The notes under the pieces: model-generated
What the model saw: the letters and a program-made list of their open reading frames with translations, nothing else
The model's database searches: none
What the model was told of the DNA's origin: nothing
Shown here: one piece after another, positions 1 to 64,000 of the stretch
Layout of the letters: every line of letters begins with the position of its first letter
Position numbering within the stretch: position 1 is the stretch's first letter
Origin: Filomicrobium insigne
Lineage (GTDB): Bacteria > Pseudomonadota > Alphaproteobacteria > Rhizobiales > Hyphomicrobiaceae
Assembly: GCF_900104305.1 (NCBI RefSeq)
Contig: NZ_FNJC01000002.1
Span: 744,001 to 808,000 of the forward strand
DNA: 64,000 nt
Direction of reading: 5' to 3'
Translations under genes and position numbers: made by a program

Positions 1-145
1 CCATAAGAACGTTCATCTTACACGCCTTGGCCGTCACGCCGTGCAGGTTATCCAGAACCTGATCAGGTGTTTCTAGCTCTTCAATGCTGGTAATAAACCG
101 CAACATGTCAGAGCCGAGTTTTGAAACTTCCTTACTCACGGGCAT
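1..145 (-). CDS. Start of a regulator-like protein (partial, runs off left edge)
   Basis: On the minus strand an open frame starts at ATG 145 and stays open to the edge of the window. The first residues read MPVSKEVSKLG and continue through MLRFITSIEELETPDQVL into a helical-looking stretch. The amphipathic start is like that of LuxR-type autoinducer-binding or GAF-containing regulators, but about 48 residues are too few to assign a family. A GGGAGG lies about 18 bases upstream, rather far, so a GTG six bases inside or the later ATG (112) could be the real start. Confidence 0.4.
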   Translation of the reverse strand, partial: MPVSKEVSKLGSDMLRFITSIEELETPDQVLDNLHGVTAKACKMNVLM

Positions 146-375
146 TCGGCATTCGATAAACGCCTCCCGTCAGAATCACATTACCCACCGTCCCATAGCA
201 AAGGACTTGTAGGCTCCTCCTCTCCCAAACAAAGAATAGCAGCAACCCGAAATCAAAGGGATCCGTGAGCATAGAACTTGGTTACGGGCGCAAGCCATTC
301 AATGCGTAGTAAAAAATTCCCTCCAGCACCAACGCGCTAGAGGGAGCATGTAATTCAAAATTTAAGGCGTGAAAG

Positions 376-627
376 TCACCACCAACCCTTGCAGATAAAA
401 TAACGCTTCTTCCAATAGAATTTTCCGGTCGCATACCACTTCGCCTTGTAGAAGCCGCAGCCGCGAGGGCGATGGAAGTTGTGGTGATGAAAGTGGTGAA
501 AATTATGCTTCCAGTGATGATGCTTGAAGCCATGCTTGCCGCCAGCTTCTGCGCCGGTGGCGCCCCCCATTAGGGCCGCGATAGCAACAGATCCGGTTAG
601 CGCAAGCGCCATAACAGTCGTCTTCAT
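376..627 (-). CDS. Small histidine-rich secreted protein
   Basis: This 83-residue protein starts with a clear Sec signal peptide (MKTTVMALALTGSVAIAALM, cleavage near ATGAEA, residue 27). The mature part is extremely rich in His, Phe, Trp and Lys, with a core of HHHWKHNFHHFHHHNFHRP at about residues 36-54. A C-terminal part has two Cys (positions 57 and 79) that could form a disulfide. A good AAGGAGA ribosome-binding site precedes the ATG. Such short His-rich exported proteins are common in Hyphomicrobiales and are annotated as hypothetical. Binding of a transition metal or heme is a reasonable inference from composition, not shown. The gene stands alone, with no operon partner. Confidence 0.75.
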   Translation of the reverse strand: MKTTVMALALTGSVAIAALMGGATGAEAGGKHGFKHHHWKHNFHHFHHHNFHRPRGCGFYKAKWYATGKFYWKKRYFICKGWW

Positions 628-1228
628 TTACAATCTCCTTACTTCTGCGTAGCCCGCGCTTCCCATGATCATCGGAGTAGGCGGTGAGCTAACAATGCGA
701 GAAGCGATCCTTAGCCGCTGTTCCCACCGAAACAGGAAGGAGATCCATTTCAGCTCCGGTACTATTCGCCGATAGAGCCAATCTGCCGTTCATTAGCCAA
801 CTTCAATCCCCAACCGCGGCCTCAAGCCGCTATGGGTAGGAAGACATTTTTTTCTTTGTATGTTGGAAATACCCCCCGAATGGTGTCCATTCTCGAACAT
901 ACGGATTACGAACCGACAGGCCACGATGGAGCAAGAAACCGTGCACGAATGCACCGGCCGCAAAATGCGGTAGGGGAACGAAATGAAACGTAGAATAAAA
1001 CTCATGCATCATAGTGCACGCTGGAATGAGCACCCTGGCTAGGAGCTTTTCAGCGAGACGCGATCGGCGCAGCACGAGTCGCTCACCGCCAGACCAAATG
1101 CGTCACCCTAGCACTGTCCGTTGAACCAGAGCGTCTTCGCGAGACAGCCTCGATCCGAAAGAACTATAAAGTTGTGTGTGGTTTCATGAGCCACCGTACT
1201 GAACAAGGCAGCAATACCTTTGAAACAA
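628..1228. other. Gap of about 600 bases without a convincing gene
   Basis: The open frames here are short, lack ribosome-binding sites and have no recognisable protein character. The left part must hold the promoter of the His-rich peptide gene and the right part that of the HPP-CBS gene. I see no clear hairpin terminator or repeat. Confidence 0.5.
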
Positions 1229-2320
1229 ATGACGCACCCTGAACAGCGCTCGCCATTCAGGCTCGATTTTCGCATTTTCGCACCGATACTCCCCGGCGCT
1301 ACGGTACGAGAACGTATTATTGCCTGTGTTGGCGCTGCCCTGGGCATCGGTCTGACGTTCCTGATCTGTGAGAGAATTATTGGGCCAGGAAGCCATCTGC
1401 CGTTGATCGTCGCCCCCATGGGAGCGTCCGCCGTCATACTTTTCGCTATTCCAACGAGCCCACTCGCACAACCCTGGCCGATCATCGGCGGGAGTACAAT
1501 TTCAGCTTTCGTGGGATTAGCAGTGCACTTCCTGATCCAAGATCAGGTCTTAGCAGTCGCCATCGCCGTCAGTCTGGCAATTGCCATTATGTCCCTAGCT
1601 CGATGCTTGCATCCGCCTGGCGCTGCTGTCGCGATGACCGCGATCATCGGGGGACCGGCGATCACCGAAACGGGCATTTGGTATCCGTTCATTCCCGTCG
1701 CACTTAACGCCCTGATACTCGTATTGCTCGGAATAGGCTTTCACAAGTTGTCGGGGCGACCGTATCCAAACTACGCGGCTCGGAACGATATCAATGATTA
1801 CGGAACCAGTGATCCGCCAACCCTCTCGCGAGCAGGCTTCAAGCAAGAGGACGTCGATGCAGCCCTATCGGCTTTGGACGAAACCTTTGACATCGACCGC
1901 CATAGCCTGACCCGTTTGCTGCGTGAAGTCGAACTGCAGACAATTTCCCGCTCCCGGGGTGACCTTAGATGCGAGGACATCATGTCCCGAGACGTCATCA
2001 AAACGCACCTCGGAGAATCCGCCGACGCTGCTCAGGTGCTTCTTCTAAAGCACAACATTCGCACATTGCCCGTACTAGACGGTGAAGACCGGTTGGTGGG
2101 AACCGTTGGACTCCGCGAGCTGGCCGGAGCCACAGGTGTGGTTGATGAGGTGATGTCACGCGCGGCCGTGTCTTCTCCAACGGCTCCCGTGATGGGCCTC
2201 GTGCCGATTTTGACCAACGGCCGGATGCACGCAGTCATTATCACCGACACCGATGAACGTGTACTGGGGTTGATCACGCAAACAGACCTACTCGCCGCCG
2301 TCGCGCGCGCCGTCTCATGA
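1229..2320 (+). CDS. HPP-family membrane protein with C-terminal CBS pair
   Basis: The N-terminal half (about residues 25-180) is an HPP domain: four or more hydrophobic helices with the family hallmark LHPPGAAVAM after the third segment and GSHLPLIVAPMGASAVILF before it. The C-terminal part (about residues 230-360) holds two CBS motifs (CEDIMSRDVIKTHLGESADA and VDEVMSRAAVSSPTAPV). HPP proteins are inner-membrane proteins; one cyanobacterial member has been linked to nitrite transport, and the CBS pair probably senses an adenine nucleotide. The substrate here is unknown. ATG 1229 is chosen; a TTG nine bases upstream is possible. No ribosome-binding site is obvious for either. The gene precedes csaA by about 100 bases. 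Confidence 0.88.
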   Translation: MTHPEQRSPFRLDFRIFAPILPGATVRERIIACVGAALGIGLTFLICERIIGPGSHLPLIVAPMGASAVILFAIPTSPLAQPWPIIGGSTISAFVGLAVHFLIQDQVLAVAIAVSLAIAIMSLARCLHPPGAAVAMTAIIGGPAITETGIWYPFIPVALNALILVLLGIGFHKLSGRPYPNYAARNDINDYGTSDPPTLSRAGFKQEDVDAALSALDETFDIDRHSLTRLLREVELQTISRSRGDLRCEDIMSRDVIKTHLGESADAAQVLLLKHNIRTLPVLDGEDRLVGTVGLRELAGATGVVDEVMSRAAVSSPTAPVMGLVPILTNGRMHAVIITDTDERVLGLITQTDLLAAVARAVS

Positions 2321-2419
2321 GTTTGCAGCGGCGCCACTACCCAGCGCCAAAAGGCAGGATTGCGACCACGGCTGCAAGCGATAAGAATGCGCATCGAAAC
2401 ATCCCGGCAGGACTTCCAG

Positions 2420-2791
2420 ATGCATGCCAATCACACTCTCGACGCTTCGGCAGCGCCGGAAATCTCATTTGATCAGTTCCTCGCGGTCGACATCCGCATC
2501 GGAACGATCACATCGATCGAGCCGTTCCCAGAAGCTCGAAAGCCAGCCCTCAAGCTGGTGATCGATTTCGGTCCAGCTATTGGGCTGAAGAAATCAAGCG
2601 CACAGATTACCCACCATTACACACCGGAAGATCTCGAAGGCCGCCAGGTCGCGGCCGTTGTCAATTTTCCGCCGCGGCAAATCGGAAAGTTCATGTCGGA
2701 AGTTCTGACACTTGGCTTCGCGGATGAAGAAGGTGAGGTCGTCCTGTTCAAGCCCGACCATCCCGTTCCGAATGGAAGCCGGCTGTTCTGA
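2420..2791 (+). CDS. csaA: CsaA-type tRNA-binding / secretion chaperone
   Basis: The protein is about 123 residues and is a single EMAP/tRNA-binding OB-fold domain. Diagnostic stretches are FLAVDIRIGTITSIEPFPEARKP near the start, LKKSSAQIT in the middle and the end FKPDHPVPNGSRLF. CsaA is a homodimeric chaperone of the OB fold with affinity for SecA and preproteins in Bacillus; its role in alphaproteobacteria is less clear. The frame extends upstream, but ATG 2420 gives the usual family length and has AGGA eight bases before it. It could share a transcript with the HPP-CBS gene. Confidence 0.88.
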   Translation: MHANHTLDASAAPEISFDQFLAVDIRIGTITSIEPFPEARKPALKLVIDFGPAIGLKKSSAQITHHYTPEDLEGRQVAAVVNFPPRQIGKFMSEVLTLGFADEEGEVVLFKPDHPVPNGSRLF

Positions 2792-3320
2792 AACGCATAC
2801 GGCCGATTGGAACGTCCACCGAATACACCCTGTCCAGGGATGCAAATTTCTGCTCGGTTTTGGCCTCACAGAACACTCAAATTCACGGCAAAGTTTTTAC
2901 CTGTCGCATTGCTGTGAGGCAGACTTGGTGCGTGGCAGCCACCAAAGCTTCAGCCGCATCTCGATCCACACCAGGCAATGAAACCGCAAAGTTACAGCAG
3001 CCCGCCCCCACTTTGCGAACGTGGCCCGACGCCGACCGTTGCGGCCCCCTTGCGTCAGAAACACCTTCGGATGTCAGCCCTACGAAGTCACAAACATCAT
3101 TGCACCGAGGATGCAGGCGGAACACCCAGCGGAAAAAAAGCTGTTCTAACCGCCCACATCACCGACAAACACTATTAGTTGAGGCAACCACTATTGGCTT
3201 TGCAAAGCGTCCACCAGCCAACCATATGGCGGGACGACGGAACGTGTGCAGCGGCATCGTTCAAAGCACACGGATAGTCCTTGCGCTGCAAAAGCGATGT
3301 GAGAGGGGCCGAGACAAAGA
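2792..3320. other. Gap of about 530 bases, nothing convincing
   Basis: Several long open frames run across this stretch on both strands, but their translations are rich in Arg, Thr, Pro and Ser, lack start signals and show no domain. One 6-bp inverted repeat (TTGGTG at 2925 with CACCAA at 2940) could form a weak hairpin. The promoter of the DsbD-like gene should lie just before 3320. Confidence 0.4.
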
Positions 3321-5495
3321 ATGGCAATTCGGTACACTGCCACTACGATCCTCTGGGCGACTATCGTTGCGCTAATAGGGCCCAACCTCGCCGTCGCCCA
3401 ACAGCCTAAAGTTCAAGCCGATCTCATTTCGGCGGTAGATCATATCCAGCCCGGAGTTCCCTTCACCGTCGGCCTGAGCCAGCGCATTACGCCACACTGG
3501 CACACCTATTGGAAGAATCCCGGTGACTCGGGCGAGCCCACACGCATTGAATGGTCTCTGCCGGATGGCTTTAAAGCGTCTGAGATTCGTTGGCCTGTTC
3601 CCGACGCCATCCCTGTCGGACCGTTGGTGAATTACGGCTACTCCGACACCGTCCTGCTCCCCGTCACCATTACACCGCCCGAAACGCTCGACACCCAATC
3701 CGTTGAGCTGACCGCGAAAGCCAATTGGCTGGTTTGCGAGCAGATCTGCATCCCTGAATCGGCGGAACTCAAACTGATCCTCCCCGTCGCCTCAGCAGGC
3801 GAACCGCCAACCCCAAGCGAGCACGCCGACCATTTCGCAGAGACCGAACGCAGCATCCCGACACCGGCCGATTGGCCTGCCACGGTCGAGCAATCCTCTG
3901 ACACTGTCACCCTGAAAGTCGCCGCCCCCGAACTCGATCCCAATCGCGTCACGAAAGTTGAATTCTTCCCCGATACTTGGGGCCTGGTTGATCATGCCGG
4001 CGCTCAGAAAGTCTCCTGGACGGACGACGGCGTCACCCTCAGCTTGAAGTCGGGGGAACTCGCCAGCAACGGCATAAAAGAACTAAACGGCGTTTTGGTT
4101 CTGACCGAACAGATCGGTAACACGCAGCAGGCTCGGCACGGCTTCACCATAAGCGCGAAACCAACCGGAACTCAGGATATCGCCGCAACGGGCGCAGCCA
4201 CACCCTTGCAAGCCATCGGCACCCCGTCCGGAGAGGGCGACAACACCGGCACACAAATCACCATCTGGCAAGCAATGCTCTTCGCGCTCCTGGGCGGGAT
4301 TATCTTGAACCTGATGCCGTGCGTGCTCCCGATCCTTTCGCTTAAAACGCTGTCCCTCGCCAAACACAGTGGAAGCGGCGGAAGCGAAGCCAGACGATCG
4401 GGGCTCGCCTATCTCGCCGGCGTTCTCGCAAGTTTTGCTATACTTACTGGCGTGCTTGTTGCCCTGCGCAGCGCCGGCCTCGCCTTCGGCTGGGGCTTCC
4501 AGTTCCAGTCGCCGGTCTTCGTACTCGCCATGACCGCTCTATTCCTGGCGCTCGGCCTGTCGCTCTCCGGCGTCTTTGACATCGGCGGCGGCGCTGTCGG
4601 CCTTGGGGAAGGATTGACCCGCAAATCGGGTCTGACAGGCTCCTTCTTTACCGGTGTGCTAGCGACCGTCGCGGCAACACCCTGCACCGCGCCGTTCATG
4701 GGCGCCGCGATCGGCTACGCGCTGACGCGGCCCGCCCTCGACATGGCGCTCGTTCTCCAGGCCATGGGTGTCGGCTTCGCGCTCCCTATTCTCCTGATTT
4801 CGTTATCTCCAGCCGCCCGTCGCATTATTCCGAAGCCCGGCCCCTGGATGGACACGTTCAAGCAAGTCCTGGCTTTCCCGCTCTATGCCACGGTTGTCTG
4901 GCTCGTTTGGGTGCTTTCGCTACAGGCCGGCAGTGATGGCGTCCTTAGCGCGGGCGTCACGTTGATCGCCGTCGGCTTCGCTGCATGGCTGCTGGGGAAC
5001 CGCACAGGCCAACCGGCTCTCAGGGGCGCTTTGGCAGTCGCCGTCGTCGGTGCTGCTCTTGCCTTCACGGTTCCCTGGATCACGAGCGCTGAGGTCCCCA
5101 CCACCTCAGCCGACAAAGGCGACATCACCGCCGGCGAGCCCTTCTCCGAAGAACGCGTCGCCGAGCTTCGTGCTTCGGGCCGCCCGGTCTTCGTCAATTT
5201 CACCGCCGCGTGGTGCATCTCCTGCAAGGTCAACGAGCAGGTCGCCTTGCGTACAGACGGCTTCCGCAAGGCGCTGACCGATCACAACGTCGCCTACTTG
5301 AAAGGCGATTGGACCAATCAGGATGAGCGCATTTCCCGCGTACTGAAGGCTTACGGACGCGCGGGCGTTCCGCTCTACCTGCTCTACCCCGCGGACCCGC
5401 AAAAAGAAGCCATCGTGCTTCCCCAGCTTTTGACCGAGGCGATTGTCGTGCGCCACTTCGCCGAACTTAACCGCACACAAGCTGCCATTCGTTGA
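3321..5495 (+). CDS. DsbD/ScsB-type membrane thiol:disulfide reductase
   Basis: This 724-residue protein has the full three-part DsbD layout. A signal peptide (about 1-26) leads into a periplasmic N-terminal domain (about 30-290) with the Cys pair CEQIC near 139-143. The membrane domain (about 310-590) carries NLMPCVLPILSLK and ATPCTAPFMGAA, the two Cys of the electron-relay segment. A C-terminal thioredoxin domain (about 600-724) has WCISCK near 631. Such proteins carry electrons from cytoplasmic thioredoxin to periplasmic partners. The N-terminal domain is longer than in E. coli DsbD and resembles the ScsB type. The ATG follows GAGAGGGGCCGAGA. The redoxin gene begins 16 bases after the stop, so the redoxin is the likely client. 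SoxV/CcdA is absent from the window, and this protein might instead supply reductant to SoxS (inference). Confidence 0.93.
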   Translation: MAIRYTATTILWATIVALIGPNLAVAQQPKVQADLISAVDHIQPGVPFTVGLSQRITPHWHTYWKNPGDSGEPTRIEWSLPDGFKASEIRWPVPDAIPVGPLVNYGYSDTVLLPVTITPPETLDTQSVELTAKANWLVCEQICIPESAELKLILPVASAGEPPTPSEHADHFAETERSIPTPADWPATVEQSSDTVTLKVAAPELDPNRVTKVEFFPDTWGLVDHAGAQKVSWTDDGVTLSLKSGELASNGIKELNGVLVLTEQIGNTQQARHGFTISAKPTGTQDIAATGAATPLQAIGTPSGEGDNTGTQITIWQAMLFALLGGIILNLMPCVLPILSLKTLSLAKHSGSGGSEARRSGLAYLAGVLASFAILTGVLVALRSAGLAFGWGFQFQSPVFVLAMTALFLALGLSLSGVFDIGGGAVGLGEGLTRKSGLTGSFFTGVLATVAATPCTAPFMGAAIGYALTRPALDMALVLQAMGVGFALPILLISLSPAARRIIPKPGPWMDTFKQVLAFPLYATVVWLVWVLSLQAGSDGVLSAGVTLIAVGFAAWLLGNRTGQPALRGALAVAVVGAALAFTVPWITSAEVPTTSADKGDITAGEPFSEERVAELRASGRPVFVNFTAAWCISCKVNEQVALRTDGFRKALTDHNVAYLKGDWTNQDERISRVLKAYGRAGVPLYLLYPADPQKEAIVLPQLLTEAIVVRHFAELNRTQAAIR

Positions 5496-5511
5496 GAGGA
5501 GGACAGAGACC

Positions 5512-6138
5512 ATGACGTTCCACACCACAGCCAAGTTCGCCGCCGCCGCGTGCCTGGCCTTCGTACTTGGAGCCGCCAGCGCCGCAGCCGCACCTGAGGT
5601 TGGCAAGCCCGCACCCGACTTCACCGGAGTCGACACCCATGGCAAAACCCACACGCTGAAGGAGCTGCGCGGCAAGACCGTCATTCTGGAATGGTCCAAC
5701 GACGGCTGCCCCTACGTCCAGAAGCACTACGGCAGCGGCAACATGCAGAAGCTCCAGAAGGACACAACGGCCGACGGAATCGTCTGGCTCACCGTCGTCT
5801 CTTCCGCACCCGGCACTCAGGGCAATCTCCCGCCGGCCGACCACGATGCACTGATGCAGAAGCGTGATGCCGCACCGTCCGCCGTCATCATCGATGAAGA
5901 GGGCACAATCGGCCGCACGTACGGCGCACAGACCACGCCGCACATGTACATCATCACGCCGGATGGCAATCTCGCCTACAAGGGCGCAATCGACGACAAG
6001 CCGACAGCGAACCAGTCCGACATCGAAGGCGCGCGGAACTATGTCCGCGAAGCGCTGGAGCAGATTGCCGCCGGTAAACCGGTCGACCCCGCCGTCACCC
6101 GCGCCTACGGCTGCTCGATCAAATACAAAACATCCTGA
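5512..6138 (+). CDS. Exported redoxin / peroxiredoxin-like thioredoxin-fold protein
   Basis: This 208-residue protein has a Sec signal peptide (cleavage near AASAAAA, residue 26). An AhpC/TSA-redoxin domain follows (VGKPAPDFTGVDTHGKTHTL at residues 30-49). The active site is WSNDGCPYVQKHY, with a single Cys at about 66 instead of a CXXC pair, and a second Cys sits near the C-terminus at about 201 (YGCSIKY). This suggests a peroxiredoxin-like or thiol-transfer reaction using a peroxidatic and a distant resolving Cys. A strong GAGGAGGA site precedes ATG 5512. The gene is cotranscribed with the DsbD-like reductase, which would recycle it in the periplasm (inference). Confidence 0.9.
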   Translation: MTFHTTAKFAAAACLAFVLGAASAAAAPEVGKPAPDFTGVDTHGKTHTLKELRGKTVILEWSNDGCPYVQKHYGSGNMQKLQKDTTADGIVWLTVVSSAPGTQGNLPPADHDALMQKRDAAPSAVIIDEEGTIGRTYGAQTTPHMYIITPDGNLAYKGAIDDKPTANQSDIEGARNYVREALEQIAAGKPVDPAVTRAYGCSIKYKTS

Positions 6139-6173
6139 CGCCAGCGGGACTTGGAGCGAGGCTAGAAATAATT

Positions 6174-6208
6174 GCGGGCCGGAGCGTGATGCTCTGGCCC
6201 GTTGTTTT
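6174..6208 (+). terminator. Rho-independent terminator after the redoxin gene
   Basis: GGGCCGGAGC and GCTCTGGCCC pair around a short GTGAT loop with one G-U wobble, followed by GTTGTTTTATT. It lies 36 bases after the redoxin stop. The rest of the gap 6139-6467 becomes AT-rich and leads into the AlbA_2 gene. Confidence 0.8.
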
Positions 6209-6467
6209 ATTACTCAAAATATCCGCTAACGGCGCCTAAAGCCATACCCAACAGCGAACCATTCAAGACAGCGATCAGTTATCATATTGATTGACGCGAT
6301 TCGTATTGTCGCGGACGCGTCATCCCTTCTAATCCCTCCAAACGACCTTGCGAAATTTTCGTAAAGCACACACAAGCAAGCAAAGTAATGAAATTAACCA
6401 AACACAAGCAGCGCGGAGAAAATACCACACATTCATAAATCTAGACAAAAAAGCCCAGGGACGAGAT

Positions 6468-7709
6468 ATGAATTTTTTCGACAAGCCAATAGAGCAACTA
6501 ACAGCCGAAGATGTAAGTTGGCTGATCAGCGCTGAAATTGCAGAAAGTCAAAGCATTGAATATAAAAGAGAGCTTGCGGGAGAAAGAAATACGCCAGATT
6601 CTTGGGAGCTAGGCAGCGGCAAAATAAATCGCCCAGCGATAACGGCTATCGTAAAAGAGCTAGTAGCATTTGCCAACGCGCAAGGTGGGACGGTAATTTT
6701 AGGCATTGCAGAAAGTGAAGAAAAACCACCCCGGGCTTCATTGGTATCTCCGATTCGAGATGTCATAGAATTGGCCGAACGGCTTAAACGAACCTGCAGA
6801 GATAACATAGAACCTTCAGTATTTGGACTTGAGGTAGTTGGCATACCTACGGAAAATACAGGTTCCGGAGTCGTAGTTTTGAAAATTCCTGAAAGCCCTT
6901 ATGGTCCGCATCGATCTCGCTGCGACAAGGAATGTTACATCAGAAGAAACGATGACTCCATGCCCATGACGATGGACGAAATTCAACGACGCACATTAGA
7001 GTTGAGCCAGCGTTTCGACCGAATCGAAAAGTGGTTCGACGATCAGAGACCAACAGATGTATCCACCGGGTGGTGCATCAGGGCTGTGGCCCGCCCGACG
7101 GGTCCCTTTCTTATTCCACAAATTCATCGGAACAAACTTGCAAAGCCACGCCTAGAAAGAATTCATGCATACCACGGCGATCAATCGTACCCATGCGAGA
7201 TGTGGGCTGAAGGTTTGAACTGGAAACCTATTGTTCGCGGCACATCAATCAAAGAGCAGCATCACAACGGTTCAGTGACGTCTATCGTTCTTCTTGAGGA
7301 TGGTTCGATCTTGTTCGACTGGCGACTTGCTGGTCCGACCCCAGACAACCGAAAAGGGCTAGCCATGAATTGGCCTGTTGCGATTTTCGGAAATCTGCTA
7401 CTCGCAATCGAACGTTTACGCATGACAGCTAAGCAAACCGTGGAGTACGCCGCTGACGTACACATCACCTTAGCGGAACGCTTGCAGCGAATTCCATACT
7501 GGGGAAAAGACTATGGACAACCCTCCGGATTTTTTGAAGCCGGCAATGCTAGGCTAGGGCGATATCCGATTTCGGAAAGCAATACATATGGGGATTTAAC
7601 AAAGATTTTCGAAACAGATCTACACAACCTGGCAGGAATGGACAGTAATGATGGCATATCGTTTAATTTCACTGAGCTTATGGAGAATATAAAAAAAGAC
7701 TTCATGTAG
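6468..7709 (+). CDS. AlbA_2 (Schlafen AAA_4-like) domain protein
   Basis: The 413-residue protein begins with an AlbA_2 domain (about residues 10-150). Visible are the entry motif ESQSIEYKREL, ELVAFANAQGGTVILGIAE and the closing YIRRNDDSMPMTMDEIQRR typical of this fold. Residues about 180-413 have no recognised domain. AlbA_2 proteins are nucleic-acid-linked and occur as regulators or within bacterial immunity genes; the function here is not known. ATG 6468 is preceded by AGGGACGAG. The gene is clearly more AT-rich than its neighbours, uses codons such as AAA, ATA and AGA freely, and stands alone between unrelated housekeeping genes, which suggests horizontal acquisition. Confidence 0.8.
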   Translation: MNFFDKPIEQLTAEDVSWLISAEIAESQSIEYKRELAGERNTPDSWELGSGKINRPAITAIVKELVAFANAQGGTVILGIAESEEKPPRASLVSPIRDVIELAERLKRTCRDNIEPSVFGLEVVGIPTENTGSGVVVLKIPESPYGPHRSRCDKECYIRRNDDSMPMTMDEIQRRTLELSQRFDRIEKWFDDQRPTDVSTGWCIRAVARPTGPFLIPQIHRNKLAKPRLERIHAYHGDQSYPCEMWAEGLNWKPIVRGTSIKEQHHNGSVTSIVLLEDGSILFDWRLAGPTPDNRKGLAMNWPVAIFGNLLLAIERLRMTAKQTVEYAADVHITLAERLQRIPYWGKDYGQPSGFFEAGNARLGRYPISESNTYGDLTKIFETDLHNLAGMDSNDGISFNFTELMENIKKDFM

Positions 7710-7887
7710 CAATATCGGTCCAACGCAAGATCAACCAGAGTCTGAGAAGAAGACAACACTTACTAGGTGCTTTTGGAGCCAAGCTACCTCACCTACTCCC
7801 ACATCTCCCCCCTACCCCTCAGAATTCCGCCACGAATCGCGTTCAATAGTCTCCGCTGGGGAGCCCTTTGGAGAGAGAGAACCATCA

Positions 7888-8439
7888 ATGTCGTCGTGGA
7901 AGGCCGTCTGTCTGGCCCTGTTTTCGTTCGCCGCCATCATTCAATCGGCACCTGCCAGCAAGGCCGCCTCTGGCCCTGAAATCGATGCAGGCGTACATGC
8001 CACGCTCGATAAGTTCTTCTATCAGGTGAGAGGCGCGCGCGATCTCGCCAACAAGTCCGTCGGCATTCTCGTCTTCCCATCCGTGGTCAAAGCCGGCTTC
8101 GGCTTCGGCGGCGAATATGGCGAAGGCGCGCTTTTGATCGGCGGACGCACCGTCGATTACTACAACACGCTCTCGGCCTCCGTGGGCTTCCAGCTTGGCA
8201 TCCAGGAGCGCGCGGTGATCATCATGTTCATGACCGAATCCGCGCTCGATCAGTTCAGAAGAACGGCCGGCTGGAAAGTGGGCGTGGACGGCTCCGTCGC
8301 CATCATCACGGTCGGCGTCGGCGGCTCCATCGACACCAACAAGATCACAAGCCCCGTCGTTGGCTTTGTCGTCGATCCCAAGGGGCTGATGTATAACCTC
8401 ACCCTCGAAGGCTCGAAGATCACGCGCATCTCACGCTGA
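7888..8439 (+). CDS. SYLF (Ysc84-like) lipid-binding secreted protein
   Basis: This 183-residue protein has an N-terminal signal peptide (about 1-27, ending SAPASKAAS). A complete SYLF/DUF500 domain follows, with VGILVFPSVVKAGFGFGGEYGEGALLIGG, SVGFQLGIQERAVIIMFM and the closing stretch after VGVGGSID. SYLF domains bind phosphoinositides in eukaryotes. Bacterial members are exported or periplasmic and probably membrane-associated, with no fixed function. Purine-rich GAGAGAGAGA lies before the ATG. It is a single gene converging on the LysR gene. Confidence 0.88.
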   Translation: MSSWKAVCLALFSFAAIIQSAPASKAASGPEIDAGVHATLDKFFYQVRGARDLANKSVGILVFPSVVKAGFGFGGEYGEGALLIGGRTVDYYNTLSASVGFQLGIQERAVIIMFMTESALDQFRRTAGWKVGVDGSVAIITVGVGGSIDTNKITSPVVGFVVDPKGLMYNLTLEGSKITRISR

Positions 8440-8485
8440 TCGAGAAGGCACTGGCTTGTGTGCTTCGGGAAGAAGCACGCCCCCC

Positions 8486-9409
8486 CTAGATGTGCCCCGC
8501 CTCCGCGCACTGGGGCACCTGCCGTTTAAGCCGTTCCAACAGCCAGCGTGCCGCCGGCCCCAAGGCGCGATCCTTGCGATGCGCCGCGACTGTCGGCACG
8601 CGCGGCAGCGATCCGTCGCCCTCCCAATAGTCCAGGGGCAACTGGACGAGATTCCCGCGATCCAGATCGTCCTGCACCATGTGGCGGGGCATGCTTCCCC
8701 AACCGAGCCCAGCGCGCAGCAAAGCGTGCTTGGCGCCTAGATCCGACAGCCGCCACGTACGCGTGGACAGCACCCCACGATCGACACCGCGACTGAAATC
8801 AGAGCGGTCACTAAGCACCAATTGCAGCTCCTCCCGCGCACGTTCTAATGGGATCGGTGCCGCGATCTGAGCCAGCGGATGAGACGGCGCCGCAACGAGC
8901 AGCAGCTCAATCGGCACGAGGTGCGACTGTTCCAGTTCCACCGCCCGCGCATCCAAATAAATCAGCAACCCAAGATCGACCTGACCCTCCAACACCATGC
9001 TGGTCGCCGCACCCAGGGACTCAACGAATACGCGCGCCTGCACCGAAGGATAGAGCTGCTCGAAATCGCGTAGCTGCATAACGAGAGGCGCCATCGGAAA
9101 TAGCGGGTCCACAACCAGCGCCACTTCCGCTTCAAGCCCACCAGCAATGCCGCGGGCCATCACATCGAACGCATTCGTCTCTTCAAGCAATCGCCGCGCC
9201 CGCGGCAACAACGCTTGTCCCGCCAGCGTAAGGACCGGCCGATAACCTGACCGGTCGAACAGATCGAGGCCAAGCTGCTCTTCCAGCTTCTGGACCCCAT
9301 ACGTCACGACGGATTGCGCGCGATCCAGCTTGCGAGCTGCGGGAGCAAAGCCACCGTTGTCGACCACCGCCACGAAAAGACGGACATATTCCAGAGCCTG
9401 ACCGTTCAT
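8486..9409 (-). CDS. LysR-family transcriptional regulator
   Basis: The protein has the usual LysR layout over 307 residues. A winged helix-turn-helix covers residues about 5-62 (YVRLFVAVVDNGGFAPAARK, then LGLDLFDRSGYRPVLT), followed by a substrate-binding domain to residue about 300. ATG 9409 is chosen over a TTG nine bases upstream because it fits the family start. It is divergent from the FMN-reductase gene, so that gene is its probable target. Two inverted repeats lie in the shared promoter region (9412-9446). The effector is unknown; quinone-type or electrophile signals are plausible given the neighbour. Confidence 0.9.
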   Translation of the reverse strand: MNGQALEYVRLFVAVVDNGGFAPAARKLDRAQSVVTYGVQKLEEQLGLDLFDRSGYRPVLTLAGQALLPRARRLLEETNAFDVMARGIAGGLEAEVALVVDPLFPMAPLVMQLRDFEQLYPSVQARVFVESLGAATSMVLEGQVDLGLLIYLDARAVELEQSHLVPIELLLVAAPSHPLAQIAAPIPLERAREELQLVLSDRSDFSRGVDRGVLSTRTWRLSDLGAKHALLRAGLGWGSMPRHMVQDDLDRGNLVQLPLDYWEGDGSLPRVPTVAAHRKDRALGPAARWLLERLKRQVPQCAEAGHI

Positions 9410-9411
9410 AA

Positions 9412-9446
9412 CTATCAACTTAGTAGATAGAGACGTTCGAACGTCT
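9412..9446. promoter_or_regulatory. Two inverted repeats between lysR-type and FMN-reductase genes
   Basis: CTATC-N9-GATAG (9412-9430) starts two bases before the regulator's ATG and fits a LysR T-N11-A box. Immediately beside it is the perfect 16-bp palindrome AGACGTTCGAACGTCT (9431-9446). Their position in a divergent promoter region suggests an autoregulatory site plus an activation site. Confidence 0.6.
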
Positions 9447-9537
9447 ACCCATTTTTTGGAATGCCTGAAAGCAATAAATAGGACGCATGCCCCCGGCCAC
9501 CGAGACCGGAGCCAGATAAAGAAACAGGAGAACGGCT

Positions 9538-10101
9538 ATGCATCGTCCTAAGCTTCTTGGCATCTCCGGCAGCCTCCGCCGGGACTCCTTCAACACCCAA
9601 ATCCTTGAATCCATCAAGCAAGTCATCGCGGACCGCACCGATTTCGATGTGTTCCGGCTGAATGAAGTCCCGCTGTATAATCAGGATCTCGACGTCGCCC
9701 CGGCAATCCCGGGCGTCGCAGCATTGCGCGACGCCATTGCGGAAGCCGACGGCGTCGTCATCGCAACGCCTGAGTTCAACTATGGCATCCCCGGCGTATT
9801 GAAAAACGCGCTCGACTGGGCGTCCCGTCCCTACGGAAAAGCCGCGTTAATCGGCAAACCCGTCTTGACCTTCTCATCCTCTCCCGCATTCACCGGCGGC
9901 GTACGCGCTCAGGCCCAGCTCAACGAGACGCTTCTGGCCATCGGAGCAAGACTTATAGTGCGTCCTCAGACGGTTATCGCCGAAGTTCACAACAAATTGC
10001 AAAACGGCCGTCTGGCCGATACAGCCAGCCTCGACTTCCTCATTGCTGGCGTGAACGACCTGATCACCGAGAGCGCCCAACCGGCCCGAAAAGCGGCTTA
10101 A
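9538..10101 (+). CDS. NAD(P)H-dependent FMN reductase (flavodoxin fold, ChrR/azoreductase-like)
   Basis: The 187-residue protein is a flavodoxin-like NADPH:FMN/quinone reductase. The FMN phosphate loop GISGSLRRDSFNT is at residues about 8-20 and the second FMN motif PEFNYGIPGVLKNALDWASRP at about 77-97. Members reduce quinones, azo dyes or chromate in the cytoplasm, usually by two-electron transfer that avoids radicals. An AGGAGAA site precedes the ATG. Divergent from a LysR regulator, so probably inducible by an electrophilic or quinone-like compound (inference). Confidence 0.92.
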   Translation: MHRPKLLGISGSLRRDSFNTQILESIKQVIADRTDFDVFRLNEVPLYNQDLDVAPAIPGVAALRDAIAEADGVVIATPEFNYGIPGVLKNALDWASRPYGKAALIGKPVLTFSSSPAFTGGVRAQAQLNETLLAIGARLIVRPQTVIAEVHNKLQNGRLADTASLDFLIAGVNDLITESAQPARKAA

Positions 10102-10138
10102 ACACAGGCACACCGCGTTTCTCCCCACTGCCCAGCGC

Positions 10139-10177
10139 AGCGGCTGGCGGTTCAAAACCGTCGGCCGCTTTGCATTT
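10139..10177 (+). terminator. Rho-independent terminator after FMN-reductase gene
   Basis: AGCGGCTGGCGGTT and AACCGTCGGCCGCT form a long stem with two G-U pairs around CAAA or a similar tetraloop, followed by TTGCATTTTGC. It lies about 40 bases after the stop codon. Confidence 0.75.
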
Positions 10178-10190
10178 TGCAAATGGAGGT

Positions 10191-10271
10191 ATGCGCATGA
10201 TGACTGGTGCTCCGCTTGTCTCTGCACTAGCAATAGTTCTCATGTGCGAGTTCGGATCAAGCCGCGGGTGA
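10191..10271 (+). CDS. Possible 24-26-residue leader peptide before the TspO gene
   Basis: ATG 10191 (or in-frame ATG 10197) follows a strong GGAGGT, at the correct distance for the second ATG. The frame reads MRMMTGAPLVSALAIVLMCE and ends six residues later at TGA 10269-10271. The TspO ATG follows 12 bases after that stop. The peptide is hydrophobic, with a Cys after VLM. It could be a leader peptide coupling translation of tspO, a tiny membrane peptide, or chance. Confidence 0.35.
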   Translation: MRMMTGAPLVSALAIVLMCEFGSSRG

Positions 10272-10282
10272 GAAGAAACGCG

Positions 10283-10762
10283 ATGGATGGTTCTGTAATG
10301 AGAACGGTACGCAATGTGCTGATCGCAATCGCCCCCGTTCTGGCCGCCGGCATCCTTGGCAACCTCGCGACCATCCCGAACATTCCGACATGGTACGCCG
10401 GACTGGAAAAGCCCGCCTTCACACCGCCCAACTGGGTGTTCGGGCCGGCCTGGACCACGCTATACGTCTTGATGGCCTACGCCTTCTTCCGCGTGCTGCA
10501 ATCACACGCGCCCGGCCGTGCGGCGGCAATCATCTGGTTTGGTCTGCAGATTTCCGTAAATGCCTTGTGGTCCTGGGTCTTTTTTGAAGGTCAGAACCCT
10601 GCGGGCGGCTTCGTCGTTATCCTCTTGTTACTCGTACTGATCATCGGCACCACGGCGGCTTTCTGGAAGATGGACCGCCTCGCCGCACTGCTCCTGGTGC
10701 CCTACATCGGATGGGCTACATTTGCGGCCCTGCTGAATTGGGAAATATATCGCCTCAATTAG
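10283..10762 (+). CDS. tspO: TspO/MBR family membrane protein
   Basis: This 159-residue protein has five hydrophobic helices and TspO hallmarks: IPTWYAGLEKPAFTPPNWVF early, then GPAWTTLYVLMAYAFFRV, LQISVNALWSWVFFE and a C-terminal LVPYIGWATFAALLNWEIYRLN. TspO proteins bind tetrapyrroles and sterol-like ligands in the outer or cytoplasmic membrane and modulate porphyrin or stress responses. ATG 10283 with AGAAG upstream matches family length; a GTG at 10244 would add 13 basic residues. The following unknown gene begins 53 bases later on the same strand. Confidence 0.93.
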   Translation: MDGSVMRTVRNVLIAIAPVLAAGILGNLATIPNIPTWYAGLEKPAFTPPNWVFGPAWTTLYVLMAYAFFRVLQSHAPGRAAAIIWFGLQISVNALWSWVFFEGQNPAGGFVVILLLLVLIIGTTAAFWKMDRLAALLLVPYIGWATFAALLNWEIYRLN

Positions 10763-10815
10763 TCGGCGCGACCGGTCGCAGCTTGAATGGTTGGAGCGAA
10801 CCGCAGGAAGGCTCA

Positions 10816-11325
10816 ATGAAGCGCAAGATCATCGAAGTGAACGACACCATGCAGCAGGGCTATCGCTACGAACTCACAGCTCCAGCGGGCCAGGATTTCG
10901 CCCCCGAGTTCGAACCCGACCTCACGCCCAAGGGCATGTTGGAACTGGGTGTATTCGGCGGAAAGTACATGACCGATACGCGAGCTGAATTCCCCAAAAG
11001 CTGGTTCACGAATGCCAAGCTCTCACCCAAAGGCAGCGACCCATCCCTTAACTACTTTGGCGTTGACGCAAGCCAACCACTTTCGGTCTGGCGCAAGAAA
11101 GGCTGGATCCATCCCGATGACCCGCGCGGGTGGTTCCAATGGTACTGCCGCTACTATCAGGGTCGCCGGATTGAGGATGAGGATCAGCGCCAAATCGGCC
11201 GCTGGAAAGCAATGAGGCGCCACATCGCCCAGATCCGCCGCAATTGCGAGCCGGGCGATATCTTCTGTAGACGAAGGCAACGGCAAGCCCTCCTTCACTG
11301 GGCTTATGACAGCCGAAAGTTCTAA
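10816..11325 (+). CDS. Conserved hypothetical protein, Arg- and Trp-rich C-terminus
   Basis: The 169-residue soluble protein begins MKRKIIEVNDTMQQGYRYEL after a good AGGAAGG site. The middle holds LELGVFGGKYMTDTRAEFP and DPRGWFQWYCRYYQGRR. The end is strongly basic (RRHIAQIRRNCEPGDIFCRRR, then RQALLHWAYDSRKF). I have seen this type of protein annotated only as hypothetical. The aromatic and basic clusters could suggest nucleic-acid contact, but nothing proves it. It follows tspO closely and may be cotranscribed. A 7-bp hairpin (CTTTGCC at 11339, GGCAAAG at 11354) follows it. Confidence 0.8.
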   Translation: MKRKIIEVNDTMQQGYRYELTAPAGQDFAPEFEPDLTPKGMLELGVFGGKYMTDTRAEFPKSWFTNAKLSPKGSDPSLNYFGVDASQPLSVWRKKGWIHPDDPRGWFQWYCRYYQGRRIEDEDQRQIGRWKAMRRHIAQIRRNCEPGDIFCRRRQRQALLHWAYDSRKF

Positions 11326-11413
11326 CGAGGAAACGCGACTTTGCCCGGCGACAGGCAAAGGCCGGTCGATCTAAGCTCGCACGAAACAATCAAAAAAACG
11401 TCGGACACGGAAC

Positions 11414-12385
11414 ATGAGCACCTGCCACCGTCAGGAAGACACAACGCGCACGTCCGAGCCAATCGTTTCCGAACAGAACATCTTCCTGATTACGCTGCTC
11501 GCGTCGACGTTCCTCATGGGCTCAAGCTTCATCTCAGGAAAAATCCTTCTGCAAGACGGCTTCAGTCCATTGGTGCTGGTGGGATGGCGTTGCTTTGTTG
11601 CAGCCATAGCCGCAGCACCGCTCGTCCGGTTCGACGGGCCCTATGGCCAAGCGCTCGCCCCGCCACAGCTTGGCTTACGCGACGCAGCCCTGATGATACT
11701 CATCGGCCTCCTTCAGACGACAGGTGTCATGGGCTTCTTGTTCCTGTCCATGCAGTACATCTCAGCGTCGGCCAGCGCTATCATGCTTTTCACAAACCCC
11801 ATCTGGGTCGCAATGCTGGGCATCGTGTTTCTGGACGAGACACTCCACAAATGGCGCACCATTGGATTGGTGCTCGGCTTAATCGGGATCGTCTTTGCCA
11901 TCGGGGTAGGCCCCGAGCTTTCACTCCACCCCGACACGATCCTCGGCGAAATTTTCGGATTATGCTCTGCATTCTGCTGGGCCGCGGCGACAATCATCAA
12001 TAAGCGCGCAAAATTACCTTTTGGCGGCTGGGCGATAAGTTTCTGGCAACTATTTGTCGGCTCTCTGGGACTCCTCGTTATCGCCTACGCATCTGGCGAG
12101 CACTGGCCGGAAAACGTATCATTCGAACAATGGGCCTGGTTCTTTTGGCTCGCGATCCCGGCCACCACCGGATCGTTCGGCCTGTGGTTCGTGGCCTTGC
12201 GCAAAGGCGGCGCGACGCGAACGAGCGGGTACCTTTTCCTCACACCGCTTTTCGCAGTGATTTTATCCTTCATCATACTGGGAACGACATTGTCAGTGCT
12301 GCAAGCAACAGGCGGCTTCCTCATATGCGTCGCACTCTGGCTGATCAACAGAGATCGCCCAGACACGCCAGTGCGCGGGCCCTGA
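11414..12385 (+). CDS. EamA/DMT-family transporter
   Basis: This 323-residue protein has ten predicted membrane helices arranged as two EamA repeats (about residues 22-160 and 175-312). Repeat landmarks are LASTFLMGSSFISGKILLQDG and LGEIFGLCSAFCWAAATIINK. EamA proteins of the drug/metabolite transporter superfamily mostly export amino acids or small metabolites; the substrate cannot be told from sequence. The N-terminal tail (about 20 residues) is hydrophilic, so a later start is possible. It converges on the TetR gene with only five bases between stops. Confidence 0.9.
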   Translation: MSTCHRQEDTTRTSEPIVSEQNIFLITLLASTFLMGSSFISGKILLQDGFSPLVLVGWRCFVAAIAAAPLVRFDGPYGQALAPPQLGLRDAALMILIGLLQTTGVMGFLFLSMQYISASASAIMLFTNPIWVAMLGIVFLDETLHKWRTIGLVLGLIGIVFAIGVGPELSLHPDTILGEIFGLCSAFCWAAATIINKRAKLPFGGWAISFWQLFVGSLGLLVIAYASGEHWPENVSFEQWAWFFWLAIPATTGSFGLWFVALRKGGATRTSGYLFLTPLFAVILSFIILGTTLSVLQATGGFLICVALWLINRDRPDTPVRGP

Positions 12386-12390
12386 AAGGA

Positions 12391-12984
12391 CTAGCGCCGT
12401 CGCGTCTTCGTCGGCACCGCCGCGTTGACCAATGCGAAGGCCGCGTCTCCGGCCGTCTCCATATAGGACGCATCCCGTTGTAGGAGCCCAGCCGCAAACG
12501 CCCCGTCCATCAGCAGGACAACTTGGCGTGCTAAGGGTTCGGCTGAGGCGATGCCTTCACTTTCAAACATCTCACTCAGCCAACCCTCAAACCGCTTCTT
12601 ATGGGCCGCACCGATCTTTATCGCCGGATGCCCCGGCATGTTGGCCAATTCAGCGGACGTCCGCAGGAAGCCACATCCCTTCCATTTGGGATGGCGCGCG
12701 GACACCGCGAGGTGATGGAAAATACTCCGCACCTTGTCCGCAACGCTCCCGTCCGCTTCGCTAAACCAGCGTCGAAATAGAGCAAGGTTGGGTTGATCGC
12801 GCCCTTCTAGATATGCCGCAACCAGATCATCTTTGCTTTTGAAATGATAATAGAGCGTCCGCTTCGTCACGCCCGCTTTGTCCGCCACGGCATCAACGCT
12901 AACAGCCCTCACCCCCTCACTGTAAAAGAGTTTTGAGGCTGCTGCGATGATGCGCTCGCGCGTTGAAGGCGTCGTCGGTCCCAT
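12391..12984 (-). CDS. TetR/AcrR-family regulator
   Basis: The 197-residue protein has an N-terminal TetR helix-turn-helix (about residues 8-55: RERIIAAASKLFYSEGVRAVSVDAVADKAGVTKRTLYYHFKSKDDLV). An all-alpha ligand-binding domain follows, with the PKWKGCGFLRTSAEL stretch seen in the YcdC-like/TetR_C subgroup. It is divergent from an alpha/beta hydrolase gene. An imperfect 20-bp palindrome, 8 bases outside its start codon, is the likely operator for both genes. Confidence 0.9.
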   Translation of the reverse strand: MGPTTPSTRERIIAAASKLFYSEGVRAVSVDAVADKAGVTKRTLYYHFKSKDDLVAAYLEGRDQPNLALFRRWFSEADGSVADKVRSIFHHLAVSARHPKWKGCGFLRTSAELANMPGHPAIKIGAAHKKRFEGWLSEMFESEGIASAEPLARQVVLLMDGAFAAGLLQRDASYMETAGDAAFALVNAAVPTKTRRR

Positions 12985-12992
12985 GCGCTTTG

Positions 12993-13012
12993 TATACTAA
13001 CTAGTGAGTGTA
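12993..13012. promoter_or_regulatory. Probable TetR operator between regulator and hydrolase genes
   Basis: TATACTAACTAGTGAGTGTA is palindromic at 16 of 20 positions around the centre CTAG. Its core ACT-A-ACTAGT-G-AGT is typical of TetR-family operators. It lies 8 bases upstream of the regulator's ATG and 62 bases upstream of the hydrolase ATG. Confidence 0.65.
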
Positions 13013-13074
13013 AAATCATCGGCTTTTCATCAAGGATCGTCTCCCGACGCAATAGGCACGCGAGAGACGCTGAG

Positions 13075-14001
13075 ATGACGAAGATAGGGGTGGCACTGGA
13101 AGCGCAAAAGATCTCGATCGTCTGCCGTGACGACGTAACGCTCCATGGCCATCTTTGGGAAACATCACAGGAGCAGCTCGCAGGCACAGTCATCGTAAAT
13201 CCTGCCACAGGCGTCGCAGCACGTTATTATCATCGCTACGCGACCTTCCTGGCGGAACACGGCTTTGACGTTATCACCTACGACTATCGCGGGATCGGCC
13301 TCTCCCGCCCCAAGCATCTACGTGGCTGTGGCTACCGCTGGCGCGACTGGGGAGAATTGGACTTCGACGCAGTCCTGCGTTTCGCCAAAGCACGCACACC
13401 CTCTCTCCCCTTACTCGTTGTCGGGCATAGTATCGGTGGCTTTCTCCTGGGCTTTGCTGAGAATGCGCCTGCTATTGACCGTATCCTTACCGTCGGCGCG
13501 CAATATGCGTACTGGTGGGACTACGCCCCAGCGTATCGCGCGCGCCTCTTTCTGAAATGGCATGTCGCCATGCCAGCGATAACAGCGCTCATCGGCTACT
13601 TCCCAGGCAAAAGGCTCGGTTGGCTCGAAGACCTTCCCGCCGGTGTCGCCAATGAGTGGAGCTTTCGCCCCGCACGCATGGAACTGAGCTATCCGCGAAG
13701 AGAGAGAAAAGCGATCCTCGAGCGCTTCGCCTCTGTCTCGGCACCGACTTTGGCAGTAACAATGAGCGATGACGAACTGGCAACCGTGACCGGTATCCGA
13801 CGCGCGCTATCCTACTATCCCAACGCACGCCGTAGCCAGGTACTGCTTTCCCCACAGGACGTCGGCTTTGAAACAATCGGCCACTTCGATTTGTTTCATG
13901 ATAGGCACGCGTCCGGCTTCTGGCGCGATACCCTGAATTGGCTGCGTCAGGGCACGAATCCCTGGCCACACAATCATCTTGCACAACATTGTGAAGGCTG
14001 A
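13075..14001 (+). CDS. Alpha/beta hydrolase (lysophospholipase/serine aminopeptidase S33-like)
   Basis: The 308-residue cytosolic protein has the alpha/beta-hydrolase core. The oxyanion segment is NPATGVAARYYHRYATFLAEHG, followed by DYRGIGLSRP. The nucleophile elbow is GHSIGG, with Ser at about residue 124, and the late His lies in ETIGHFDLF near residue 270. Acid candidates lie in TMSDDELATVTG (about 226-237). The family contains esterases and lipases; the substrate is unknown. The divergent TetR regulator and the operator at 12993-13012 suggest induction by the substrate or a related lipophilic compound (inference). Confidence 0.88.
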   Translation: MTKIGVALEAQKISIVCRDDVTLHGHLWETSQEQLAGTVIVNPATGVAARYYHRYATFLAEHGFDVITYDYRGIGLSRPKHLRGCGYRWRDWGELDFDAVLRFAKARTPSLPLLVVGHSIGGFLLGFAENAPAIDRILTVGAQYAYWWDYAPAYRARLFLKWHVAMPAITALIGYFPGKRLGWLEDLPAGVANEWSFRPARMELSYPRRERKAILERFASVSAPTLAVTMSDDELATVTGIRRALSYYPNARRSQVLLSPQDVGFETIGHFDLFHDRHASGFWRDTLNWLRQGTNPWPHNHLAQHCEG

Positions 14002-14269
14002 GGTAGGCCCCGAAAACTGCGGTTCTGTCACAGTTTTTGGCTAAAGGCATTCCCGTCGGAACTTTGCACCCCACGGGCCATATAGTAGGGGAACCGGAAC
14101 AAGCAGCCGGGCAGCGCTCACACCATTCTCTCAACCGGAAATATGGCCATCCCAACGGCCAGTGAAGAATTTCCCGTTGGGTTCATCTTAGGGACGTCAC
14201 ATCCCGCTCCCAATCCGGAATGTATGTCACCGCTACGCAGGCAGACAGGATTCCGTCCAAGGACGCACC

Positions 14270-15535
14270 ATGAATAAATTCGAACAGGCCGAAGATATCG
14301 TCACTGCACGGCCGGATCTTCCAGCGCTTTCAATACCGCTGTCATTCGTTGAATTCGTCGGGCTCACGGCTGCCTTGATGGCGCTAACAGCATTGTCGAT
14401 CGATATCATGCTGCCGGCACTGCCAGAGATCGGCTCCGCGCTCGGCGTTGATAACCAGAACGATCGCCAGCTCGTCGTCATTTTGTATATGGCGGGTTTC
14501 GCAGCTGGACAGCTGATCTATGGCCCTCTCTCCGACCGATTTGGACGACGCCCGGTCCTGCTGGCAGGCCTCGGTATATTTGTCGCCGGTACGGTCGCAG
14601 CCCTGGTCTCACAATCATTCTACTGGCTCCTTGCCGCCCGGATTGTGCAGGGCCTCGGAGCAGCCTCGCCACGCGTTATTGCCATGGCCATCGTCCGCGA
14701 TCTTTACAGCGGCCGCCAGATGGCACGCGTCATGTCGTTCACCATGATGGTGTTCATTATCATCCCGGTGTTCGCGCCATCGATCGGCCAGGGCCTTATT
14801 CACATCGGCGACTGGTACTGGACGTTTTACGCTTTGCTAGCCATCGGCCTGGGCCTGACCGTCTGGGCCGGTTGGCGATTGCCAGAAACAGCGGCCAGCG
14901 CACGCGGTAGCGAGGAGCCTCTGGCGCTTGGCCAATCATTCAAAATGGCCATTCTGGATCCGCAGACCGCCGCCTATGGCATCGCGATTGGCTTCATGTT
15001 CGGATGTCTTGTGTCATACATCGCCAGCGCGCAACAGCTCTTCGTCGACGTCTTTCACATGGGCACAATGTTTCCGCTCCTGTTCGGAGCGGTAGCCTCA
15101 ACCATAGCAATCGCATCGTTCACGAACGCACGTCTCGTGGGGCGCCTCGGCATGCGCTGCGTTTCCCACATAGCCTTGGTGGGCTTTCTCATCGCATCAC
15201 TGTGTTTAGCCGTGGCATCGGAACTCGGCGTCGCCACGCTCCCGGTGTTCGTCATCCTCATAGCCACGACGTTCTTTCTGTTCGGCCTCGTTGCACCAAA
15301 CTTCAATGCATTGGCGATGGAAAATCAGGGACACAATGCCGGAATGGCTTCATCCGTCGTCGGTTCGCTCAGCACTTCGATTGGCGCTGTTGCCGGCGGC
15401 CTTATCGGTCACGCGTTCGACGGCTCCGTTCTGCCCCTGAGCCTGGGCTTTGCCGGGTGCAGTCTGATCGCGTTCCTGATTGTGCTCTGGGCCGAGGGCC
15501 CAGCCGGATTGTTCGGGCGCAATCGACCCAACTAA
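14270..15535 (+). CDS. Bcr/CflA-type MFS multidrug efflux transporter
   Basis: This 421-residue protein has twelve membrane helices. MFS motif A is at about residues 85-97 (GPLSDRFGRRPVLLAG), with IVQGLGAASPRVIAMAIVRDLY in the Bcr/CflA family region. The hydrophilic first 25 residues precede helix 1 (FVEFVGLTAALMALTALSID). It probably exports drugs or metabolites with protons across the inner membrane. The gene stands alone, ending 25 bases before a strong two-way terminator. Confidence 0.9.
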   Translation: MNKFEQAEDIVTARPDLPALSIPLSFVEFVGLTAALMALTALSIDIMLPALPEIGSALGVDNQNDRQLVVILYMAGFAAGQLIYGPLSDRFGRRPVLLAGLGIFVAGTVAALVSQSFYWLLAARIVQGLGAASPRVIAMAIVRDLYSGRQMARVMSFTMMVFIIIPVFAPSIGQGLIHIGDWYWTFYALLAIGLGLTVWAGWRLPETAASARGSEEPLALGQSFKMAILDPQTAAYGIAIGFMFGCLVSYIASAQQLFVDVFHMGTMFPLLFGAVASTIAIASFTNARLVGRLGMRCVSHIALVGFLIASLCLAVASELGVATLPVFVILIATTFFLFGLVAPNFNALAMENQGHNAGMASSVVGSLSTSIGAVAGGLIGHAFDGSVLPLSLGFAGCSLIAFLIVLWAEGPAGLFGRNRPN

Positions 15536-15560
15536 CGGCGCACATTTCCCTTAAATGCAT

Positions 15561-15590
15561 AGAGGCGCCCTCCCAAAGGAGGGCGCCTCT
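15561..15590. terminator. Perfect 13-bp stem terminator between convergent genes
   Basis: AGAGGCGCCCTCC and GGAGGGCGCCTCT pair perfectly around a CAAA loop. It lies between the MFS gene (plus) and the DUF779 gene (minus) and probably stops transcription from both sides, although neither side has a long T run (ACGAAAATAT follows on plus). Confidence 0.85.
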
Positions 15591-15628
15591 ACGAAAATAT
15601 GATGCGTGCTCTCTGAAAGCGTCGTCGG

Positions 15629-16003
15629 CTACTCACCCGCAACGGTTACCGGAGCCAGCGACGCGAACTCGTCATCCGTGAACACGCGGCTGCGAGTCAG
15701 AAACCGGACCCCTTCCGGCGCCTCCAGCGAAAAGCCGCTACCACGGCCCGGGACAACATCGATAATCAAGTGTGTGTGCTGCCAGTACTCGAACTGGGAA
15801 CGGCTCATATAAAATGGAACGCCACCAATCTCTCCGAGCAAAACATCCTGGCCGCCGACGCGAAAATCGCCGGCAGGGAAACACATCGGCGAACTCCCAT
15901 CACAGCAGCCACCGGATTGATGAAAAATCAACGGTCCGTGACGACTTTTTAGAGAGGCAATGAGTTCCAGAGCCTCAGGCATCGCACTTACACGCTCTGT
16001 CAT
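15629..16003 (-). CDS. DUF779 protein, aldehyde-dehydrogenase partner
   Basis: The 124-residue protein is a complete DUF779 domain: HQSGGCCDGSSPMCFPAGDF (about 28-47) with a Cys pair and third Cys, IGGVPFYMSRSQFEYWQHTHLIIDVVPG in the middle, then FSLEAPEGVRFLTRSRVF. DUF779 genes very often follow an aldehyde dehydrogenase of the AldB/ExaC type, exactly as here; the stop of that gene is about 160 bases upstream. The Cys and His residues suggest metal binding. The function is not established; assistance to the dehydrogenase is an inference from repeated pairing. Confidence 0.9.
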   Translation of the reverse strand: MTERVSAMPEALELIASLKSRHGPLIFHQSGGCCDGSSPMCFPAGDFRVGGQDVLLGEIGGVPFYMSRSQFEYWQHTHLIIDVVPGRGSGFSLEAPEGVRFLTRSRVFTDDEFASLAPVTVAGE

Positions 16004-16160
16004 GATCGCACCTCATAAGGATCTCGTCATACATCCCTGCACTTGCAAAAATGCCGCGGCGTCAGGTGTTTGCGCCAGCGCCGCGGCAATATCACCGGAA
16101 GTAGCTCATGCCCGGTGGAGGAAAGCTCCCGGGCTCTTCCGGAATCCCTCCTCAACGGCC

Positions 16161-17681
16161 TCAGAAGAAGCCAAGGGCCTTCGGACTGTAGCTGACCAGC
16201 ATGTTTTTGGTTTGCTGATAGTGATCCAGCATCATCTTATGGTTCTCGCGCCCGATGCCCGACTGCTTGTAGCCGCCGAACGCTGCGTGCGCCGGATACA
16301 GGTGATAGCAGTTGGTCCACACGCGACCAGCCTGGATCGCACGCCCAAACCGATACGCACGCGTTCCGTTCCGGGTCCATATGCCGGCGCCAAGACCATA
16401 GAGGGTGTCATTGGCGATCGAGAGCGCTTCTTCGTCATCCTTGAACTTCGTCACGGCGAGGACCGGTCCGAAAATCTCCTCTTGGAACACACGCATCTTG
16501 TTATGTCCTTCGAGGACCGTAGGCTTGACGTAGTACCCTGAGGCCAATTCGCCATCGAGCTCATTGCGTCCGCCACCGGTGAGGACCTTCGCGCCCTCAT
16601 CCTTACCGATCTGGATGTAGGCAAGGATCTTCTCCAGCTGATCGTTCGAAGCCTGCGCGCCAATCATGGTGCTAGCCTCGAGCGGGTGGCCAGTCTGGAT
16701 CTTTTCAACACGTGCAATTGCCCGCTCGATAAAGCGGTCATAGATGCTTTCATGAACAAGCGCGCGTGACGGACACGTGCAAACCTCGCCCTGATTGAGG
16801 GCGAACATCGTGAAGCCTTCAAGCGCTTTATCGAAAAAGTCATCATCGGCGTCAGCGACATCTGCGAAGAATATGTTCGGAGATTTGCCGCCGAGTTCCA
16901 ACGTGACCGGGATAATGTTTTCACTTGCATACTGCATGATGAGACGGCCCGTCGTCGTCTCACCTGTAAACGCCACCTTGGAAATGCGCTTGTTCTGCGC
17001 CAGCGGCTTACCGGCTTCCACACCAAAGCCGTTGACCACGTTCACGACGCCCGGCGGGATAAGATCGCCGATGATGTCCATGAGAACCATGATACCCATC
17101 GGAGTCTGTTCAGCTGGCTTAAGCACGACGCAGTTGCCGGCAGCCAATGCTGGCGCAAGCTTCCAGATGGCCATGAGGATCGGGAAGTTCCACGGAATGA
17201 TCTGACCGACAACTCCGAGCGGCTCATGGAAATGATACGCAACGGTGTCGTGATCGATTTCGGAAATCGAACCTTCCTGCATACGGATCGCCGCTGCGAA
17301 ATAACGGAAGTGATCAATACCAAGCGGAATGTCTGCCGCCATGGTTTCGCGGATCGGCTTACCGTTATCCAGCGTCTCAACCGTGGCGATCAGCTTGAGA
17401 TTGGCTTCGATACGATCGGCAATTTTCAGAAGAACAGCTGAGCGCTCTGCTGGCGAAGTCTTCCCCCATGCGTCTTTCGCCTTGTGGGCAGCATCGAGTG
17501 CCAATTCGATATCAGCAGCTGTTGACCGGGCAACCTCGCACAGAGGCTTGCCGCTAACAGGTGTCAGATTGGTGAAATATTGCCCCTCGACAGGAGCAAC
17601 CCATTGTCCGCCAATGAAGTTATCGTACCGCGGGCGAATGCGCACTTGTTGGCCGAGTTCAGCGAGAGTTTTCTCGATCAT
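16161..17681 (-). CDS. NAD+-dependent aldehyde dehydrogenase (AldB/ExaC type)
   Basis: This 506-residue class ALDH has the NAD-binding Rossmann part, the general-base motif [12 protein letters not shown] (Glu at about 264) and catalytic Cys in [11 protein letters not shown] (about 303). The C-terminal [17 protein letters not shown] is that of acetaldehyde/medium-chain aldehyde dehydrogenases that follow alcohol oxidation. It acts in the cytoplasm. ATG 17681 has an ideal AAGGAG; a longer frame upstream is not needed. It is the first gene of a probable two-gene unit with DUF779. Confidence 0.95.
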
Positions 17682-17900
17682 TGGCTTATCTCCTTGGGAA
17701 TATAGGACCGCCCAGCTCACCTTCTCGGGGCGCCTAGTCCGATCCGATAAAGTACAATTTATGGGCTATATTGGGTTAGGCAAGAATGAAATTGCCCAAA
17801 AGTACGACACTTTTCGGAGAGCGCCTCTGAGGGTGTCGAGATGTTGGACAAGGCGTCCCATTTATAATTTCTGGATCCGCAGCTTTCGCTTTTCGTGATC

Positions 17901-18257
17901 TTACTCCGGACGCGAAACAACATAAGCCGCACCGGTCAACATCAGCGCCGCCACCAGCCCGGCGATCAACGGGCTCGGTCGAGCGCCAAACCAAAACACC
18001 GCATAACTCGCAGCCATACAGCTGCAGGCCACAATTTTCGTCCGCCGCGGAATGGCGCCCCGCTCACGCCAGCGCATCAGAGGCGGACCAAAACGAGGAT
18101 GCGTCATCAGCCGCATCTCAAGCCGCGGTGACGAACGGGCAAAGCACGCCACCGCCAAAATGAGGAAAGGCACCGTCGGCAGCACAGGCAAAAACGCCCC
18201 GACAAACCCAAGCCCGACGAAAAAATAGCCAAGCGCCAAAAAGCCGACCCGTTTCAT
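17901..18257 (-). CDS. YbaN/DUF454 inner-membrane protein
   Basis: The 118-residue protein has three hydrophobic helices and the DUF454 signature LGLGFVGAFLPVLPTVPFLILAVACFARSSPRLEMRL, followed by HPRFGPPLMRWRERGAIPRRTKI. Family members are small inner-membrane proteins of unknown role, sometimes found near heme-uptake genes; no such neighbour is present. Monocistronic. Confidence 0.9.
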   Translation of the reverse strand: MKRVGFLALGYFFVGLGFVGAFLPVLPTVPFLILAVACFARSSPRLEMRLMTHPRFGPPLMRWRERGAIPRRTKIVACSCMAASYAVFWFGARPSPLIAGLVAALMLTGAAYVVSRPE

Positions 18258-18635
18258 GTCAATCGCTTCCGCCGCATCTCATGGCCACAACTCCGCAAAG
18301 TATACGACAAACCGATCCTAAAAGGCTGCGGCACGTGGACAACCCTACGCAAAAGAACTGGTCCAACAGACGCAGAATTGCGGATCTCCACCAGCAACAC
18401 CTTTGCGCCGGTAGACATCAGCGCTCCCAGCTTTACATTGACGACCCGTCACGATGACTGCGACTTCGATGTGGTCGACGCTGCCGGCTATGTCATAGCC
18501 ACACCCGGCCTTAAGAACTTCCAATCGATTGCTGTCGGATCACAGATCGCGTTCTGAAGCACTGCGCCTTAGAACGGAAAACCCCATCGCGTTCCCTGGA
18601 CGGACGAGCACGACCGAACAAGAAGGAGGTTTCCC
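18258..18635. other. Gap of 378 bases holding at most one small frame
   Basis: Apart from the 59-residue frame at 18378-18557, this stretch holds the AAGAAGGAGG ribosome-binding region of mscS at its right end. No hairpin or repeat stands out. Confidence 0.4.
18378..18557 (+). CDS. Possible 59-residue protein or gene remnant
   Basis: A frame opening at TTG 18378 reads MRISTSNTFAPVDISAPSF and later DCDFDVVDAAGYVIATPG before TGA 18555-18557. The frame is also open further upstream, without ATG. Its composition is balanced and hydrophobic-polar patterned, unlike the Arg/Pro-rich shadows nearby. However, no ribosome-binding site is evident. It may be a decayed fragment of a longer gene. Confidence 0.25.
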   Translation: MRISTSNTFAPVDISAPSFTLTTRHDDCDFDVVDAAGYVIATPGLKNFQSIAVGSQIAF

Positions 18636-19499
18636 ATGCCGCCCCAAGATACACTCGCCGAAGCGACAACCTTTCTCGAAGCCCTGATTGCCTGGGCCGC
18701 CCAGGCTTTGCCAAATCTACTCGCCGCTCTCGCGTTGATGCTGTTCGGCCTCTGGTTCGCAGGATGGGCTGCACGCACCGTCGGGCGCATCGCCGACCGC
18801 GAGCGTCGCTTCGACCCAACGCTCAAAGGCGTGCTTACCTCGCTCGTGCGCTACACCATCGTCGTCATCTTCTTCATCGCCGTGCTCGGCCAACTCGGCA
18901 TCCAGACAACGAGCATCCTCGCCGCCCTCGGTGCTGCGGGCCTGGCCATCGGCCTCGCCCTCCAAGGCACGTTATCGAATATCGCCGCAGGCATGATGCT
19001 GCTTTGGCTGCGCCCCTTCCGCACCGGCGACTACATTGACGCCGGCGATGTCGCCGGCACCGTCAAGGAAGTCGGCCTGTTCGCGTCCGAACTTCATTCC
19101 TGGGATGGCGTCTATCAGTTCGTCCCCAATTCTCAGCTATGGAATAAGCAGCTCATCAACTACAGCCGCCTGCCGACACGCATGGTCCAGGTGAAGTATG
19201 GCATCGCCTATGACGACGACATTGAAACCGGAAAGGCGACGTTATTGGCGCTGGCGGAAGCTGATGCCCGCATCCACGCTGACCCCGCTCCGATCGTCTT
19301 CGTCTCCACGCTCGGCGACAGCGCTGTTGAACTCTCACTGCGGGCGTGGGTCCAAAATACGGACTACTGGCCCACCGTTCGCGCGCTGAACGAGGAAGGC
19401 AAGCGCGCCCTCGAAAATGCAGGCCTCAGCATCCCATTCCCGCAACGGGATATCCACATTTACAACAGTGCACCGCCAGAGAACCCACCTTCCGCTTAA
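18636..19499 (+). CDS. Small-conductance mechanosensitive channel (MscS family)
   Basis: The 287-residue inner-membrane protein has three N-terminal helices. TM3 is the pore helix LAALGAAGLAIGLALQGTLSN (about 88-108), followed by the beta domain (RPFRTGDYIDAGDVAGTVKEVGLF, about 126-149) and the signature VPNSQLWNKQLINYSR. A C-terminal alpha/beta cage domain follows. It opens on hypo-osmotic shock to release solutes. A near-consensus AAGGAGG precedes the ATG. A nested hairpin lies 36 bases after the stop. Confidence 0.93.
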   Translation: MPPQDTLAEATTFLEALIAWAAQALPNLLAALALMLFGLWFAGWAARTVGRIADRERRFDPTLKGVLTSLVRYTIVVIFFIAVLGQLGIQTTSILAALGAAGLAIGLALQGTLSNIAAGMMLLWLRPFRTGDYIDAGDVAGTVKEVGLFASELHSWDGVYQFVPNSQLWNKQLINYSRLPTRMVQVKYGIAYDDDIETGKATLLALAEADARIHADPAPIVFVSTLGDSAVELSLRAWVQNTDYWPTVRALNEEGKRALENAGLSIPFPQRDIHIYNSAPPENPPSA

Positions 19500-19535
19500 A
19501 TTGCCGTCCATACAAACAATCTGACAGCGGAAACT

Positions 19536-19585
19536 GCGTCCTGCCGCCAGATTGTCCGCTATTCGGACATGCGGCAGGATGACGC
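19536..19585 (+). terminator. Nested hairpin after mscS
   Basis: Three stems fold in order: GCGTC/GACGC, CTGCCGC/GCGGCAG and the inner TGTCCG/CGGACA around CTATT, with a three-base bulge on one side. There is no T run afterwards, so it is either a terminator of atypical form or a small structured RNA element. Confidence 0.5.
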
Positions 19586-19640
19586 AACCCTAGCTATTTG
19601 ATACAGTTATCTCAGAAGCCGGCTCGTGGAGATAACTTCC

Positions 19641-20204
19641 ATGCCTCATGTCAGTTTTGCGATCGATACAATTCTTAAAGATCTGAATGATCTAGAAAAT
19701 GAAATTAATCGCGAGCTTTCGAAAGAAAGCGAAACAGGCCTTCCACAAATCATGGCGGAAAATGGCTACGCCAAGCAGCTCGGCGATATCCGCGAGCGAA
19801 TAAGCCTCCTCCTGGAAAAGGTGAAATCCCGATTATCCAATTTGCTCCGGCTGAGGGACGTCCGCGGCTCAGGATCGCTCTCTGAAATGGGATTAGACAA
19901 AGAAATTCCCGAAGCCCTCAGTGAGTTATCCCAGCTCTACGCCGTAAGCGAACGGCTGCAATCGCTCATCGCCACCATCAGTCTCAACCTCGACAGCACA
20001 ACAAAATCTCTGACGCAGACCGTTACGGCGCACGCACTCAACTGGATTCAACTCATCACAAGCTGGATCAAACGCATCTCGACGCAGCTCTGGAATTTGC
20101 TGTGCAGCCTACTCACACCGCAGGCATGGAAGCTCGGCGGCAGCCTCAGCTCCGGCCCCTTCGGCCTCGCCAACGCCAGCATCGAAATCACCTTTGGCCC
20201 GTGA
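19641..20204 (+). CDS. Hypothetical helical / coiled-coil protein
   Basis: The 187-residue protein begins MPHVSFAIDTILKDLNDLEN and is mostly alpha-helical with heptad-like Leu/Ile spacing through about residue 110. A more hydrophobic region follows (NWIQLITSWIKRISTQLWNL, about 134-153). The Gly/Ser-rich end (LGGSLSSGPFGLANASIEIT) looks like beta structure. There is no signal peptide. GGAGAT precedes the ATG. I do not recognise the family. It marks the left edge of a stretch of orphan genes. Confidence 0.65.
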   Translation: MPHVSFAIDTILKDLNDLENEINRELSKESETGLPQIMAENGYAKQLGDIRERISLLLEKVKSRLSNLLRLRDVRGSGSLSEMGLDKEIPEALSELSQLYAVSERLQSLIATISLNLDSTTKSLTQTVTAHALNWIQLITSWIKRISTQLWNLLCSLLTPQAWKLGGSLSSGPFGLANASIEITFGP

Positions 20205-20373
20205 GCCAATGTCTCAGAACGAGCCCGGCCTGCTTCCCCACCACTCAAGCATCTTAGCCGACACCACCGTCCACGTCGTCCGCATTCCCCCACGGCACTC
20301 CGCAACATCCTCCTGACGCATCCCAAATGTTGCTATGCTCCCCGACGCCGAACGCTGGGGAGCCCACACACAC

Positions 20374-21031
20374 ATGACCCGCAGACACAATCGCACGCGG
20401 ACGCTCGAGTCGCCTTTCCACGCGGCCGCGACTGCACTCACCGCGATCCTTTTCTGCGCCGCGCCATCGCGCAGTGGCCGACGAATTGGCCAAGCTCCAG
20501 GACCATCTCGACCGCTACGTCGCGGGCGCCCGCCCCGCCCTCTATGACGGCGTCAAATGCTTCGACGACGATCAGCGACTATGGATGAAAAATGTCCGCG
20601 ATGCCTGCCGCGGTGAGACCCAATGTCTGACCATCGCACTACGCGCCCGCCTGACGGCACTCCACCCCCTCCAGCCCGGAGCGGCAGCACTCGGCGACCT
20701 GGAAATGCCCGGCGTGCCGACGTTGGAAACCGTCATCCCGCCCGTTCCCGGCGTCGACAGCGGCACCACCGGCGACACGCCGATGGAGATCGTCGGTCAG
20801 CTCGTGCGGGAGAATGAGGATATCGACAACCTGGGCCTCGCCGTGCGCGACGCTCAAAGCGCGCCGCACGCCTTCGTTTACGATATGGACATCGGCTCAA
20901 GCCCCACGCACGACCCCGTCCGCGCGCACATCCGAAACGGCACCGACGCCACCTTCAGCGTCGTCGGCATCAAAGCCCCCGGCGGCACCTTCGCCCACGA
21001 CCGCTGCCGGTTTGTGTATCGCGTGAGATAA
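20374..21031 (+). pseudogene. Secreted LprI-like protein, apparently frameshifted after the signal peptide
   Basis: ATG 20374 opens a frame with a good signal peptide (MTRRHNRTRTLESPFHAAAT, then ALTAILFCAAPS). That frame soon loses protein character. The next frame, from GTG 20474, supplies the missing AVA-D cleavage site and the mature protein ADELAKLQDHLDRYVAGARP. It continues with QRLWMKNVRDAC and CLTIALRARLTAL, which resemble the Cys-containing LprI/DUF1311-type domain. The switch must fall near 20465-20474; one extra base, or loss of a GC in the GCGC run there, explains it. If GTG 20474 is the true start the product would be cytoplasmic without its signal. Cys and domain pattern suggest a periplasmic inhibitor-like protein, tentative. 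Confidence 0.55.
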
Positions 21032-21058
21032 AGCACGAGCCGCTACACCAAGCTCGAC

Positions 21059-21091
21059 CGTCATCCCGGGATTCATTGCTGGGGATAACGT
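21059..21091. repeat. Palindromic repeat, copy 1
   Basis: CGTCATCCCGGGATTCATTG followed by CTGGGGATAACGT is an imperfect palindrome of a family with copies at 21377 and 36065. It sits between the LprI-like gene and the 57-residue gene, outside coding sequence. Confidence 0.6.
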
Positions 21092-21173
21092 CCCACGTCT
21101 CATGAAGCGGGAAATGGCTCATGTATTCTTCTACGGTTTCATATCAACTAGTAATTTTATGAGGAACATCGCA

Positions 21174-21347
21174 ATGGCAACCAATCCTCCAAAAGGCCCA
21201 GGCCGCAAAGGCGCGGTAAAAGATCGTGATCAGGTATATAACCCGAAGAACGACACTTGGACTAAGCGAGGTCCAGACAAAAAATTTATGGATCAAAAAG
21301 CGGACGACAAACCTTTCAAAGGCGTCCGCAAAGTGAAACCGAGTTAA
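21174..21347 (+). CDS. 57-residue basic conserved hypothetical protein
   Basis: MATNPPKGPGRKGAVKDRDQ starts the protein, followed by VYNPKNDTWTKRGPDKKFMD and a basic end FKGVRKVKPS. It is strongly hydrophilic and Lys-rich. A GAGG lies ten bases before ATG 21174. Small proteins with the same KGPGR-GAV and YNP--W-KR pattern recur in many bacterial genomes and carry no known function; I infer this from memory of similar sequences. It is bracketed by two copies of the same palindromic repeat. Confidence 0.7.
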   Translation: MATNPPKGPGRKGAVKDRDQVYNPKNDTWTKRGPDKKFMDQKADDKPFKGVRKVKPS

Positions 21348-21376
21348 AATATTTAGCTCCCCATTTATCGCACAAA

Positions 21377-21409
21377 GTCATCCCGGCACTCGTTACCGGG
21401 ATCTAACGT
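21377..21409. repeat. Palindromic repeat, copy 2
   Basis: GTCATCCCGGCACTCGTTAC followed by CGGGATCTAACGT has arms matching the copies at 21059 and 36065. It lies 30 bases after the 57-residue gene, so with copy 1 it brackets that gene. Confidence 0.6.
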
Positions 21410-21555
21410 TCGGCTAAGGGCTTACGAGCTTTCGCTCACCATGCGTGGTTCAGACGTTCCGCACACGGCCATATCTGCTATGCTGCGCATTAAGGCGAAG
21501 CCCTGCCGGATGGCAACATCGACATTACTTGCGCTTTGCCGTCGGATAACTGGAT

Positions 21556-22212
21556 ATGAGTCGCACAGTTTACTTCACGGTTTCCCCGCGCCTAACGGCT
21601 TTACTCGGCGAGAATTACCGTCAAACCGAGGCTGCACTTAAGGAACTTGTCGACAATGCGTGGGACGCCGACGCGGGACACGTGTGGGTAACCTTGCCCC
21701 AACCGATGACAAGCGATCCGATCATAATTCGCGACGACGGGCATGGCATGGGACCAGGCGAGGTCGAAACAGAATATCTGGACATCGCGCGGGATCGGCG
21801 GTCCATCAAGGGAAAATACACACCAAATGGAGACCGGCGAGTTAAGGGGCGAAAAGGAATCGGCAAGTTCGCGGGCTTAGCAGCTGCCCGAACAATGGAA
21901 CTAGTAACGGTTCGTGATGGAATTTGTTCGCAGGTTAGCATTGATAAAGACGCTATCCTCAATGCTCCAGAAAACTTGGAGCACATACCATTACCGATGG
22001 AAGAGAGACCCGCACCAGCCGCGGAATCCGGCACCACCATTACATTAAGAGATCTAGATCAAGCGTTAAACTTCCCAAGCGCGGAACGGCTGCGAGCACT
22101 ACTGCTATACGAATATGGGCGAGAACCCTCTATCACAATTCTCGTCAATGGTCGGGCTTTGGACGTAGAGGATTTTGCCGGGGGAGACCACTACCAAGCA
22201 GGACAAGCTTAA
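21556..22212 (+). CDS. GHKL-ATPase part of a split ATPase-nuclease protein
   Basis: Residues 1-205 form a GHKL (HSP90/MutL/MORC-like) ATPase. Visible are the N box ELVDNAWDADA (30-40), the G1 box DDGHGM (60-65) and the G2 box KGRKGIGKFAGLAAA (98-112) with the linker ARDRRSIKGKYTP. This sensor/transducer fold dimerises with ATP; prokaryotic MORC-like versions are linked to restriction and other defence genes (family knowledge). The frame ends at 22212 with an unrelated tail HYQAGQA. The adjoining frame continues the protein sensibly from a G5 run at 22180-22184, so one surplus G probably truncates it. Confidence 0.8.
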   Translation: MSRTVYFTVSPRLTALLGENYRQTEAALKELVDNAWDADAGHVWVTLPQPMTSDPIIIRDDGHGMGPGEVETEYLDIARDRRSIKGKYTPNGDRRVKGRKGIGKFAGLAAARTMELVTVRDGICSQVSIDKDAILNAPENLEHIPLPMEERPAPAAESGTTITLRDLDQALNFPSAERLRALLLYEYGREPSITILVNGRALDVEDFAGGDHYQAGQA

Positions 22213-23317
22213 ACATGCCGGCGAAGTGAACCTTCGTTTCACGATTGCGAAAGGCAAGATCCCAAAACACGGCGGGTTGGTTCTGCGCGTAGGCGGAAAG
22301 GTTGTCGGGGAACCTCGGTGGTTCGGATTGAATGAATCCCAGGATATTCCGGAGAAACTGAGAAAACGACTGTACGGAGAAGTTGAAGTCGAGGGAATGG
22401 AAAACGTTGTCACGAACGATTGGGACGCAATAGTTGAAAACAGTAAGGCGTACGAGGAGCTAAAGGCACTTGTGCTAGTCCACGTAACTGCTGCACTCCA
22501 GTCAACCTATGGTCGTGAAATGCGACAGCACAAGATGCGACTGGAACGGCAGTTTGCCAAGCGCCTGGAAAAATTGCCAGAACATCGACGACATTTTGCT
22601 GAAGCAGCTTTGGGGAAAGTACTAGCGAAATTCTATGGTGAGCATCCAGATCGGATCGACACGGTCGCATCCGTCGTATTGGATGCTATGGAACGCGACG
22701 AATATTGGTTTGTGTTGCAGCAGGTGGACGTAGCGCGCCACGGCGATGTCGTGAACTTCGCAGAGGCACTTAGGCAATTCGGTTTGGTAGACATGACTCT
22801 AATGAGTGAGCGTGCTCATGGACGCTTGCAATATTTGAGCTATCTGGACGAACTTGCAGCAAATCCCAGAACCACAGAAGCGCAGATGCACGTGGCCATG
22901 GAGCGAAGCTTATGGGTACTCGGGGCACCCTTTCACTTAATGGCTTCAAACCAGACATTAAGCCGTATCGTCAAAGAGTTCACCGACAAGAAATTTAAGG
23001 GTAGACAATCGGCAAAACGCCCTGACCTCCTGCTAAACACAGATCCAGGTGATCATTACTTGCTCATCGAGTTTAAGCGACCAAGCCACTCGATATCGAG
23101 GGAAGACGAAGCTCAGGCACAGACCTACGCTGATGAACTCAGTGAGCATTTACCTAGCAAACATATCAAAATAATGATGATCGGCGGAAAACGGGTTGGG
23201 TCAGCCAAGCGTCAGAATGATGCTCCAAATCTCGCAGTCTGGTCTTACGCTGACCTCATTAGCCGCGCACGCTACGAAGTTTCGTGGCTCGTAGAAAATT
23301 CAAAGCATGCACTCTGA
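22175..23317 (+). CDS. PD-(D/E)XK nuclease part (Shedu-like) of the split protein
   Basis: The frame opens at TTG 22175 and is 380 residues long. The first part continues the GHKL protein's transducer region (LRFTIAKGKIPKHGGLVLRV). A helical middle part follows (MRQHKMRLERQFAKRLEKLP). The C-terminal domain shows MERSLWVLGAPFHLM, then KRPDLLL and YLLIEFKRPSHSISREDEAQ: an Asp plus E-x-K arrangement of a PD-(D/E)XK nuclease, closest in style to Shedu (DUF4263-like) endonucleases. The TTG has GAGG too close for good initiation, and a TAG lies just upstream in this frame. I therefore read it as the 3' half of one gene, unless it is made by frameshifting or as a separate subunit. Combined length would be about 585 residues. 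Confidence 0.75.
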   Translation: MPGETTTKQDKLKHAGEVNLRFTIAKGKIPKHGGLVLRVGGKVVGEPRWFGLNESQDIPEKLRKRLYGEVEVEGMENVVTNDWDAIVENSKAYEELKALVLVHVTAALQSTYGREMRQHKMRLERQFAKRLEKLPEHRRHFAEAALGKVLAKFYGEHPDRIDTVASVVLDAMERDEYWFVLQQVDVARHGDVVNFAEALRQFGLVDMTLMSERAHGRLQYLSYLDELAANPRTTEAQMHVAMERSLWVLGAPFHLMASNQTLSRIVKEFTDKKFKGRQSAKRPDLLLNTDPGDHYLLIEFKRPSHSISREDEAQAQTYADELSEHLPSKHIKIMMIGGKRVGSAKRQNDAPNLAVWSYADLISRARYEVSWLVENSKHAL

Positions 23318-23428
23318 TAAATCGCTCGTAGCGGGGACATGTGCACTCCCCGGAAACGGCGGACTAACCAGACTCCCCCCACAAAAAATCAGCCGCAGGG
23401 CAAATTCCCCCACGGCCGAGGTAGTACC

Positions 23429-23551
23429 TCAATCACCCTGAAAAACCGGGTCGTCGCAGTGGTTTTGCAGGGTCAGCGTGTTCGCTTGCGCGGCCGAAAC
23501 GCCGGTGGCAAGTGCGAGAACAACGAAAAGCGAAGCGAGAATACGGCTCAT
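23429..23551 (-). CDS. 40-residue secreted peptide, perhaps a truncated remnant
   Basis: ATG 23551 follows AAGGAAG at a normal distance and opens a perfect signal peptide (MSRILASLFVVLALATGVSA, cleavage near AQA-N). The mature part is only 16 residues, beginning NTLTLQNHCDDPV. That start recalls the first strand of thaumatin-like secreted proteins, but the frame closes at once, so this may be a decayed gene. Confidence 0.45.
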   Translation of the reverse strand: MSRILASLFVVLALATGVSAAQANTLTLQNHCDDPVFQGD

Positions 23552-24031
23552 GATCATCTTCCTTTGTTGAGAACTCATCGCGTGTGGGAATGACTGCCCA
23601 CACGTCATTGATTTCGCTCTCAAGCCGAGAAGCGTTACACACCTCGCAGACCTGTGATCATGTTGTTATGTAAGCCGAAGAGACCGCAGCACCTTGAGCT
23701 CTCGATGGCCCATAAGACCGGATCGGGCCAACAGCCGCCCGGTCCCCACCCAAAAACTTATCCCCGCCCTGGCTCCGCAGCCCTAAGCTCCTCTCAACCG
23801 CGCCCCACACGCTCAAGACAATCGCGCCGGCCGGTTTCGAAACGCGGATGCTTCGGGGCTCCCCTCTTGGCCCTGTTCAGTGCGCCACACACTAAAGCGT
23901 CCGCGCCTCGAAGCCGGCGGTCTCACGTCGGGTGAACCTCGCCAATCCTATAACGCGCAGACAAAAGAAAAGCCTCGGGGCCAAAGGCCCACGAGGCATA
24001 GCGTCATGGCATCGATGGAATGCCCGGAGGA
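23552..24031. other. Gap of 480 bases with only a terminator
   Basis: Short frames on both strands lack start signals and protein character. The only clear element is the minus-strand hairpin near 23962-23998. Confidence 0.4.
23962..23998 (-). terminator. Terminator of the DUF2541 gene
   Basis: Read on the minus strand, GCCTCGTGGGCC pairs with GGCCCCGAGGC around TTT and is followed by TTTTCTTTTGT. It lies 34 bases beyond the DUF2541 stop codon. Confidence 0.85.
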
Positions 24032-24418
24032 TTACCGCGCGAAAACCGTAACGACCGCTTGCGGGCCTTTGGTCCGGATCGTTTTGTAACGCATCACAAC
24101 GCGGCGAACGCGGCGCTTATTCCCCTTCAGGTCGATGGCACGCGTGCACGCGCCTGGACCGATCCGCTTACGGACCTTCACATCCTGCTTGCCGCCGTTG
24201 CCGAACACGACGTCAACATCGCGGAAGTGCACCGCACGGCGCGCGACACACAGCCGGATCTGCGAGAAGCGGCCCTCGCCAACCCCGCTCACCGAATCCG
24301 TTTCCATCTTGTCGGAAACCATTCGCGTCCCCAGGCGCTCCCACGCCTGAGCTTGCACCGCACTCATGCCGACGAGCAGGAGCGAAGCTCCAGCAACCGT
24401 TGCAAAGGTCCTGAACAT
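24032..24418 (-). CDS. DUF2541-type exported protein
   Basis: This 128-residue protein has a signal peptide (MFRTFATVAGASLLLVGMSA, cleavage near VQAQA). The mature domain matches DUF2541 throughout: WERLGTRMVSDKMETDSV, GRFSQIRLCVARRAVHF, DVDVVFGNGGKQDVKVRKRI, then TRAIDLKGNKRRVRRVVMRY and a closing TVFAR. The domain is a compact beta sandwich of unknown function, found exported in Hyphomicrobiales. ATG 24418 has GGAG six bases upstream; another ATG 12 bases earlier is possible. The gene ends at a clear terminator and stands alone. Confidence 0.85.
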   Translation of the reverse strand: MFRTFATVAGASLLLVGMSAVQAQAWERLGTRMVSDKMETDSVSGVGEGRFSQIRLCVARRAVHFRDVDVVFGNGGKQDVKVRKRIGPGACTRAIDLKGNKRRVRRVVMRYKTIRTKGPQAVVTVFAR

Positions 24419-24570
24419 CAATGTCTCCATGTTTGATACGACTTCCCTCGGCCAACCGGATAACGGTTTGGCCCGAAGAGTTCCGCCGTCCGCCATTCCG
24501 GATAAGTCCGTGGCAAATCGATGGCGAAACGAGGCGCTTGAACAAAAGATGAGAACATCCCGTGCAGACA

Positions 24571-24607
24571 CGAAAAAACCTCGCGGACCAGTTGCGTCCG
24601 CGAGGTT
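24571..24607 (-). terminator. Terminator of the 60-residue protein gene
   Basis: AACCTCGCGGA and TCCGCGAGGTT pair perfectly around nine bases. On the minus strand the stem is followed by TTTTTTCG. It lies 67 bases after the stop of the small-protein gene at 24674. Confidence 0.88.
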
Positions 24608-24673
24608 CATAAGCCGGTGAATCGGCTTAGCTTCAGGCGCACGCGTCAGGCGGCGTGCGGCCGCGTAAGGGGG

Positions 24674-24856
24674 TTATGCTGCGGGGCGCCATTTGCCCGA
24701 CACGAAGCCGAATGCGATGGCATCGTTATAGCGGGTGGCGGCCGCTTCCAGTTTGTCCTTGGCGACCACGGTCACCGCCGCGCTGCCTTGGTGCTTCAAA
24801 AACCCGCTGAGTAGAATGACTTTCTTATCTTGCAGGTCGATCGTAGGGAACGACAT
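24674..24856 (-). CDS. 60-residue small protein, family copy A
   Basis: The protein begins MSFPTIDLQDKKVILLSGFL and ends AFGFVSGKWRPAA. A second gene at 31782-31970 encodes the same pattern (PTIDL--KKVILLSG at the start, DA-AF--VSGKW-PAA at the end), so this is a conserved family with two members in the window. GAGG lies eight bases before the ATG and a strong terminator follows. No signal peptide or domain is recognised; the pattern suggests a small alpha/beta fold. Function unknown. Confidence 0.75.
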   Translation of the reverse strand: MSFPTIDLQDKKVILLSGFLKHQGSAAVTVVAKDKLEAAATRYNDAIAFGFVSGKWRPAA

Positions 24857-25051
24857 GTCATGATCCTCTATTGGCCTCCCTCAGTGGCATCCTTCTGCCA
24901 GCCTCAAGTGGAGCCCGTGTGACAATATCCAGGCATTTTAATCAACATTTATTGACGCTTGGTGAGCTTCCAGAAAATCAGAAAGCGGTTTTCCGATAAG
25001 AAGCACGGCCAAACCCTAGGCAACGCCTGGCTCAAGCGGTTGTGATCCCCC

Positions 25052-26164
25052 TCACTCCATGCGCCGCCGGAACAACCAGGCGGCTGAACTCAACGTCACA
25101 ATGGCGATGACCGCGAGGGGCGCTGTGTTGAGCGCGACGTCCCACGGTCCAAGGTCTTTGAGGAACACTCCCTTCACGATAACGAGGAAGTAGCTCAAAG
25201 GATCCATGTACGAGATCGGTTGTAGCCACTCAGGCATGTTCTCGATCGGCGTCGCGAACCCCGAAAGCAGCATCGCAGGCACCAGGAACAGAAACGCACC
25301 CAGGATCGCCTGCTGCTGCGTCATCGATAGCGACGAAATGAAAAGACCGATGCCGACAACCGAGGCCAGAAAGAAGAAGCCGCTGGCATAGAGAAGCACC
25401 ACGGAGCCACGCAGCGGAATGCCGAACACGAAGACCGCTGCAAGAATGAAGATCGTGATGTGAAACATTCCGATGAGCATCGGCGGAACGAGCTTGCCGA
25501 TGAGAATTTCATGCGGCCTGAGCGGAGAGACCATAAGCTGATCAAACGTGCCGAGTTCGCGTTCCCGCGCCACCGACAGCGCCGTCACTACGAGCCCAAT
25601 CAATAGCGCAATGCTCGCCACCAGGTTCGGCACCATGAACCAGAGGAAATCGAGATTCGGATTGAACCAGTTGCGTGGCTCAACACTCACCGGTGCAGCA
25701 AGCCGGCCATTGGCTTTCGCGGCATCCGCAGCCAGCCCGTTGATGATCTGCGTCAGATACCCCGACACGATCTGCGAAGCGTTGGAGCGACGGCCATCCA
25801 GAATGATCTGAACCGGCGCGGGTCGTCCCGCCGCGATATCCCTTGAAAACGTTGCGTCAATGCGGACAGCGGCCATCACACGCTGCATGTTGATCGCGTC
25901 CCTGATCTCGGCCGGATCTTCGGTCCGCAGCACATGCCGGAAGGACGGGGCACCGGAAATCCGCTGCACCAGTTCGTATCCCGCCACACCGGAATCCTGG
26001 TTGAGAATGAGGATATCGACGTTTTTGACTTCAAGAGTCGCCGCGTACGAAAACACCAGAAGCTGGATGATCGGCGGACCGATGAGAATGAAGCGCCCCT
26101 TAGGATCGCGCAGAACCGCCAGCAACTCCTTCAAGATCAACGCTCTTAACCGCACCCACCACAT
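25052..26164 (-). CDS. ABC-2 type permease (YbhR/YbhS-like), last gene of operon
   Basis: The 370-residue protein has the ABC-2 permease layout. A first helix follows LKELLAVLRDPKGRFILIGP, then comes a large extracytoplasmic loop (about 45-170), then five helices with the signature VARERELGTFDQLMVSPLRPHEILIGKL (about 205-232). It pairs with the upstream permease; together with the double ATPase and the HlyD protein they should form an efflux system. The ATG is two bases after the preceding stop. In E. coli YbhFSR is linked to export of cephalosporins and cations; the substrate here is not known. Confidence 0.9.
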   Translation of the reverse strand: MWWVRLRALILKELLAVLRDPKGRFILIGPPIIQLLVFSYAATLEVKNVDILILNQDSGVAGYELVQRISGAPSFRHVLRTEDPAEIRDAINMQRVMAAVRIDATFSRDIAAGRPAPVQIILDGRRSNASQIVSGYLTQIINGLAADAAKANGRLAAPVSVEPRNWFNPNLDFLWFMVPNLVASIALLIGLVVTALSVARERELGTFDQLMVSPLRPHEILIGKLVPPMLIGMFHITIFILAAVFVFGIPLRGSVVLLYASGFFFLASVVGIGLFISSLSMTQQQAILGAFLFLVPAMLLSGFATPIENMPEWLQPISYMDPLSYFLVIVKGVFLKDLGPWDVALNTAPLAVIAIVTLSSAAWLFRRRME

Positions 26165-26166
26165 AA

Positions 26167-27330
26167 TCAACCGATCCTTTTGCGCGTGCTGCGCGCCGCC
26201 AGCACAAACAAAACCGTTCCCATCACAAGCAGGATGGCGATGTTGCGCAGGAACAGCGGCCAGATATCTCCGGCAAGGAAGACGGTCTGTAAGCTCGGGA
26301 TTACATACCGCGCCGGCACGATCATCGTGATCCATTGGATGACGACAGGCATCGACTCGATCTCAAATAAAAATCCGGACAGCAAAAACGCCGGCAAGAA
26401 CCCGCTCATCAACGCCAGTTGCGATGCCAGGAACTGATTTTTTGTCGTCGCCGAAATCAGCAATCCCTGGCCGAGCGCAGGCAACAAAAACGCCGCCGAG
26501 ATTGTGTAAAGCGCAAACAGTGAACCGCGAAACGGAACGCCAAATAGGAACACCGCAACGAGCACACACAGCGTCATCGAAATAAGCCCGAGCACGAAAT
26601 ACGGCAGCACCTTTCCGGCAAGAAGTTCAGCCGCCGTCACCGGCGTCGCCATCATCGCTTCCATCGTCCCGCGCTCCCATTCGCGCGCAACGACAAGCGA
26701 AGTCAGCAGCGTCCCCACCAACGCCATGACGATGGCGACGGAACCCGGAACGAGGAAGTTGCGGCTGGCCAGTTCCGGATTAAACCAGAACCGCTGCTCC
26801 GGTTTGATCACGGGCAACCTGGACCCAACCTCAGCACTCCGCATTCGCGCCCAGTTCGCGACGACGCCCTGCGCGTAGTTTTGAACAAAGTTTGCTGTAT
26901 TCGGATCGGAGCCATCGACGAGAACTTGAATTGGTGCGGCGTTGCCACTCGCGAAATCGCCTGCAAAGTTCGCCGGAATTACGACGATCCCGCGGATGCG
27001 GCCGCGAATGAGATCCTCTTCAAATTCACGCCGATCGTGCCCATTGATGACCCTGAAATAGCGCGATCCCTGGAAGCTCGCAGCGAGATCCTGTGTCACC
27101 GGTGTCGCGGATTCGACCACAAGCCCAATCCGCGTACGGGTCGCATCAAGCGAAACGCCATAACCGAACAGAAACAGCAGGATCAGCGGCAGAACAAAGG
27201 CGATCAAAATGCTGCTCGGATCGCGAAGAATCTGAAATGTTTCCTTTCTGACCAGAGCTAGAAAACGGCGGGTTCTAAGTTGCCTATTCCGCGCAGCGCC
27301 AAGCGACACACTCTGACCCGCATTGCTCAT
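26167..27330 (-). CDS. ABC-2 type permease (YbhR/YbhS-like), first of two
   Basis: This 387-residue permease resembles its neighbour. TM1 follows LVRKETFQILRDPSSILIAF. A periplasmic domain spans about 50-190. The signature VAREWERGTMEAMMATPVTAAELLAGKVLP is at about 216-245, then helices to the basic C-terminus RSTRKRIG. Its ATG overlaps the stop of the ABC ATPase by four bases, so translation is coupled. Confidence 0.92.
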   Translation of the reverse strand: MSNAGQSVSLGAARNRQLRTRRFLALVRKETFQILRDPSSILIAFVLPLILLFLFGYGVSLDATRTRIGLVVESATPVTQDLAASFQGSRYFRVINGHDRREFEEDLIRGRIRGIVVIPANFAGDFASGNAAPIQVLVDGSDPNTANFVQNYAQGVVANWARMRSAEVGSRLPVIKPEQRFWFNPELASRNFLVPGSVAIVMALVGTLLTSLVVAREWERGTMEAMMATPVTAAELLAGKVLPYFVLGLISMTLCVLVAVFLFGVPFRGSLFALYTISAAFLLPALGQGLLISATTKNQFLASQLALMSGFLPAFLLSGFLFEIESMPVVIQWITMIVPARYVIPSLQTVFLAGDIWPLFLRNIAILLVMGTVLFVLAARSTRKRIG

Positions 27331-29075
27331 GCCGCAACAGCCTCCGCTTGAGACTGCTCCACCAATGCGATGAAGGCATCTTCCATCGTCGGGTCGGGAT
27401 TTTCTGCGCTCGCCACACGCACTTTCAGTTCATCAGGCGAACCCAACGCAATGGATTGGCCGCGGTAGATGAGTGAGATGCGATCACAATACTCAGCCTC
27501 CTCCATGAAGTGCGTCGTCACCAGAACCGTCACACCCTTCTCCACGAGACCGTTGATGTGCGTCCAGAACTCTCGCCGGGAAATGGGATCAACCCCCGAC
27601 GTCGGCTCGTCGAGAAACAATACTTCCGGCTCATGCATGACCGCACACGCCAAGGCGAGCCGCTGCTTGAGACCGAGCGGCAGATCCTTAGCTGACATTT
27701 TGGCATGCGGACCGAAATCAAAGATATCGTTCATCAGCGCGATGCGTTGCGACTTGCCTTTGCCTCGCAACCCATAAACACCTGCGAAAAATTCGAGGTT
27801 CTGACCAACCGTCAGATCTCCATAAAGCGAAAATTTCTGGGCCATGTAGCCCAAGCGATTGCGCGCCTCCGCTGTGTCGCGACGCAAATCGAAGCCCGCA
27901 ACTCGCCCTTGTCCTGCGGTCGGTTTGAGTAGCCCGCAGAGCATTTTGAATGTCGTCGATTTACCTGCACCATTCGGCCCCAATAGTCCGAAAATCTGCC
28001 CGCGCGGAATCGAGAAGGTAATGTCCTGAGCGGCCGTGAAATCACCGAAGCGTTTGGTCAAGCCACGCGCCTCGATAACGGGCGCGGCATCTTGAGCGGG
28101 AAGTGCCTTAACGGCTTCCGCGAGCTGAGACGTCCCGCCCGGACCACCGCCCAACAGGTCAACAAAGGCATCTTCAAAACGAGGTTGCGTCGGTGCGACC
28201 TCAACACCGGCCCCTTCGAGGAGAGGCTCCCCCTTCGCATCGGACCTCATGACAAGCCGGACGGCATCACCCTGAATAACGCCATCTATCACACCAGGCC
28301 GGTCCAACACCTTGGCCAAGAACTCTCGGCGTCTCCCCGAAATACCGGTGACCTTGAAGACCCGGCCTCCCATTCTCTCCGTGAGGTCTGACGGCGGTCC
28401 CGAGAACAGCAGTTTGCCCTGATTGAGGAGAAGCACGCGGTCACAAGCCTCAGCCTCATCGAGATAGGCTGTCGACCACACGACACCGACGCCTTCGGCC
28501 GTGAGGTTCTCCACCATCTTCCAAAGTTCACGACGCGAAATCGGATCGACACCAACTCCTGGCTCATCAAGAAGCAGCAACCGCGGCTTTTGCAGCAACG
28601 CACACGCGAGACCCAGCTTTTGCTTCATTCCTCCAGAAAGCTTACCAGCCAATCGACGCGTAAAATTCTTGAGATCCGTGAAGCGCAAAAGTTCCTCAAA
28701 AACGCCAGAACGCTCGTGGAGGGGCAAACCTCTAAGATCCGCATAAAGATTGAGGTTCTCTTGTACCGAAAGGTCTTCGTAGAGCCCAAACCGCTGCGGC
28801 ATATATCCAATTGCATCATGGATACGCGCGGCCTCCGACCGGCTGTCGAAACCGAGTACCGAAAGCGAGCCTTCGTCAGGTACGAGCAGTCCGGTCATCA
28901 AACGGATGAGCGTTGTCTTGCCCGCGCCATCTGGCCCAATGAGCCCGGTGATCTCACCACCGCGTATAATTCCAGAGACATCGTCAAGGGCCGGCGAGGA
29001 CGCGCCAAAGCTTTTCGTAACTCGAGAAAGAGTGACGTAAGGCGCGGCGCCGCTCTCGCGCGTGGAAGACATCAT
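27327..29075 (-). CDS. Tandem ABC ATPase (YbhF-like)
   Basis: The 582-residue protein contains two complete ATPase domains. Domain 1 (about 12-240) has Walker [13 protein letters not shown], signature [12 protein letters not shown] and Walker [13 protein letters not shown]. Domain 2 (about 335-560) has Walker [13 protein letters not shown], signature [12 protein letters not shown] and Walker [13 protein letters not shown]. The altered second signature (LPLG for LSGG) is usual for this YbhF-type group as I recall it. It would energise the two permeases below it. Four-base overlaps on both sides show coupling with the HlyD gene and the first permease. Confidence 0.95.
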
Positions 29076-30094
29076 GAACCAGCCTGAAGGCTTGCAGACT
29101 TAGACGGCAAACGCACCGTGACCGGCATCCCCTGACGCAATCCATTATCAGGATCGTCAATTACGACGCGCAAACGATAGACAAGGCTCGTCCGCAACTC
29201 GGGCGTTTCAACCGTCTTAGGAGTGAACTCAGCCACAGGCGAGATGAACCCGATCTGTCCGAGATAGACGCGCTTTGGATCACTGTCAGAGGTAACGCCC
29301 ACGGCCATACCGGGATGGATCTGACCAAGACGCGTTTCTCCGATATACGTCCGCACCCAAACCGGTTTTGTAAGCGATAGGACGTAGATTGGTTCTCCAG
29401 GAGACACGATTGCGCCCACCTCACGAACACGAGAGAGGATGATGCCATCGGATGGCGCACGCAGTTGCGTATCCTCAACTAAGGTTTTCGCCATAGCGAG
29501 TTCCGCTTCGGCATTGTGCGACTGCGCGCGTGCAACTGCCAAATCTTCCGGGCGAGTTCCCTCCTCCAGAAGCCGCAACGCCTCCCGCGCAGCCTTCTCC
29601 CGCGCGACGGCCATATCTTTGTTGGCTTGCGCCTGATCGAGTGCGGCCTTGGACGCAGCGCCTGCTGGCGTCAGTTTCAGCATCCGTTCGAAGGCAGGCT
29701 CCGCATTAGCGACATCTGCCACGCGTTCCGCCAGAACAGCACGCGCCTGCGCAATCTCAGCTTCTCTCGGGCCAGCTTCAAGCTTCGCAAGATTGGCCTG
29801 TTGACTTGCCAGCTGAGCTTCGGCAGCGTTCACCCGGTCTTTGTAAGGTTGGTCATCAAGTCGCGCGAGCACATCACCCGCTTTGACGCTATCCCCCTCT
29901 TCGAAAGACATCTCGGCTACGCGGCCACTCACGCGAAATCCCAGTTGCACCTGCCGGATATCGACATTGCCGTAAAGCGTCAGACCCTCACTCGCCTTTG
30001 AAACAAAGCCCAAGAGCGCAGGAATGTTGAACCACCAAGCAGTGGCACCAACTCCTATCAAGACAGCAAATACAATGAATAATCTTTTGCTCAT
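29072..30094 (-). CDS. HlyD/YbhG-like membrane fusion protein
   Basis: This 340-residue protein has an N-terminal membrane anchor (about 5-25) and a lipoyl/barrel-sandwich half ([20 protein letters not shown], about 51-70). A long coiled-coil hairpin with [19 protein letters not shown] covers about 90-200. The second lipoyl half ([20 protein letters not shown]) and a beta-barrel follow. It links an inner-membrane pump to the outer membrane or cell surface. It overlaps the TetR stop and the ATPase start by four bases each. Confidence 0.93.
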
Positions 30095-30939
30095 GGCGCC
30101 AACCTCCCGGCGGCCGACGCCTGCAAAGCAGAAACGTTACGCCCGATCACCTGGGCAATTTCTGAAAATTCAGATGTGCCGATGTTCCGCCAGCCGAGCG
30201 CCCGCAACACAGCTGCGCGACCGGACCGAAATATCAGAATTTGTCCGATCAGCCCGATAGCTTGAACCTGCACAGTTTTCGACTGCGGTGGCTGGCCAAC
30301 TATCGCTGCAACAAGTTGTGTTGCCGTTCCTATGTACCGACCCATCCCACCGTCATAAAGCCGATCAAAAGCCGCGCTTGGGTGTTGCTGCTCACGAATG
30401 ATGAAGCTCGCCCAAGATGCTGTCTCGTCGCTGACGAGCAGGTGCGCGAACGTCGTCAGCATATCTACCAAGAGCCCGCGTGCCTCATCTGGCGAAGGTA
30501 GGTATCTGGCTTTACCGTTTTCATCGAGATCCAAACGGCTGCGTATCTTTTCCGCAAGCGGCTCCATATGCGCACGAATACGGCTCGCGATGTGCTCAGC
30601 CACCGCCAGATAAAGCCCTTCCTTGCTTCCGAAGTAATAGGGGATCGCTTGCAGGTTCACGCCAGCATGCCTTGCCAATAACCGCGTCGACGCAGATTCG
30701 AAACCGTGCGTCCCAAACACTTCGATAGATGCGAGCAGTAATTTGTTTTGCGTCTCGTCGTTGGCTTCAACAGCCGCGCGAGATACTGCCCCCTTAGCTT
30801 GTCGCACCCTAGATTTTGCAGGTTTACCGCCAGCTTTACCCGTCCCAGCGGACGCGACCTTGCGCGCCTTGCTCCGCGGAGCGGTTGCTTTGACCTTGGG
30901 GCGCGTTCGGCCACCATGACGCTCTCTTGACGTATCCAT
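30091..30939 (-). CDS. TetR-family regulator (CecR/YbiH type) with basic N-terminal extension
   Basis: The helix-turn-helix spans about residues 62-108 ([20 protein letters not shown], then [20 protein letters not shown]). A C-terminal DUF1956-type domain follows with [20 protein letters not shown]. This pair is diagnostic for CecR-like regulators, which control ybhGFSR in E. coli, and the gene order matches. Unusually, about 55 Lys/Arg/Ala-rich residues precede the fold ([18 protein letters not shown] and similar), like a histone-tail extension. The start codon lacks a clear ribosome-binding site. The palindrome at 30961-31000 is its probable operator, giving autoregulation of the whole operon. 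Confidence 0.9.
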
Positions 30940-30960
30940 AATACGCCAACATAGGCAACG

Positions 30961-31000
30961 CCCATCATAAATTCAATCGATTGATTGAATTTATGATGGG
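30961..31000. promoter_or_regulatory. 40-bp palindromic operator upstream of the CecR-like operon
   Basis: CCCATCATAAATTCAATC reads back perfectly as GATTGAATTTATGATGGG on the other side of a four-base centre (GATT). It ends 21 bases upstream of the regulator's ATG. The core TCAATCGATTGATTGA is a typical TetR-dimer site and the length would fit two stacked dimers. Confidence 0.8.
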
Positions 31001-31252
31001 CCCCAAAGGTCAACAATGTCGGGCAGTGGCCAAATAGAACCGTGCAGCCTAACAAGGCGTGAGCCCACGGCCATCTGAAAGCGTAAGTCACTTGAACTCA
31101 GCATCCGATTTGCACGTTGGGTTCATCTGAAAATCACGGACTAAAAACAACACTTCACGTTCGCGAGAAAACCCTAAGAGTACGCCTGCGAACCGGAACG
31201 GCATCTCATTGATCCGTGTTACGGATGTATAGTTTCTTTGAAAGGAAATGAG

Positions 31253-31663
31253 ATGCTAAAGGCCATAATTGCGAATGCGATCTCAGTGTGCGCATTGATT
31301 TTACTAAGTTCCTTGCCAGCACTTTCCGAAACAAGCTGGTACACGGCAGATCAGGCCAGCAAGGGTCATACGCTGTTCAACAATCACTGCGCCGAATGTC
31401 ACCGTCCCGATCTTACGGGCGCGATGGGTCCAGCCTTAATCGGCAAACCTTTCCTGCAACACTGGGGAGGACAGCCTGTCGAAGCACTCTTTCAATTCGA
31501 GCATGAAAAGATGCCGGCCACGAACCCAGGCTCTTTGCCCAAGGATGAAGTGCTAGCCATCACCGCGTATATACTTCAGCGTAATGGTCTGTCAGCGGGT
31601 TCAAAAGCCCTTTCGGAGGCAACCGCCAAAACAATGAAGATTCCCCAATCGATCTCAAAATAA
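31253..31663 (+). CDS. Exported c-type cytochrome (single heme)
   Basis: This 136-residue protein has a signal peptide (to about residue 26, SSLPALSE) and one heme motif CAECH at 46-50. A distal Met candidate lies in EKMPATNPGSLPKDE (about 93). The fold is class I cytochrome c (GHTLFNNHCAECHRPDLTGA). It should work as a periplasmic electron carrier. AAAGGAAATGAG precedes ATG 31253. No oxidase or dehydrogenase gene is adjacent. Confidence 0.9.
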   Translation: MLKAIIANAISVCALILLSSLPALSETSWYTADQASKGHTLFNNHCAECHRPDLTGAMGPALIGKPFLQHWGGQPVEALFQFEHEKMPATNPGSLPKDEVLAITAYILQRNGLSAGSKALSEATAKTMKIPQSISK

Positions 31664-31781
31664 CTGCACCAAGATAAAAGCTAAATAGATTTCAGCGTCA
31701 GCGGCTCCCTGATGACGACGATACCGTCACCAGAAAGCCGTTACGTGCCTCCCGGAAAGTACTAACGGACGCGACCCCGAT

Positions 31782-31970
31782 CTACGCTGCCGGCACCCAT
31801 TTGCCAGAAACGTAGCAAAAGGCTACCGCGTCCGTATGGCGCTCCATTTCGGTTTGCAGCTTCTCAAGCGCTACGACTTGCACCTCTTCGTCCGTCGAGT
31901 TGTCGGACCATTGGTAGCCGCTCAGAAGAATGACCTTCTTCGTATTCAAATCAATCGTTGGGTACGGCAT
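31782..31970 (-). CDS. 62-residue small protein, family copy B
   Basis: MPYPTIDLNTKKVILLSGYQ begins the protein and AFCYVSGKWVPAA ends it, matching the gene at 24674-24856 along its whole length, with a two-residue insertion in the middle. GAGGTG lies eight bases before ATG 31970. The two copies lie 7 kb apart on the same strand and flank the ABC efflux operon with some other genes. Function unknown. Confidence 0.75.
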   Translation of the reverse strand: MPYPTIDLNTKKVILLSGYQWSDNSTDEEVQVVALEKLQTEMERHTDAVAFCYVSGKWVPAA

Positions 31971-32180
31971 GCCATTCACCTCTGTGGCCCCCGTCGTCCC
32001 CACAAACTAGTGTGCCATGATCTCGTCTGAGGTCACCCGGCAATCCACAATATGCGCGATCAACTATTGTTGCAGATGGGAAATATAATTCATCAAATAT
32101 GCAGAGCGGCCTTCTGTCCCGCATCCAACAACGGCGATTGCTTCAACCGCATCGCTATGTGGTAATTCTCATGTACAGGA

Positions 32181-33128
32181 GTGAAACACCCATCACACGA
32201 CAAGCGAGGTACCAGCCAAGTGCACGGTCATGACCATTCCGACCATGGGCACTCCCACACCCATGGCGCTAACGAACGCAGTGTCGGAATAGCGGCACTC
32301 CTGACGGGCGGGTTCATGATGGCCGAGGTGGTCGGCGGGCTTCTGTCAGGATCTTTGGCCTTGCTCGCGGATGCCGGCCACATGCTGACAGACTTCGCTA
32401 GTCTGGCGCTCGCGTGGTTTGGTTTTCGCCTCGTACGCAAGCCGGCCGATTGGAAGCGCACCTACGGGTTCGACCGTTTCTCCATCCTCGTCGCGTTCGT
32501 CAACGGCCTGACGTTGTTCGCCATAGCCGCCTGGATCACCTTTGAAGCGATCCATCGTTTGCGCCAACCTGTCGAAGTCATGGGCGGCTTGATGTTCTGG
32601 GTCGCCTGCGCCGGCCTCGCCGTCAATGTCCTTTCATTTTTGATCCTCCAGAGCGGCGATAAGGAGAACCTGAACATTCGCGCTGCGGCTTTACACGTCA
32701 TGGGCGACCTACTCGGTTCAGTCGCTGCCATCGCGGCAGCTCTGATCATTATTTTCACAGGTTGGATGCCGATTGACCCGATTCTATCGGTCCTGGTCGC
32801 ACTTATAATCTTGCGATCAGCTTGGCGCGTCGTTAGCGAAAGTGCACATATTTTGCTTGAGGGCAGTCCCACGCACATCGATGTCCGGGAAATCGAGACT
32901 GACTTGGCCAGCGCGGTGTCAGGCGTCGCAGACATCCATCATGTTCACGCCTGGTCGATCACGCAGGAGCGGCCGATGATCACCCTCCACGCTCGGCTTG
33001 AACCCTCCGCCAACAGTGACGCAGTTCTTGTCGCGATCAAAAAACGGCTCGCGACCCACTTCAAGATCACCCATGCCACCGTCGAGATCGAACGCGAAAC
33101 ATGCGTTGATGGACATAAGGGATGTTAA
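32181..33128 (+). CDS. Cation diffusion facilitator, zinc/cobalt efflux type
   Basis: The 315-residue protein has a His-rich N-terminus (VHGHDHSDHGHSHTHGANE, about 14-32), six helices and a cytoplasmic C-terminal domain. Metal-site residues are visible in LADAGHMLTDFASL (TM2) and HVMGDLLGS (TM5), the H/D pairs of Zn-CDF members such as CzcD and ZitB. It exports divalent metal by proton antiport across the inner membrane. The start is GTG 32181; a GTG 39 bases later is an alternative. No regulator is adjacent. Confidence 0.93.
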   Translation: MKHPSHDKRGTSQVHGHDHSDHGHSHTHGANERSVGIAALLTGGFMMAEVVGGLLSGSLALLADAGHMLTDFASLALAWFGFRLVRKPADWKRTYGFDRFSILVAFVNGLTLFAIAAWITFEAIHRLRQPVEVMGGLMFWVACAGLAVNVLSFLILQSGDKENLNIRAAALHVMGDLLGSVAAIAAALIIIFTGWMPIDPILSVLVALIILRSAWRVVSESAHILLEGSPTHIDVREIETDLASAVSGVADIHHVHAWSITQERPMITLHARLEPSANSDAVLVAIKKRLATHFKITHATVEIERETCVDGHKGC

Positions 33129-33224
33129 AGACCCGAGTATCGCGATTGCCCAACGGGAAACCGAATGGCCAATCGCAGAACTTGGCTGTTACCCTCGACG
33201 GCCGAATAGATCACGTCACCCGAG

Positions 33225-34430
33225 TTACTGGATCGGCGTCTGGCCATTCGGACCGTACCGCCGATAAAGCCATTCCACCATCTCCCTAACGGCCGCATCT
33301 GCCTTTTCGCCGGGAAAGTTCGTTGTTACGACGATGCCAATATCGTGATCAGAATCAACGAGGATCGTGGCCAGATTGAGCGAATTGGATCCATTGTGTG
33401 TCAGAACTGGCCGTGAAGTCCAATCCATTTTGGCCAATCCCCAACCAAGCGCATACTGGCCGGTTTTTGGGGTGCCGGGTTTGGGGTTTTTGATCTCCGG
33501 AGTCGTGACAATAGCCGTGTGCAGACGCTCAACAGTCTCAGGTTTTACCAACGCTGGTCCGCGCCGCCCAACGCCCGCATTCCAATCCGCCCAAATTGCA
33601 AAATCGGAAATCGACATGTGCGCATTTCCTGCCGGTCCCATGACTGTGGGAACATCGGCGGCCGGTCCCCATGGCATCGGAATGATCTTCCCGTCGTCGT
33701 CGATTCTGTGGCCGATAGCGGCATCATAACGGCCGAACGTTGCCTGAGGACCGAGCCCGGCTGTCGTCAATCCCAACGGCTCGAATATCCGGGTCGTGAT
33801 GAGGCTTTCCCAGGCCTCTCCCGAGACCTCCTCGATCATTGCCCCCGCGATCACATAGCCGAAATTCGCATACTGGAAAGGTGAGCCTTCAGGTATCTTC
33901 GGCGCGTTCTTGCTCCCCCACTCAGCGATAATGCGCCTGCGATAATCATGGAGTGAATAGTCGTAGCTCTTGTCGCTGAAGTAGAGCTTTATCATCTCTT
34001 CGTCGTCAGTCGGTATTCCGCTGGAATGAGATAGCAACTGCTCGAGCGTTATCCTTGAAAATGCGGGCGTGAGACCGGGCATGTCAGCCCCTAGGACATC
34101 ACCAATCGTCGATGTCCAACTCAGCTTGCCATCTTCCACCATCATGGCAGCAATTGTCGCGGTCATCGCTTTGGTGTCTGATCCCAAATGAAACCGGTCA
34201 TCAATCTTGGTCTCTGTATCTCCACCCAGCATACGTTTGCCCGTCACACCCTTCGCAACGATCCGGCCGCCCTTCGTGACTGCAGCCGCCAGCGACGGCA
34301 GCGTGTACTTCGCCCGGAGGTTTTCAAGTTGCGATGTAAGAGCACCATCGTCGGCAAAGGACGAAAGCGGGAATAGAAACGTTGCGGCAAACGCCACAAT
34401 CAACGCCAACGACGTCACAACAGCGCGCAT
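33225..34430 (-). CDS. Exported serine beta-lactamase-like hydrolase
   Basis: The 401-residue protein has a signal peptide (to about residue 26, LSSFADD) and a class-C/penicillin-binding fold. The SxxK motif is in HLGSDTKAMTA (about 81-91), YxN in YANFGYVIAG (about 184) and the third motif HNG in LTHNGSNS (about 347). Such enzymes are esterases, D-peptidases or beta-lactamases of the periplasm; the exact substrate cannot be told. GGAGG precedes ATG 34430. It converges on the CDF gene with about 100 bases between. Confidence 0.9.
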   Translation of the reverse strand: MRAVVTSLALIVAFAATFLFPLSSFADDGALTSQLENLRAKYTLPSLAAAVTKGGRIVAKGVTGKRMLGGDTETKIDDRFHLGSDTKAMTATIAAMMVEDGKLSWTSTIGDVLGADMPGLTPAFSRITLEQLLSHSSGIPTDDEEMIKLYFSDKSYDYSLHDYRRRIIAEWGSKNAPKIPEGSPFQYANFGYVIAGAMIEEVSGEAWESLITTRIFEPLGLTTAGLGPQATFGRYDAAIGHRIDDDGKIIPMPWGPAADVPTVMGPAGNAHMSISDFAIWADWNAGVGRRGPALVKPETVERLHTAIVTTPEIKNPKPGTPKTGQYALGWGLAKMDWTSRPVLTHNGSNSLNLATILVDSDHDIGIVVTTNFPGEKADAAVREMVEWLYRRYGPNGQTPIQ

Positions 34431-34662
34431 AAGACCTCCGATTTGCACGAACGCCTCTAAGTAGCATCCGTAGCCCACTCACGGCACAGAACAGCCACTC
34501 TAACGTTAAGTCTTCTTTACTTCGCCCCACGCCAGACCCGGCAGAACAAGCTGAAGATAAGAAACGGCGCGAGACCGATGCCAATCATTTCCTGCGCCTG
34601 CATCCGCGCATCCGCGCTCATACCTAGTCATCACGCATCCGATCGGATAGTTAGAGTCGGAC

Positions 34663-35526
34663 GTGAAAATCGTCAGCGGAGTATGTGCGTTGAAGCCTGC
34701 CAGATTATTTCACCACCTCACGATCGCCGTGGGAGTTGTCCTCACGGCCACCTTCGCGGCGACACCATCCGCAACGGCAGCGAAGTGCGGCAACGGCCCA
34801 GGCGGCTTCTCCTCCTGGCTGAACGATTTCGAGGCGCGCGCCAAAGCCAATGGCATCACGCAGCGCACGCTTGATCGAGCACTGAGCGGCGTTACCTATG
34901 ACCCCAACGTCATAAGGCGCGATCGTTCGCAAAAATCATTCAAACTGAGTTTCGAAGAATTCTACAAGAGGCGCGTCGGCAGCTACCTGATGAAGCAGTC
35001 TCAGGCACGCTTGAAACGTCATGCCGGCCTGCTGGCAAGTATCGAAAAACGCTACGGCGTCCCCGGCGAGATCCTAGTCTCGATCTGGGGCTTGGAGACG
35101 AACTTCGGCAAAGACACCGCGGGCAAATACTCCATCATCCGGTCCATCGCGACGCTGGCTTATGATTGCCGTCGCTCTGAATTTTTCACGGACCACCTAC
35201 TCGCCGCGCTCAGGATTGTGCAGAAGGGTGACATGAGCCCGAAAGACATGCGAGGCGGCTGGGCGGGCGAAATCGGACAAGTTCAATTTCTACCCGGCTC
35301 TTACGACAAATATGCAGTCGACTTCGACGGCAACGGACACCGGGATCTCGTGCACAGCATTCCTGACTTGCTTGCCTCGACCGCCAACTATCTTCGCGCC
35401 CACGGCTGGCAGAAGGGGGCATCCTGGGATCCCGGCACAGCCAATTATCAAGTCATCAAGGCCTGGAACCGCGCTGACGTCTACGCCCGCACCATCGCGG
35501 TCATGGCGAACCGCCTGCAGAGCTGA
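34663..35526 (+). CDS. Lytic murein transglycosylase, MltB family
   Basis: This 287-residue exported protein has a signal peptide (to about residue 39, SATAA). The catalytic domain carries its Glu in WGLETNFGKDTAGKYSIIRS (about 142-161), then WAGEIGQVQFLPGSYDKYAVDFDGNGHRDL. It cleaves peptidoglycan glycan strands with formation of anhydromuramic ends in the periplasm. It lacks a lipobox Cys, so it is soluble or bound otherwise. GTG 34663 is the likely start. Confidence 0.92.
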   Translation: MKIVSGVCALKPARLFHHLTIAVGVVLTATFAATPSATAAKCGNGPGGFSSWLNDFEARAKANGITQRTLDRALSGVTYDPNVIRRDRSQKSFKLSFEEFYKRRVGSYLMKQSQARLKRHAGLLASIEKRYGVPGEILVSIWGLETNFGKDTAGKYSIIRSIATLAYDCRRSEFFTDHLLAALRIVQKGDMSPKDMRGGWAGEIGQVQFLPGSYDKYAVDFDGNGHRDLVHSIPDLLASTANYLRAHGWQKGASWDPGTANYQVIKAWNRADVYARTIAVMANRLQS

Positions 35527-35571
35527 TAGGAACACCGCACATTGCGACTTGACCAGTCCATAAACAATGCG

Positions 35572-36030
35572 ATGGCCATGGACGACGAGGCATGGGCGCG
35601 TCATGCCAATCCATGGAGCGTCTGGACGAGACTAGCCACACTCCCGGCTTTCGCTTTAGCGGTCTATGCCCGTGTATGGATTGGATGGTGGTGCCTCATA
35701 CCGATTGGCCTCATCGTAATTTTTCTCTGGTTGAACACGCGCATCTTCTCGAAGGCGACAACAGACGAACGTTGGGAGACTCGTGCCATACGCGGCGAGC
35801 AGCTTTGGCTCGCCCGCAAAGAAAATCCGATTCCGGAACATCACAAGACAGCAACGTTCTGGATCGTTTTCGGCAGCTGCGTCGCGATCGCCCCGCTCGC
35901 CATCGGGTTGGTCATGCTCGACCCTTGGGCCATCGCTCTCGGTGTCGCGGGAATGTTGTTCGGCCAGCTCTGGTTCCTCGACCGGCTTGCTTGGCTCTAT
36001 GCTGAAACACGCAACAGCGAAGGCAAGTAA
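35572..36030 (+). CDS. Small membrane protein of DUF6653-like type
   Basis: The 152-residue protein starts MAMDDEAWARHANPWSVWTR, then has four hydrophobic helices in two pairs separated by ATTDERWETRAIRGEQLWLA. The RHANPWSVWTR start is what I remember of the DUF6653 group, so the family call is tentative. Function unknown. The frame opens upstream with TTG 35542, but ATG 35572 (or 35578) is more likely. It begins about 45 bases after the mltB-type gene and may share its transcript. Confidence 0.75.
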   Translation: MAMDDEAWARHANPWSVWTRLATLPAFALAVYARVWIGWWCLIPIGLIVIFLWLNTRIFSKATTDERWETRAIRGEQLWLARKENPIPEHHKTATFWIVFGSCVAIAPLAIGLVMLDPWAIALGVAGMLFGQLWFLDRLAWLYAETRNSEGK

Positions 36031-36064
36031 GGGATCTCATCTCGTTTACAATTTGTATCCTCGT

Positions 36065-36096
36065 CGTCATCCCGGGGCTTGTCCCCGGGATCCAAG
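36065..36096. repeat. Palindromic repeat, copy 3
   Basis: CGTCATCCCGGGGCTTGTCC followed by CCGGGATCCAAG has a perfect core stem of 9 bp. It is the best-formed copy of the family also seen at 21059 and 21377, a REP-like type common in alphaproteobacterial intergenic sequence. Confidence 0.7.
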
Positions 36097-36226
36097 TTCC
36101 GGTTCAAGTCAGCTGGCAAGCTAGGCACGACAGCGAAGTGCTCACCGGCATGGGTGCCAGCGACGGCATGGAATTAATCTTGGGTCTGAGTTACGCTCAT
36201 GCGGTCCAACTAAGGAGCTTTTGCTA

Positions 36227-36448
36227 ATGTCTCGAAAGGGTCAGCACGTCATACCCTCCGCGGGAAAATGGAGTGTGAAAAAAGCGGGATCTTCGAGAGC
36301 CACCAGCATTCACGCGACCCAGGCTGAAGCGATCAGTGCAGCTACGGAAATTGCTCGAAACCAGAAAACCGAAGTCTATATCCACGGTGCAGACGGACGA
36401 ATTCGCGAACGCAATTCTTATGCTGAAGCCCCTTATCCCAAGGGCTGA
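36227..36448 (+). CDS. DUF2188 small protein
   Basis: This 73-residue protein is one DUF2188 domain: GQHVIPSAGKWSVKKAGSSR, then HATQAEAISAATEIARNQKT and EVYIHGADGRIRERNSYA. DUF2188 forms a small beta-alpha-beta unit of unknown role. AAGGAG precedes ATG 36227. The stop is two bases before the start of the next gene, so the two are coupled. Confidence 0.9.
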   Translation: MSRKGQHVIPSAGKWSVKKAGSSRATSIHATQAEAISAATEIARNQKTEVYIHGADGRIRERNSYAEAPYPKG

Positions 36449-36450
36449 CA

Positions 36451-37074
36451 TTGACTCCACCATTCGACCGATCGGTATTCATCAACTGCCCTTTTGACGA
36501 CGACTTCGCACCCTTGCTTCAAGCAATGGCGTTTTGCGTCGTTTACCTAGGCTTCTTCCCGCGCCTCGCTCCGGAGAATGCTGACAACTCAGCCGCGCGC
36601 CTCGATAGAATTATCGAACTGATCCGAGGGTCCAAGTACGGCATTCACGACCTGAGTCGCTGTAAGTTTTCTGACACTGATCAGTACGCTCGAATGAACA
36701 TGCCCTTCGAGCTCGGTTTGGATCATGCATGCCGAAAGTTTGGCACCGGCGGCCTGGCCGACAAGGTAATCTTGGTCCTTGAGCACGCGAAGTATGATTA
36801 CCAAAAGACTTTGTCCGACATCTCTGGCTGGGATATCAAAGTTCACAACGGAAGCTTTGAGAAATCCATGCTCCACGTGAGGACATGGCTCGTCGCACAC
36901 GGGGCAGAGAAGATCGGACAGTCACGGATACAGGGAAAGTACGCCGACTTTCAGGGGTGGTATTGGAAGCGGGAACTCGCTGCCGGTTCCTCAGAAAATG
37001 ACATAAGGGAATACCCAACCACCGAATTCATCGTTGCGATGCACGAATGGATGGACGCAGGCCAACCTTTGTAG
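36451..37074 (+). CDS. FINCPFD-family Rossmann-like protein (TIR/NDT-like, unknown)
   Basis: The 207-residue soluble protein begins with strand VFINCPFDDDFAPLLQAM (9-26). RLDRIIELIRGSKYGIHDLS follows, then MNMPFELGLDHACRK and KVILVLEHAKYDYQKTLSDI. This strand-helix order with a conserved acidic MPFELG is that of the TIR/STING-associated and nucleoside deoxyribosyltransferase-like Rossmannoids; the assignment is inferred by eye. Homologs I recall are only called hypothetical. TTG 36451 has AAGGG eight bases before it and starts right after the DUF2188 stop. A toxin/effector or nucleotide-cleaving role is possible but unproven. Confidence 0.8.
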   Translation: MTPPFDRSVFINCPFDDDFAPLLQAMAFCVVYLGFFPRLAPENADNSAARLDRIIELIRGSKYGIHDLSRCKFSDTDQYARMNMPFELGLDHACRKFGTGGLADKVILVLEHAKYDYQKTLSDISGWDIKVHNGSFEKSMLHVRTWLVAHGAEKIGQSRIQGKYADFQGWYWKRELAAGSSENDIREYPTTEFIVAMHEWMDAGQPL

Positions 37075-37085
37075 ATGTTCTGCCC

Positions 37086-38207
37086 TCAATCCCCGTCCAA
37101 CGCATTGAAGCCGGAACTCAAGCCCGCTTCCGCTTTCAAGGTTTCGTCAGCGATCTCGCGAGCGTTCTCAACCGGCAGACGAACCGATTTCCACATCGCC
37201 ACAGGTATGGTCTTGAAGTCACCCCGCGCTTCTGATTGAGCGATAAGCCCCAACGCTCGTCGGGCAAAACGTAGCTCGGTCAGCACGACGTTGAGACGTT
37301 GCTGCACGTCCTCTGTATCTTCCGCGCTGCCGCTTGCGGATTGATCGAGGAAGCCGCCTTCCTTGAGTAACGCTTCCAAGCCATCCAGGCTCGCGCTCAG
37401 AAAATCGATCGCAACACCACTGGGGCCAAAGATCGGCATCGTCCCATTGCCATTGCTCGCTTCACCATCCTCGGATGGAATATCAAACGCAAGCATGCGA
37501 TTAAGCCGATCTGCGAAGCTTTGGACCAGCGCCTGCGTTGTCTCGGAGGGTTTCAGGTAACGCGAATTGTCCGCACCTGGATGAAGCCACAGCTGCTGAA
37601 ACCTATCGCTCGAGGTCCAGTCCTCGAAGATAACCGCAGCGGTATGATGAAGGTCTTCTGATAGCGCAAGCGCCAACCCGCACCGATAGTGTGTCTTGTC
37701 CTTATCCGCGCTCGCGAAATCGTCTGACCCTGGCCCGAAGAAAACGATCTCCAATGCGCGCAGGCCAACAGTGGCCACGCTGGCCGTCGCAACATTCTCC
37801 GGCTTTAGCGCGGCTTCAGGCTTCGTCCGCAACAGCCGCCCAACTTGCTTCATCGTCACATGCCGAGGATCCGGCCAGAACAGGATCCGGTCGTAACGGT
37901 TGTCCGTCACCGCAGGCCCAAAGCGGATATGGCCGATCCGCCCCCACGCAATGACTGCGCCCTTGAACGCCGAACGGGCCTTCGCTAATCCAGCCTCTGA
38001 TCGCGCGTCGCAGAAAGAGCGCGTGGCATCCGCCAAGGACTGAGTCCGGCTCGCAAAGTCTTGGTACGAAGGAATGATGTGCTCTTCGAGCGACCGTCGG
38101 GCCACATCAGCATGGTCAAAGGCGGCCGCCGGACCGGCGGCCCATAAAACCGCCGTCGCGGCCAGCGCCACGTGCCATGCCGACCGAACAAACCGTACCG
38201 CTGCCAT
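37086..38207 (-). CDS. Imelysin-family (IrpA/peptidase-M75-like) exported protein
   Basis: This 373-residue protein has a signal peptide (MAAVRFVRSAWHVALAATAV, cleavage near AGPAAA-F). The imelysin helical bundle follows, with AFKGAVIAWGRIGHIRFGPA (about 82-101) as the GxHxxF core and LRALEIVFFGPGSDDFA (about 150). Imelysin proteins are periplasmic or outer-membrane iron-linked proteins; peptidase activity is doubtful for most. The usual partners (di-heme peroxidase, DUF1513) are absent here. ATG 38207 is chosen over an upstream start. Confidence 0.85.
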   Translation of the reverse strand: MAAVRFVRSAWHVALAATAVLWAAGPAAAFDHADVARRSLEEHIIPSYQDFASRTQSLADATRSFCDARSEAGLAKARSAFKGAVIAWGRIGHIRFGPAVTDNRYDRILFWPDPRHVTMKQVGRLLRTKPEAALKPENVATASVATVGLRALEIVFFGPGSDDFASADKDKTHYRCGLALALSEDLHHTAAVIFEDWTSSDRFQQLWLHPGADNSRYLKPSETTQALVQSFADRLNRMLAFDIPSEDGEASNGNGTMPIFGPSGVAIDFLSASLDGLEALLKEGGFLDQSASGSAEDTEDVQQRLNVVLTELRFARRALGLIAQSEARGDFKTIPVAMWKSVRLPVENAREIADETLKAEAGLSSGFNALDGD

Positions 38208-38331
38208 CGTGCGCTCCGCCTGAAATTTCAATCCGGCAGTCCTATCCGAATTGCGTCGCAAGCTAAGCAGATAAGTTGAGTGTTACAATCAATAATACGA
38301 GAGGGCGACGATGCGCCCGACCCAATCTTTC

Positions 38332-38829
38332 TTAGCCCTTTTTCAAGACAAGTGTCAGTCCGCGCAGCGTATTTCCGCTAAACTTGATCTCGATGACCTG
38401 CATTCCATCCTTCACGATGATCTCCATCTCAGCCCCGACATCGCCGCCGGTGACCGACACGCGGTACCCGCGTTCTGTTATGGCGCCGCTGAGATCACCG
38501 ACAAGGTTGTAAATGCGTTCGGTCCACGTGCCAGAGAGCTCGCCGTCGTCGTTCGTGACATGACTTACGATTTCGACCTTCCCGCTCGACGTCGCACAGC
38601 GAATGTTCTGCTCGAGCTTGGTGGGGACGTCCCCCAACACGTACGTTGCCCGGCATGTGACATTTTCGGTCTGTCCTTCTTGGAAGCCAAGGCGCCCCTG
38701 CCCCTTCCACCACCCCAGCAATGGCGCAAAAGCAGAGTCATCTTGACTATGCGCGCTATGAGAATCCAAACCGCTCAGCCCGACCATCAGCGCAGCGACG
38801 AGCGCCACGGCAGCACCTTGAAATTTCAT
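38332..38829 (-). CDS. Exported hypothetical protein
   Basis: The 165-residue protein has a signal peptide (MKFQGAAVALVAALMVGLSG, cleavage near HSAHS). A likely beta-barrel or lipocalin-like domain starts at LLGWWKGQGRLGFQEGQTEN, passes CRATYVLGDVPTKLEQNIRC (two Cys that can pair) and GELSGTWTERIYNLVGDLSG, and ends in LTLVLKKG. The layout resembles small exported proteins of Hyphomicrobiales with a GWWxGxG start; function unknown. Confidence 0.75.
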   Translation of the reverse strand: MKFQGAAVALVAALMVGLSGLDSHSAHSQDDSAFAPLLGWWKGQGRLGFQEGQTENVTCRATYVLGDVPTKLEQNIRCATSSGKVEIVSHVTNDDGELSGTWTERIYNLVGDLSGAITERGYRVSVTGGDVGAEMEIIVKDGMQVIEIKFSGNTLRGLTLVLKKG

Positions 38830-39110
38830 CGCATCCACCCTCACCTACGATGCCGCCAAAAGGCGCAACCTCGCTAGCCAAAGCGCTTATCCGTTTCCCC
38901 CACCCCCGAAGGCAAGCTTCTGAGCGCGAACGCATCAGCGAGGAAAGTCGAACGCCGGCAATCGCCACAACCTCAATCTTGAGCAAGATAATAGAGTTTG
39001 CAGACCAGGGGCGTTTCCGTCCCGCAACACTGAGACGCAGAAGCGTGGCTACTCTGCACAGGAGCATCACCTCTTACAGCGACGTCCGACTCTCAGATTG
39101 CCCCAAACAC

Positions 39111-39150
39111 AAAAAAGGCCCGGAAAGCCGTTGGCTCCGGGCCCTTCCAA
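39111..39150 (-). terminator. Terminator of the sox operon
   Basis: On the minus strand GGGCCCGGAGCC pairs with GGCTTTCCGGGCC (small internal loop) and is followed by TTTTTTGTG. It lies 20-50 bases after the SoxD stop codon. The remaining gap to 38830 shows nothing else. Confidence 0.85.
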
Positions 39151-39168
39151 AAAAGCTGCGATCTTCGA

Positions 39169-39831
39169 TCAATCGACGCTAAGCTTCGGCGCGTCCTCAC
39201 CCTCTTTCGGCGTCACATCCAAAATCCGCGCGCGTCCAGTGATGTCGACGTTGGACTTGCAGTTGGTCATGCACGGCTCTTTCGCCGAGACCAATGGCGT
39301 ATCCGGCCGCGGATCCTCGGTAAAATGCTCGGCGTTCGGCATCTGGATGGAGAGAAAGTTCTCTTTCGACAGCTCAAAATCTTCATCCGTCACGATGTCG
39401 TTCAGATAAAGGATGTAGGCAGTCAGCGCATAGACTTCGTTGTTCGACAACGATTGCGCATAACCAAACGGCATCGCGCGATGAACATAGTCGAAAACCG
39501 TCGAGAGATAGGGCCAATAGGACCCGACTGTTTTGACCGGGTTATCGCTCTTCAAAGTGTCCCGACCACCGGACAGCACCGGCCAACGTCCGGCACCTTC
39601 TCCGAAAACGCCATGACACATCGCGCATTGTTCCGCGAACTTCTCTTCACCCTGCGCGACCGTTCCGCGGCCCGCAGGCAACCCCACGCCGTCCGGGCGT
39701 ACATCGATGTCCCAAGCCGCAACCTCTTCGGGTAGCGCTTCACGTCCAAGTCCCAGCTTTGCCGCCAATACCGGAGAGACGCTCAACAGCAGCACGCCGG
39801 CAACCGCAAACGCCTTAAGAGATTTCGACAT
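39169..39831 (-). CDS. soxD: SoxD, monoheme c-type cytochrome subunit of sulfane dehydrogenase
   Basis: This 220-residue exported protein has a signal peptide (MSKSLKAFAVAGVLLLSVSP, cleavage near VLAA-K) and one heme motif CAMCH at 69-73. VGSYWPYLSTVFDYVHRAMPFG is a SoxD hallmark. A C-terminal CMTNC lacks His and is no heme site. It accepts electrons from SoxC during oxidation of SoxY-bound sulfane sulfur. It is shorter than the diheme SoxD of Paracoccus (about 380 residues), so this is the one-heme form. ATG 39831 has GAGG six bases before it and overlaps the end of soxC. Confidence 0.9.
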   Translation of the reverse strand: MSKSLKAFAVAGVLLLSVSPVLAAKLGLGREALPEEVAAWDIDVRPDGVGLPAGRGTVAQGEEKFAEQCAMCHGVFGEGAGRWPVLSGGRDTLKSDNPVKTVGSYWPYLSTVFDYVHRAMPFGYAQSLSNNEVYALTAYILYLNDIVTDEDFELSKENFLSIQMPNAEHFTEDPRPDTPLVSAKEPCMTNCKSNVDITGRARILDVTPKEGEDAPKLSVD

Positions 39832-41113
39832 TCTCAACCTCACCGTTCGCCTTCACGTGCCACGTCTGGATCGCGTTGTTGTGGTAGATGGAGTTATAGC
39901 CACGCACCTGGCGCAGTTCGTCCTTGGTCGGCTGCACGTAGCCGGTTGAATCGATAGCCCGCGACTGCAAGAGCAGCGGCTCACCGTTCCAATCGAACTC
40001 GTAGTAGAAGCGGTGCATGGACTTATCGAAGCTCGGCCCGTCAAGCCGCGCCGTGTGCCAGTTCTTGCCGCCATCAATCGTGACATCCACGCGTGAAACC
40101 TTGCCCCGCCCGGACCAAGCAACACCCGACAGCACCGTAAATCCCTTCTTGTGCTTTATCGGTGCCTGAGGCGAAGGATTGGTGATGACCGACTTCGCGT
40201 CCATCTCCCAGGTGAAACGGCGGGCATTGCCGTTCTCCATAAGGTCCGTGTACTTCGAGGTTTCTTCACGTGCGTGCCAGGGCATGTCACCGACTTCGAT
40301 ACGCCGGATCCACTTGACCCACATATTGCCTTCCCAGCCGGGAACAACGAGCCGCAGCGGATAGCCCTGCTCGGGGCGCAGTGCCTCACCGTTCATGGCG
40401 TATGCCAACATGCAATCGTCCAGCGCCTTGAACAGCGGGATGGAACGGTTCATCGCGGCGGAATCGCCACCCTCAGGCATGACCCATTTGGCGTTTGTCT
40501 TGAGACCGGCTTCCTCCAGCACGCGCTTCAGTGACACGCCCGTATACATGACGTTGTGAATCATACCGTGCGTGAACTGGCAGCCATTGAGCTGAGCGCC
40601 GCGCCACTCCATGCCCGAATTCGCTGCGCATTCGAGGAAGAAGATCCGGTTCTCTCTGGGAAAACGCTTCAGGTCGTCGATGGTGAACACCATCGGCTTT
40701 TCAACGAGACCGTTGATCATGAAGCGGAACTTCGCCGGATTGATTTCCGCAACCCCGCCATGGTGCCGCTCGAAACAAAGACCGTTCGGGGTGATGATAC
40801 CCTCCAGATCGTGCAGTGGCGTGAAATTGACGGAGGACTGCGGCGACGCCGTCAGCCACTCGACGTTGCGCCGCACGACACCGGCCTCGTATTTCGACGG
40901 AACGCCATAAGGCTTGGCATCGACGCCATCGCCAAGAGCCTGCGACCAATCCTGCAATTCCGTAATGGCCTTATCGGGAGTAGTCGGCGCATCACCCGCG
41001 GGATTGGCGTAGACGCGCGTCGCGGCGAAGGCCATTCCAGCAGCACTCGCCCCCAAGACGTGACGGCGCGAAACGCCGCCGCTATGGCCACGTATGTTGT
41101 CCGGCTTGCTCAT
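39815..41113 (-). CDS. soxC: SoxC, molybdenum sulfane dehydrogenase
   Basis: The 432-residue protein has a twin-arginine signal (VSRRHVLGASAAGMAFAA) and the sulfite-oxidase fold. The molybdenum-ligand Cys is in FFLECAANSGMEWRG (about 160), with QLNGCQFTHGMIHNVMYTGV and VPGWEGNMWVKWIRRIEVG. A C-terminal dimerisation domain contains GVAWSGRGKVSRVDVTIDGG. With SoxD it removes six electrons from the sulfane sulfur on SoxYZ, allowing complete thiosulfate oxidation without stored sulfur. It starts 66 bases after soxB. Confidence 0.95.
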   Translation of the reverse strand: MSKPDNIRGHSGGVSRRHVLGASAAGMAFAATRVYANPAGDAPTTPDKAITELQDWSQALGDGVDAKPYGVPSKYEAGVVRRNVEWLTASPQSSVNFTPLHDLEGIITPNGLCFERHHGGVAEINPAKFRFMINGLVEKPMVFTIDDLKRFPRENRIFFLECAANSGMEWRGAQLNGCQFTHGMIHNVMYTGVSLKRVLEEAGLKTNAKWVMPEGGDSAAMNRSIPLFKALDDCMLAYAMNGEALRPEQGYPLRLVVPGWEGNMWVKWIRRIEVGDMPWHAREETSKYTDLMENGNARRFTWEMDAKSVITNPSPQAPIKHKKGFTVLSGVAWSGRGKVSRVDVTIDGGKNWHTARLDGPSFDKSMHRFYYEFDWNGEPLLLQSRAIDSTGYVQPTKDELRQVRGYNSIYHNNAIQTWHVKANGEVENVEIS

Positions 41114-41179
41114 CTCTCTTCTCCCGATGCCCCATCCAAACTGGACAAGCCTTTTTGTGTAAGAAGCCGGACCGGCTCC

Positions 41180-42874
41180 CTACGCCTTCACAAGAACGGA
41201 CTGGTTGGGCTTACCCTGAACCGTTCCGACACGTTTGATGTATGAAGTCACGACATCCCAGATCGGAGGCCCTTCGGTAGCCTCCGCCACGGAAGCCCAG
41301 CCAGCCACGATGTAAGTCTTCTGCGGATCGATAGGCTCGCCGCTCTTCAGGAGCGTCATGTCAGAAATGCGATTGCCAATCGTTTGCGAAACGTCGATCG
41401 CGTAACCCATTCCTCCGACACGAACCATGTCGCCCCCTTGCTGATAGTAGGGGTCTGGGTTGAACAGATTGTCTGCGACGTCTTCCAGGATCTCCTTCAG
41501 CCGCGCCCCAGTCATTTCCGAGCGATATGCAGCTGGGTACGTCATACCGGTCGCGTTGTAGATATCCTCGACGGTGATGTCCTGGCCGGGCAGCACACTC
41601 GTTCCCCAACGGAACCCAGGAGATAGGGCAATGTCCGCCTCGCGCTCCGACAGCAGCGCATCACAGATCAGATCATCAAACGTGCCGTTGAAGTTGCCGC
41701 GCCGATAAAGCAGCGTATCCGCCTTTCCGACTACGGTCTTGAGCTCGGCTTCATAGGGCGCACGAACTTTGTCGACAAGCTCAGTCATCGATTTGTCGGG
41801 GGTGATGACGTCCGAGAAAATCGGAATGAGCTTGTATTTGTAGCCCTTGACCTGACCGTCACGCACATCGAGATCCAGCCGCGACAGGAACTTTCCGTGC
41901 GAGCCGCTTGCGACCAGCAAGGTTTTATCGACGATGACAGGCTCGGGAATGGCATCATGCGTATGGCCGGTCAGGATGACGTCGATACCCGTCACACGGC
42001 TTGCCAACTTGCGATCGACATCGAAGCCGTTGTGAGACAGCAGGACAACGACGTCAGCACCTGCTGCACGCGCCGCATCGACGTTCTGCTGTACGTTCTG
42101 CTCGCGGATGCCAAATGACAGCTTGGGGAACATCCAACGTGGATTTGCGATCGGCAAATAAGGGAAGGCCTGACCGATGACGGCGATCTTAGAGCCCCCA
42201 CGTTCGAACATTTTGTAGGCTTCGAAGGCAGGCTCGTCCCACTCATTGTCAAAAATGTTTTGGCCCAGGAAGGCAAACGGCAGATTGTCGACGATCTCCC
42301 GAACTCGGTCGATACCAAAAGTAAATTCCCAGTGCGCCGTCATGGCATCCGGTTCGAGGTGATTCATCACCTCCACCATGTCGGCACCTTGAGTTTTCAG
42401 CGATGTGTAGCTGCCCTGCCAGGTATCACCGCCGTCGAGAAATAACACCCGGCCTTCACGATCTGCGCGGATCGACTTCAAGACCGTCGCGATGCGGTCG
42501 ATCCCGCCCATGCGTCCGTAGGTTTTCGCGAGCGCCGCGAAATCCTCGTAGGTCAGGGCAAAGGCTTCCGGACTACCGGGCTCGATTTTGTAAAGCTCGA
42601 GAAACTCCTTGCCGGTCACATGAGGTGGTTTCCCCGCAGCTTCGCCAACGCCAATATTTATTGACGGCTCACGGAAAAAGATCGGCTTGAGTTGCGCATG
42701 AATATCGGTGAGATGCACCAACGTCACGTTTCCGAATTCCGGAAACGCCAACAGTTCCGCCTCGCTCATCAAGCCTTGCCGTGCGGCAAGGGCCGTCCAC
42801 GCACCGCTGCCGGCCGTCCCGAGCAAAGCGCCTGTGGCTACGGAAACTTGAAGAAATTCGCGTCGTGATATCAT
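41180..42874 (-). CDS. soxB: SoxB, thiosulfohydrolase
   Basis: This 564-residue exported metallophosphatase-fold enzyme starts with the Tat signal ISRREFLQVSVATGALLG. Dimanganese-site motifs follow in order: HLTDIHAQLKP (about 56), LFLDGGDTWQGS (about 145), VVLLSHNGFDVDRKL (about 280) and ILTGHTHDAIPEPV (about 308). The 5'-nucleotidase C-terminal domain covers about 380-560. SoxB releases sulfate from the Cys-bound sulfonate on SoxY in the periplasm. Confidence 0.96.
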   Translation of the reverse strand: MISRREFLQVSVATGALLGTAGSGAWTALAARQGLMSEAELLAFPEFGNVTLVHLTDIHAQLKPIFFREPSINIGVGEAAGKPPHVTGKEFLELYKIEPGSPEAFALTYEDFAALAKTYGRMGGIDRIATVLKSIRADREGRVLFLDGGDTWQGSYTSLKTQGADMVEVMNHLEPDAMTAHWEFTFGIDRVREIVDNLPFAFLGQNIFDNEWDEPAFEAYKMFERGGSKIAVIGQAFPYLPIANPRWMFPKLSFGIREQNVQQNVDAARAAGADVVVLLSHNGFDVDRKLASRVTGIDVILTGHTHDAIPEPVIVDKTLLVASGSHGKFLSRLDLDVRDGQVKGYKYKLIPIFSDVITPDKSMTELVDKVRAPYEAELKTVVGKADTLLYRRGNFNGTFDDLICDALLSEREADIALSPGFRWGTSVLPGQDITVEDIYNATGMTYPAAYRSEMTGARLKEILEDVADNLFNPDPYYQQGGDMVRVGGMGYAIDVSQTIGNRISDMTLLKSGEPIDPQKTYIVAGWASVAEATEGPPIWDVVTSYIKRVGTVQGKPNQSVLVKA

Positions 42875-43034
42875 TAGCTTTCGCCCAGTTCGTTTGCTCT
42901 TGGATCAAACCGCTGCTTCTCGGAAATGAGGGCGAGCAGCAGCGCGCGCAGACTAGGCATATTTTGCAAGCCTGAGCCAAGTCGCAAGTCGTGCGAGAGC
43001 AACCGTGGTGCGGAATAAACCGCACCGTCACCGG

Positions 43035-43367
43035 TTACCCGGTGACTTCGATACCTTTTTCAGTCTTGTAGGTCGTTCCGGCATCGTCGACCCAAACGAA
43101 CTCAAATTTGCCGCTCTCCTCCACCTTCATCGTGAATTCGAGATACGGGTTGGCCGAAACGGCAGGTTCGATATTGGCGCCGAACACCTGTTGGCCGTTG
43201 AACGTCGCAGTGAACTTATTGATGATCATCCGCGGGATTTTCTCACCCGTCTTCCGATCCTTGCGCTGACCCGACTCCATAGGGTGGCTCACCAGAGTTT
43301 TGATAGTAATCACTTCACCCTTCGTCGCTTTGTCAGGCAGTTTCACGCGGGGCTTCGCAGTCGCCAT
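43035..43367 (-). CDS. soxZ: SoxZ, sulfur carrier partner
   Basis: The 110-residue protein is a full SoxZ: PRVKLPDKATKGEVITIKTL, LVSHPMESGQRKDRKTGEKI, PRMIINKFTATFNGQQVFGA and the end VWVDDAGTTYKTEKGIEVTG. It forms the SoxYZ heterodimer that carries sulfur intermediates. There is no signal peptide, so it must be exported together with Tat-targeted SoxY. It lies 51 bases after soxY. Confidence 0.96.
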   Translation of the reverse strand: MATAKPRVKLPDKATKGEVITIKTLVSHPMESGQRKDRKTGEKIPRMIINKFTATFNGQQVFGANIEPAVSANPYLEFTMKVEESGKFEFVWVDDAGTTYKTEKGIEVTG

Positions 43368-43418
43368 CTCTCAATCCTCTTCAGAGAAATTTCGTTTGAA
43401 CGCAAAGGGTTGCAGACA

Positions 43419-43874
43419 TCAGCCGCCGCAACCGCCAATCGTAACTTTCACGTTCTTCTTTTCCATGAAGACCGAACCATTGCTCATCTTCGCAACGGCA
43501 ATGACATTTTGCGTCGTCGCAAGCCTAATGCGTGTTGTTGCGGTCGCCTCGCCACTCATCGGCGAAAAGAGGAACGTAATGACGCCAGGCATGGGGTTGC
43601 CGTCCGCCAGCACCATAACCTCGGAAACGTAATCGTCCTTCGTCATAGGGCTTTCGACCTTGACCTCAATCGGAACGGTATTTCCGTTTTCAGCGATCTC
43701 GGGAGCCGTAAGGGAAATCCGCCCTTCCCGAAGCTCTGCATCTCCGGCGAAGGCCTTAATGCGCTCATCGGTAGCACTCGCCAAAGCCGGAGTCGAAACG
43801 GCTGATACGCCAAGAGCGAAGCAGGCTATCGACCCACCGCTCAGAGCCAGAATTTCGCGTCTATTCAGCTCCAT
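43419..43874 (-). CDS. soxY: SoxY, sulfur-carrying subunit
   Basis: The 151-residue protein starts with Tat signal MELNRREILALSGGSIACFA and ends with the invariant swinging arm VTIGGCGG, whose Cys binds the sulfur substrate. The beta-sandwich between includes DDYVSEVMVLADGNPMPGVI. ATG 43874 fits the GGAGGGG spacing; an ATG six bases earlier is too close. It is first of the operon soxYZBCD, divergent from soxSR. Confidence 0.96.
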   Translation of the reverse strand: MELNRREILALSGGSIACFALGVSAVSTPALASATDERIKAFAGDAELREGRISLTAPEIAENGNTVPIEVKVESPMTKDDYVSEVMVLADGNPMPGVITFLFSPMSGEATATTRIRLATTQNVIAVAKMSNGSVFMEKKNVKVTIGGCGG

Positions 43875-44018
43875 AGACATCCCCTCCGCTGCGCTTCGCT
43901 ACTCTCGGAAGCGAGAATTGATTTTTCAGACTCTTACGGTGACAGCAATTTTGTCCTCTCAACTGCCACGCACGCAGACTAAACAGCTACTCAAAACCAA
44001 ATCAAGAGATAAATTCAA

Positions 44019-44030
44019 ATATGCGCATAT
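44019..44030. promoter_or_regulatory. Candidate SoxR operator in the soxY-soxS intergenic region
   Basis: ATATGCGCATAT is a perfect 12-bp palindrome in AT-rich flanks, the type of site ArsR-family repressors use. It lies 90 bases upstream of soxS and 145 upstream of soxY. Closer to soxS, CGAACT is repeated three times (44082, 44093, 44101). Confidence 0.5.
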
Positions 44031-44119
44031 ATTGCAACGCACCATCCCTGCTTGAAAATGTGCGCGGCCCAACTCAACTTACGAACTATCTTCGAACTCC
44101 CGAACTATGCGAGGTTGAA

Positions 44120-44512
44120 TTGAAGCTTTTGGCTGCCGCCTTGGCGCTGATGCTATCGTTTGCTGCCCTTGGACCGGCTAAAGCCGCTGAACTCGTGATG
44201 TTCGAGGAAGACGGTTGCGGCTGGTGCGCGCGCTGGAATAACGAAATCGGCGTCATATATCCGAATACGGAGGAGGGTCGCATCGCGCCTTTGCGCCGCG
44301 TGGACATCCATGATCAACGCCCTGACGATCTCGCCAAAATTACCGCGGTAACGTTTTCTCCCACGTTCATCGTGTTTCAAGACGGCAAGGAATATGGAAG
44401 GATTGTTGGGTATCCAGGTCAGGATTTCTTCTGGCCGATGCTTCAGGATATCCTGTCGTCCCTTCCCTCCACTGAGGACGCCGCCGCTGCGAACTTGAGG
44501 ATGAAAGAATAA
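44120..44512 (+). CDS. soxS: SoxS, periplasmic thiol-disulfide protein
   Basis: This protein of about 130 residues has a signal peptide (LKLLAAALALMLSFAALGPA, cleavage near KAA-E). A thioredoxin-like domain has the redox motif EDGCGWCARW (about 35-44) and cis-Pro in TFSPTFIVFQDGKEYG. SoxS reduces and reactivates SoxY in Paracoccus. TTG 44120 with GAGG five bases before is the best start; no ATG is available in frame nearby. The stop overlaps the soxR start codon by one base (TAATG). Confidence 0.85.
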   Translation: MKLLAAALALMLSFAALGPAKAAELVMFEEDGCGWCARWNNEIGVIYPNTEEGRIAPLRRVDIHDQRPDDLAKITAVTFSPTFIVFQDGKEYGRIVGYPGQDFFWPMLQDILSSLPSTEDAAAANLRMKE

Positions 44513-44856
44513 TGTCGTCTCCTGATCCAGACGTTCTTCCAGACAAGCAGCTTGACGAGATGGCGGAAAGCGCCAAACAGGCGACCGCTCTGCTGAAGGC
44601 GCTTGCCCATGAAGGCAGGCTCATGATCCTCTGCCACATCTCCAGTGGCGAAAAGACCGTTACGGAACTGGAAGAGTTATTAGGGCAGAACCAGCCGGCT
44701 GTGTCCCAGCAGTTGGCACGCCTGCGTGAGGAAGGGATCATTGAAGCCCGCCGCGTTGGCCGCACGATCTACTATTCGCTCGCCGATGGCCGCGCACGCG
44801 CTGTTCTCGAACTGGTCTATGATCTCTTCTGCGCGAAGGCAGATCGATCATCCTGA
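44512..44856 (+). CDS. soxR: SoxR, ArsR-family sulfur-responsive repressor
   Basis: The 114-residue winged-helix protein has the ArsR core (ALLKALAHEGRLMILCHISS, then LLGQNQPAVSQQLARLREEG). Its two Cys fall at positions 41 and 107, the same positions as the persulfide-sensing pair of SqrR; BigR and SoxR have an equivalent pair. A Cys-Cys tetrasulfide or persulfide on these should release DNA when reactive sulfur is present, derepressing the divergent sox operon. It is translationally coupled to soxS. Confidence 0.92.
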   Translation: MSSPDPDVLPDKQLDEMAESAKQATALLKALAHEGRLMILCHISSGEKTVTELEELLGQNQPAVSQQLARLREEGIIEARRVGRTIYYSLADGRARAVLELVYDLFCAKADRSS

Positions 44857-44875
44857 AAACTGATCTGGTATCAGC

Positions 44876-46492
44876 TCACTGAACACCGATAAGCCGGTCA
44901 ACGGGCGCGAAATCATCCCGCAGCACAATGGGCGAAAGCATCCTAGACATCTGCGATGTCTCAAGCCGTTCAAAATTCACACCTTCCGAATGCCGGGCTG
45001 GCAAATCTCCGGCCGGAGTTGCCTTCGCTAGCCCCGCGACCACAAACGTGGCGCGCTCACCAGCCTCATCGGAGCGCCAAAGCTCGACGATCGGAAAGTG
45101 CTCCGCAAGGCTAGCGACAACGGACAGCGCCATACGGGGATGTTCCCGATGATCGACGACGTTCATCAGATAGATGCCTCCATCGCGCAAACGCGACCGA
45201 ACTTGTCCGAAAAATTCCGACGTCACCAGATGCTGCGGGACGGTGATGTCATGAAAAGCATCGCCAACCACAACGTCGAACTGATCAGCCGGCATACTTA
45301 CGAGCACGCTCCGCGCATCACCGTGCCGAATTGTCAATCTCGGATCAGGCTTGAGCCAAAGATGCGTTATCGCAACTTCGGTAACGGCAGGATCGACTTC
45401 CGCCACTGTTATCTCCACGTCCCTCCGGGCAGCCAGCCACGCCCGCGGTATTGTGTAGGCGCCGCCGCCAATAAAGAACGCGCGAAACGGTGACCTCTCA
45501 CCGACATGAATACGCATGAGCGTATCCTGCAGATCCGCATAGGGCGAAACGAGTCCGCCCGGAAAATCCCTCAGGTTTATACCGTGCGCCAAATGGTCGA
45601 GAACAAGCACCTTTGCTGGCACACCAATTTCGCCAGAAACATTCTCAACGCGGATGCAGTAATAATCGCTTTCGACGATGCAGACGCGCGCAAACACTCC
45701 CGTCCATTGACCAGCAAACGCAACGGCACCCCAACCCAAAAGTATGACGAACGAAACTAGACGTTCCTTGGCCGCCCCTCCTCGCCTACTGATGAAGAGA
45801 GACGCCGCCATAACGCAGTACAGGGCCGAAACGAGAAGTAGCGTCCAAACTGTCCCAAGCCACGAAATGAAAATGAACCCTGCGGCCAGTGTTCCGAGAA
45901 TGCTGCCCGCCGCACCCACGGCGTAAAAACCTCCCAGGATCGCGCCGGCCTTGGTCGGCTCATCGTCGATCGCGAGCTTCGTCAGAACCGGAGATGCGAT
46001 CCCGACAAAAAGGCTTGGAAGGAAAAAAAGCGCGAACGTAATAATCAGAATTGTCGCGACAGGCGGGAGGCTCAGGTTGATCACCGGGCCTGTAATAATC
46101 CGGATCAAAAAAATACTTACAAGCGCACTGCCACCCGCGAGCAAGAGACTCCAGGCGACATCGGATTGCGCCCGTCCCCCCGCGCGCTGAGCAATCTGCC
46201 CTCCAATCCAGTGGCCGATTGAAAAGCCTGCCAGCACGACCGCGATAATCGCCGTCCAGGTGTAAAGAGACATTCCAAGATAAGGAGCGATCATGCGCCC
46301 CGCGACGATCTCCACAACGAGACCGCATGCTGCGCTTAACCCCACAAGAATGAGGTAGAAGAACCTCCGCGCGCGTATACTCAAGGCAGCTCGCCCATAT
46401 AAGCGACGAAGACTGACAAAGCATTGAGCATCACGCGAATCCACCCCAACTCTGCTGCAAACATACGATTGGCATTCGCCCTCGTGACCCAT
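44876..46492 (-). CDS. Fused membrane / spermidine-synthase-like protein
   Basis: The N-terminal half (about residues 40-260) is a bundle of seven or eight helices (FFYLILVGLSAACGLVVEIV, then GRMIAPYLGMSLYTWTAIIA). The C-terminal half (about 285-530) is a spermidine-synthase-like methyltransferase fold with GGGAYTIPRAWL and VEITVAEVDPAVTEVA, then VVVGDAFHDITVPQHL. Such fusions are common in proteobacteria; polyamine synthesis is doubtful and the true reaction is unknown. The first 36 residues look untypical; TTG at 46384 may be the true start. It converges on soxR. Confidence 0.85.
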   Translation of the reverse strand: MGHEGECQSYVCSRVGVDSRDAQCFVSLRRLYGRAALSIRARRFFYLILVGLSAACGLVVEIVAGRMIAPYLGMSLYTWTAIIAVVLAGFSIGHWIGGQIAQRAGGRAQSDVAWSLLLAGGSALVSIFLIRIITGPVINLSLPPVATILIITFALFFLPSLFVGIASPVLTKLAIDDEPTKAGAILGGFYAVGAAGSILGTLAAGFIFISWLGTVWTLLLVSALYCVMAASLFISRRGGAAKERLVSFVILLGWGAVAFAGQWTGVFARVCIVESDYYCIRVENVSGEIGVPAKVLVLDHLAHGINLRDFPGGLVSPYADLQDTLMRIHVGERSPFRAFFIGGGAYTIPRAWLAARRDVEITVAEVDPAVTEVAITHLWLKPDPRLTIRHGDARSVLVSMPADQFDVVVGDAFHDITVPQHLVTSEFFGQVRSRLRDGGIYLMNVVDHREHPRMALSVVASLAEHFPIVELWRSDEAGERATFVVAGLAKATPAGDLPARHSEGVNFERLETSQMSRMLSPIVLRDDFAPVDRLIGVQ

Positions 46493-46590
46493 TAAATGGC
46501 AAACGCGGTTCAGGTGAACATTGCGTCAACCGTAAGTGTCACCGAATATCCAGCAGCATGTCGCCGTTTGCAATATGAGGGAGCCCAACG

Positions 46591-47556
46591 ATGTCCCGAG
46601 ATCGTAATAAGCCTGAAAATGCCGGGGAAACGCTTGCATGCAACCGTCGGAAGTTTGTCATCGGAGCCGGCGCCGTCACCACACTCGCAGCCACAGGGTT
46701 TCCCTTCCCAACCGCAGCCGCGGAAACAATCAAGTTCGGCGAGTTCGAGATCCTGCCACTGAGCGACGGCCACCTGATGCTACCCGCACGCCTTTTCGCC
46801 CCGAATGCTGAGGAAAGCGCACGCGCCGCAGCCTTCGCCGCTGCGGGCCACAAAGGGGATCAAATCCGCCGCCCACTAAACGTAACTCTTATTCGCAACG
46901 GCGATGAGCAGATCCTGGTCGACGTTGGCTCGGGACCACGCTTCATGGCCACAGCCGGCAAGCTTATCGACGATGTCGATGCGAACGGCATCGACCGCGA
47001 AGCCATAACAACCGTTGTCTTCACGCACGCGCATCCCGACCACATTTGGGGAACCACGGATGACTTTGACGAACTCGTCTTTCCAAACGCGCGCTATCTG
47101 ATTTCCGAGGAAGAGTACAATTACTGGATGGCCGACGACATCCTGTCCAAATTGCCCGAAGATCGTCAAGGGTTTGCAACCGGCGCGCAACGCAACATCG
47201 ATGCGGTCAAGGACAAGCTGGAAACCTTTAAACCGGGGGCAGATGTCGTCACCGGTGTAACCACTCTGGAAACCGGCGGCCACACGCCCGGCCACATCTC
47301 ACTTGAAATCAGCCAAGGCAACGAGTCCTTCATCGTGCTCGGCGATGCGCTCACCCACCATATCGTCTCGTTCCAACATCCAGACTGGATTTCAGGAAAC
47401 GATCACGAGCCGGAACGGGCAATCAAAACTCGTCAGAAGCTATTGGACAAAATGGCCAACGAAAAAACGCGTCTTATCGGATACCACTTGCCCGATCCCG
47501 GCGTCGGTCGCGTGGAACGCGACGGAACCGCGTACAAATATGTAAGCGAAAGCTGA
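46591..47556 (+). CDS. Tat-exported metallo-beta-lactamase-fold hydrolase
   Basis: The 321-residue protein has a twin-arginine signal (CNRRKFVIGAGAVTTLAA, about 21-38) and an MBL domain. Metal ligands are visible in VVFTHAHPDHIWG (about 142-154), TGGHTPGHISLEI (His near 231) and LGDALTHHIVS. Distant members include SoxH and quorum-quenching lactonases, so a sulfur role is possible because of location but unproven. The periplasmic location is from the signal. Confidence 0.9.
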   Translation: MSRDRNKPENAGETLACNRRKFVIGAGAVTTLAATGFPFPTAAAETIKFGEFEILPLSDGHLMLPARLFAPNAEESARAAAFAAAGHKGDQIRRPLNVTLIRNGDEQILVDVGSGPRFMATAGKLIDDVDANGIDREAITTVVFTHAHPDHIWGTTDDFDELVFPNARYLISEEEYNYWMADDILSKLPEDRQGFATGAQRNIDAVKDKLETFKPGADVVTGVTTLETGGHTPGHISLEISQGNESFIVLGDALTHHIVSFQHPDWISGNDHEPERAIKTRQKLLDKMANEKTRLIGYHLPDPGVGRVERDGTAYKYVSES

Positions 47557-47589
47557 GCAACAACCGTGCGGTGCAAAGAGGTTGTGCTG

Positions 47590-48720
47590 CTAGAACACAC
47601 AACCTCGCGCCGTAACTGGCCAGATCTCTTGAACTGTGCCATCGCCCTCGGCCATCCCACGCACACCGATAAAAAAGTCGTGCTGGTTGGCCGTTGGATC
47701 GACATGACTGGGCACGATCAGAATTTTCTCACCTAGGTCAGGAAGGGCCGAGTCCAGTTCCGCAACCAGGCAACCGTGCTCGTCTGAAGGCCGCTCATAG
47801 CGAACACCCGGACGATCAAACGGGACCGGCATACCCGAGTCGATAGGCAGCACTTTATGCCCGGCATCCACCACAGCCTGACCAACGCTGGTACGGCTCA
47901 TGACGATCGCCCAAACAAACATGGCGTGCTCAAATTTGGGAACATCGCCACCCGCCGGGGTATTGCGAGCATAGTCGGCATCCATAAAAGCGTAGGACCC
48001 CGGTTGCAGCTCATTCCACACGCCGCTCATACCGTCGAATGCGAAGGAACCCGTTCCGGCGCCCCCGACAGTTTCGCACTCAAGCCCAATATCGCGAAGC
48101 GCCGCAATGGTCTGCGCGGTAACATCACCCGCACGCGCCGCACGCGCCTTGCGTTCATCCGGATCGCGGACATGCTGCGTAATTCCGTCATAAGACTGTA
48201 AGCCCGCAAAACGCAGGCCATCCGCCTGCGCAACAGCTGCACCCAGCCGAACTGCAGGGTCGCCCGGCTCAACACCGCAACGGTTCCCGCCGATATTGAT
48301 TTCAACAAGCACATCTATTGTTGCGCCAGCAGCATGCATCGCCTCAGACAAATCTCTGATTTGCCGGATATCGTCGACACACACACCCATACGCGCTCGT
48401 AGCGCCAATTGCGCCAGCGCCTCTAGTTTCGTGCGCCCGACGACCTCGTTGCTGATCAGCACATTAGTTATGCCAGCATCCACCATCACCTCGGCTTCCG
48501 AGACCTTCTGGCAGCAGACACCGACGGCTCCGAGCGCCATTTGTCGATGCGCGATCGCGGGGCATTTGTGAGATTTTGCATGTGGGCGCAATCGCACGTT
48601 CTTGCTTTTGGCCCAATCCGCCATCGTCTGGAGATTGCGCTCAAACGCATCGAGATCGAGGATCAAAGCAGGGGTATCGACGTCTGCAAGCGGAATACCA
48701 AGCCGTGCTGGTGCGCGCAT
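47590..48720 (-). CDS. PLP-dependent 3-hydroxyaspartate / D-threonine aldolase-like enzyme
   Basis: This 376-residue alanine-racemase-fold enzyme has DVDTPALILDLDAFERNL at its start. The PLP lysine lies in RPHAKSHK (45-52), with VGVCCQKVSEAEVM (about 67-80). The C-terminal metal site is SDEHG and VPSHVDPTANQHD. The same landmarks occur in D-threonine aldolase, D-3-hydroxyaspartate aldolase and BhcC of the beta-hydroxyaspartate cycle, which join or split glycine and glyoxylate; a DSD1-type D-serine dehydratase is the alternative. It is the last gene of the seven-gene operon, 75 bases after the HbpS-like gene. Confidence 0.88.
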   Translation of the reverse strand: MRAPARLGIPLADVDTPALILDLDAFERNLQTMADWAKSKNVRLRPHAKSHKCPAIAHRQMALGAVGVCCQKVSEAEVMVDAGITNVLISNEVVGRTKLEALAQLALRARMGVCVDDIRQIRDLSEAMHAAGATIDVLVEINIGGNRCGVEPGDPAVRLGAAVAQADGLRFAGLQSYDGITQHVRDPDERKARAARAGDVTAQTIAALRDIGLECETVGGAGTGSFAFDGMSGVWNELQPGSYAFMDADYARNTPAGGDVPKFEHAMFVWAIVMSRTSVGQAVVDAGHKVLPIDSGMPVPFDRPGVRYERPSDEHGCLVAELDSALPDLGEKILIVPSHVDPTANQHDFFIGVRGMAEGDGTVQEIWPVTARGCVF

Positions 48721-48795
48721 TTTCCAACGCTCTCTCTATGCTCGGCAATAGACAGCGGGCCGAGTCAACGTGTGACAGGACTAACTTTTCGAAAA

Positions 48796-49230
48796 TCAGT
48801 AAATGCGTGCGACGAAACCTGCCGCTTCTATGCCGGCCACAGCACAGGTCTCATCATTGTCGGATGTATCACCTGTAATGCCGACTGCACCAATGATTTC
48901 ACCGTCACTTGTCGTGATAAGCACACCACCAGGCACAGGAACCAGAGAGCCCCCAGCAAGTGCATTGACCGACTGAACGAAGAAAGGTTGTTTCTCCGCG
49001 CGCTCGAAGATCGCCCGCGAACCGATACCCAGATGAATAGCACCACGGGCTTTTCCTTGCGCCATCTCGGGTCGGAGCGTGCTCGTTCCATCTTGACGCG
49101 CCAGCGCCTTTAGGTGACCTCCTGCATCGAGCACCGCAACGGTGAGCGGCTTGAGCCCCAACTCCGCCGCCTTCTCCAATGCAACCGTGATGATACGATT
49201 GGACCTTTCAAGCGTCAGCGCCAAACTCAT
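48796..49230 (-). CDS. HbpS/GlcG-like (DUF336) protein
   Basis: This 144-residue protein is a complete HbpS-like domain: LTVAVLDAGGHLKALARQDG (about 29-48), PEMAQGKARGAIHLGIGSRA and VPVPGGVLITTSDGEIIGAV, then TGDTSDNDETCAVAGIEAAG. Members occur in glycolate (GlcG), propanediol and aromatic gene clusters and some bind heme; the exact role is unsettled. Its ATG overlaps the CoA-transferase stop by four bases. Confidence 0.9.
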   Translation of the reverse strand: MSLALTLERSNRIITVALEKAAELGLKPLTVAVLDAGGHLKALARQDGTSTLRPEMAQGKARGAIHLGIGSRAIFERAEKQPFFVQSVNALAGGSLVPVPGGVLITTSDGEIIGAVGITGDTSDNDETCAVAGIEAAGFVARIY

Positions 49231-50435
49231 GCGAGACTTTCCTCCTGGCGTGCCGCTCCGGCTCTAATCATGTCTTCGACTTCCGCTTGTGAATAGCCCG
49301 CTTCTAGCAAAACTTCACGCGTGTGCTGACCAAGGACGGGGGCAGCACGCTGCACACCGCCCGGCGTCTCCGAAAACTTTACCGGCAATCCGAGTGTGCG
49401 CACGGCACCAACTACCGGATGCGCAACCTCCGGCACCATATCTCGCGCCAGGGTTTGCGGATCGTTGTGCATTTCATCGATGCTCAGAACGGGCCCAGCA
49501 GGAATACCGGATGTTTCGAGAGCCTCGAGCCACTCAGCTGTCGAACGCGTCCTGAGAATGACGCTCAAGACGTATTCTAGAGCCTCCCGGTTGACGATGC
49601 GCTCAGCATTGGAAGCAAAACGCGGATCATCATTAAGCTCCGGCGCACCAAGAACATGCACCAGCCGTTCCCAGTTCGTCTGATTGGCTGCCCCAATATT
49701 GATCCAACCATCCGCGGTTTCGAAAGCCTGATAGGGCGCATTCATCGGGTGAGCTGAGCCCATCGGCCCCGGTGAGGAGCCCGTCGCGAACGTTATGGCC
49801 GACTGCCAGTAGGTCTGCGTAATGGCCGCCTCGAACAGCGATGTATCAACCTTCTGCCCTTCTCCCGTCTTAAGTTTGTGCGAATAAGCAGCAGCGATGC
49901 CCATCGCGAGCAGAATGCCCGCCGTGATGTCCGACACGGGCGCTCCGACCTTCACCGGCGGCCGCCCCGCGCCCTCGCCGGTAATCGACATCAAGCCACT
50001 CATGCCTTGGGCAATGAGATCAAAGCCTCCGCGATGGGCGTAGGGGCCGGTGCGTCCAAAGCCCGAGATTTCAGCGTAGATGAGACCCGGATTGAGCTTA
50101 CGCAGCTCCTCGTATCCCAGCCCAAGTTTCTCCATCGTTCCCAATCGATAGTTTTCGATGACAACGTCGGCATCACGCAAAAGTCGCCGCAGGACCTCAA
50201 GACCCTGTGCAGATTTGAGATCGAGAACGATGCCCCGCTTGTTGCGATTCATCATCATGAAAGCGGCGCTCTCGCCATTGATTGTCGGAGGCACAAAGCG
50301 ACGGGTATCGTCACCCTGAGCCTTCTCGACCTTGACGACGTCCGCTCCCATGTCGGCCAGCATCAATCCGGCAACAGGCCCCGCCATAATGTGAGCCAAC
50401 TCGATAACTCGACACCCCTGCAGCGGTCCTGACAT
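49227..50435 (-). CDS. Class III (CaiB/BaiF) CoA-transferase
   Basis: The 402-residue enzyme starts GCRVIELAHIMAGPVAGLML. The catalytic Asp of the class is at position 169 (GAPVSDITAGILLA), exactly where it is in FRC and CaiB. RGIVLDLKSAQGLEVLRRLL and DVVIENYRLGTMEKLGLGYE are typical. It would move CoA between a dicarboxylic or hydroxy acid and a donor in the cytoplasm; acids such as oxalate, malate, itaconate or carnitine are possible and sequence does not decide. It belongs to the operon between the TRAP genes and the HbpS-like gene. Confidence 0.92.
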   Translation of the reverse strand: MSGPLQGCRVIELAHIMAGPVAGLMLADMGADVVKVEKAQGDDTRRFVPPTINGESAAFMMMNRNKRGIVLDLKSAQGLEVLRRLLRDADVVIENYRLGTMEKLGLGYEELRKLNPGLIYAEISGFGRTGPYAHRGGFDLIAQGMSGLMSITGEGAGRPPVKVGAPVSDITAGILLAMGIAAAYSHKLKTGEGQKVDTSLFEAAITQTYWQSAITFATGSSPGPMGSAHPMNAPYQAFETADGWINIGAANQTNWERLVHVLGAPELNDDPRFASNAERIVNREALEYVLSVILRTRSTAEWLEALETSGIPAGPVLSIDEMHNDPQTLARDMVPEVAHPVVGAVRTLGLPVKFSETPGGVQRAAPVLGQHTREVLLEAGYSQAEVEDMIRAGAARQEESLA

Positions 50436-50483
50436 GTCTCACTCGCCTCCTGTGGTTATTGTCTTTGCGAGCACGTTGCAGTG

Positions 50484-51764
50484 TTAGCGGTAGAGATATT
50501 CAACCAAGAACATCGGAACAGCTGGCACATAGGTGCATAGAAGAAGAACCGCCAACAGCACGGCCACGAACGGGAGGTTGACCTTCGAGACTTCCCATAT
50601 ATTAGCCCGAGCCACGGCACACGCAGTTATGAGCACGCTTGCTACCGGTGGCGTTTGCTGTCCGATTGCCAAATTGAGCGTCACAACCAGCCCAAAGTGC
50701 ACCGGATCGATACCTGCTGCGTGTATGAGCGGAATCACGATCGGGATGACCAGAATGATCGCTGCGGCCGAGTGAAGGAAGAAGCCGATAATCAGGAAGA
50801 AAACGTTCATGATCAGCAGGATCAGATACTGGTTGGTCGTCATATCCAGTATCGCGGCCGCAATCTCCTGAGGGACCCGAGCCCGGGTCAGGAAGCCACC
50901 CATCAAAACCGAAGCTGCAACCAGCAGCATAACGATCGCCGTCTGCATACCGCCATCAAGCATCGCACGCTTCAGATGCTTGAAATCCATCTCGCGATAC
51001 CAAAGCCCCACGAGGAGCGCAGCGATCACGGCAAGTCCGGCCGCCTCAGTAGCTGTGACGAAGCCGCCGAAGATGCCACCCAGAATGATAACGGGCAACG
51101 AAAAGGCAGGAAGCGCGTCGATAAAGGTTTTGCGCAATCGCGGCATATTAAACGCTTCTTCGACCGGCAAATTGTACCGAAGCGCGAACATGTAGGCGAC
51201 GAACATCAACCCCGCAGCGCCAAGCAGCCCCGGCACGAAACCCGCAACGAATAGCTGTTCAACAGATGTGTTGGCGGACGTCGCGTAAAGGATCATCGGA
51301 ATCGACGGCGGAATGATAATGGCCAGCGAAGCCGAAGACGATGTAACCGCCGCCGCAAGCGGAGCTGAATAACCTCGCTTCTTCATTTGCGGAATGAGAA
51401 CGGAACCGAGCGCGGCCACGTCCGCAACGGCCGATCCCGAAATTTCCGCAAAGAACAGGGACACGCCGATGTTGACCATCGCCAAGCCACCGCGCACGAA
51501 ACCAATCAACGCAGTCACGAAGTTAATGAGACGGTCAGTAACACCGCCCGCGTTCATAATGGCACCAGCCAGAACAAACATCGGAATGGCAATCAGCGAA
51601 AACTTCGTTGAGCCGTCGTACATATCGAGAGCGACGGTGGGAAGACTGCTGACGCCTTCGGTCGCCAAAAGACCGATAATGCCCCCGACAGCGAGTGCGA
51701 CCGCAATCGGCACGTTGATGAAGATCAACGCAACAAGCGCGATGAAAATTGCAAGAATAAGCAT
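50484..51764 (-). CDS. dctM: TRAP transporter large permease DctM
   Basis: The 426-residue protein has about twelve helices, with DctM hallmarks LFFAEISGSAVADVAALGSV (about 103-122), IIPPSIPMILYA and LGAAGLMFVAYMFALRYNLP. TRAP transporters import organic acids with sodium, using a periplasmic binding protein. Its start is three bases after the dctQ stop. Confidence 0.95.
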   Translation of the reverse strand: MLILAIFIALVALIFINVPIAVALAVGGIIGLLATEGVSSLPTVALDMYDGSTKFSLIAIPMFVLAGAIMNAGGVTDRLINFVTALIGFVRGGLAMVNIGVSLFFAEISGSAVADVAALGSVLIPQMKKRGYSAPLAAAVTSSSASLAIIIPPSIPMILYATSANTSVEQLFVAGFVPGLLGAAGLMFVAYMFALRYNLPVEEAFNMPRLRKTFIDALPAFSLPVIILGGIFGGFVTATEAAGLAVIAALLVGLWYREMDFKHLKRAMLDGGMQTAIVMLLVAASVLMGGFLTRARVPQEIAAAILDMTTNQYLILLIMNVFFLIIGFFLHSAAAIILVIPIVIPLIHAAGIDPVHFGLVVTLNLAIGQQTPPVASVLITACAVARANIWEVSKVNLPFVAVLLAVLLLCTYVPAVPMFLVEYLYR

Positions 51765-51766
51765 GC

Positions 51767-52309
51767 CTATCGCGCCTTCGCTTTCTCGAGCTCAGATTTG
51801 ACGTCTTCTTCGATCTCTTCGTGCTCCAGCGACTTACCTGCCGCGGTCAAGCCCCAGTATTCAGGCAGGCTAAGAAGCTCGCAGATGATGAACAGCACTG
51901 CACCAACGGGAATGATCGACTGCGTGAATTGAACAGGCATCCAAGTCAGGGAGATAAGGGTTTCACCCTCCAAAACCTGAAGAACCTGCATGCCTGTGAG
52001 AGCAAGGATTGCAAAGAAGCCAACGACCGTGACTTCTGCCACCAACAAAGCCACCATCCGCAACGGCATGGGGATCAAAAGCAACACGGTATCGAAACCG
52101 ATATGCCTCCGTTTCAGCGCAGCGAGGGCCGCACCGTAATAGGTAATCCATGCGAGTAGGATTGCTGCGATCTCGTCGTACCAGGACAATGAGTCGCCAA
52201 CGATACGGAATGAAACGCCGACGATAACGACGACGGTCAAGGACACCATCAAAAGGATGGTCGCCCATTCCAAGACGAGTTCAAGGCCTCGTCGTACAGC
52301 ACTGATCAT
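51767..52309 (-). CDS. dctQ: TRAP transporter small permease DctQ
   Basis: This 180-residue, four-helix protein starts MISAVRRGLELVLEWATILL. The family motif SWYDEIAAILLAWITYYGAALA lies at about 40-60 with KRRHIGFDTVLLLIP. The C-terminus is an acidic/basic tail (HEEIEEDVKSELEKAKAR). The frame is open further upstream, but ATG 52309 matches family length. The gap to dctP holds a strong hairpin. Confidence 0.92.
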   Translation of the reverse strand: MISAVRRGLELVLEWATILLMVSLTVVVIVGVSFRIVGDSLSWYDEIAAILLAWITYYGAALAALKRRHIGFDTVLLLIPMPLRMVALLVAEVTVVGFFAILALTGMQVLQVLEGETLISLTWMPVQFTQSIIPVGAVLFIICELLSLPEYWGLTAAGKSLEHEEIEEDVKSELEKAKAR

Positions 52310-52410
52310 AGTGGAATGCTCTTCTCGCGATAATCGTGGAAGATGTGCCGCACGTACCGTTGAGCGTCCGGCGAACGAGACAAAGGCGCTCCTGGAAGGA
52401 ACAGTTTCGG

Positions 52411-52436
52411 ATTGGGCACGCGGCAGCGTGCCCAAT
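52411..52436 (-). promoter_or_regulatory. Intercistronic hairpin between dctP and dctQ
   Basis: ATTGGGCACGC and GCGTGCCCAAT pair perfectly over 11 bp around GGCA, starting 21 bases after the dctP stop. No T run follows, so it should not terminate fully; it may protect the dctP message from 3' exonucleases and set binding protein above permease levels. Confidence 0.7.
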
Positions 52437-52456
52437 CTCAGAAACTTCGCGCGAGT

Positions 52457-53440
52457 TTACGAACCGTCCGCCAAAGACTGCACGGTCTCAACCAGCTTCC
52501 TCGCACCATCGAAGCTTTCGGCGTATTCGTCATAGATCGGCTTAGAAGCCTCTACGAATGCGGCGTTGTCCGCTTCGTTCACTTCCACTCCAGCGTCCTT
52601 AATGACCTTCAGAAGCTCAACTTCAAGCTCTGCCGCCTTCTTGTAGACGAAGTCCTGGGTTTCAGCACCGCACTTTACGAGTGCGTCCTGAACATCTTGC
52701 GGCAACTTGCCGAAGTGATTGTCGGACACCAGAACATACCCTGGTGTGTAAACGTGGTTGGTGATCGTCAGGTACTTCTGAACTTCCTGGAATTTCGCGG
52801 ACGCGATCTGCGCATAGGGATTTTCCTGTCCGTCAATGACGTTCGTCTGCAAGGCCGTAAAGACCTCTGAGAATGCCATCGGCGTCGGGTTTGCGCCGTA
52901 GAGCTTGAACATCTTCAACCGCCAAACACCCTTAGGCGTACGCAGCTTGATACCGGACAGATCTGCCGGCACCTTGATCGGACGGACGTTGTTCGTGATG
53001 TGGCGGAAGCCATTTTCGAACAAGCCGATGATACGATAGCCCTTCGCCTTAACCGCAGGTTGGAAGGTGCTCTCCATCAATGCCTTCTGCACCCGCCGCA
53101 TGTGATCGCGGCTTTTAATGATGTAGGGCATCTCGAACACGCCAAACTCATTGGCAACGGACGACATGACCGACGAAGGTAGAGCGAAAGTTACTTGGCC
53201 AAGCTTCAACTTCTGAAGCAGCTCACTGTCCTTGCCGAGCTGAGAAGATCCGAAGGTCTGAACTTCAGCCTTATCACCAAGAGCTTTGTTCGAGCATGCA
53301 GCAAAGGCATTGGCACTCGCCTCAAACAACGAACCGGGTTCACCGACGTGACCGAATTTGAGCACAAGCTTGTCCGCCATTGCTGGAGTGGCGAACAGGA
53401 CAGCGGCCGCGGACGCAGCCAACAGCGTCATTCGTTTCAT
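52457..53440 (-). CDS. dctP: TRAP transporter substrate-binding protein DctP
   Basis: The 327-residue periplasmic protein has a signal peptide (MKRMTLLAASAAAVLFATPA, cleavage near AMA-D). The DctP fold is seen in LVLKFGHVGEPGSLFEASAN, LSGIKLRTPKGVWRLKMFKL (with the conserved Arg that holds the carboxylate) and TNVIDGQENPYAQIASAKFQ. It binds a carboxylate, and the neighbourhood points to a C2-C5 hydroxy or amino acid (inference). Confidence 0.94.
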   Translation of the reverse strand: MKRMTLLAASAAAVLFATPAMADKLVLKFGHVGEPGSLFEASANAFAACSNKALGDKAEVQTFGSSQLGKDSELLQKLKLGQVTFALPSSVMSSVANEFGVFEMPYIIKSRDHMRRVQKALMESTFQPAVKAKGYRIIGLFENGFRHITNNVRPIKVPADLSGIKLRTPKGVWRLKMFKLYGANPTPMAFSEVFTALQTNVIDGQENPYAQIASAKFQEVQKYLTITNHVYTPGYVLVSDNHFGKLPQDVQDALVKCGAETQDFVYKKAAELEVELLKVIKDAGVEVNEADNAAFVEASKPIYDEYAESFDGARKLVETVQSLADGS

Positions 53441-53491
53441 TTGGGTTCCTCCTCCCGAAGGTTTTTATCAGTTGCTTTTAATTATTGATTC

Positions 53492-54688
53492 TTATTGGGC
53501 CGCGGCGATCGCCTCGGTCGGTCGTTCTGAGTTGGTAAGATAGTCCATTGCCGCTTGCGCGCCACCCCGATTGTGAGGAACGCTCGCAAGTTTCAGTCCC
53601 ATCTCGACACCAGACAGCGTTGCCATCAGCATCAAGTCGTTAAAATGGCCAAGATGGCCTATACGAAAGACACGGTCGGAAACCTTTGATAATCCACTCC
53701 CGAGTGACATGTCGAAATTGTCGAGCGTTGTCTTACGGAACGCGTCAGCGCTGCTCCCTGTGGGCATCACGACTGTCGTCAGCACGTTGGAGTAATGTCT
53801 TGGGTCGCTGCAGAGGATGTCGAGCCCCCAGGTCCGCACCGCCTGCCGCGTAGCCTCGCCGTGCCGGGCATGTCGCGCAAATACGGCGTCCAAACCTTCC
53901 TCATGCAGCATATCGATCGCAACATTGAGGCCATAGAGAAGGTTCGTTGCCGGCGTATATGGAAAATACCCCTTCTCGTTCGGGCCTTTCATTTCATCCC
54001 AAGCCCAATAAGACTTCGGCAGCGTTGCCTTGGCACTTGCCGCGCGCGCCTTCGCGCTGATCGCATTGAACGAAAGGCCCGGCGGAAGCATCAAGCCCTT
54101 CTGGGATCCGGAAACCGCAACGTCGACGCCCCACGCATCAAACTGAAAATCAATCGACGCGAGTCCCGAGATGCTGTCGACCATCAGCAAAGCCGGATGC
54201 CCCGCAGAATCTATGGCATCTCTGACCTCTTTGACCTGCGTAACCGAACCGGTCGATGTCTCGTTGTGGACGACACAGACAGCCTTGATTTCGTGGTTCT
54301 TGTCTGCCCGCAGATACGCTTCGATTTTCTCCGGATCAGCACCGCTGCGCCAATCGCTGGGAATGAATTCCGGCTGGAGTCCAAGCCGCTTTGCGAGCGC
54401 CTGCCACAGGGTCGCGAAGTGTCCGGTCTCATACATCAGCACGCGATCACCAGCTGACAAAGTATTAACCAGAGCGGCTTCCCACGCCCCCGTCCCGGAG
54501 GACGGGAAAATCACGACATCCTGCTCGGTCTTGAAGATGGACTTCATTCCCTCAAGAGCCTTTTTGCCGATGTCGGCAAAATCCGGCCCGCGGTGGTCCA
54601 TTGTCGGGAAATCCATCGCGCGAAGGACACGATCAGGTACATTCGAAGGTCCAGGAATTTGGAGGAAATGCCGGCCCGATTTGTACAT
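53492..54688 (-). CDS. Class V aminotransferase, serine/alanine-glyoxylate type
   Basis: This 398-residue PLP enzyme starts MYKSGRHFLQIPGPSNVPDR and has the alanine/serine-glyoxylate aminotransferase pattern DFPTMDHRGPDFADIGKKAL. VIFPSSGTGAWEAALVNTL follows, and the PLP lysine is in VDVAVSGSQKGLMLPPGL (about 190). Amino donor may be serine, alanine or aspartate; the product is glycine from glyoxylate. It differs at the start from canonical serine-cycle SgaA, so the donor is uncertain. ATG 54688 has GGAGGAT seven bases ahead. It is the first gene of the operon; the promoter shares 126 bases with the divergent dehydrogenase gene. Confidence 0.92.
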   Translation of the reverse strand: MYKSGRHFLQIPGPSNVPDRVLRAMDFPTMDHRGPDFADIGKKALEGMKSIFKTEQDVVIFPSSGTGAWEAALVNTLSAGDRVLMYETGHFATLWQALAKRLGLQPEFIPSDWRSGADPEKIEAYLRADKNHEIKAVCVVHNETSTGSVTQVKEVRDAIDSAGHPALLMVDSISGLASIDFQFDAWGVDVAVSGSQKGLMLPPGLSFNAISAKARAASAKATLPKSYWAWDEMKGPNEKGYFPYTPATNLLYGLNVAIDMLHEEGLDAVFARHARHGEATRQAVRTWGLDILCSDPRHYSNVLTTVVMPTGSSADAFRKTTLDNFDMSLGSGLSKVSDRVFRIGHLGHFNDLMLMATLSGVEMGLKLASVPHNRGGAQAAMDYLTNSERPTEAIAAAQ

Positions 54689-54770
54689 TTGTATATCCTC
54701 CGCTCCCGTCACCTCTGCACCTGAAGGAAATTCTTACCCCCAGATCACTTGGCGAATTTTTTATTTCGCA

Positions 54771-54784
54771 TTTTGAATACAAAA
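54771..54784. promoter_or_regulatory. FadR/GntR-type operator in the divergent promoter
   Basis: TTTTGAATACAAAA is a TTTTG-N4-CAAAA palindrome matching the TTGTATACAA type used by FCD-subfamily GntR regulators. It lies between the aminotransferase operon and the dehydrogenase-gntR unit, so one site can control both. Confidence 0.65.
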
Positions 54785-54814
54785 ATTGAACGGCGAGCCA
54801 TTGTCAACTATGCA

Positions 54815-57799
54815 ATGTCTTCGCCCCCACAAACAGCAGCAAAGCCGGTGGCCATGTCGAGAACGCATCAACCCGATACTGAAGGCCTTGAACGGCAGCT
54901 GAGCCGGGCGATAGAGGGCGAGATCCTATTCGACAAGTTTAGCCGCGGCCGATACGCGACCGACGCATCGATCTACCAGATGATGCCGCTTGGGGTCGTC
55001 ATCCCCCGTACGATTGCCGACGTTGAAGCGACATTGGCGATTGCACGAGAAGCCGGTGTACCGGTCCTTCCCCGTGGCGGCGGCACCTCCCAAAGCGGTC
55101 AGACGGTCAATGAAGCAATCGTCATCGATCTTTCGAAACACCTGAACAAGTTGATCGAAGTCGATCCCGAAGCACGCACAGCCGTCGTCGAACCCGGGCT
55201 CGTTCTCGATACACTCAACGATCACCTGAAGCCGCATGGCCTCTGGTATCCCGTCGATGTCTCGACATCCTCACGCTGCACACTCGGCGGCATGACCGCA
55301 AATAATTCATGTGGCGCGCGATCCATCCGTTACGGAACGTCACGCGACAACGTTTTGGCAATTGATGCCATCCTGGCCAACGGCCGTCGCGCCCGCTTCG
55401 CTCAGGTCGAAACAAACCTGCAAGGTCTCAACGAAGCCGACCCCAACCGCGAGCTTTTCCGCGATTTGTTGGCCCTTGGCTCGCGCGAAGCCGAAGAAAT
55501 TCGTCTCCGCTTTCCTGACATTATTCGCCGCGTCGGTGGCTATAACGTCGATTCTCTCCTTCCCAACGCGAAGGGCAATAACCTCGCGCACCTGCTCGTC
55601 GGGTCGGAAGGCACGCTCGCCCTTAGCGAACGTATTACGTTGAAATTGTCGCCCATCCTGAGCTCGAAGGTTCTGGGTGTCTGCCATTTCCCGACGTTTT
55701 ACGAGGCAATGGACGCGACCCAGCACCTGGTCAAACTCGATCCGACTGCCGTCGAGTTGGTGGACAGCAATATGATCGAGCTTGGCCGCAAGATCGCGAT
55801 GTTCAAGCCAATCGTTGATGCCTTCGTGCGCGGAGAGCCCGCCGCGCTGCTCATCGTGGAGTTTGCGGAGCCGGATCAGAACGAGAACCTCAAACGCCTG
55901 GACGCCTTGGAAGATCTGATGGCGGATCTTGGCTTCCGTTGGGGTGATCCCGGCAAGAAGGACGGCGGTGTTGTCCGGGCTATCGACCCCGAGTTCCAAA
56001 AGCAAATTATTGAGGTCCGCAAGCAGGGCCTCAACATCATGATGTCGATGAAGAGCGAAGGAAAACCCGTCTCCTTCGTCGAAGACTGCGCTGTCGAACT
56101 CAAAGACCTAGCCGAGTATACCGACCGCCTCACCGGCATCTTCCGCAAACACGACACGGACGGAACCTGGTATGCCCACGCGTCCGTGGGCACCCTTCAC
56201 GTCCGCCCGGTCCTGAACCTCAAGTTGGACACCGGCGTCAAACAAATGCGCGCCATCGCCGAGGAAGCATTCGAGCTTGTCCGCAACTATCGCGGCTCCC
56301 ACTCCGGCGAGCACGGTGACGGGATCGTTCGCTCTGAGTTTCACCGCACCATGTTCGGCGAACGCATGGTTGAGAACTTCAATTGGGTAAAGGATCGGAT
56401 GGACCCTGACGGGCTTCTCAACCCCGGAAAAATCGTCCGTCCACCGCGCATGGATGATCGCAATCTTCTACGCTACGCTCCCGAATACAACGTCCCGGAG
56501 ATACAATCCGCATTCACTTGGTCCGGCCACTACGGATCGGGTCGCGGTTTTCAGGGCGCGGTGGAGATGTGCAATAACAATGGCGCCTGTCGCAAACTCA
56601 AAGACGGTGTCATGTGTCCGTCCTATCGCGTAACGCGCAACGAACGCGATCTCGTGCGCGGACGCGCCAATTCCCTCCGCTTGGCCATATCCGGCCAACT
56701 TGGTCCGAACGCACTCACCAGCGACGCCATGGCAGAAACCATGAAGCTGTGCGTCTCCTGCAAGGCCTGCCGCCGTGAATGCCCAACGGGCGTTGACATG
56801 GCCAAGATGAAAATCGACGTGTCCGCTGCAAGAGCAAAGCGGCATGGCCTTTCCCTCCGCGACCGCATGGTCGCGTATCTGCCGCACTATGCGCAGAAAG
56901 CATCTCGCGCAGCAGGCCTGTTGAACTTGCGCGATCGTATCCCTGGTGCCGCCTGGATCTCTGAGCGAGTTGTGGGCATGAGCGCCGCCCGACCCTTACC
57001 GCAATGGCGCACGGACGTATTTGAGCCGGACGAATATGAAACCTCGCCGGCCGACGCGGATGTTCTGCTCTTCGCGGACACCTTCAACCGATACTTCGAG
57101 CCCGACAATCTTCGCGCCGCCGAAGCCGTCCTGAAACGTGCCGGGTTTCAAGTTGCGCACGCGACCCCGCTCACAGGCTCACGCCCGCTGTGCTGCGGGC
57201 GGACGTTCCTATCGGCAGGCCTCACGGACCAAGCAGCAGAGGAAATGCGACGTACGATCGAAGTCATCAAACCCATCCTTGAACGGGGAGGCTACGTCGT
57301 AGGCCTCGAACCGTCTTGCCTACTCACATTCCGCGACGAAGCCCCAGCACTTTTGGGCGCAGAGTGGAATGAGGAACTAGGAGCACGGGTCTTGCTGTTT
57401 GAGGAATTCATCGCGCGCAAGCACGCCGAGGGGTCTTTCGAACTGAAACTCTCCTCCTTGCCGGTGTCGCGTGCCCTTCTCCATGGCCACTGCCACCAAA
57501 AAGCATTCAACGTGGTATCACCGGTTCAGCAAACGCTTAAGCTTATCCCCGATCTCGAAGTTGAACTAATTCAAACGTCCTGCTGCGGCATGGCTGGGGC
57601 CTTCGGATATCAAGCCGAAACCTACGAGATTTCGCGCGCAATGGGCGAATTGAGTTTGATGCCGCGCATTCGCGAAGCACCAACAGACGCCATAGTCGTG
57701 GCAGATGGCACCTCATGTCGTCATCAGATTGTCGATATGACGGGCCGTGAAGCTGTCCACGTCGCGCAAGTCCTATATTCTGCCTCCAATAACGTTTGA
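54815..57799 (+). CDS. D-2-hydroxyacid dehydrogenase: FAD oxidase fused to Fe-S/CCG module (YdiJ-like)
   Basis: This protein of about 994 residues (1,016 if the longest frame is used) has three parts. A PCMH-type FAD domain (about 60-290) contains PRGGGTSQSGQTVN and CTLGGMTANNSCGARSIRYG. A GlcD-type FAD oxidase C-terminal domain (about 290-560) contains GEHGDGIVRSEFHRTMFGER. The Fe-S part has CNNNGACRKLKDGVMCPSYR (about 588-607), CVSCKACRRECPTGVDMAKM (about 648-667) and two CCG-domain motifs (LCCGRTFLSA and TSCCGMAGAFGY). The layout is that of YdiJ/D-2-hydroxyglutarate dehydrogenase, oxidising a D-2-hydroxyacid and passing electrons toward quinone. Length matches YdiJ. ATG 54815 has no clear ribosome-binding site; ATG 54854 is an alternative. 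The substrate here may be glycolate, D-lactate or a C4-C5 acid. Confidence 0.92.
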   Translation: MSSPPQTAAKPVAMSRTHQPDTEGLERQLSRAIEGEILFDKFSRGRYATDASIYQMMPLGVVIPRTIADVEATLAIAREAGVPVLPRGGGTSQSGQTVNEAIVIDLSKHLNKLIEVDPEARTAVVEPGLVLDTLNDHLKPHGLWYPVDVSTSSRCTLGGMTANNSCGARSIRYGTSRDNVLAIDAILANGRRARFAQVETNLQGLNEADPNRELFRDLLALGSREAEEIRLRFPDIIRRVGGYNVDSLLPNAKGNNLAHLLVGSEGTLALSERITLKLSPILSSKVLGVCHFPTFYEAMDATQHLVKLDPTAVELVDSNMIELGRKIAMFKPIVDAFVRGEPAALLIVEFAEPDQNENLKRLDALEDLMADLGFRWGDPGKKDGGVVRAIDPEFQKQIIEVRKQGLNIMMSMKSEGKPVSFVEDCAVELKDLAEYTDRLTGIFRKHDTDGTWYAHASVGTLHVRPVLNLKLDTGVKQMRAIAEEAFELVRNYRGSHSGEHGDGIVRSEFHRTMFGERMVENFNWVKDRMDPDGLLNPGKIVRPPRMDDRNLLRYAPEYNVPEIQSAFTWSGHYGSGRGFQGAVEMCNNNGACRKLKDGVMCPSYRVTRNERDLVRGRANSLRLAISGQLGPNALTSDAMAETMKLCVSCKACRRECPTGVDMAKMKIDVSAARAKRHGLSLRDRMVAYLPHYAQKASRAAGLLNLRDRIPGAAWISERVVGMSAARPLPQWRTDVFEPDEYETSPADADVLLFADTFNRYFEPDNLRAAEAVLKRAGFQVAHATPLTGSRPLCCGRTFLSAGLTDQAAEEMRRTIEVIKPILERGGYVVGLEPSCLLTFRDEAPALLGAEWNEELGARVLLFEEFIARKHAEGSFELKLSSLPVSRALLHGHCHQKAFNVVSPVQQTLKLIPDLEVELIQTSCCGMAGAFGYQAETYEISRAMGELSLMPRIREAPTDAIVVADGTSCRHQIVDMTGREAVHVAQVLYSASNNV

Positions 57800-57812
57800 A
57801 GGAAGAAGGTTC

Positions 57813-58487
57813 ATGAGTACGGTTCTCGGTGCTCCCATTGAACGGCGCCCGCTTCACGAGGAGCTGGCTGACCAGCTGCGCCGTCTGATCATCGAAGGGG
57901 ATCTGCGACCGGGAGAGAAGATCTCCGAAAAGCTTCTCTGCGACCAGTTCGCCGTATCGCGCACGCCGCTGCGCGAAGCGTTGAAAATTCTTATGACCGA
58001 AGGCCTGGTTCTCCTGACTCCCAATCGGGGAGCCTCAGTCACCGAACTCACCATCGACGACCTCGAAGAACTATTTCCCATTATTGGCGCATTGGAAGCT
58101 CTTTCCGGCGAGCTGGCCTGCCAGAGCATCACAGACGAGGAAATTGAATCTGCTCGCGACCTGCAAGCAGAAATGGTTGAATGCTACAAGAGGGGCGATC
58201 TACATCGCTATTTCGAAGTCAATGAAGCGGTTCACAGTCTCATTGTGCGTGCGTCTCGAAATACAACGTTGGCTCAGATGATGCGGAATGCATCTGGACG
58301 CATACGTCGCGCACGCTACATGGCAAATCTGTCGAAGGACCGTTGGACCGCAGCCGTCGCAGAGCATGAAGCAATTCTCTCCGCTCTAAGCAAACGTGAC
58401 GCCTCACGCCTCGGCCCCCTGCTCAAGACTCACATCGCAAATAAGTTTGCCGCATTACGCGAAGCGCTGCTCCGGGATCAACAGTAG
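57813..58487 (+). CDS. FadR-subfamily GntR regulator (FCD domain)
   Basis: The 224-residue regulator has a GntR winged helix (about 10-75: LHEELADQLRRLIIEGDLRP, then FAVSRTPLREALKILMTEGL). An FCD ligand domain follows with LFPIIGALEALSGELACQSI, HRYFEVNEAVHSLIVRASRN and a C-terminal HEAILSALSKRDASRLGPLL containing metal-site His residues. It starts 13 bases after the dehydrogenase stop, with GGAAGAAGG before it, and probably binds the box at 54771-54784; the effector is likely the pathway acid. Confidence 0.95.
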   Translation: MSTVLGAPIERRPLHEELADQLRRLIIEGDLRPGEKISEKLLCDQFAVSRTPLREALKILMTEGLVLLTPNRGASVTELTIDDLEELFPIIGALEALSGELACQSITDEEIESARDLQAEMVECYKRGDLHRYFEVNEAVHSLIVRASRNTTLAQMMRNASGRIRRARYMANLSKDRWTAAVAEHEAILSALSKRDASRLGPLLKTHIANKFAALREALLRDQQ

Positions 58488-58531
58488 CCCACTTAGACGC
58501 CGGCATCCTTACGAAAAGACTGAACGAGGAC

Positions 58532-58864
58532 TTACTTGTTATCTTTCAGGGAACTGAAATAAACAGCCAACGCCTCGATCTGTTGATTATCCAGCGTTGA
58601 CGCAACCGAAACCATGATTGGGTTGGCGCGGAGCCCGGTCCGGTACAGTTGCAGGGCTTTGACAAATTCCTCCCTGGACAAATCAACGATCGCAGGAACA
58701 CCCACGTCTTTTCCGTCCAGCCGATGGCAGGTCAAACACTCCTGAGAAAGCTGATGCCCGTACCGTTTGAGATCCGCCTCACTCAAGCCATCGACGGCGA
58801 GGACGCCGAACGGCAGAAAAGCCGCGAACGCGACCAAACCAACTATGAAGCAAGAGCGGATCAT
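58532..58864 (-). CDS. Small exported cytochrome c (FccA/SoxE-like position)
   Basis: This 110-residue protein has a signal peptide (to about residue 24, FLPFGVLAV) and one heme motif CLTCH at 43-47. An axial Met is in ANPIMVSVASTLDNQQIEAL (about 83). It is the third gene of a minus-strand run after the sulfide-dehydrogenase flavoprotein. It may be the cytochrome partner, though single-heme and short compared with diheme FccA. It acts in the periplasm as electron acceptor (inference from position). Confidence 0.85.
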   Translation of the reverse strand: MIRSCFIVGLVAFAAFLPFGVLAVDGLSEADLKRYGHQLSQECLTCHRLDGKDVGVPAIVDLSREEFVKALQLYRTGLRANPIMVSVASTLDNQQIEALAVYFSSLKDNK

Positions 58865-58894
58865 TGATCACCCATTTCCGCAGTCTAACACCGA

Positions 58895-60676
58895 TTAATA
58901 CAGCCAGATCTCAACACGCCGATTAAGCTCCGCCCCGCCCGGGTTTACTTCGCATGCGATCGGAAACATAGGCCCTAAAGCCAATATCTTCTCTGCCTTA
59001 ATACCATGTTGCGACAAGAGAGACTGGATGCTCCGGGCTCGCGCGCTTGAAACCGCGATATTCTGATCGAGAGTTCCAATCGCATCCGAAAATCCAACCA
59101 CAGCAATCCGGCGTTTTTCCCCATCCCGGTCATCGAGAAAAGTCTTCAACCCATCGACCTTCTTCTCGGAACCGTCCATCGGCGTGACGCTACCGCTTGC
59201 AAAACCGAAGACCGTTGAGACACGCTCAATAGCATCTTGCTTGTTCGCCGCGTTTGTTGCGCTAGTCCCGGCACCAACCTCAGTATTAATGCTCAAACCG
59301 GGACTGCGTACCGCAACGACGCGGTCGTTAGGCAGCCCACGGCTCTTGAGAAAGCTTTGCGTCAGGTCGGCTTTTAAAAAATTCCGAAACTCTTTCGTCT
59401 GCGAGTTTGCGTCGGGCAGGCTATAAACAGCATACGTGTCCGATAACGGATAAGAGTGAAGCTTCAAGGTGAACTCATCGGGAGCGCGCGCCGTCCCGCA
59501 CTGATCGACGATCTTCAACGCCTTCGTATTACCCACGCTCGCAGCTTCCGTAAGACCTATCGCCGTTGGATCGGTGCTGACGATTTCCGCCAATTCCGAC
59601 AGCGTATCCACCTGATACGCAGACAGCATCAAGTCGCCGCCCTTCAAAACGGTGCGTTTGGCTATGCTCTTGAGCCCGGAATGCTGAGCCAATGAGTGCA
59701 CGCGAATACGCCGATGTTGACCTCCCAGTTGTGACCAGTCGGTAATCTTCCCGCTGAAAATTCCAGAGACCTGATCGTACGAGAGCTTTTCAATGGGATT
59801 ATCGGCATTGACGATTACGACTGCGCCTGACGGTCCCAAGCGCGTCAACTCTATCGCAATTTTTGCGGGGGCCGCTTCCTGCGAACCAACAGCAGCAGGC
59901 CGTGAACGGATCACGCCCTCAGGAACCTTTGCAGCGACCGCGGCCAGCTCTTCTGTCGTTAGCTCCGCTGGAAGAACCGCAATATCGGAATTGCCAGCCA
60001 ACACAGCTGCCACGGCTGAAATCGGATCATCGGCCTGTAGCTCGATACGCAGACCTTCTCGTTCCCCCGAGAATCCGACGTTATAAATACGCGAGCCATC
60101 CGCTTGACGTGGAGACCACTTCCCAGTCTGACCGCTCGCCTTAGCGTAAAACTGCAAGATCTCCGGCACGACGCGCTCCACTCCCTCCGCAGTCGCCCGA
60201 ATTCGCAGTGTCCCGCTGAGTTTCGCAACGCTTGGCTCGGCAATCTTGGGTTCGGAAGCTTCCTGCCAGGCTAACGCGATCTTCGTAACTTCGCTGACAG
60301 GAACCTGAACGGTCCCTGTCGCCGTGGCCACGGTGTAATATCCGTCTTGGAATTGAACGATCTGTCCCGCTACCGGCTGACCGGAACTCTTCTCCAAAGT
60401 AAATGCCGGAACGACATTATCCCCACTCGGACGATCGCCAGTTCTTGCTGCGGTGAGTTCGACGAGACTAAGCCCAGAGACGTCCTCAACTTTGATCCGC
60501 TTTAAGGTCTCGCCGACCTGAAAGTCGTAATATCCATCGTGGAAATCGACGATATCGCCGACCACTTCCACGCCTGATGTCAGCGTGGCACGGAACGATC
60601 CTGCATGGGCGGACAGCGCGGACAAGCCGAGCAAAAGGCACGCAGCGATACTTGCAGGTATCCGGAAAGGCATCAT
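58895..60676 (-). CDS. PstS-like substrate-binding/OmpA fusion with N-terminal duplicated motif
   Basis: The exported protein is 593 residues. A signal peptide (1-25) is followed by a tandem repeat: SGVEVVGDIVDFHDGYYDFQ at about 34-53 and SGQPVAGQIVQFQDGYYTVA at about 98-117, each running into a KV/PVS-V-L strand. A PBP-type domain (about 145-440) contains AVVIVNADNPIEKLSYDQVS and IFSGKITDWSQLGG, as in phosphate-binding PstS-like proteins. The C-terminal OmpA domain (about 485-593) contains GFSDAIGTLDQNIAVSSARA and ends NRRVEIWLY. PstS-OmpA fusions exist, but lying between a flavocytochrome-like flavoprotein and a cytochrome c is unusual. Start is ATG 60676 or 60673 with AAGGG eight bases before. 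Confidence 0.88.
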   Translation of the reverse strand: MMPFRIPASIAACLLLGLSALSAHAGSFRATLTSGVEVVGDIVDFHDGYYDFQVGETLKRIKVEDVSGLSLVELTAARTGDRPSGDNVVPAFTLEKSSGQPVAGQIVQFQDGYYTVATATGTVQVPVSEVTKIALAWQEASEPKIAEPSVAKLSGTLRIRATAEGVERVVPEILQFYAKASGQTGKWSPRQADGSRIYNVGFSGEREGLRIELQADDPISAVAAVLAGNSDIAVLPAELTTEELAAVAAKVPEGVIRSRPAAVGSQEAAPAKIAIELTRLGPSGAVVIVNADNPIEKLSYDQVSGIFSGKITDWSQLGGQHRRIRVHSLAQHSGLKSIAKRTVLKGGDLMLSAYQVDTLSELAEIVSTDPTAIGLTEAASVGNTKALKIVDQCGTARAPDEFTLKLHSYPLSDTYAVYSLPDANSQTKEFRNFLKADLTQSFLKSRGLPNDRVVAVRSPGLSINTEVGAGTSATNAANKQDAIERVSTVFGFASGSVTPMDGSEKKVDGLKTFLDDRDGEKRRIAVVGFSDAIGTLDQNIAVSSARARSIQSLLSQHGIKAEKILALGPMFPIACEVNPGGAELNRRVEIWLY

Positions 60677-60704
60677 GACAAACCCTTGCAAAAGCCTCGT
60701 GCGA

Positions 60705-62003
60705 TCAGCTCGCCGCGAACATGTCGATCGTGATGGCCGAATACCAGCCCTCGGACTCCTTGAAGTTCCGCGCCCGCACGCTGGCCGGCTCCGCCGGTTC
60801 TGATACGAACGGCCCCGCAGCCACCAAGCCGGGAGCGCCGGCGAGCTCACCAACAGAATAACTCGCTCCAACCTTGACGCTGTCGTTTTGTGCCAACAGA
60901 GACCAGCAGGTATTACGCAGGCGCGAAGGCAGAGGTTTCAACCCGTTGAGTTCCGCCACCAGTGTGTTGGCGACGTACTTTGCTTGGCTATTGGCGGAAA
61001 ATGCTGACTTCGGCATCTGTGCGGCGTTTGAAGAATCGCCGATCACATAGACGTCCTTGACCTTGGTGGATGCAAAGCTTTCTGGAGACACAGGGCACCA
61101 CCGCCCCTCGACACAACCGGCACGCCAGGCAATTCCGCCCGCGCGTTGCGGCGGGATAACATTGCCGACGTCGGCCTTGAACTGCTGTCCGGACTTCACT
61201 GTCATGGTCTTGGTCCGAGGATCGACCTTCACGACCTCAAAACTGTCGATCTGATCGGTCAGATTGACCTCGATCATGCCCTTGTAGTGGGTCTCAAAAG
61301 CCTCTTGGAAAACGGGTTGCTTTGCAAAACTCGTCTTCGCGTCCAACAGCACGATTTTAGAGCGAGGTTTGTTGGTCTTGAGGTAATGCGCAATCATGCA
61401 GATGCGCTCATAGGGGCCCGGCGGACACCGATAAGGATTGGCTGGCGCTGCTATCACAACAACCCCGCCATCCTCCATCGCTTCGAGCTGTGATTTCAGC
61501 AGCCGTGTTTGATCCCCACCACGCCACGCATGCGGCATCACCTGCGTCGCCTCAGCGTCGTACCCTTCGATTGCTTCCAGATCGATATCTATGCCTGGAG
61601 AAAGAACCAACTTGTCATAAGAGACGCGTGTGCCGCCCATCATCGTCACGACGCGTGCGCTGGTATCCACGTCCACGGCAACATCCTGGATAAGATTGAT
61701 ACCGATGCTGCGGAGTTGGTCGTAGGAATGCGTAAGAGACTCGAGCGTGCGGAAACCGCCATAATAAAGATTGGAATAAAAGCAGCTCGTATAGGTCGGA
61801 CTGCGCTCAACGAGAGTCACGTTAGCATTGGGAGCACCAACCTTAACGTACTTCGCAAGAGTTGCCCCACCCGCGCCTCCGCCAACGACAACGATCCGTG
61901 CAGCACCCTGAGCGTAAGCCGGACTGGGAAACGAGCTGAAAGCGGGTGACACCGCGAGAGCACCAAGCCCCTGCACCAGCCTTCTTCGGCTCAATTGCGT
62001 CAT
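60705..62003 (-). CDS. Flavocytochrome-c-type sulfide dehydrogenase flavoprotein (FccB/SoxF-like)
   Basis: The 432-residue protein has Tat signal LSRRRLVQGLGALAVSPA and FAD-binding Rossmann motif IVVVGGGAGGATLAKYV (about 37-53). The active-site Cys are in TYTSCFYSNLYYGGF (about 75) and NTCWSLLAQND near the C-terminus. GDSSNAAQMPKSAFSANSQA is the FAD-ribityl stretch. Such proteins oxidise sulfide to sulfur or polysulfide in the periplasm and pass electrons to a cytochrome c. ATG 62003 has GAGAGG nine bases ahead; an ATG three codons earlier is too close to it. The binding-protein/OmpA gene follows after 28 bases. Confidence 0.92.
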   Translation of the reverse strand: MTQLSRRRLVQGLGALAVSPAFSSFPSPAYAQGAARIVVVGGGAGGATLAKYVKVGAPNANVTLVERSPTYTSCFYSNLYYGGFRTLESLTHSYDQLRSIGINLIQDVAVDVDTSARVVTMMGGTRVSYDKLVLSPGIDIDLEAIEGYDAEATQVMPHAWRGGDQTRLLKSQLEAMEDGGVVVIAAPANPYRCPPGPYERICMIAHYLKTNKPRSKIVLLDAKTSFAKQPVFQEAFETHYKGMIEVNLTDQIDSFEVVKVDPRTKTMTVKSGQQFKADVGNVIPPQRAGGIAWRAGCVEGRWCPVSPESFASTKVKDVYVIGDSSNAAQMPKSAFSANSQAKYVANTLVAELNGLKPLPSRLRNTCWSLLAQNDSVKVGASYSVGELAGAPGLVAAGPFVSEPAEPASVRARNFKESEGWYSAITIDMFAAS

Positions 62004-62454
62004 ATCCGGCATCCTCTCAAAGCTTGCATTCTGTCACCGTCGGCTGATGTCGCAGATATCGCTGCATCCGTACAGCCATCCTCACGGTTCTGAGATCTCA
62101 CCCAAAACCGTCTGCCAAAAGTTGTCTCATTGTGAAGCTTCACAGAAAGAAGCCCCGCGCAGATACGCGATCTGGAGGGCTGACTGTGGGTTGGCTGCAC
62201 ACCAGAAAGCCAGAGCTTTTGTACAAGCGGCAAGGCCCCCCGCTTCCTAAAGGCATTGCGGGCAAGATCGCGCACTGCCGGGCAAAGCCGCCGGAGAATC
62301 CACCCACGACATGCCGGAAAAGAAGCCTCGGAAGCCCCCAACACAGTCACCGACCCCCAAACACCTGGGACGCAAAAGCACAAGGCCGCTCTCACGGGGA
62401 CCTGCTTGGCCTCGCGAATAAGCTGCTCAGATTGAGCTAAGCACTGAAACCTTT
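62004..62454. other. Gap of 450 bases without a recognised gene
   Basis: Open frames here on either strand have Arg/Lys/Pro-rich, low-quality translations and no start signals. The promoter of the sulfide-dehydrogenase operon should lie in the left part. No clear hairpin. Confidence 0.4.
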
Positions 62455-63042
62455 TTAAGGCGGAATTGCAGATTGTCGAGGGGAGCGCGTTATAGCTTTT
62501 GCCTGTCCCTCTACCTTCCTCGGAGGCGCATCCATCCAAAAAATCTGACCCGGACCGTTTCGTAGCACGGCATAGACGAGTTCACCTGGGTCTACGAGCG
62601 CCTCATCAGGAAGCTTGAAGCCGCCGCGCAAGAGGATCTCCCCAGCGAACTCCGAGCAATAGTAGACGCCATCACGACGCGGAGGCAGGAAGAAGATACG
62701 CCGCCAAACGGACATCCAGTCGTACCCGGTGGTCCCGAGTTGGGGCCAGACGAACCGATTGACGTCGGCGTTCCAATTAATGCGTGTCGGGATGTACCAG
62801 CATGCACCGGCACTCGACATAAGCCGCATCCCGACCCCGTGCCCACTGCGGGCCTCTAATAGAAAGAGCCGCGGCCGGGCCCCTCCTGCACTGAGCCACA
62901 TTGCGATACCCACGTGGGCATAGCGGCTGCTGCTCCAGACACGAACCATCCGTCCGGAGAAAGTGTGACTCTCAAAGGCAATCAGGTCACCTGACCGGAC
63001 GTGAGGACGAAGATCTTTGTAGCACAGAGAAGGAGTCGACAT
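62455..63042 (-). CDS. YiiX-like permuted papain-fold (NlpC/P60-related) protein
   Basis: The 195-residue protein begins MSTPSLCYKDLRPHVRSGDL. Its active-site order is that of circularly permuted NlpC/P60 (YiiX/YebB) proteins: SGDLIAFESHTFSGRMVRVW, a His in SSRYAHVGIAMW (about 51-62), then a Cys in DGVYYCSEFAGEILLRGG (about 145). There is no obvious signal peptide. Members hydrolyse amide or thioester bonds of peptidoglycan or lipids; the substrate is unknown. ATG 63042 fits the family start better than the longer frame. Confidence 0.82.
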   Translation of the reverse strand: MSTPSLCYKDLRPHVRSGDLIAFESHTFSGRMVRVWSSSRYAHVGIAMWLSAGGARPRLFLLEARSGHGVGMRLMSSAGACWYIPTRINWNADVNRFVWPQLGTTGYDWMSVWRRIFFLPPRRDGVYYCSEFAGEILLRGGFKLPDEALVDPGELVYAVLRNGPGQIFWMDAPPRKVEGQAKAITRSPRQSAIPP

Positions 63043-63196
63043 TCCGATCGTCCAAGGAATCACTGGGCCAAATCGGAACGAGCCTACGCAAAAGCCACAC
63101 GTCCACCAAGCAACATGCGCATCTGTCCCCCACAATTCGACGCGCCCTGAAAATTCCTTTGCAGGGTGTCACCGAGAGGACAGCCGAAATGCAAAA

Positions 63197-63694
63197 CTAT
63201 TGGGACGGCGGCCCAGCCTTCCGCGAAAGAGCCTTCCCTTCTGCTCCCATATAGACCGCCAGGATGCGGACATCGCTATCGCCGCCATTGCGCCCATCAT
63301 GCGCGATATCGATGGCCTCCATGAACCCGATGCCCGAACGATAGGTCCGCACGCCGTTCTCACCGTAGTCCACGGTCAACTCCCCCTCCAGTATATACGC
63401 GAACAAAGGCACCCCATGGCTGTGCCAGCCTGTCGATGCGCCAACGGGCACCGTAATGACGGCAGCCGTAACCCTCGCTGTTCCGGTGGGATACGAGATC
63501 GGCTCGCCCAGGATCGTTTCGGAAGTTGAAATCAATGTATCGACGCTTGGCTGCAGAGACTTTCGGGCATCGGCAATTCCAGCGCCCATAAACGCTCCGA
63601 CTAACAACGTCAGCCCGATCCCGGCAGCGACACCCGCTACGAAATGTGCGCTGCGGCGAAGGCGGCAACCTCTATTTCTTGAAGTCACAGACAT
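63197..63694 (-). CDS. Membrane-anchored periplasmic cupin protein
   Basis: The 165-residue protein has an N-terminal anchor (SAHFVAGVAAGIGLTLLVGA, about 16-35) and a cupin domain. It has STGWHSHGVPLFAYILEGELTVDYGENG (metal-binding His pair and Glu, about 85-112) and HDGRNGGDSDVRILAVYMGA. GGAGGG precedes ATG 63694. Cupins of this kind bind a metal and a small molecule; function unknown. It is divergent from the last, partial gene. Confidence 0.88.
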   Translation of the reverse strand: MSVTSRNRGCRLRRSAHFVAGVAAGIGLTLLVGAFMGAGIADARKSLQPSVDTLISTSETILGEPISYPTGTARVTAAVITVPVGASTGWHSHGVPLFAYILEGELTVDYGENGVRTYRSGIGFMEAIDIAHDGRNGGDSDVRILAVYMGAEGKALSRKAGPPSQ

Positions 63695-63837
63695 TTCCAC
63701 CCTCCATATTTGCAGCGTCACAGAAAGGCTTGGCCCAGCGACTCCATGGGTCTGCCCGGCACCGAACGTAACGGAACACGCATCGAATTTTAGATTTGCT
63801 TTGATAGGATGTCGTTAAGCGCGTTTTTTCTTTACGG

Positions 63838-63861
63838 GCCGTCACCTGACATTATGACGGC
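63838..63861. promoter_or_regulatory. Inverted repeat between the cupin gene and the edge gene
   Basis: GCCGTCA and TGACGGC flank ten bases, which also contain a shorter GTCA-CC-TGAC palindrome. It lies 100 bases before the possible sigma-factor gene and 144 bases before the cupin gene. Confidence 0.35.
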
Positions 63862-63962
63862 AAAACTCCCATTCATGGGTTGTACGCAATTTGCTTTGAA
63901 CCTTTTCCGCCGCCGATGCGACTACTAATCCGACACGCATCGGGAGATTTTTAGGATGCCAG

Positions 63963-64000
63963 ATGGAGCAGGCAGCTGCAGACCGCGAGTTGGTCGAGCG
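63963..64000 (+). CDS. First codons of a possible ECF sigma factor (partial)
   Basis: ATG 63963 follows AGG by seven bases and reads MEQAAADRELVER to the window edge. DRELVER- at the N-terminus is typical of ECF sigma factors, but thirteen residues cannot prove it. An out-of-frame ATG at 63955 is less protein-like. Confidence 0.4.
   Translation, partial: MEQAAADRELVE

Follow-up and report, generated by a model that had tools for sequence, protein, structure and literature searches.

Which compound is taken up and broken down by a nine-gene locus that sets a TRAP importer, a class V aminotransferase and a D-threonine-aldolase-family enzyme opposite a D-2-hydroxy-acid dehydrogenase? The locus lies in the window, the whole 64,000-nucleotide stretch of DNA that was analysed, and an initial annotation had read it as a catabolic module served by a dedicated TRAP importer and an FCD regulator of its own, a description that our analysis supports. 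Our preferred reading, held tentatively and with somewhat less than even confidence, is that the locus represents one form of a widespread catabolic unit that imports and oxidises a polar D-2-hydroxy acid and combines this with glyoxylate/glycine aminotransfer and an exchangeable tail.

In the direction of flux that we infer, the TRAP importer would take up a D-2-hydroxy acid that is small and polar, the likeliest candidate being a C3-C4 hydroxy-dicarboxylate or an anion like it, and not glycolate. The YdiJ-like dehydrogenase would convert this acid to the 2-oxo acid and deliver the electrons to the quinone pool by way of its Fe-S domain, and the BhcA/AGXT-like aminotransferase would move amino groups between that 2-oxo acid (or aspartate/serine) and glyoxylate/glycine. 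Both arms would be governed by the FCD regulator from a palindrome in the divergent gap. The exchangeable 3' tail would serve either glycine and glyoxylate (BhcB-BhcC, a D-threonine-aldolase-like or an SHMT-like enzyme) or an acyl-CoA branch (ECH-CaiB), and the aldolase, rather than using the imported ligand, would work on an intermediate of the pathway (glycine together with glyoxylate or some other aldehyde).

Gene content and the divergent gap

The open reading frames and families are those of the initial annotation, with seven minus-strand genes facing a YdiJ-like dehydrogenase and an FCD-GntR gene. The minus-strand run begins with a class V aminotransferase of the BhcA/AGXT group (AT5; 53492..54688, Aminotran_5; ORF 53492-54712, probable start 54688), in which Lys197, presumably the PLP lysine, sits in an SGSQK motif. 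All three subunits of a TRAP transporter are recognised by family models: the solute-binding protein DctP (52457..53440; PF03480 and TIGR00787 above cut-off), the small permease DctQ (51767..52309; PF04290, in an ORF extending to 52435) and the large permease DctM (50484..51764; PF06808 and TIGR00786 above cut-off). A class III CoA-transferase of the CaiB family follows (49227..50435; PF02515, under every listed NCBIfam cut-off) and keeps Asp169, which we take to be catalytic as in formyl-CoA transferase; an HbpS/GlcG-like protein (48796..49230; PF03928) is presumably a GlcG-like partner, as with GlcDEF. The run ends with the metal- and PLP-dependent aldolase (47590..48720; Ala_racemase_N/D-ser_dehydrat). 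The gaps are 51 bases for AT5-DctP, 147 for DctP-DctQ (using the 52309 start), 2 for DctQ-DctM and 48 for DctM-CoA-transferase; the CoA-transferase and HbpS-like genes overlap by 4 bases, and 75 bases separate the latter from the aldolase gene. On the plus strand, the fused FAD/4Fe-4S YdiJ-like D-2-hydroxy-acid dehydrogenase (54815..57799; PF01565, PF02913, Fer4, CCG) occupies ORF 54749-57799 with candidate ATG starts at 54815 or 54854, and the FCD-type GntR regulator (57813..58487; PF07729 and PF00392) lies in ORF 57747-58487 with a probable start at 57813. A sigma-70 promoter scan stayed at background (3 seen, 4.6 expected), a terminator scan near it (16 seen, 12.8 expected), and a phage search gave a single distant match.

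The divergent AT5/YdiJ gap contains an operator-like palindrome, CGCATTTTGAATACA at 54767..54781, the only match in the window to TGNATTNNNAATNCA at 1 mismatch, with 1.6 expected per window. The palindrome occurs in 35 of 48 AT5/YdiJ gaps versus 0.26 in mononucleotide shuffles, its consensus having been derived from the same 48 gaps in which it was counted. It also occurs in the expected gap of all six scanned loci outside the derivation set, which were picked by hand. Among 20 held-out loci at the level of the class, two have it at no more than 2 mismatches, and in the other 18 the best site has at least 3 mismatches, equal to background, which counts against our reading. The FCD regulator may pair with the 54767-54781 palindrome as its putative operator.

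Conservation of the AT5/YdiJ unit and exchange of its tail

AT5 (at least 55% identity) and YdiJ point away from each other in 53 of the 60 loci taken around YdiJ orthologs of the order, so the arrangement exceeds chance, and the FCD regulator (at least 40% identity) is present in 47 of the 60. In four of the seven loci lacking AT5, the contig ends where the gene would be expected (L121, L135, L145, L156); L133 carries BhcA in its place, L157 holds a second YdiJ of genome G207, and L160 has no AT5 despite 1.5 kb of room. At the level of the class, 16 of 20 loci have AT5, among them those of three 1.2-Mb genomes, which likewise hold DctPQM, ECH and CaiB relatives. The absence of AT5 from the locus in five genomes (G003, G005, G030, G025, G027) counts against our reading.

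A comparison of gene order showed that the backbone is common outside the strain, that the aldolase is variable and that, among the loci examined, the complete nine-gene set occurs in the window only. Three loci (L119, L131, L272) have eight of the nine genes plus an enoyl-CoA hydratase and lack the aldolase. The idea of a single conserved route made up of all nine genes was not supported, given that six of eight other congeneric genomes have no aldolase-family match at E<=0.001 and the remaining two, G002 and G006, have BhcC in place of the DTA type of the window. The importer is well conserved within the unit (lowest pairwise DctP identity 58% across 24 loci), and TRAP, Tct and MFS transporters are found beside the same enzymes. 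Tct was confirmed by Pfam in L120, and the same transporter cluster occurs in up to 13 loci; a family search at L096 assigned no family, and in Acidiphilium a BASS transporter stands beside AT5 in a stretch with no annotated YdiJ.

Congeners share a backbone 63-88% identical to that of the window while their tails differ, consisting of a CoA-transferase alone, ECH-CoA-transferase or BhcB-BhcC. The last pair lies inside the same operon in G002 and G006, where CaiB is located elsewhere; L167 has an SHMT-like tail, and the tail of the window strain is CaiB-HbpS-DTA. These tails bear on a reading that we consider quite unlikely, in which the unit would be centred on the ECH-CaiB branch and the CoA-transferase would activate its substrate, an unsaturated or 3-hydroxy acid. 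It would fit the occurrence of ECH in 16 and CaiB in 11 of the 60 YdiJ loci, the retention of both in the three 1.2-Mb genomes (34-37% and 54-58% identical, respectively) and the CaiB relatives that adjoin a 3-hydroxyisobutyryl-CoA hydrolase-type cluster in seven loci, a name resting on one scored member (420 bits, cut-off 274). Against it, many loci have neither gene, the window has no ECH, and CaiB lies outside the operon in G002 and G006. Under our preferred reading, the CoA-transferase would belong to the exchangeable tail.

The beta-hydroxyaspartate cycle, glycolate and the imported ligand

The locus resembles the beta-hydroxyaspartate (BHA) cycle of Paracoccus denitrificans (BhcABCD with glycolate oxidase) in its BhcA-group aminotransferase, its aldolase of the BhcC/DTA superfamily, a FadR-family regulator near a 2-hydroxy-acid oxidising enzyme and glyoxylate/glycine as the likely common currency. 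It differs in that a fused YdiJ-like enzyme stands for GlcDEF, a CoA-transferase and a TRAP importer are in the operon, the aldolase is of the DTA type and falls outside the BhcC clade (100/100 support in the tree), and neither BhcB nor BhcD exceeds its cut-off. The best BhcB score in the strain's own genome is 236.1 bits (cut-off 550), and only G002 and G006 among 13 genomes pass; the BhcD model has no match in the own genome at E<=0.001 and passes in none of the 13. The aldolase scores 426 bits against the BhcC model (cut-off 690) and AT5 450 bits against the BhcA model (cut-off 650), which the true BhcA of L133 passes with 683.6 bits. The absence of BhcB and BhcD, first noted for the locus, thus extends to the whole genome at curated cut-offs; the unit is distinct from the complete BHA cycle, and a full cycle was rejected on this ground. 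The lack of BhcB would leave the fate of 3-hydroxyaspartate unaccounted for, which counts against our reading as well. The proposed link to glyoxylate gained from the BhcB-BhcC pair in the operon of the two congeners and from Tateyamaria, where bhcABCD (in the order bhcDCBA) adjoins the unit; the true BhcA of L133 and the SHMT-like tail of L167 add to this link.

These associations could also point to a variant of the BHA cycle in which glycolate enters through the TRAP system and is oxidised by YdiJ acting as glycolate dehydrogenase, AT5 supplies glycine, and the aldolase joins glycine to glyoxylate. The GlcG-like HbpS protein fits such a scheme, as do the matches of YdiJ to the glcD model (205 bits) and the GlcF model (45 bits), which lie far under cut-off. 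The absence of BhcB and BhcD above cut-off speaks against it, as does a separate glcD-E-F-like run elsewhere in the genome, adjoining lutB, whose product passes the LutB cut-off. In this run GlcF passes (413 versus 333) while GlcD (465 versus 568) and GlcE (263 versus 284) fall below, scores that weaken its naming as glcDEF, so that, beside lutB, it could encode a lactate-type enzyme; GlcE-like matches of 247-294 bits are nevertheless found in all 18 genomes tested, five of them above the cut-off of 284. The glcD-E-F run made YdiJ unlikely as the sole glycolate oxidase of the cell.

The catalytic set of D-2-hydroxy-acid dehydrogenases (VAO/PCMH), an Arg, two His and a Glu-His pair, is kept in the YdiJ-like protein as R389, H442, H449, E486 and H487 (numbering from the 54854 start), the residue roles being those given in PMC7801405 and PMC10589216. 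Its second subsite carries Tyr440/Arg451 where the strain's own GlcD has Ile/Leu and mouse LDHD Val/Ile, and hence is not the small apolar subsite of the GlcD type; this comparison uses a distant alignment (79 rows, 11 of them repeating loci already in alignment A2). The protein shares the fused FAD and Fe-S architecture and the 2-hydroxy-acid catalytic residues of the YdiJ D-2-hydroxyglutarate dehydrogenase model NF049975 and scores 507.6 bits against a cut-off of 1350. Lys401, Thr390 and Asn443 of human D2HGDH, whose positions were transferred via mouse LDHD and not by direct alignment in the domain, correspond to Val, Leu and Arg. With GlcDEF and its regulator GlcR, as described in PMC11323563, the locus shares a FadR-family regulator adjoining a D-2-hydroxy-acid oxidase and differs in the single fused subunit, the other pocket and the divergent aminotransferase. 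Because of the Tyr/Arg pair, where the own GlcD is apolar, and the separate glcDEF-like run, glycolate is unlikely as the imported ligand; a glycolate-type oxidation by YdiJ is likewise unlikely, and the glycolate variant as a whole appears unlikely.

The importer might instead take up a 3-hydroxy amino acid (e.g., 3-hydroxyaspartate or D-threonine), which the aldolase, deposited as a D-threonine aldolase and present in the operon with intact catalytic residues, would cleave to glycine and an aldehyde. This appears very unlikely, since the same TRAP importer (DctP at least 58% identical) serves loci without an aldolase (L110, L112, L118, L126, L128, L144 and others) and its constant partner is YdiJ, a hydroxy-acid dehydrogenase; the earlier suggestion that the aldolase cleaves the imported ligand is accordingly unlikely. 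Three further candidates were dropped. Class V aminotransferases yield L-amino acids and BhcC and DTA require the D-form, so a route from tartrate via AT5 to 3-hydroxyaspartate was set aside. For sulfolactate the sole hints were sox genes around the module of the window and sauS/xsc beside L080. For pantoate the sole hint was the best match of DctP, 4nq8 (200.8 bits), whose ligand we take to be pantoate.

The aldolase and its place in the operon

The aldolase is 100% identical over 376 aa to PDB 7dib_A, named "D-threonine aldolase", so the initial view that every part of the locus was uncharacterised does not stand; a literature search for Filomicrobium with D-threonine aldolase found no paper. 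In an alignment with AxDTA (4v15) it keeps K49, R147, Y177, H183, H339 and D341, among them the PLP lysine (K49), the base histidine (H183) and the metal site (H339/D341) whose roles are described in PMC4401734. The same source states that the physiological function of DTAs is largely unknown. What sets the protein apart from DTA as deposited is its genomic context, which suggests a role in glyoxylate/glycine metabolism.

An alternative is that the aldolase gene is a housekeeping DTA gene which was picked up at the 3' end, and that its product is a bystander to the pathway. Its closest relatives (54-57% identical) have no other module gene in the stretches examined. In 80 aldolase-family loci, the top 80 among at least 590 matches to an alignment headed by a Caballeronia sequence and hence weighted towards that clade, 74 have neither AT5 (55%) nor YdiJ (48%) in the stretch examined, several being short contigs; six have AT5 or YdiJ and four more lie within bhcABCD. 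These counts, with the six congeneric genomes that lack the family, favour a bystander. The surroundings of the closest relatives and the 74 loci also weigh against our preferred reading, and the 80 loci led us to reject the idea that all DTAs belong to the AT5/YdiJ unit. The 75-base spacing within the operon speaks the other way, and so does the tree, in which at least four lineages have gained aldolase-family genes at such loci, although neither the junction of L134-L139 with the Caballeronia/AxDTA pair (92/75) nor the position of the long-branched L064 group is firm. Eight aldolase-family genes lie near YdiJ versus 0.22 (69 loci) to 0.37 (114 YdiJ-positive genomes, a rough count, the union of searches being 117) expected, five of the eight loci having been first found via the aldolase itself. 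The 60 YdiJ-anchored loci alone contain two, both from one family (P=0.017); these Poisson values treat loci as independent, against a background of 40 aldolase-family matches in 59 genomes and 20 kb in 4.2 Mb. On balance, we find the bystander reading doubtful and prefer an aldolase that acts on a pathway intermediate.

A broader proposal would make the AT5/YdiJ/importer unit a widespread route for a polar D-2-hydroxy acid via glyoxylate/glycine, undescribed in the literature searched, in which no paper on such a route was found, with glycine aldolases (BhcC, D-threonine aldolase, DSD1-like, SHMT-like) added to the tail independently in several lineages; this we regard as doubtful. The ligand of the unit may be a common environmental hydroxy acid, since the conserved core recurs across many families of Alphaproteobacteria, in Burkholderiales and in the three 1.2-Mb genomes. 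In this locus a DTA of solved structure belongs to an operon that, in its sister versions from two congeners, has BhcB-BhcC in its tail, a context that lets the question of what DTAs do physiologically be put to a defined experiment on growth and metabolites. If the proposal is true, D-threonine aldolases would have a physiological function in hosts without BhcB and BhcD, namely that of a glycine/glyoxylate aldolase of the BhcC kind.

Gene content and family assignment of the module

The module at 47590–58487 is real, and its conservation exceeds what the initial annotation could see from one sequence. A re-check of open reading frames and families in the window returned the nine genes with strand and spacing all as first described: the class V aminotransferase AT5, the TRAP importer DctPQM, the CoA-transferase CaiB, an HbpS-like protein, and the aldolase on the minus strand, and the YdiJ-like dehydrogenase and the FCD-GntR regulator on the plus strand. 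The probable start of AT5 (54688) and that of YdiJ (54815 or 54854) leave a divergent gap between the two genes. The genome is 3.85 Mb with a completeness rating of 100%, and the window is 744001–808000 of contig C9. Against curated models, AT5 scored 450 bits with BhcA (cut-off 650), the aldolase 426 bits with BhcC (cut-off 690), YdiJ 507.6 bits with YdiJ (cut-off 1350), and the CoA-transferase at most 364 bits with any model (cut-off of the best-scoring one, 750). All four scores fall below the cut-offs, so each enzyme is related to a named family but short of every equivalog cut-off in the curated library used.

The module is flanked on both sides by sulfur-oxidation genes (39815–44856 and 58532–62012). 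SoxB (859 bits, cut-off 550), SoxZ, SoxY, and SoxC pass NCBIfam cut-offs on one side; the other carries a small cytochrome c (PF00034) and a flavoprotein weakly resembling sulfide:quinone reductase (98.8 bits, cut-off 525). A metallo-beta-lactamase-fold hydrolase with a Tat-like leader recognized by eye (46591–47556; AidB-type lactonase model, 156.6 bits against a cut-off of 360) is convergent with the aldolase gene, with 33 bases between the two reading frames.

A conserved unit with an exchangeable tail

YdiJ (E ≤ 1e-200) is present in seven of the nine genomes of the genus, our own counted, and was not found at this threshold in G004 and G007, the latter only 67% complete. The backbone, FCD-YdiJ facing (AT5)-DctPQM, is 63–88% identical to the window across congeners, and the tail 3′ of DctPQM reads CaiB-HbpS-DTA (D-threonine aldolase) in the window, CaiB in G001, G003, and G005, ECH-CaiB (ECH, enoyl-CoA hydratase) in G008, whose YdiJ sits on another contig, and BhcB-BhcC in G002 and G006. 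BhcB exceeds its cut-off of 550 in both (598.4 and 587.4, respectively); BhcC (644.8 and 640.8) stays below 690 yet falls within the BhcC clade of the aldolase tree. The six remaining congeners gave no aldolase-family match at E ≤ 0.001. The nine genes proposed as a module are present in the window as listed, but the conserved unit is the importer, YdiJ, AT5, and the FCD regulator, with an exchangeable tail. G030, of another genus, has an ECH-CaiB tail plus an aldolase-family protein of 35% identity; in G025 and G027, aldolase-family proteins come after YdiJ. Close to the YdiJ-HbpS-aldolase genes of G025 (locus L080, 1921–7322) are xsc (956.7 bits against a cut-off of 676.4) and sauS (782.7 against 600), genes of a sulfoacetate-type operon.

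At E ≤ 1e-240, YdiJ orthologs occur in 90 of the 397 order genomes and 69 of the 385 class genomes; within the family, the looser threshold of E ≤ 1e-200 gives 33 of 102 genomes. Among 60 YdiJ loci fetched from the order and family lists, AT5 (at least 55% identity) is divergent from YdiJ in 53 and FCD is present in 47, with DctM in 17, ECH in 16, HbpS in 13, CaiB in 11, and DTA in 2. Other loci carry Tct transporters (TctA cluster in up to 13 loci, one Tct set Pfam-confirmed) or an MFS carrier (3 loci; that of L080 scores 236.6 bits with a galactonate-type carrier model, cut-off 395). At class level, AT5 was present in 16 of 20 loci and not found in L275, L277, L284, and L287. Three class-level genomes of 1.2 Mb and 32% G+C each have a locus with YdiJ, AT5, DctPQM, ECH, and CaiB relatives, and no FCD match at those loci. 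In one of them (L270, 11308–12462) a mandelate-racemase/muconate-lactonizing family gene lies between YdiJ and AT5, the product of which may racemise or dehydrate a hydroxy-acid substrate.

A Limimaricola plasmid record also carries the unit, and the Caballeronia plasmid order is AT5-'2-keto-4-pentenoate hydratase'-YdiJ-MFS-(ECH)-CaiB-DSD1. On the 84 kb Tateyamaria omphalii plasmid pDOK1-4-1 (L171, 1790–15493), a GntR/YdiJ/AT5/TRAP/heme-binding unit adjoins a complete bhcDCBA. Plasmid pAM01 of Aminobacter sp. MSH1 (L174) holds an AT5 relative (62.7% identical) among genes for urate hydroxylase PuuD, a deacetylase, RidA, an amidase, and FAH-family and heme-binding proteins, a context reminiscent of purine degradation; the annotation of this stretch includes no YdiJ-like gene. 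A weak ketopantoate-reductase domain gene (PF02558, 24.5 bits, cut-off 22.2) lies between DctM and HbpS in L111 (14483–15550), and the gene after CaiB in L096 (3095–4174) resembles it by eye, with no family matched.

A palindrome in the divergent gap

The divergent AT5/YdiJ gaps have in common the palindrome TGnATTnnnAATnCA. In 35 of 48 gaps, the best site differs from TGAATTNNNAATTCA at no more than 2 of 12 positions (shuffles, 0.26); these are the same gaps from which the motif was derived, and the window's own site has three mismatches on this 12-position scale. With a 10-base pattern, all six other loci scanned (L064, L080, L133, L170, L171, and L172) have a site with 0–1 mismatch in the expected gap, and L172 has three more outside it. 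The single such site in the 64 kb window (54767–54781) lies within the divergent gap; since 1.6 per window are expected by chance, position rather than count carries weight. Beyond the order, a site with ≤2 mismatches occurs at just 2 of 20 loci. The palindrome would be the binding site of the FCD protein.

The aldolase, the YdiJ substrate site, and the imported ligand

Over its full length of 376 residues the aldolase matches PDB 7dib_A at 100% identity; that entry was deposited as D-threonine aldolase and presumably comes from Filomicrobium marinum. Aligned with the reference enzyme AxDTA, the aldolase retains its PLP lysine, its His base, and its His/Asp metal pair, whose roles are described in PMC4401734. 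In a tree of 34 proteins, module-embedded aldolases fall into separate groups: the BhcC clade, L064-L079-L080, and L134-L139 (each 100/100), and Caballeronia DSD1 with AxDTA (99/95), with the window DTA in an unresolved group of same-family DTAs that lack module neighbours. L134-L139 and the Caballeronia group possibly form a single lineage (92/75); four lineages remain even so. At L167 an SHMT-like gene (176.6 bits, cut-off 335) takes the aldolase's place. Glycine is a substrate or product common to these tail enzyme families. Eight aldolase-family genes lie near YdiJ, where 0.22 (from 69 loci) to 0.37 (from 114 genomes) would be expected; five of these eight loci were first met via the aldolase itself, and the 60 YdiJ-fetched loci alone hold two (P = 0.017). 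Of 80 aldolase-family loci, the best 80 of at least 590 matches, 74 show neither AT5 nor YdiJ within the stretch retrieved.

The five catalytic residues that bind the 2-hydroxy-carboxylate (Arg, His, His, Glu, and His) are conserved in YdiJ. Its second subsite was read at human D2HGDH Thr390, Lys401, Tyr432, and Asn443, transferred via mouse LDHD because the listed D2HGDH stretch is the FAD domain only; the residue roles follow PMC7801405 and PMC10589216. At these positions the module YdiJ proteins carry Leu, Val/Ile, Tyr, and Arg (the Arg is found in 78 of 79 rows, the remaining row having a gap); the corresponding residues are Phe, Cys, Ile, and Leu in the genome's own GlcD, and Trp, Ser, Val, and Ile in mouse LDHD. 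Such a cationic, polar subsite would favour a substrate carrying a further polar group, rather than glycolate or lactate. A separate glcD-E-F-like run adjoins lutB elsewhere in the genome; there GlcD (465 bits, cut-off 568) and GlcE (263, cut-off 284) fall below and GlcF (413, cut-off 333) and LutB (466, cut-off 445) pass. The genome gave no match to malate synthase G and none above cut-off to glyoxylate carboligase.

Any two of 24 DctP proteins are at least 58% identical, and the same DctP is used both at loci that have an aldolase and at loci that lack one, so the aldolase probably acts on something other than the imported ligand. We infer the substrate of the unit and the role of the aldolase, and the neighbour genes support a link of the unit to glyoxylate and glycine.
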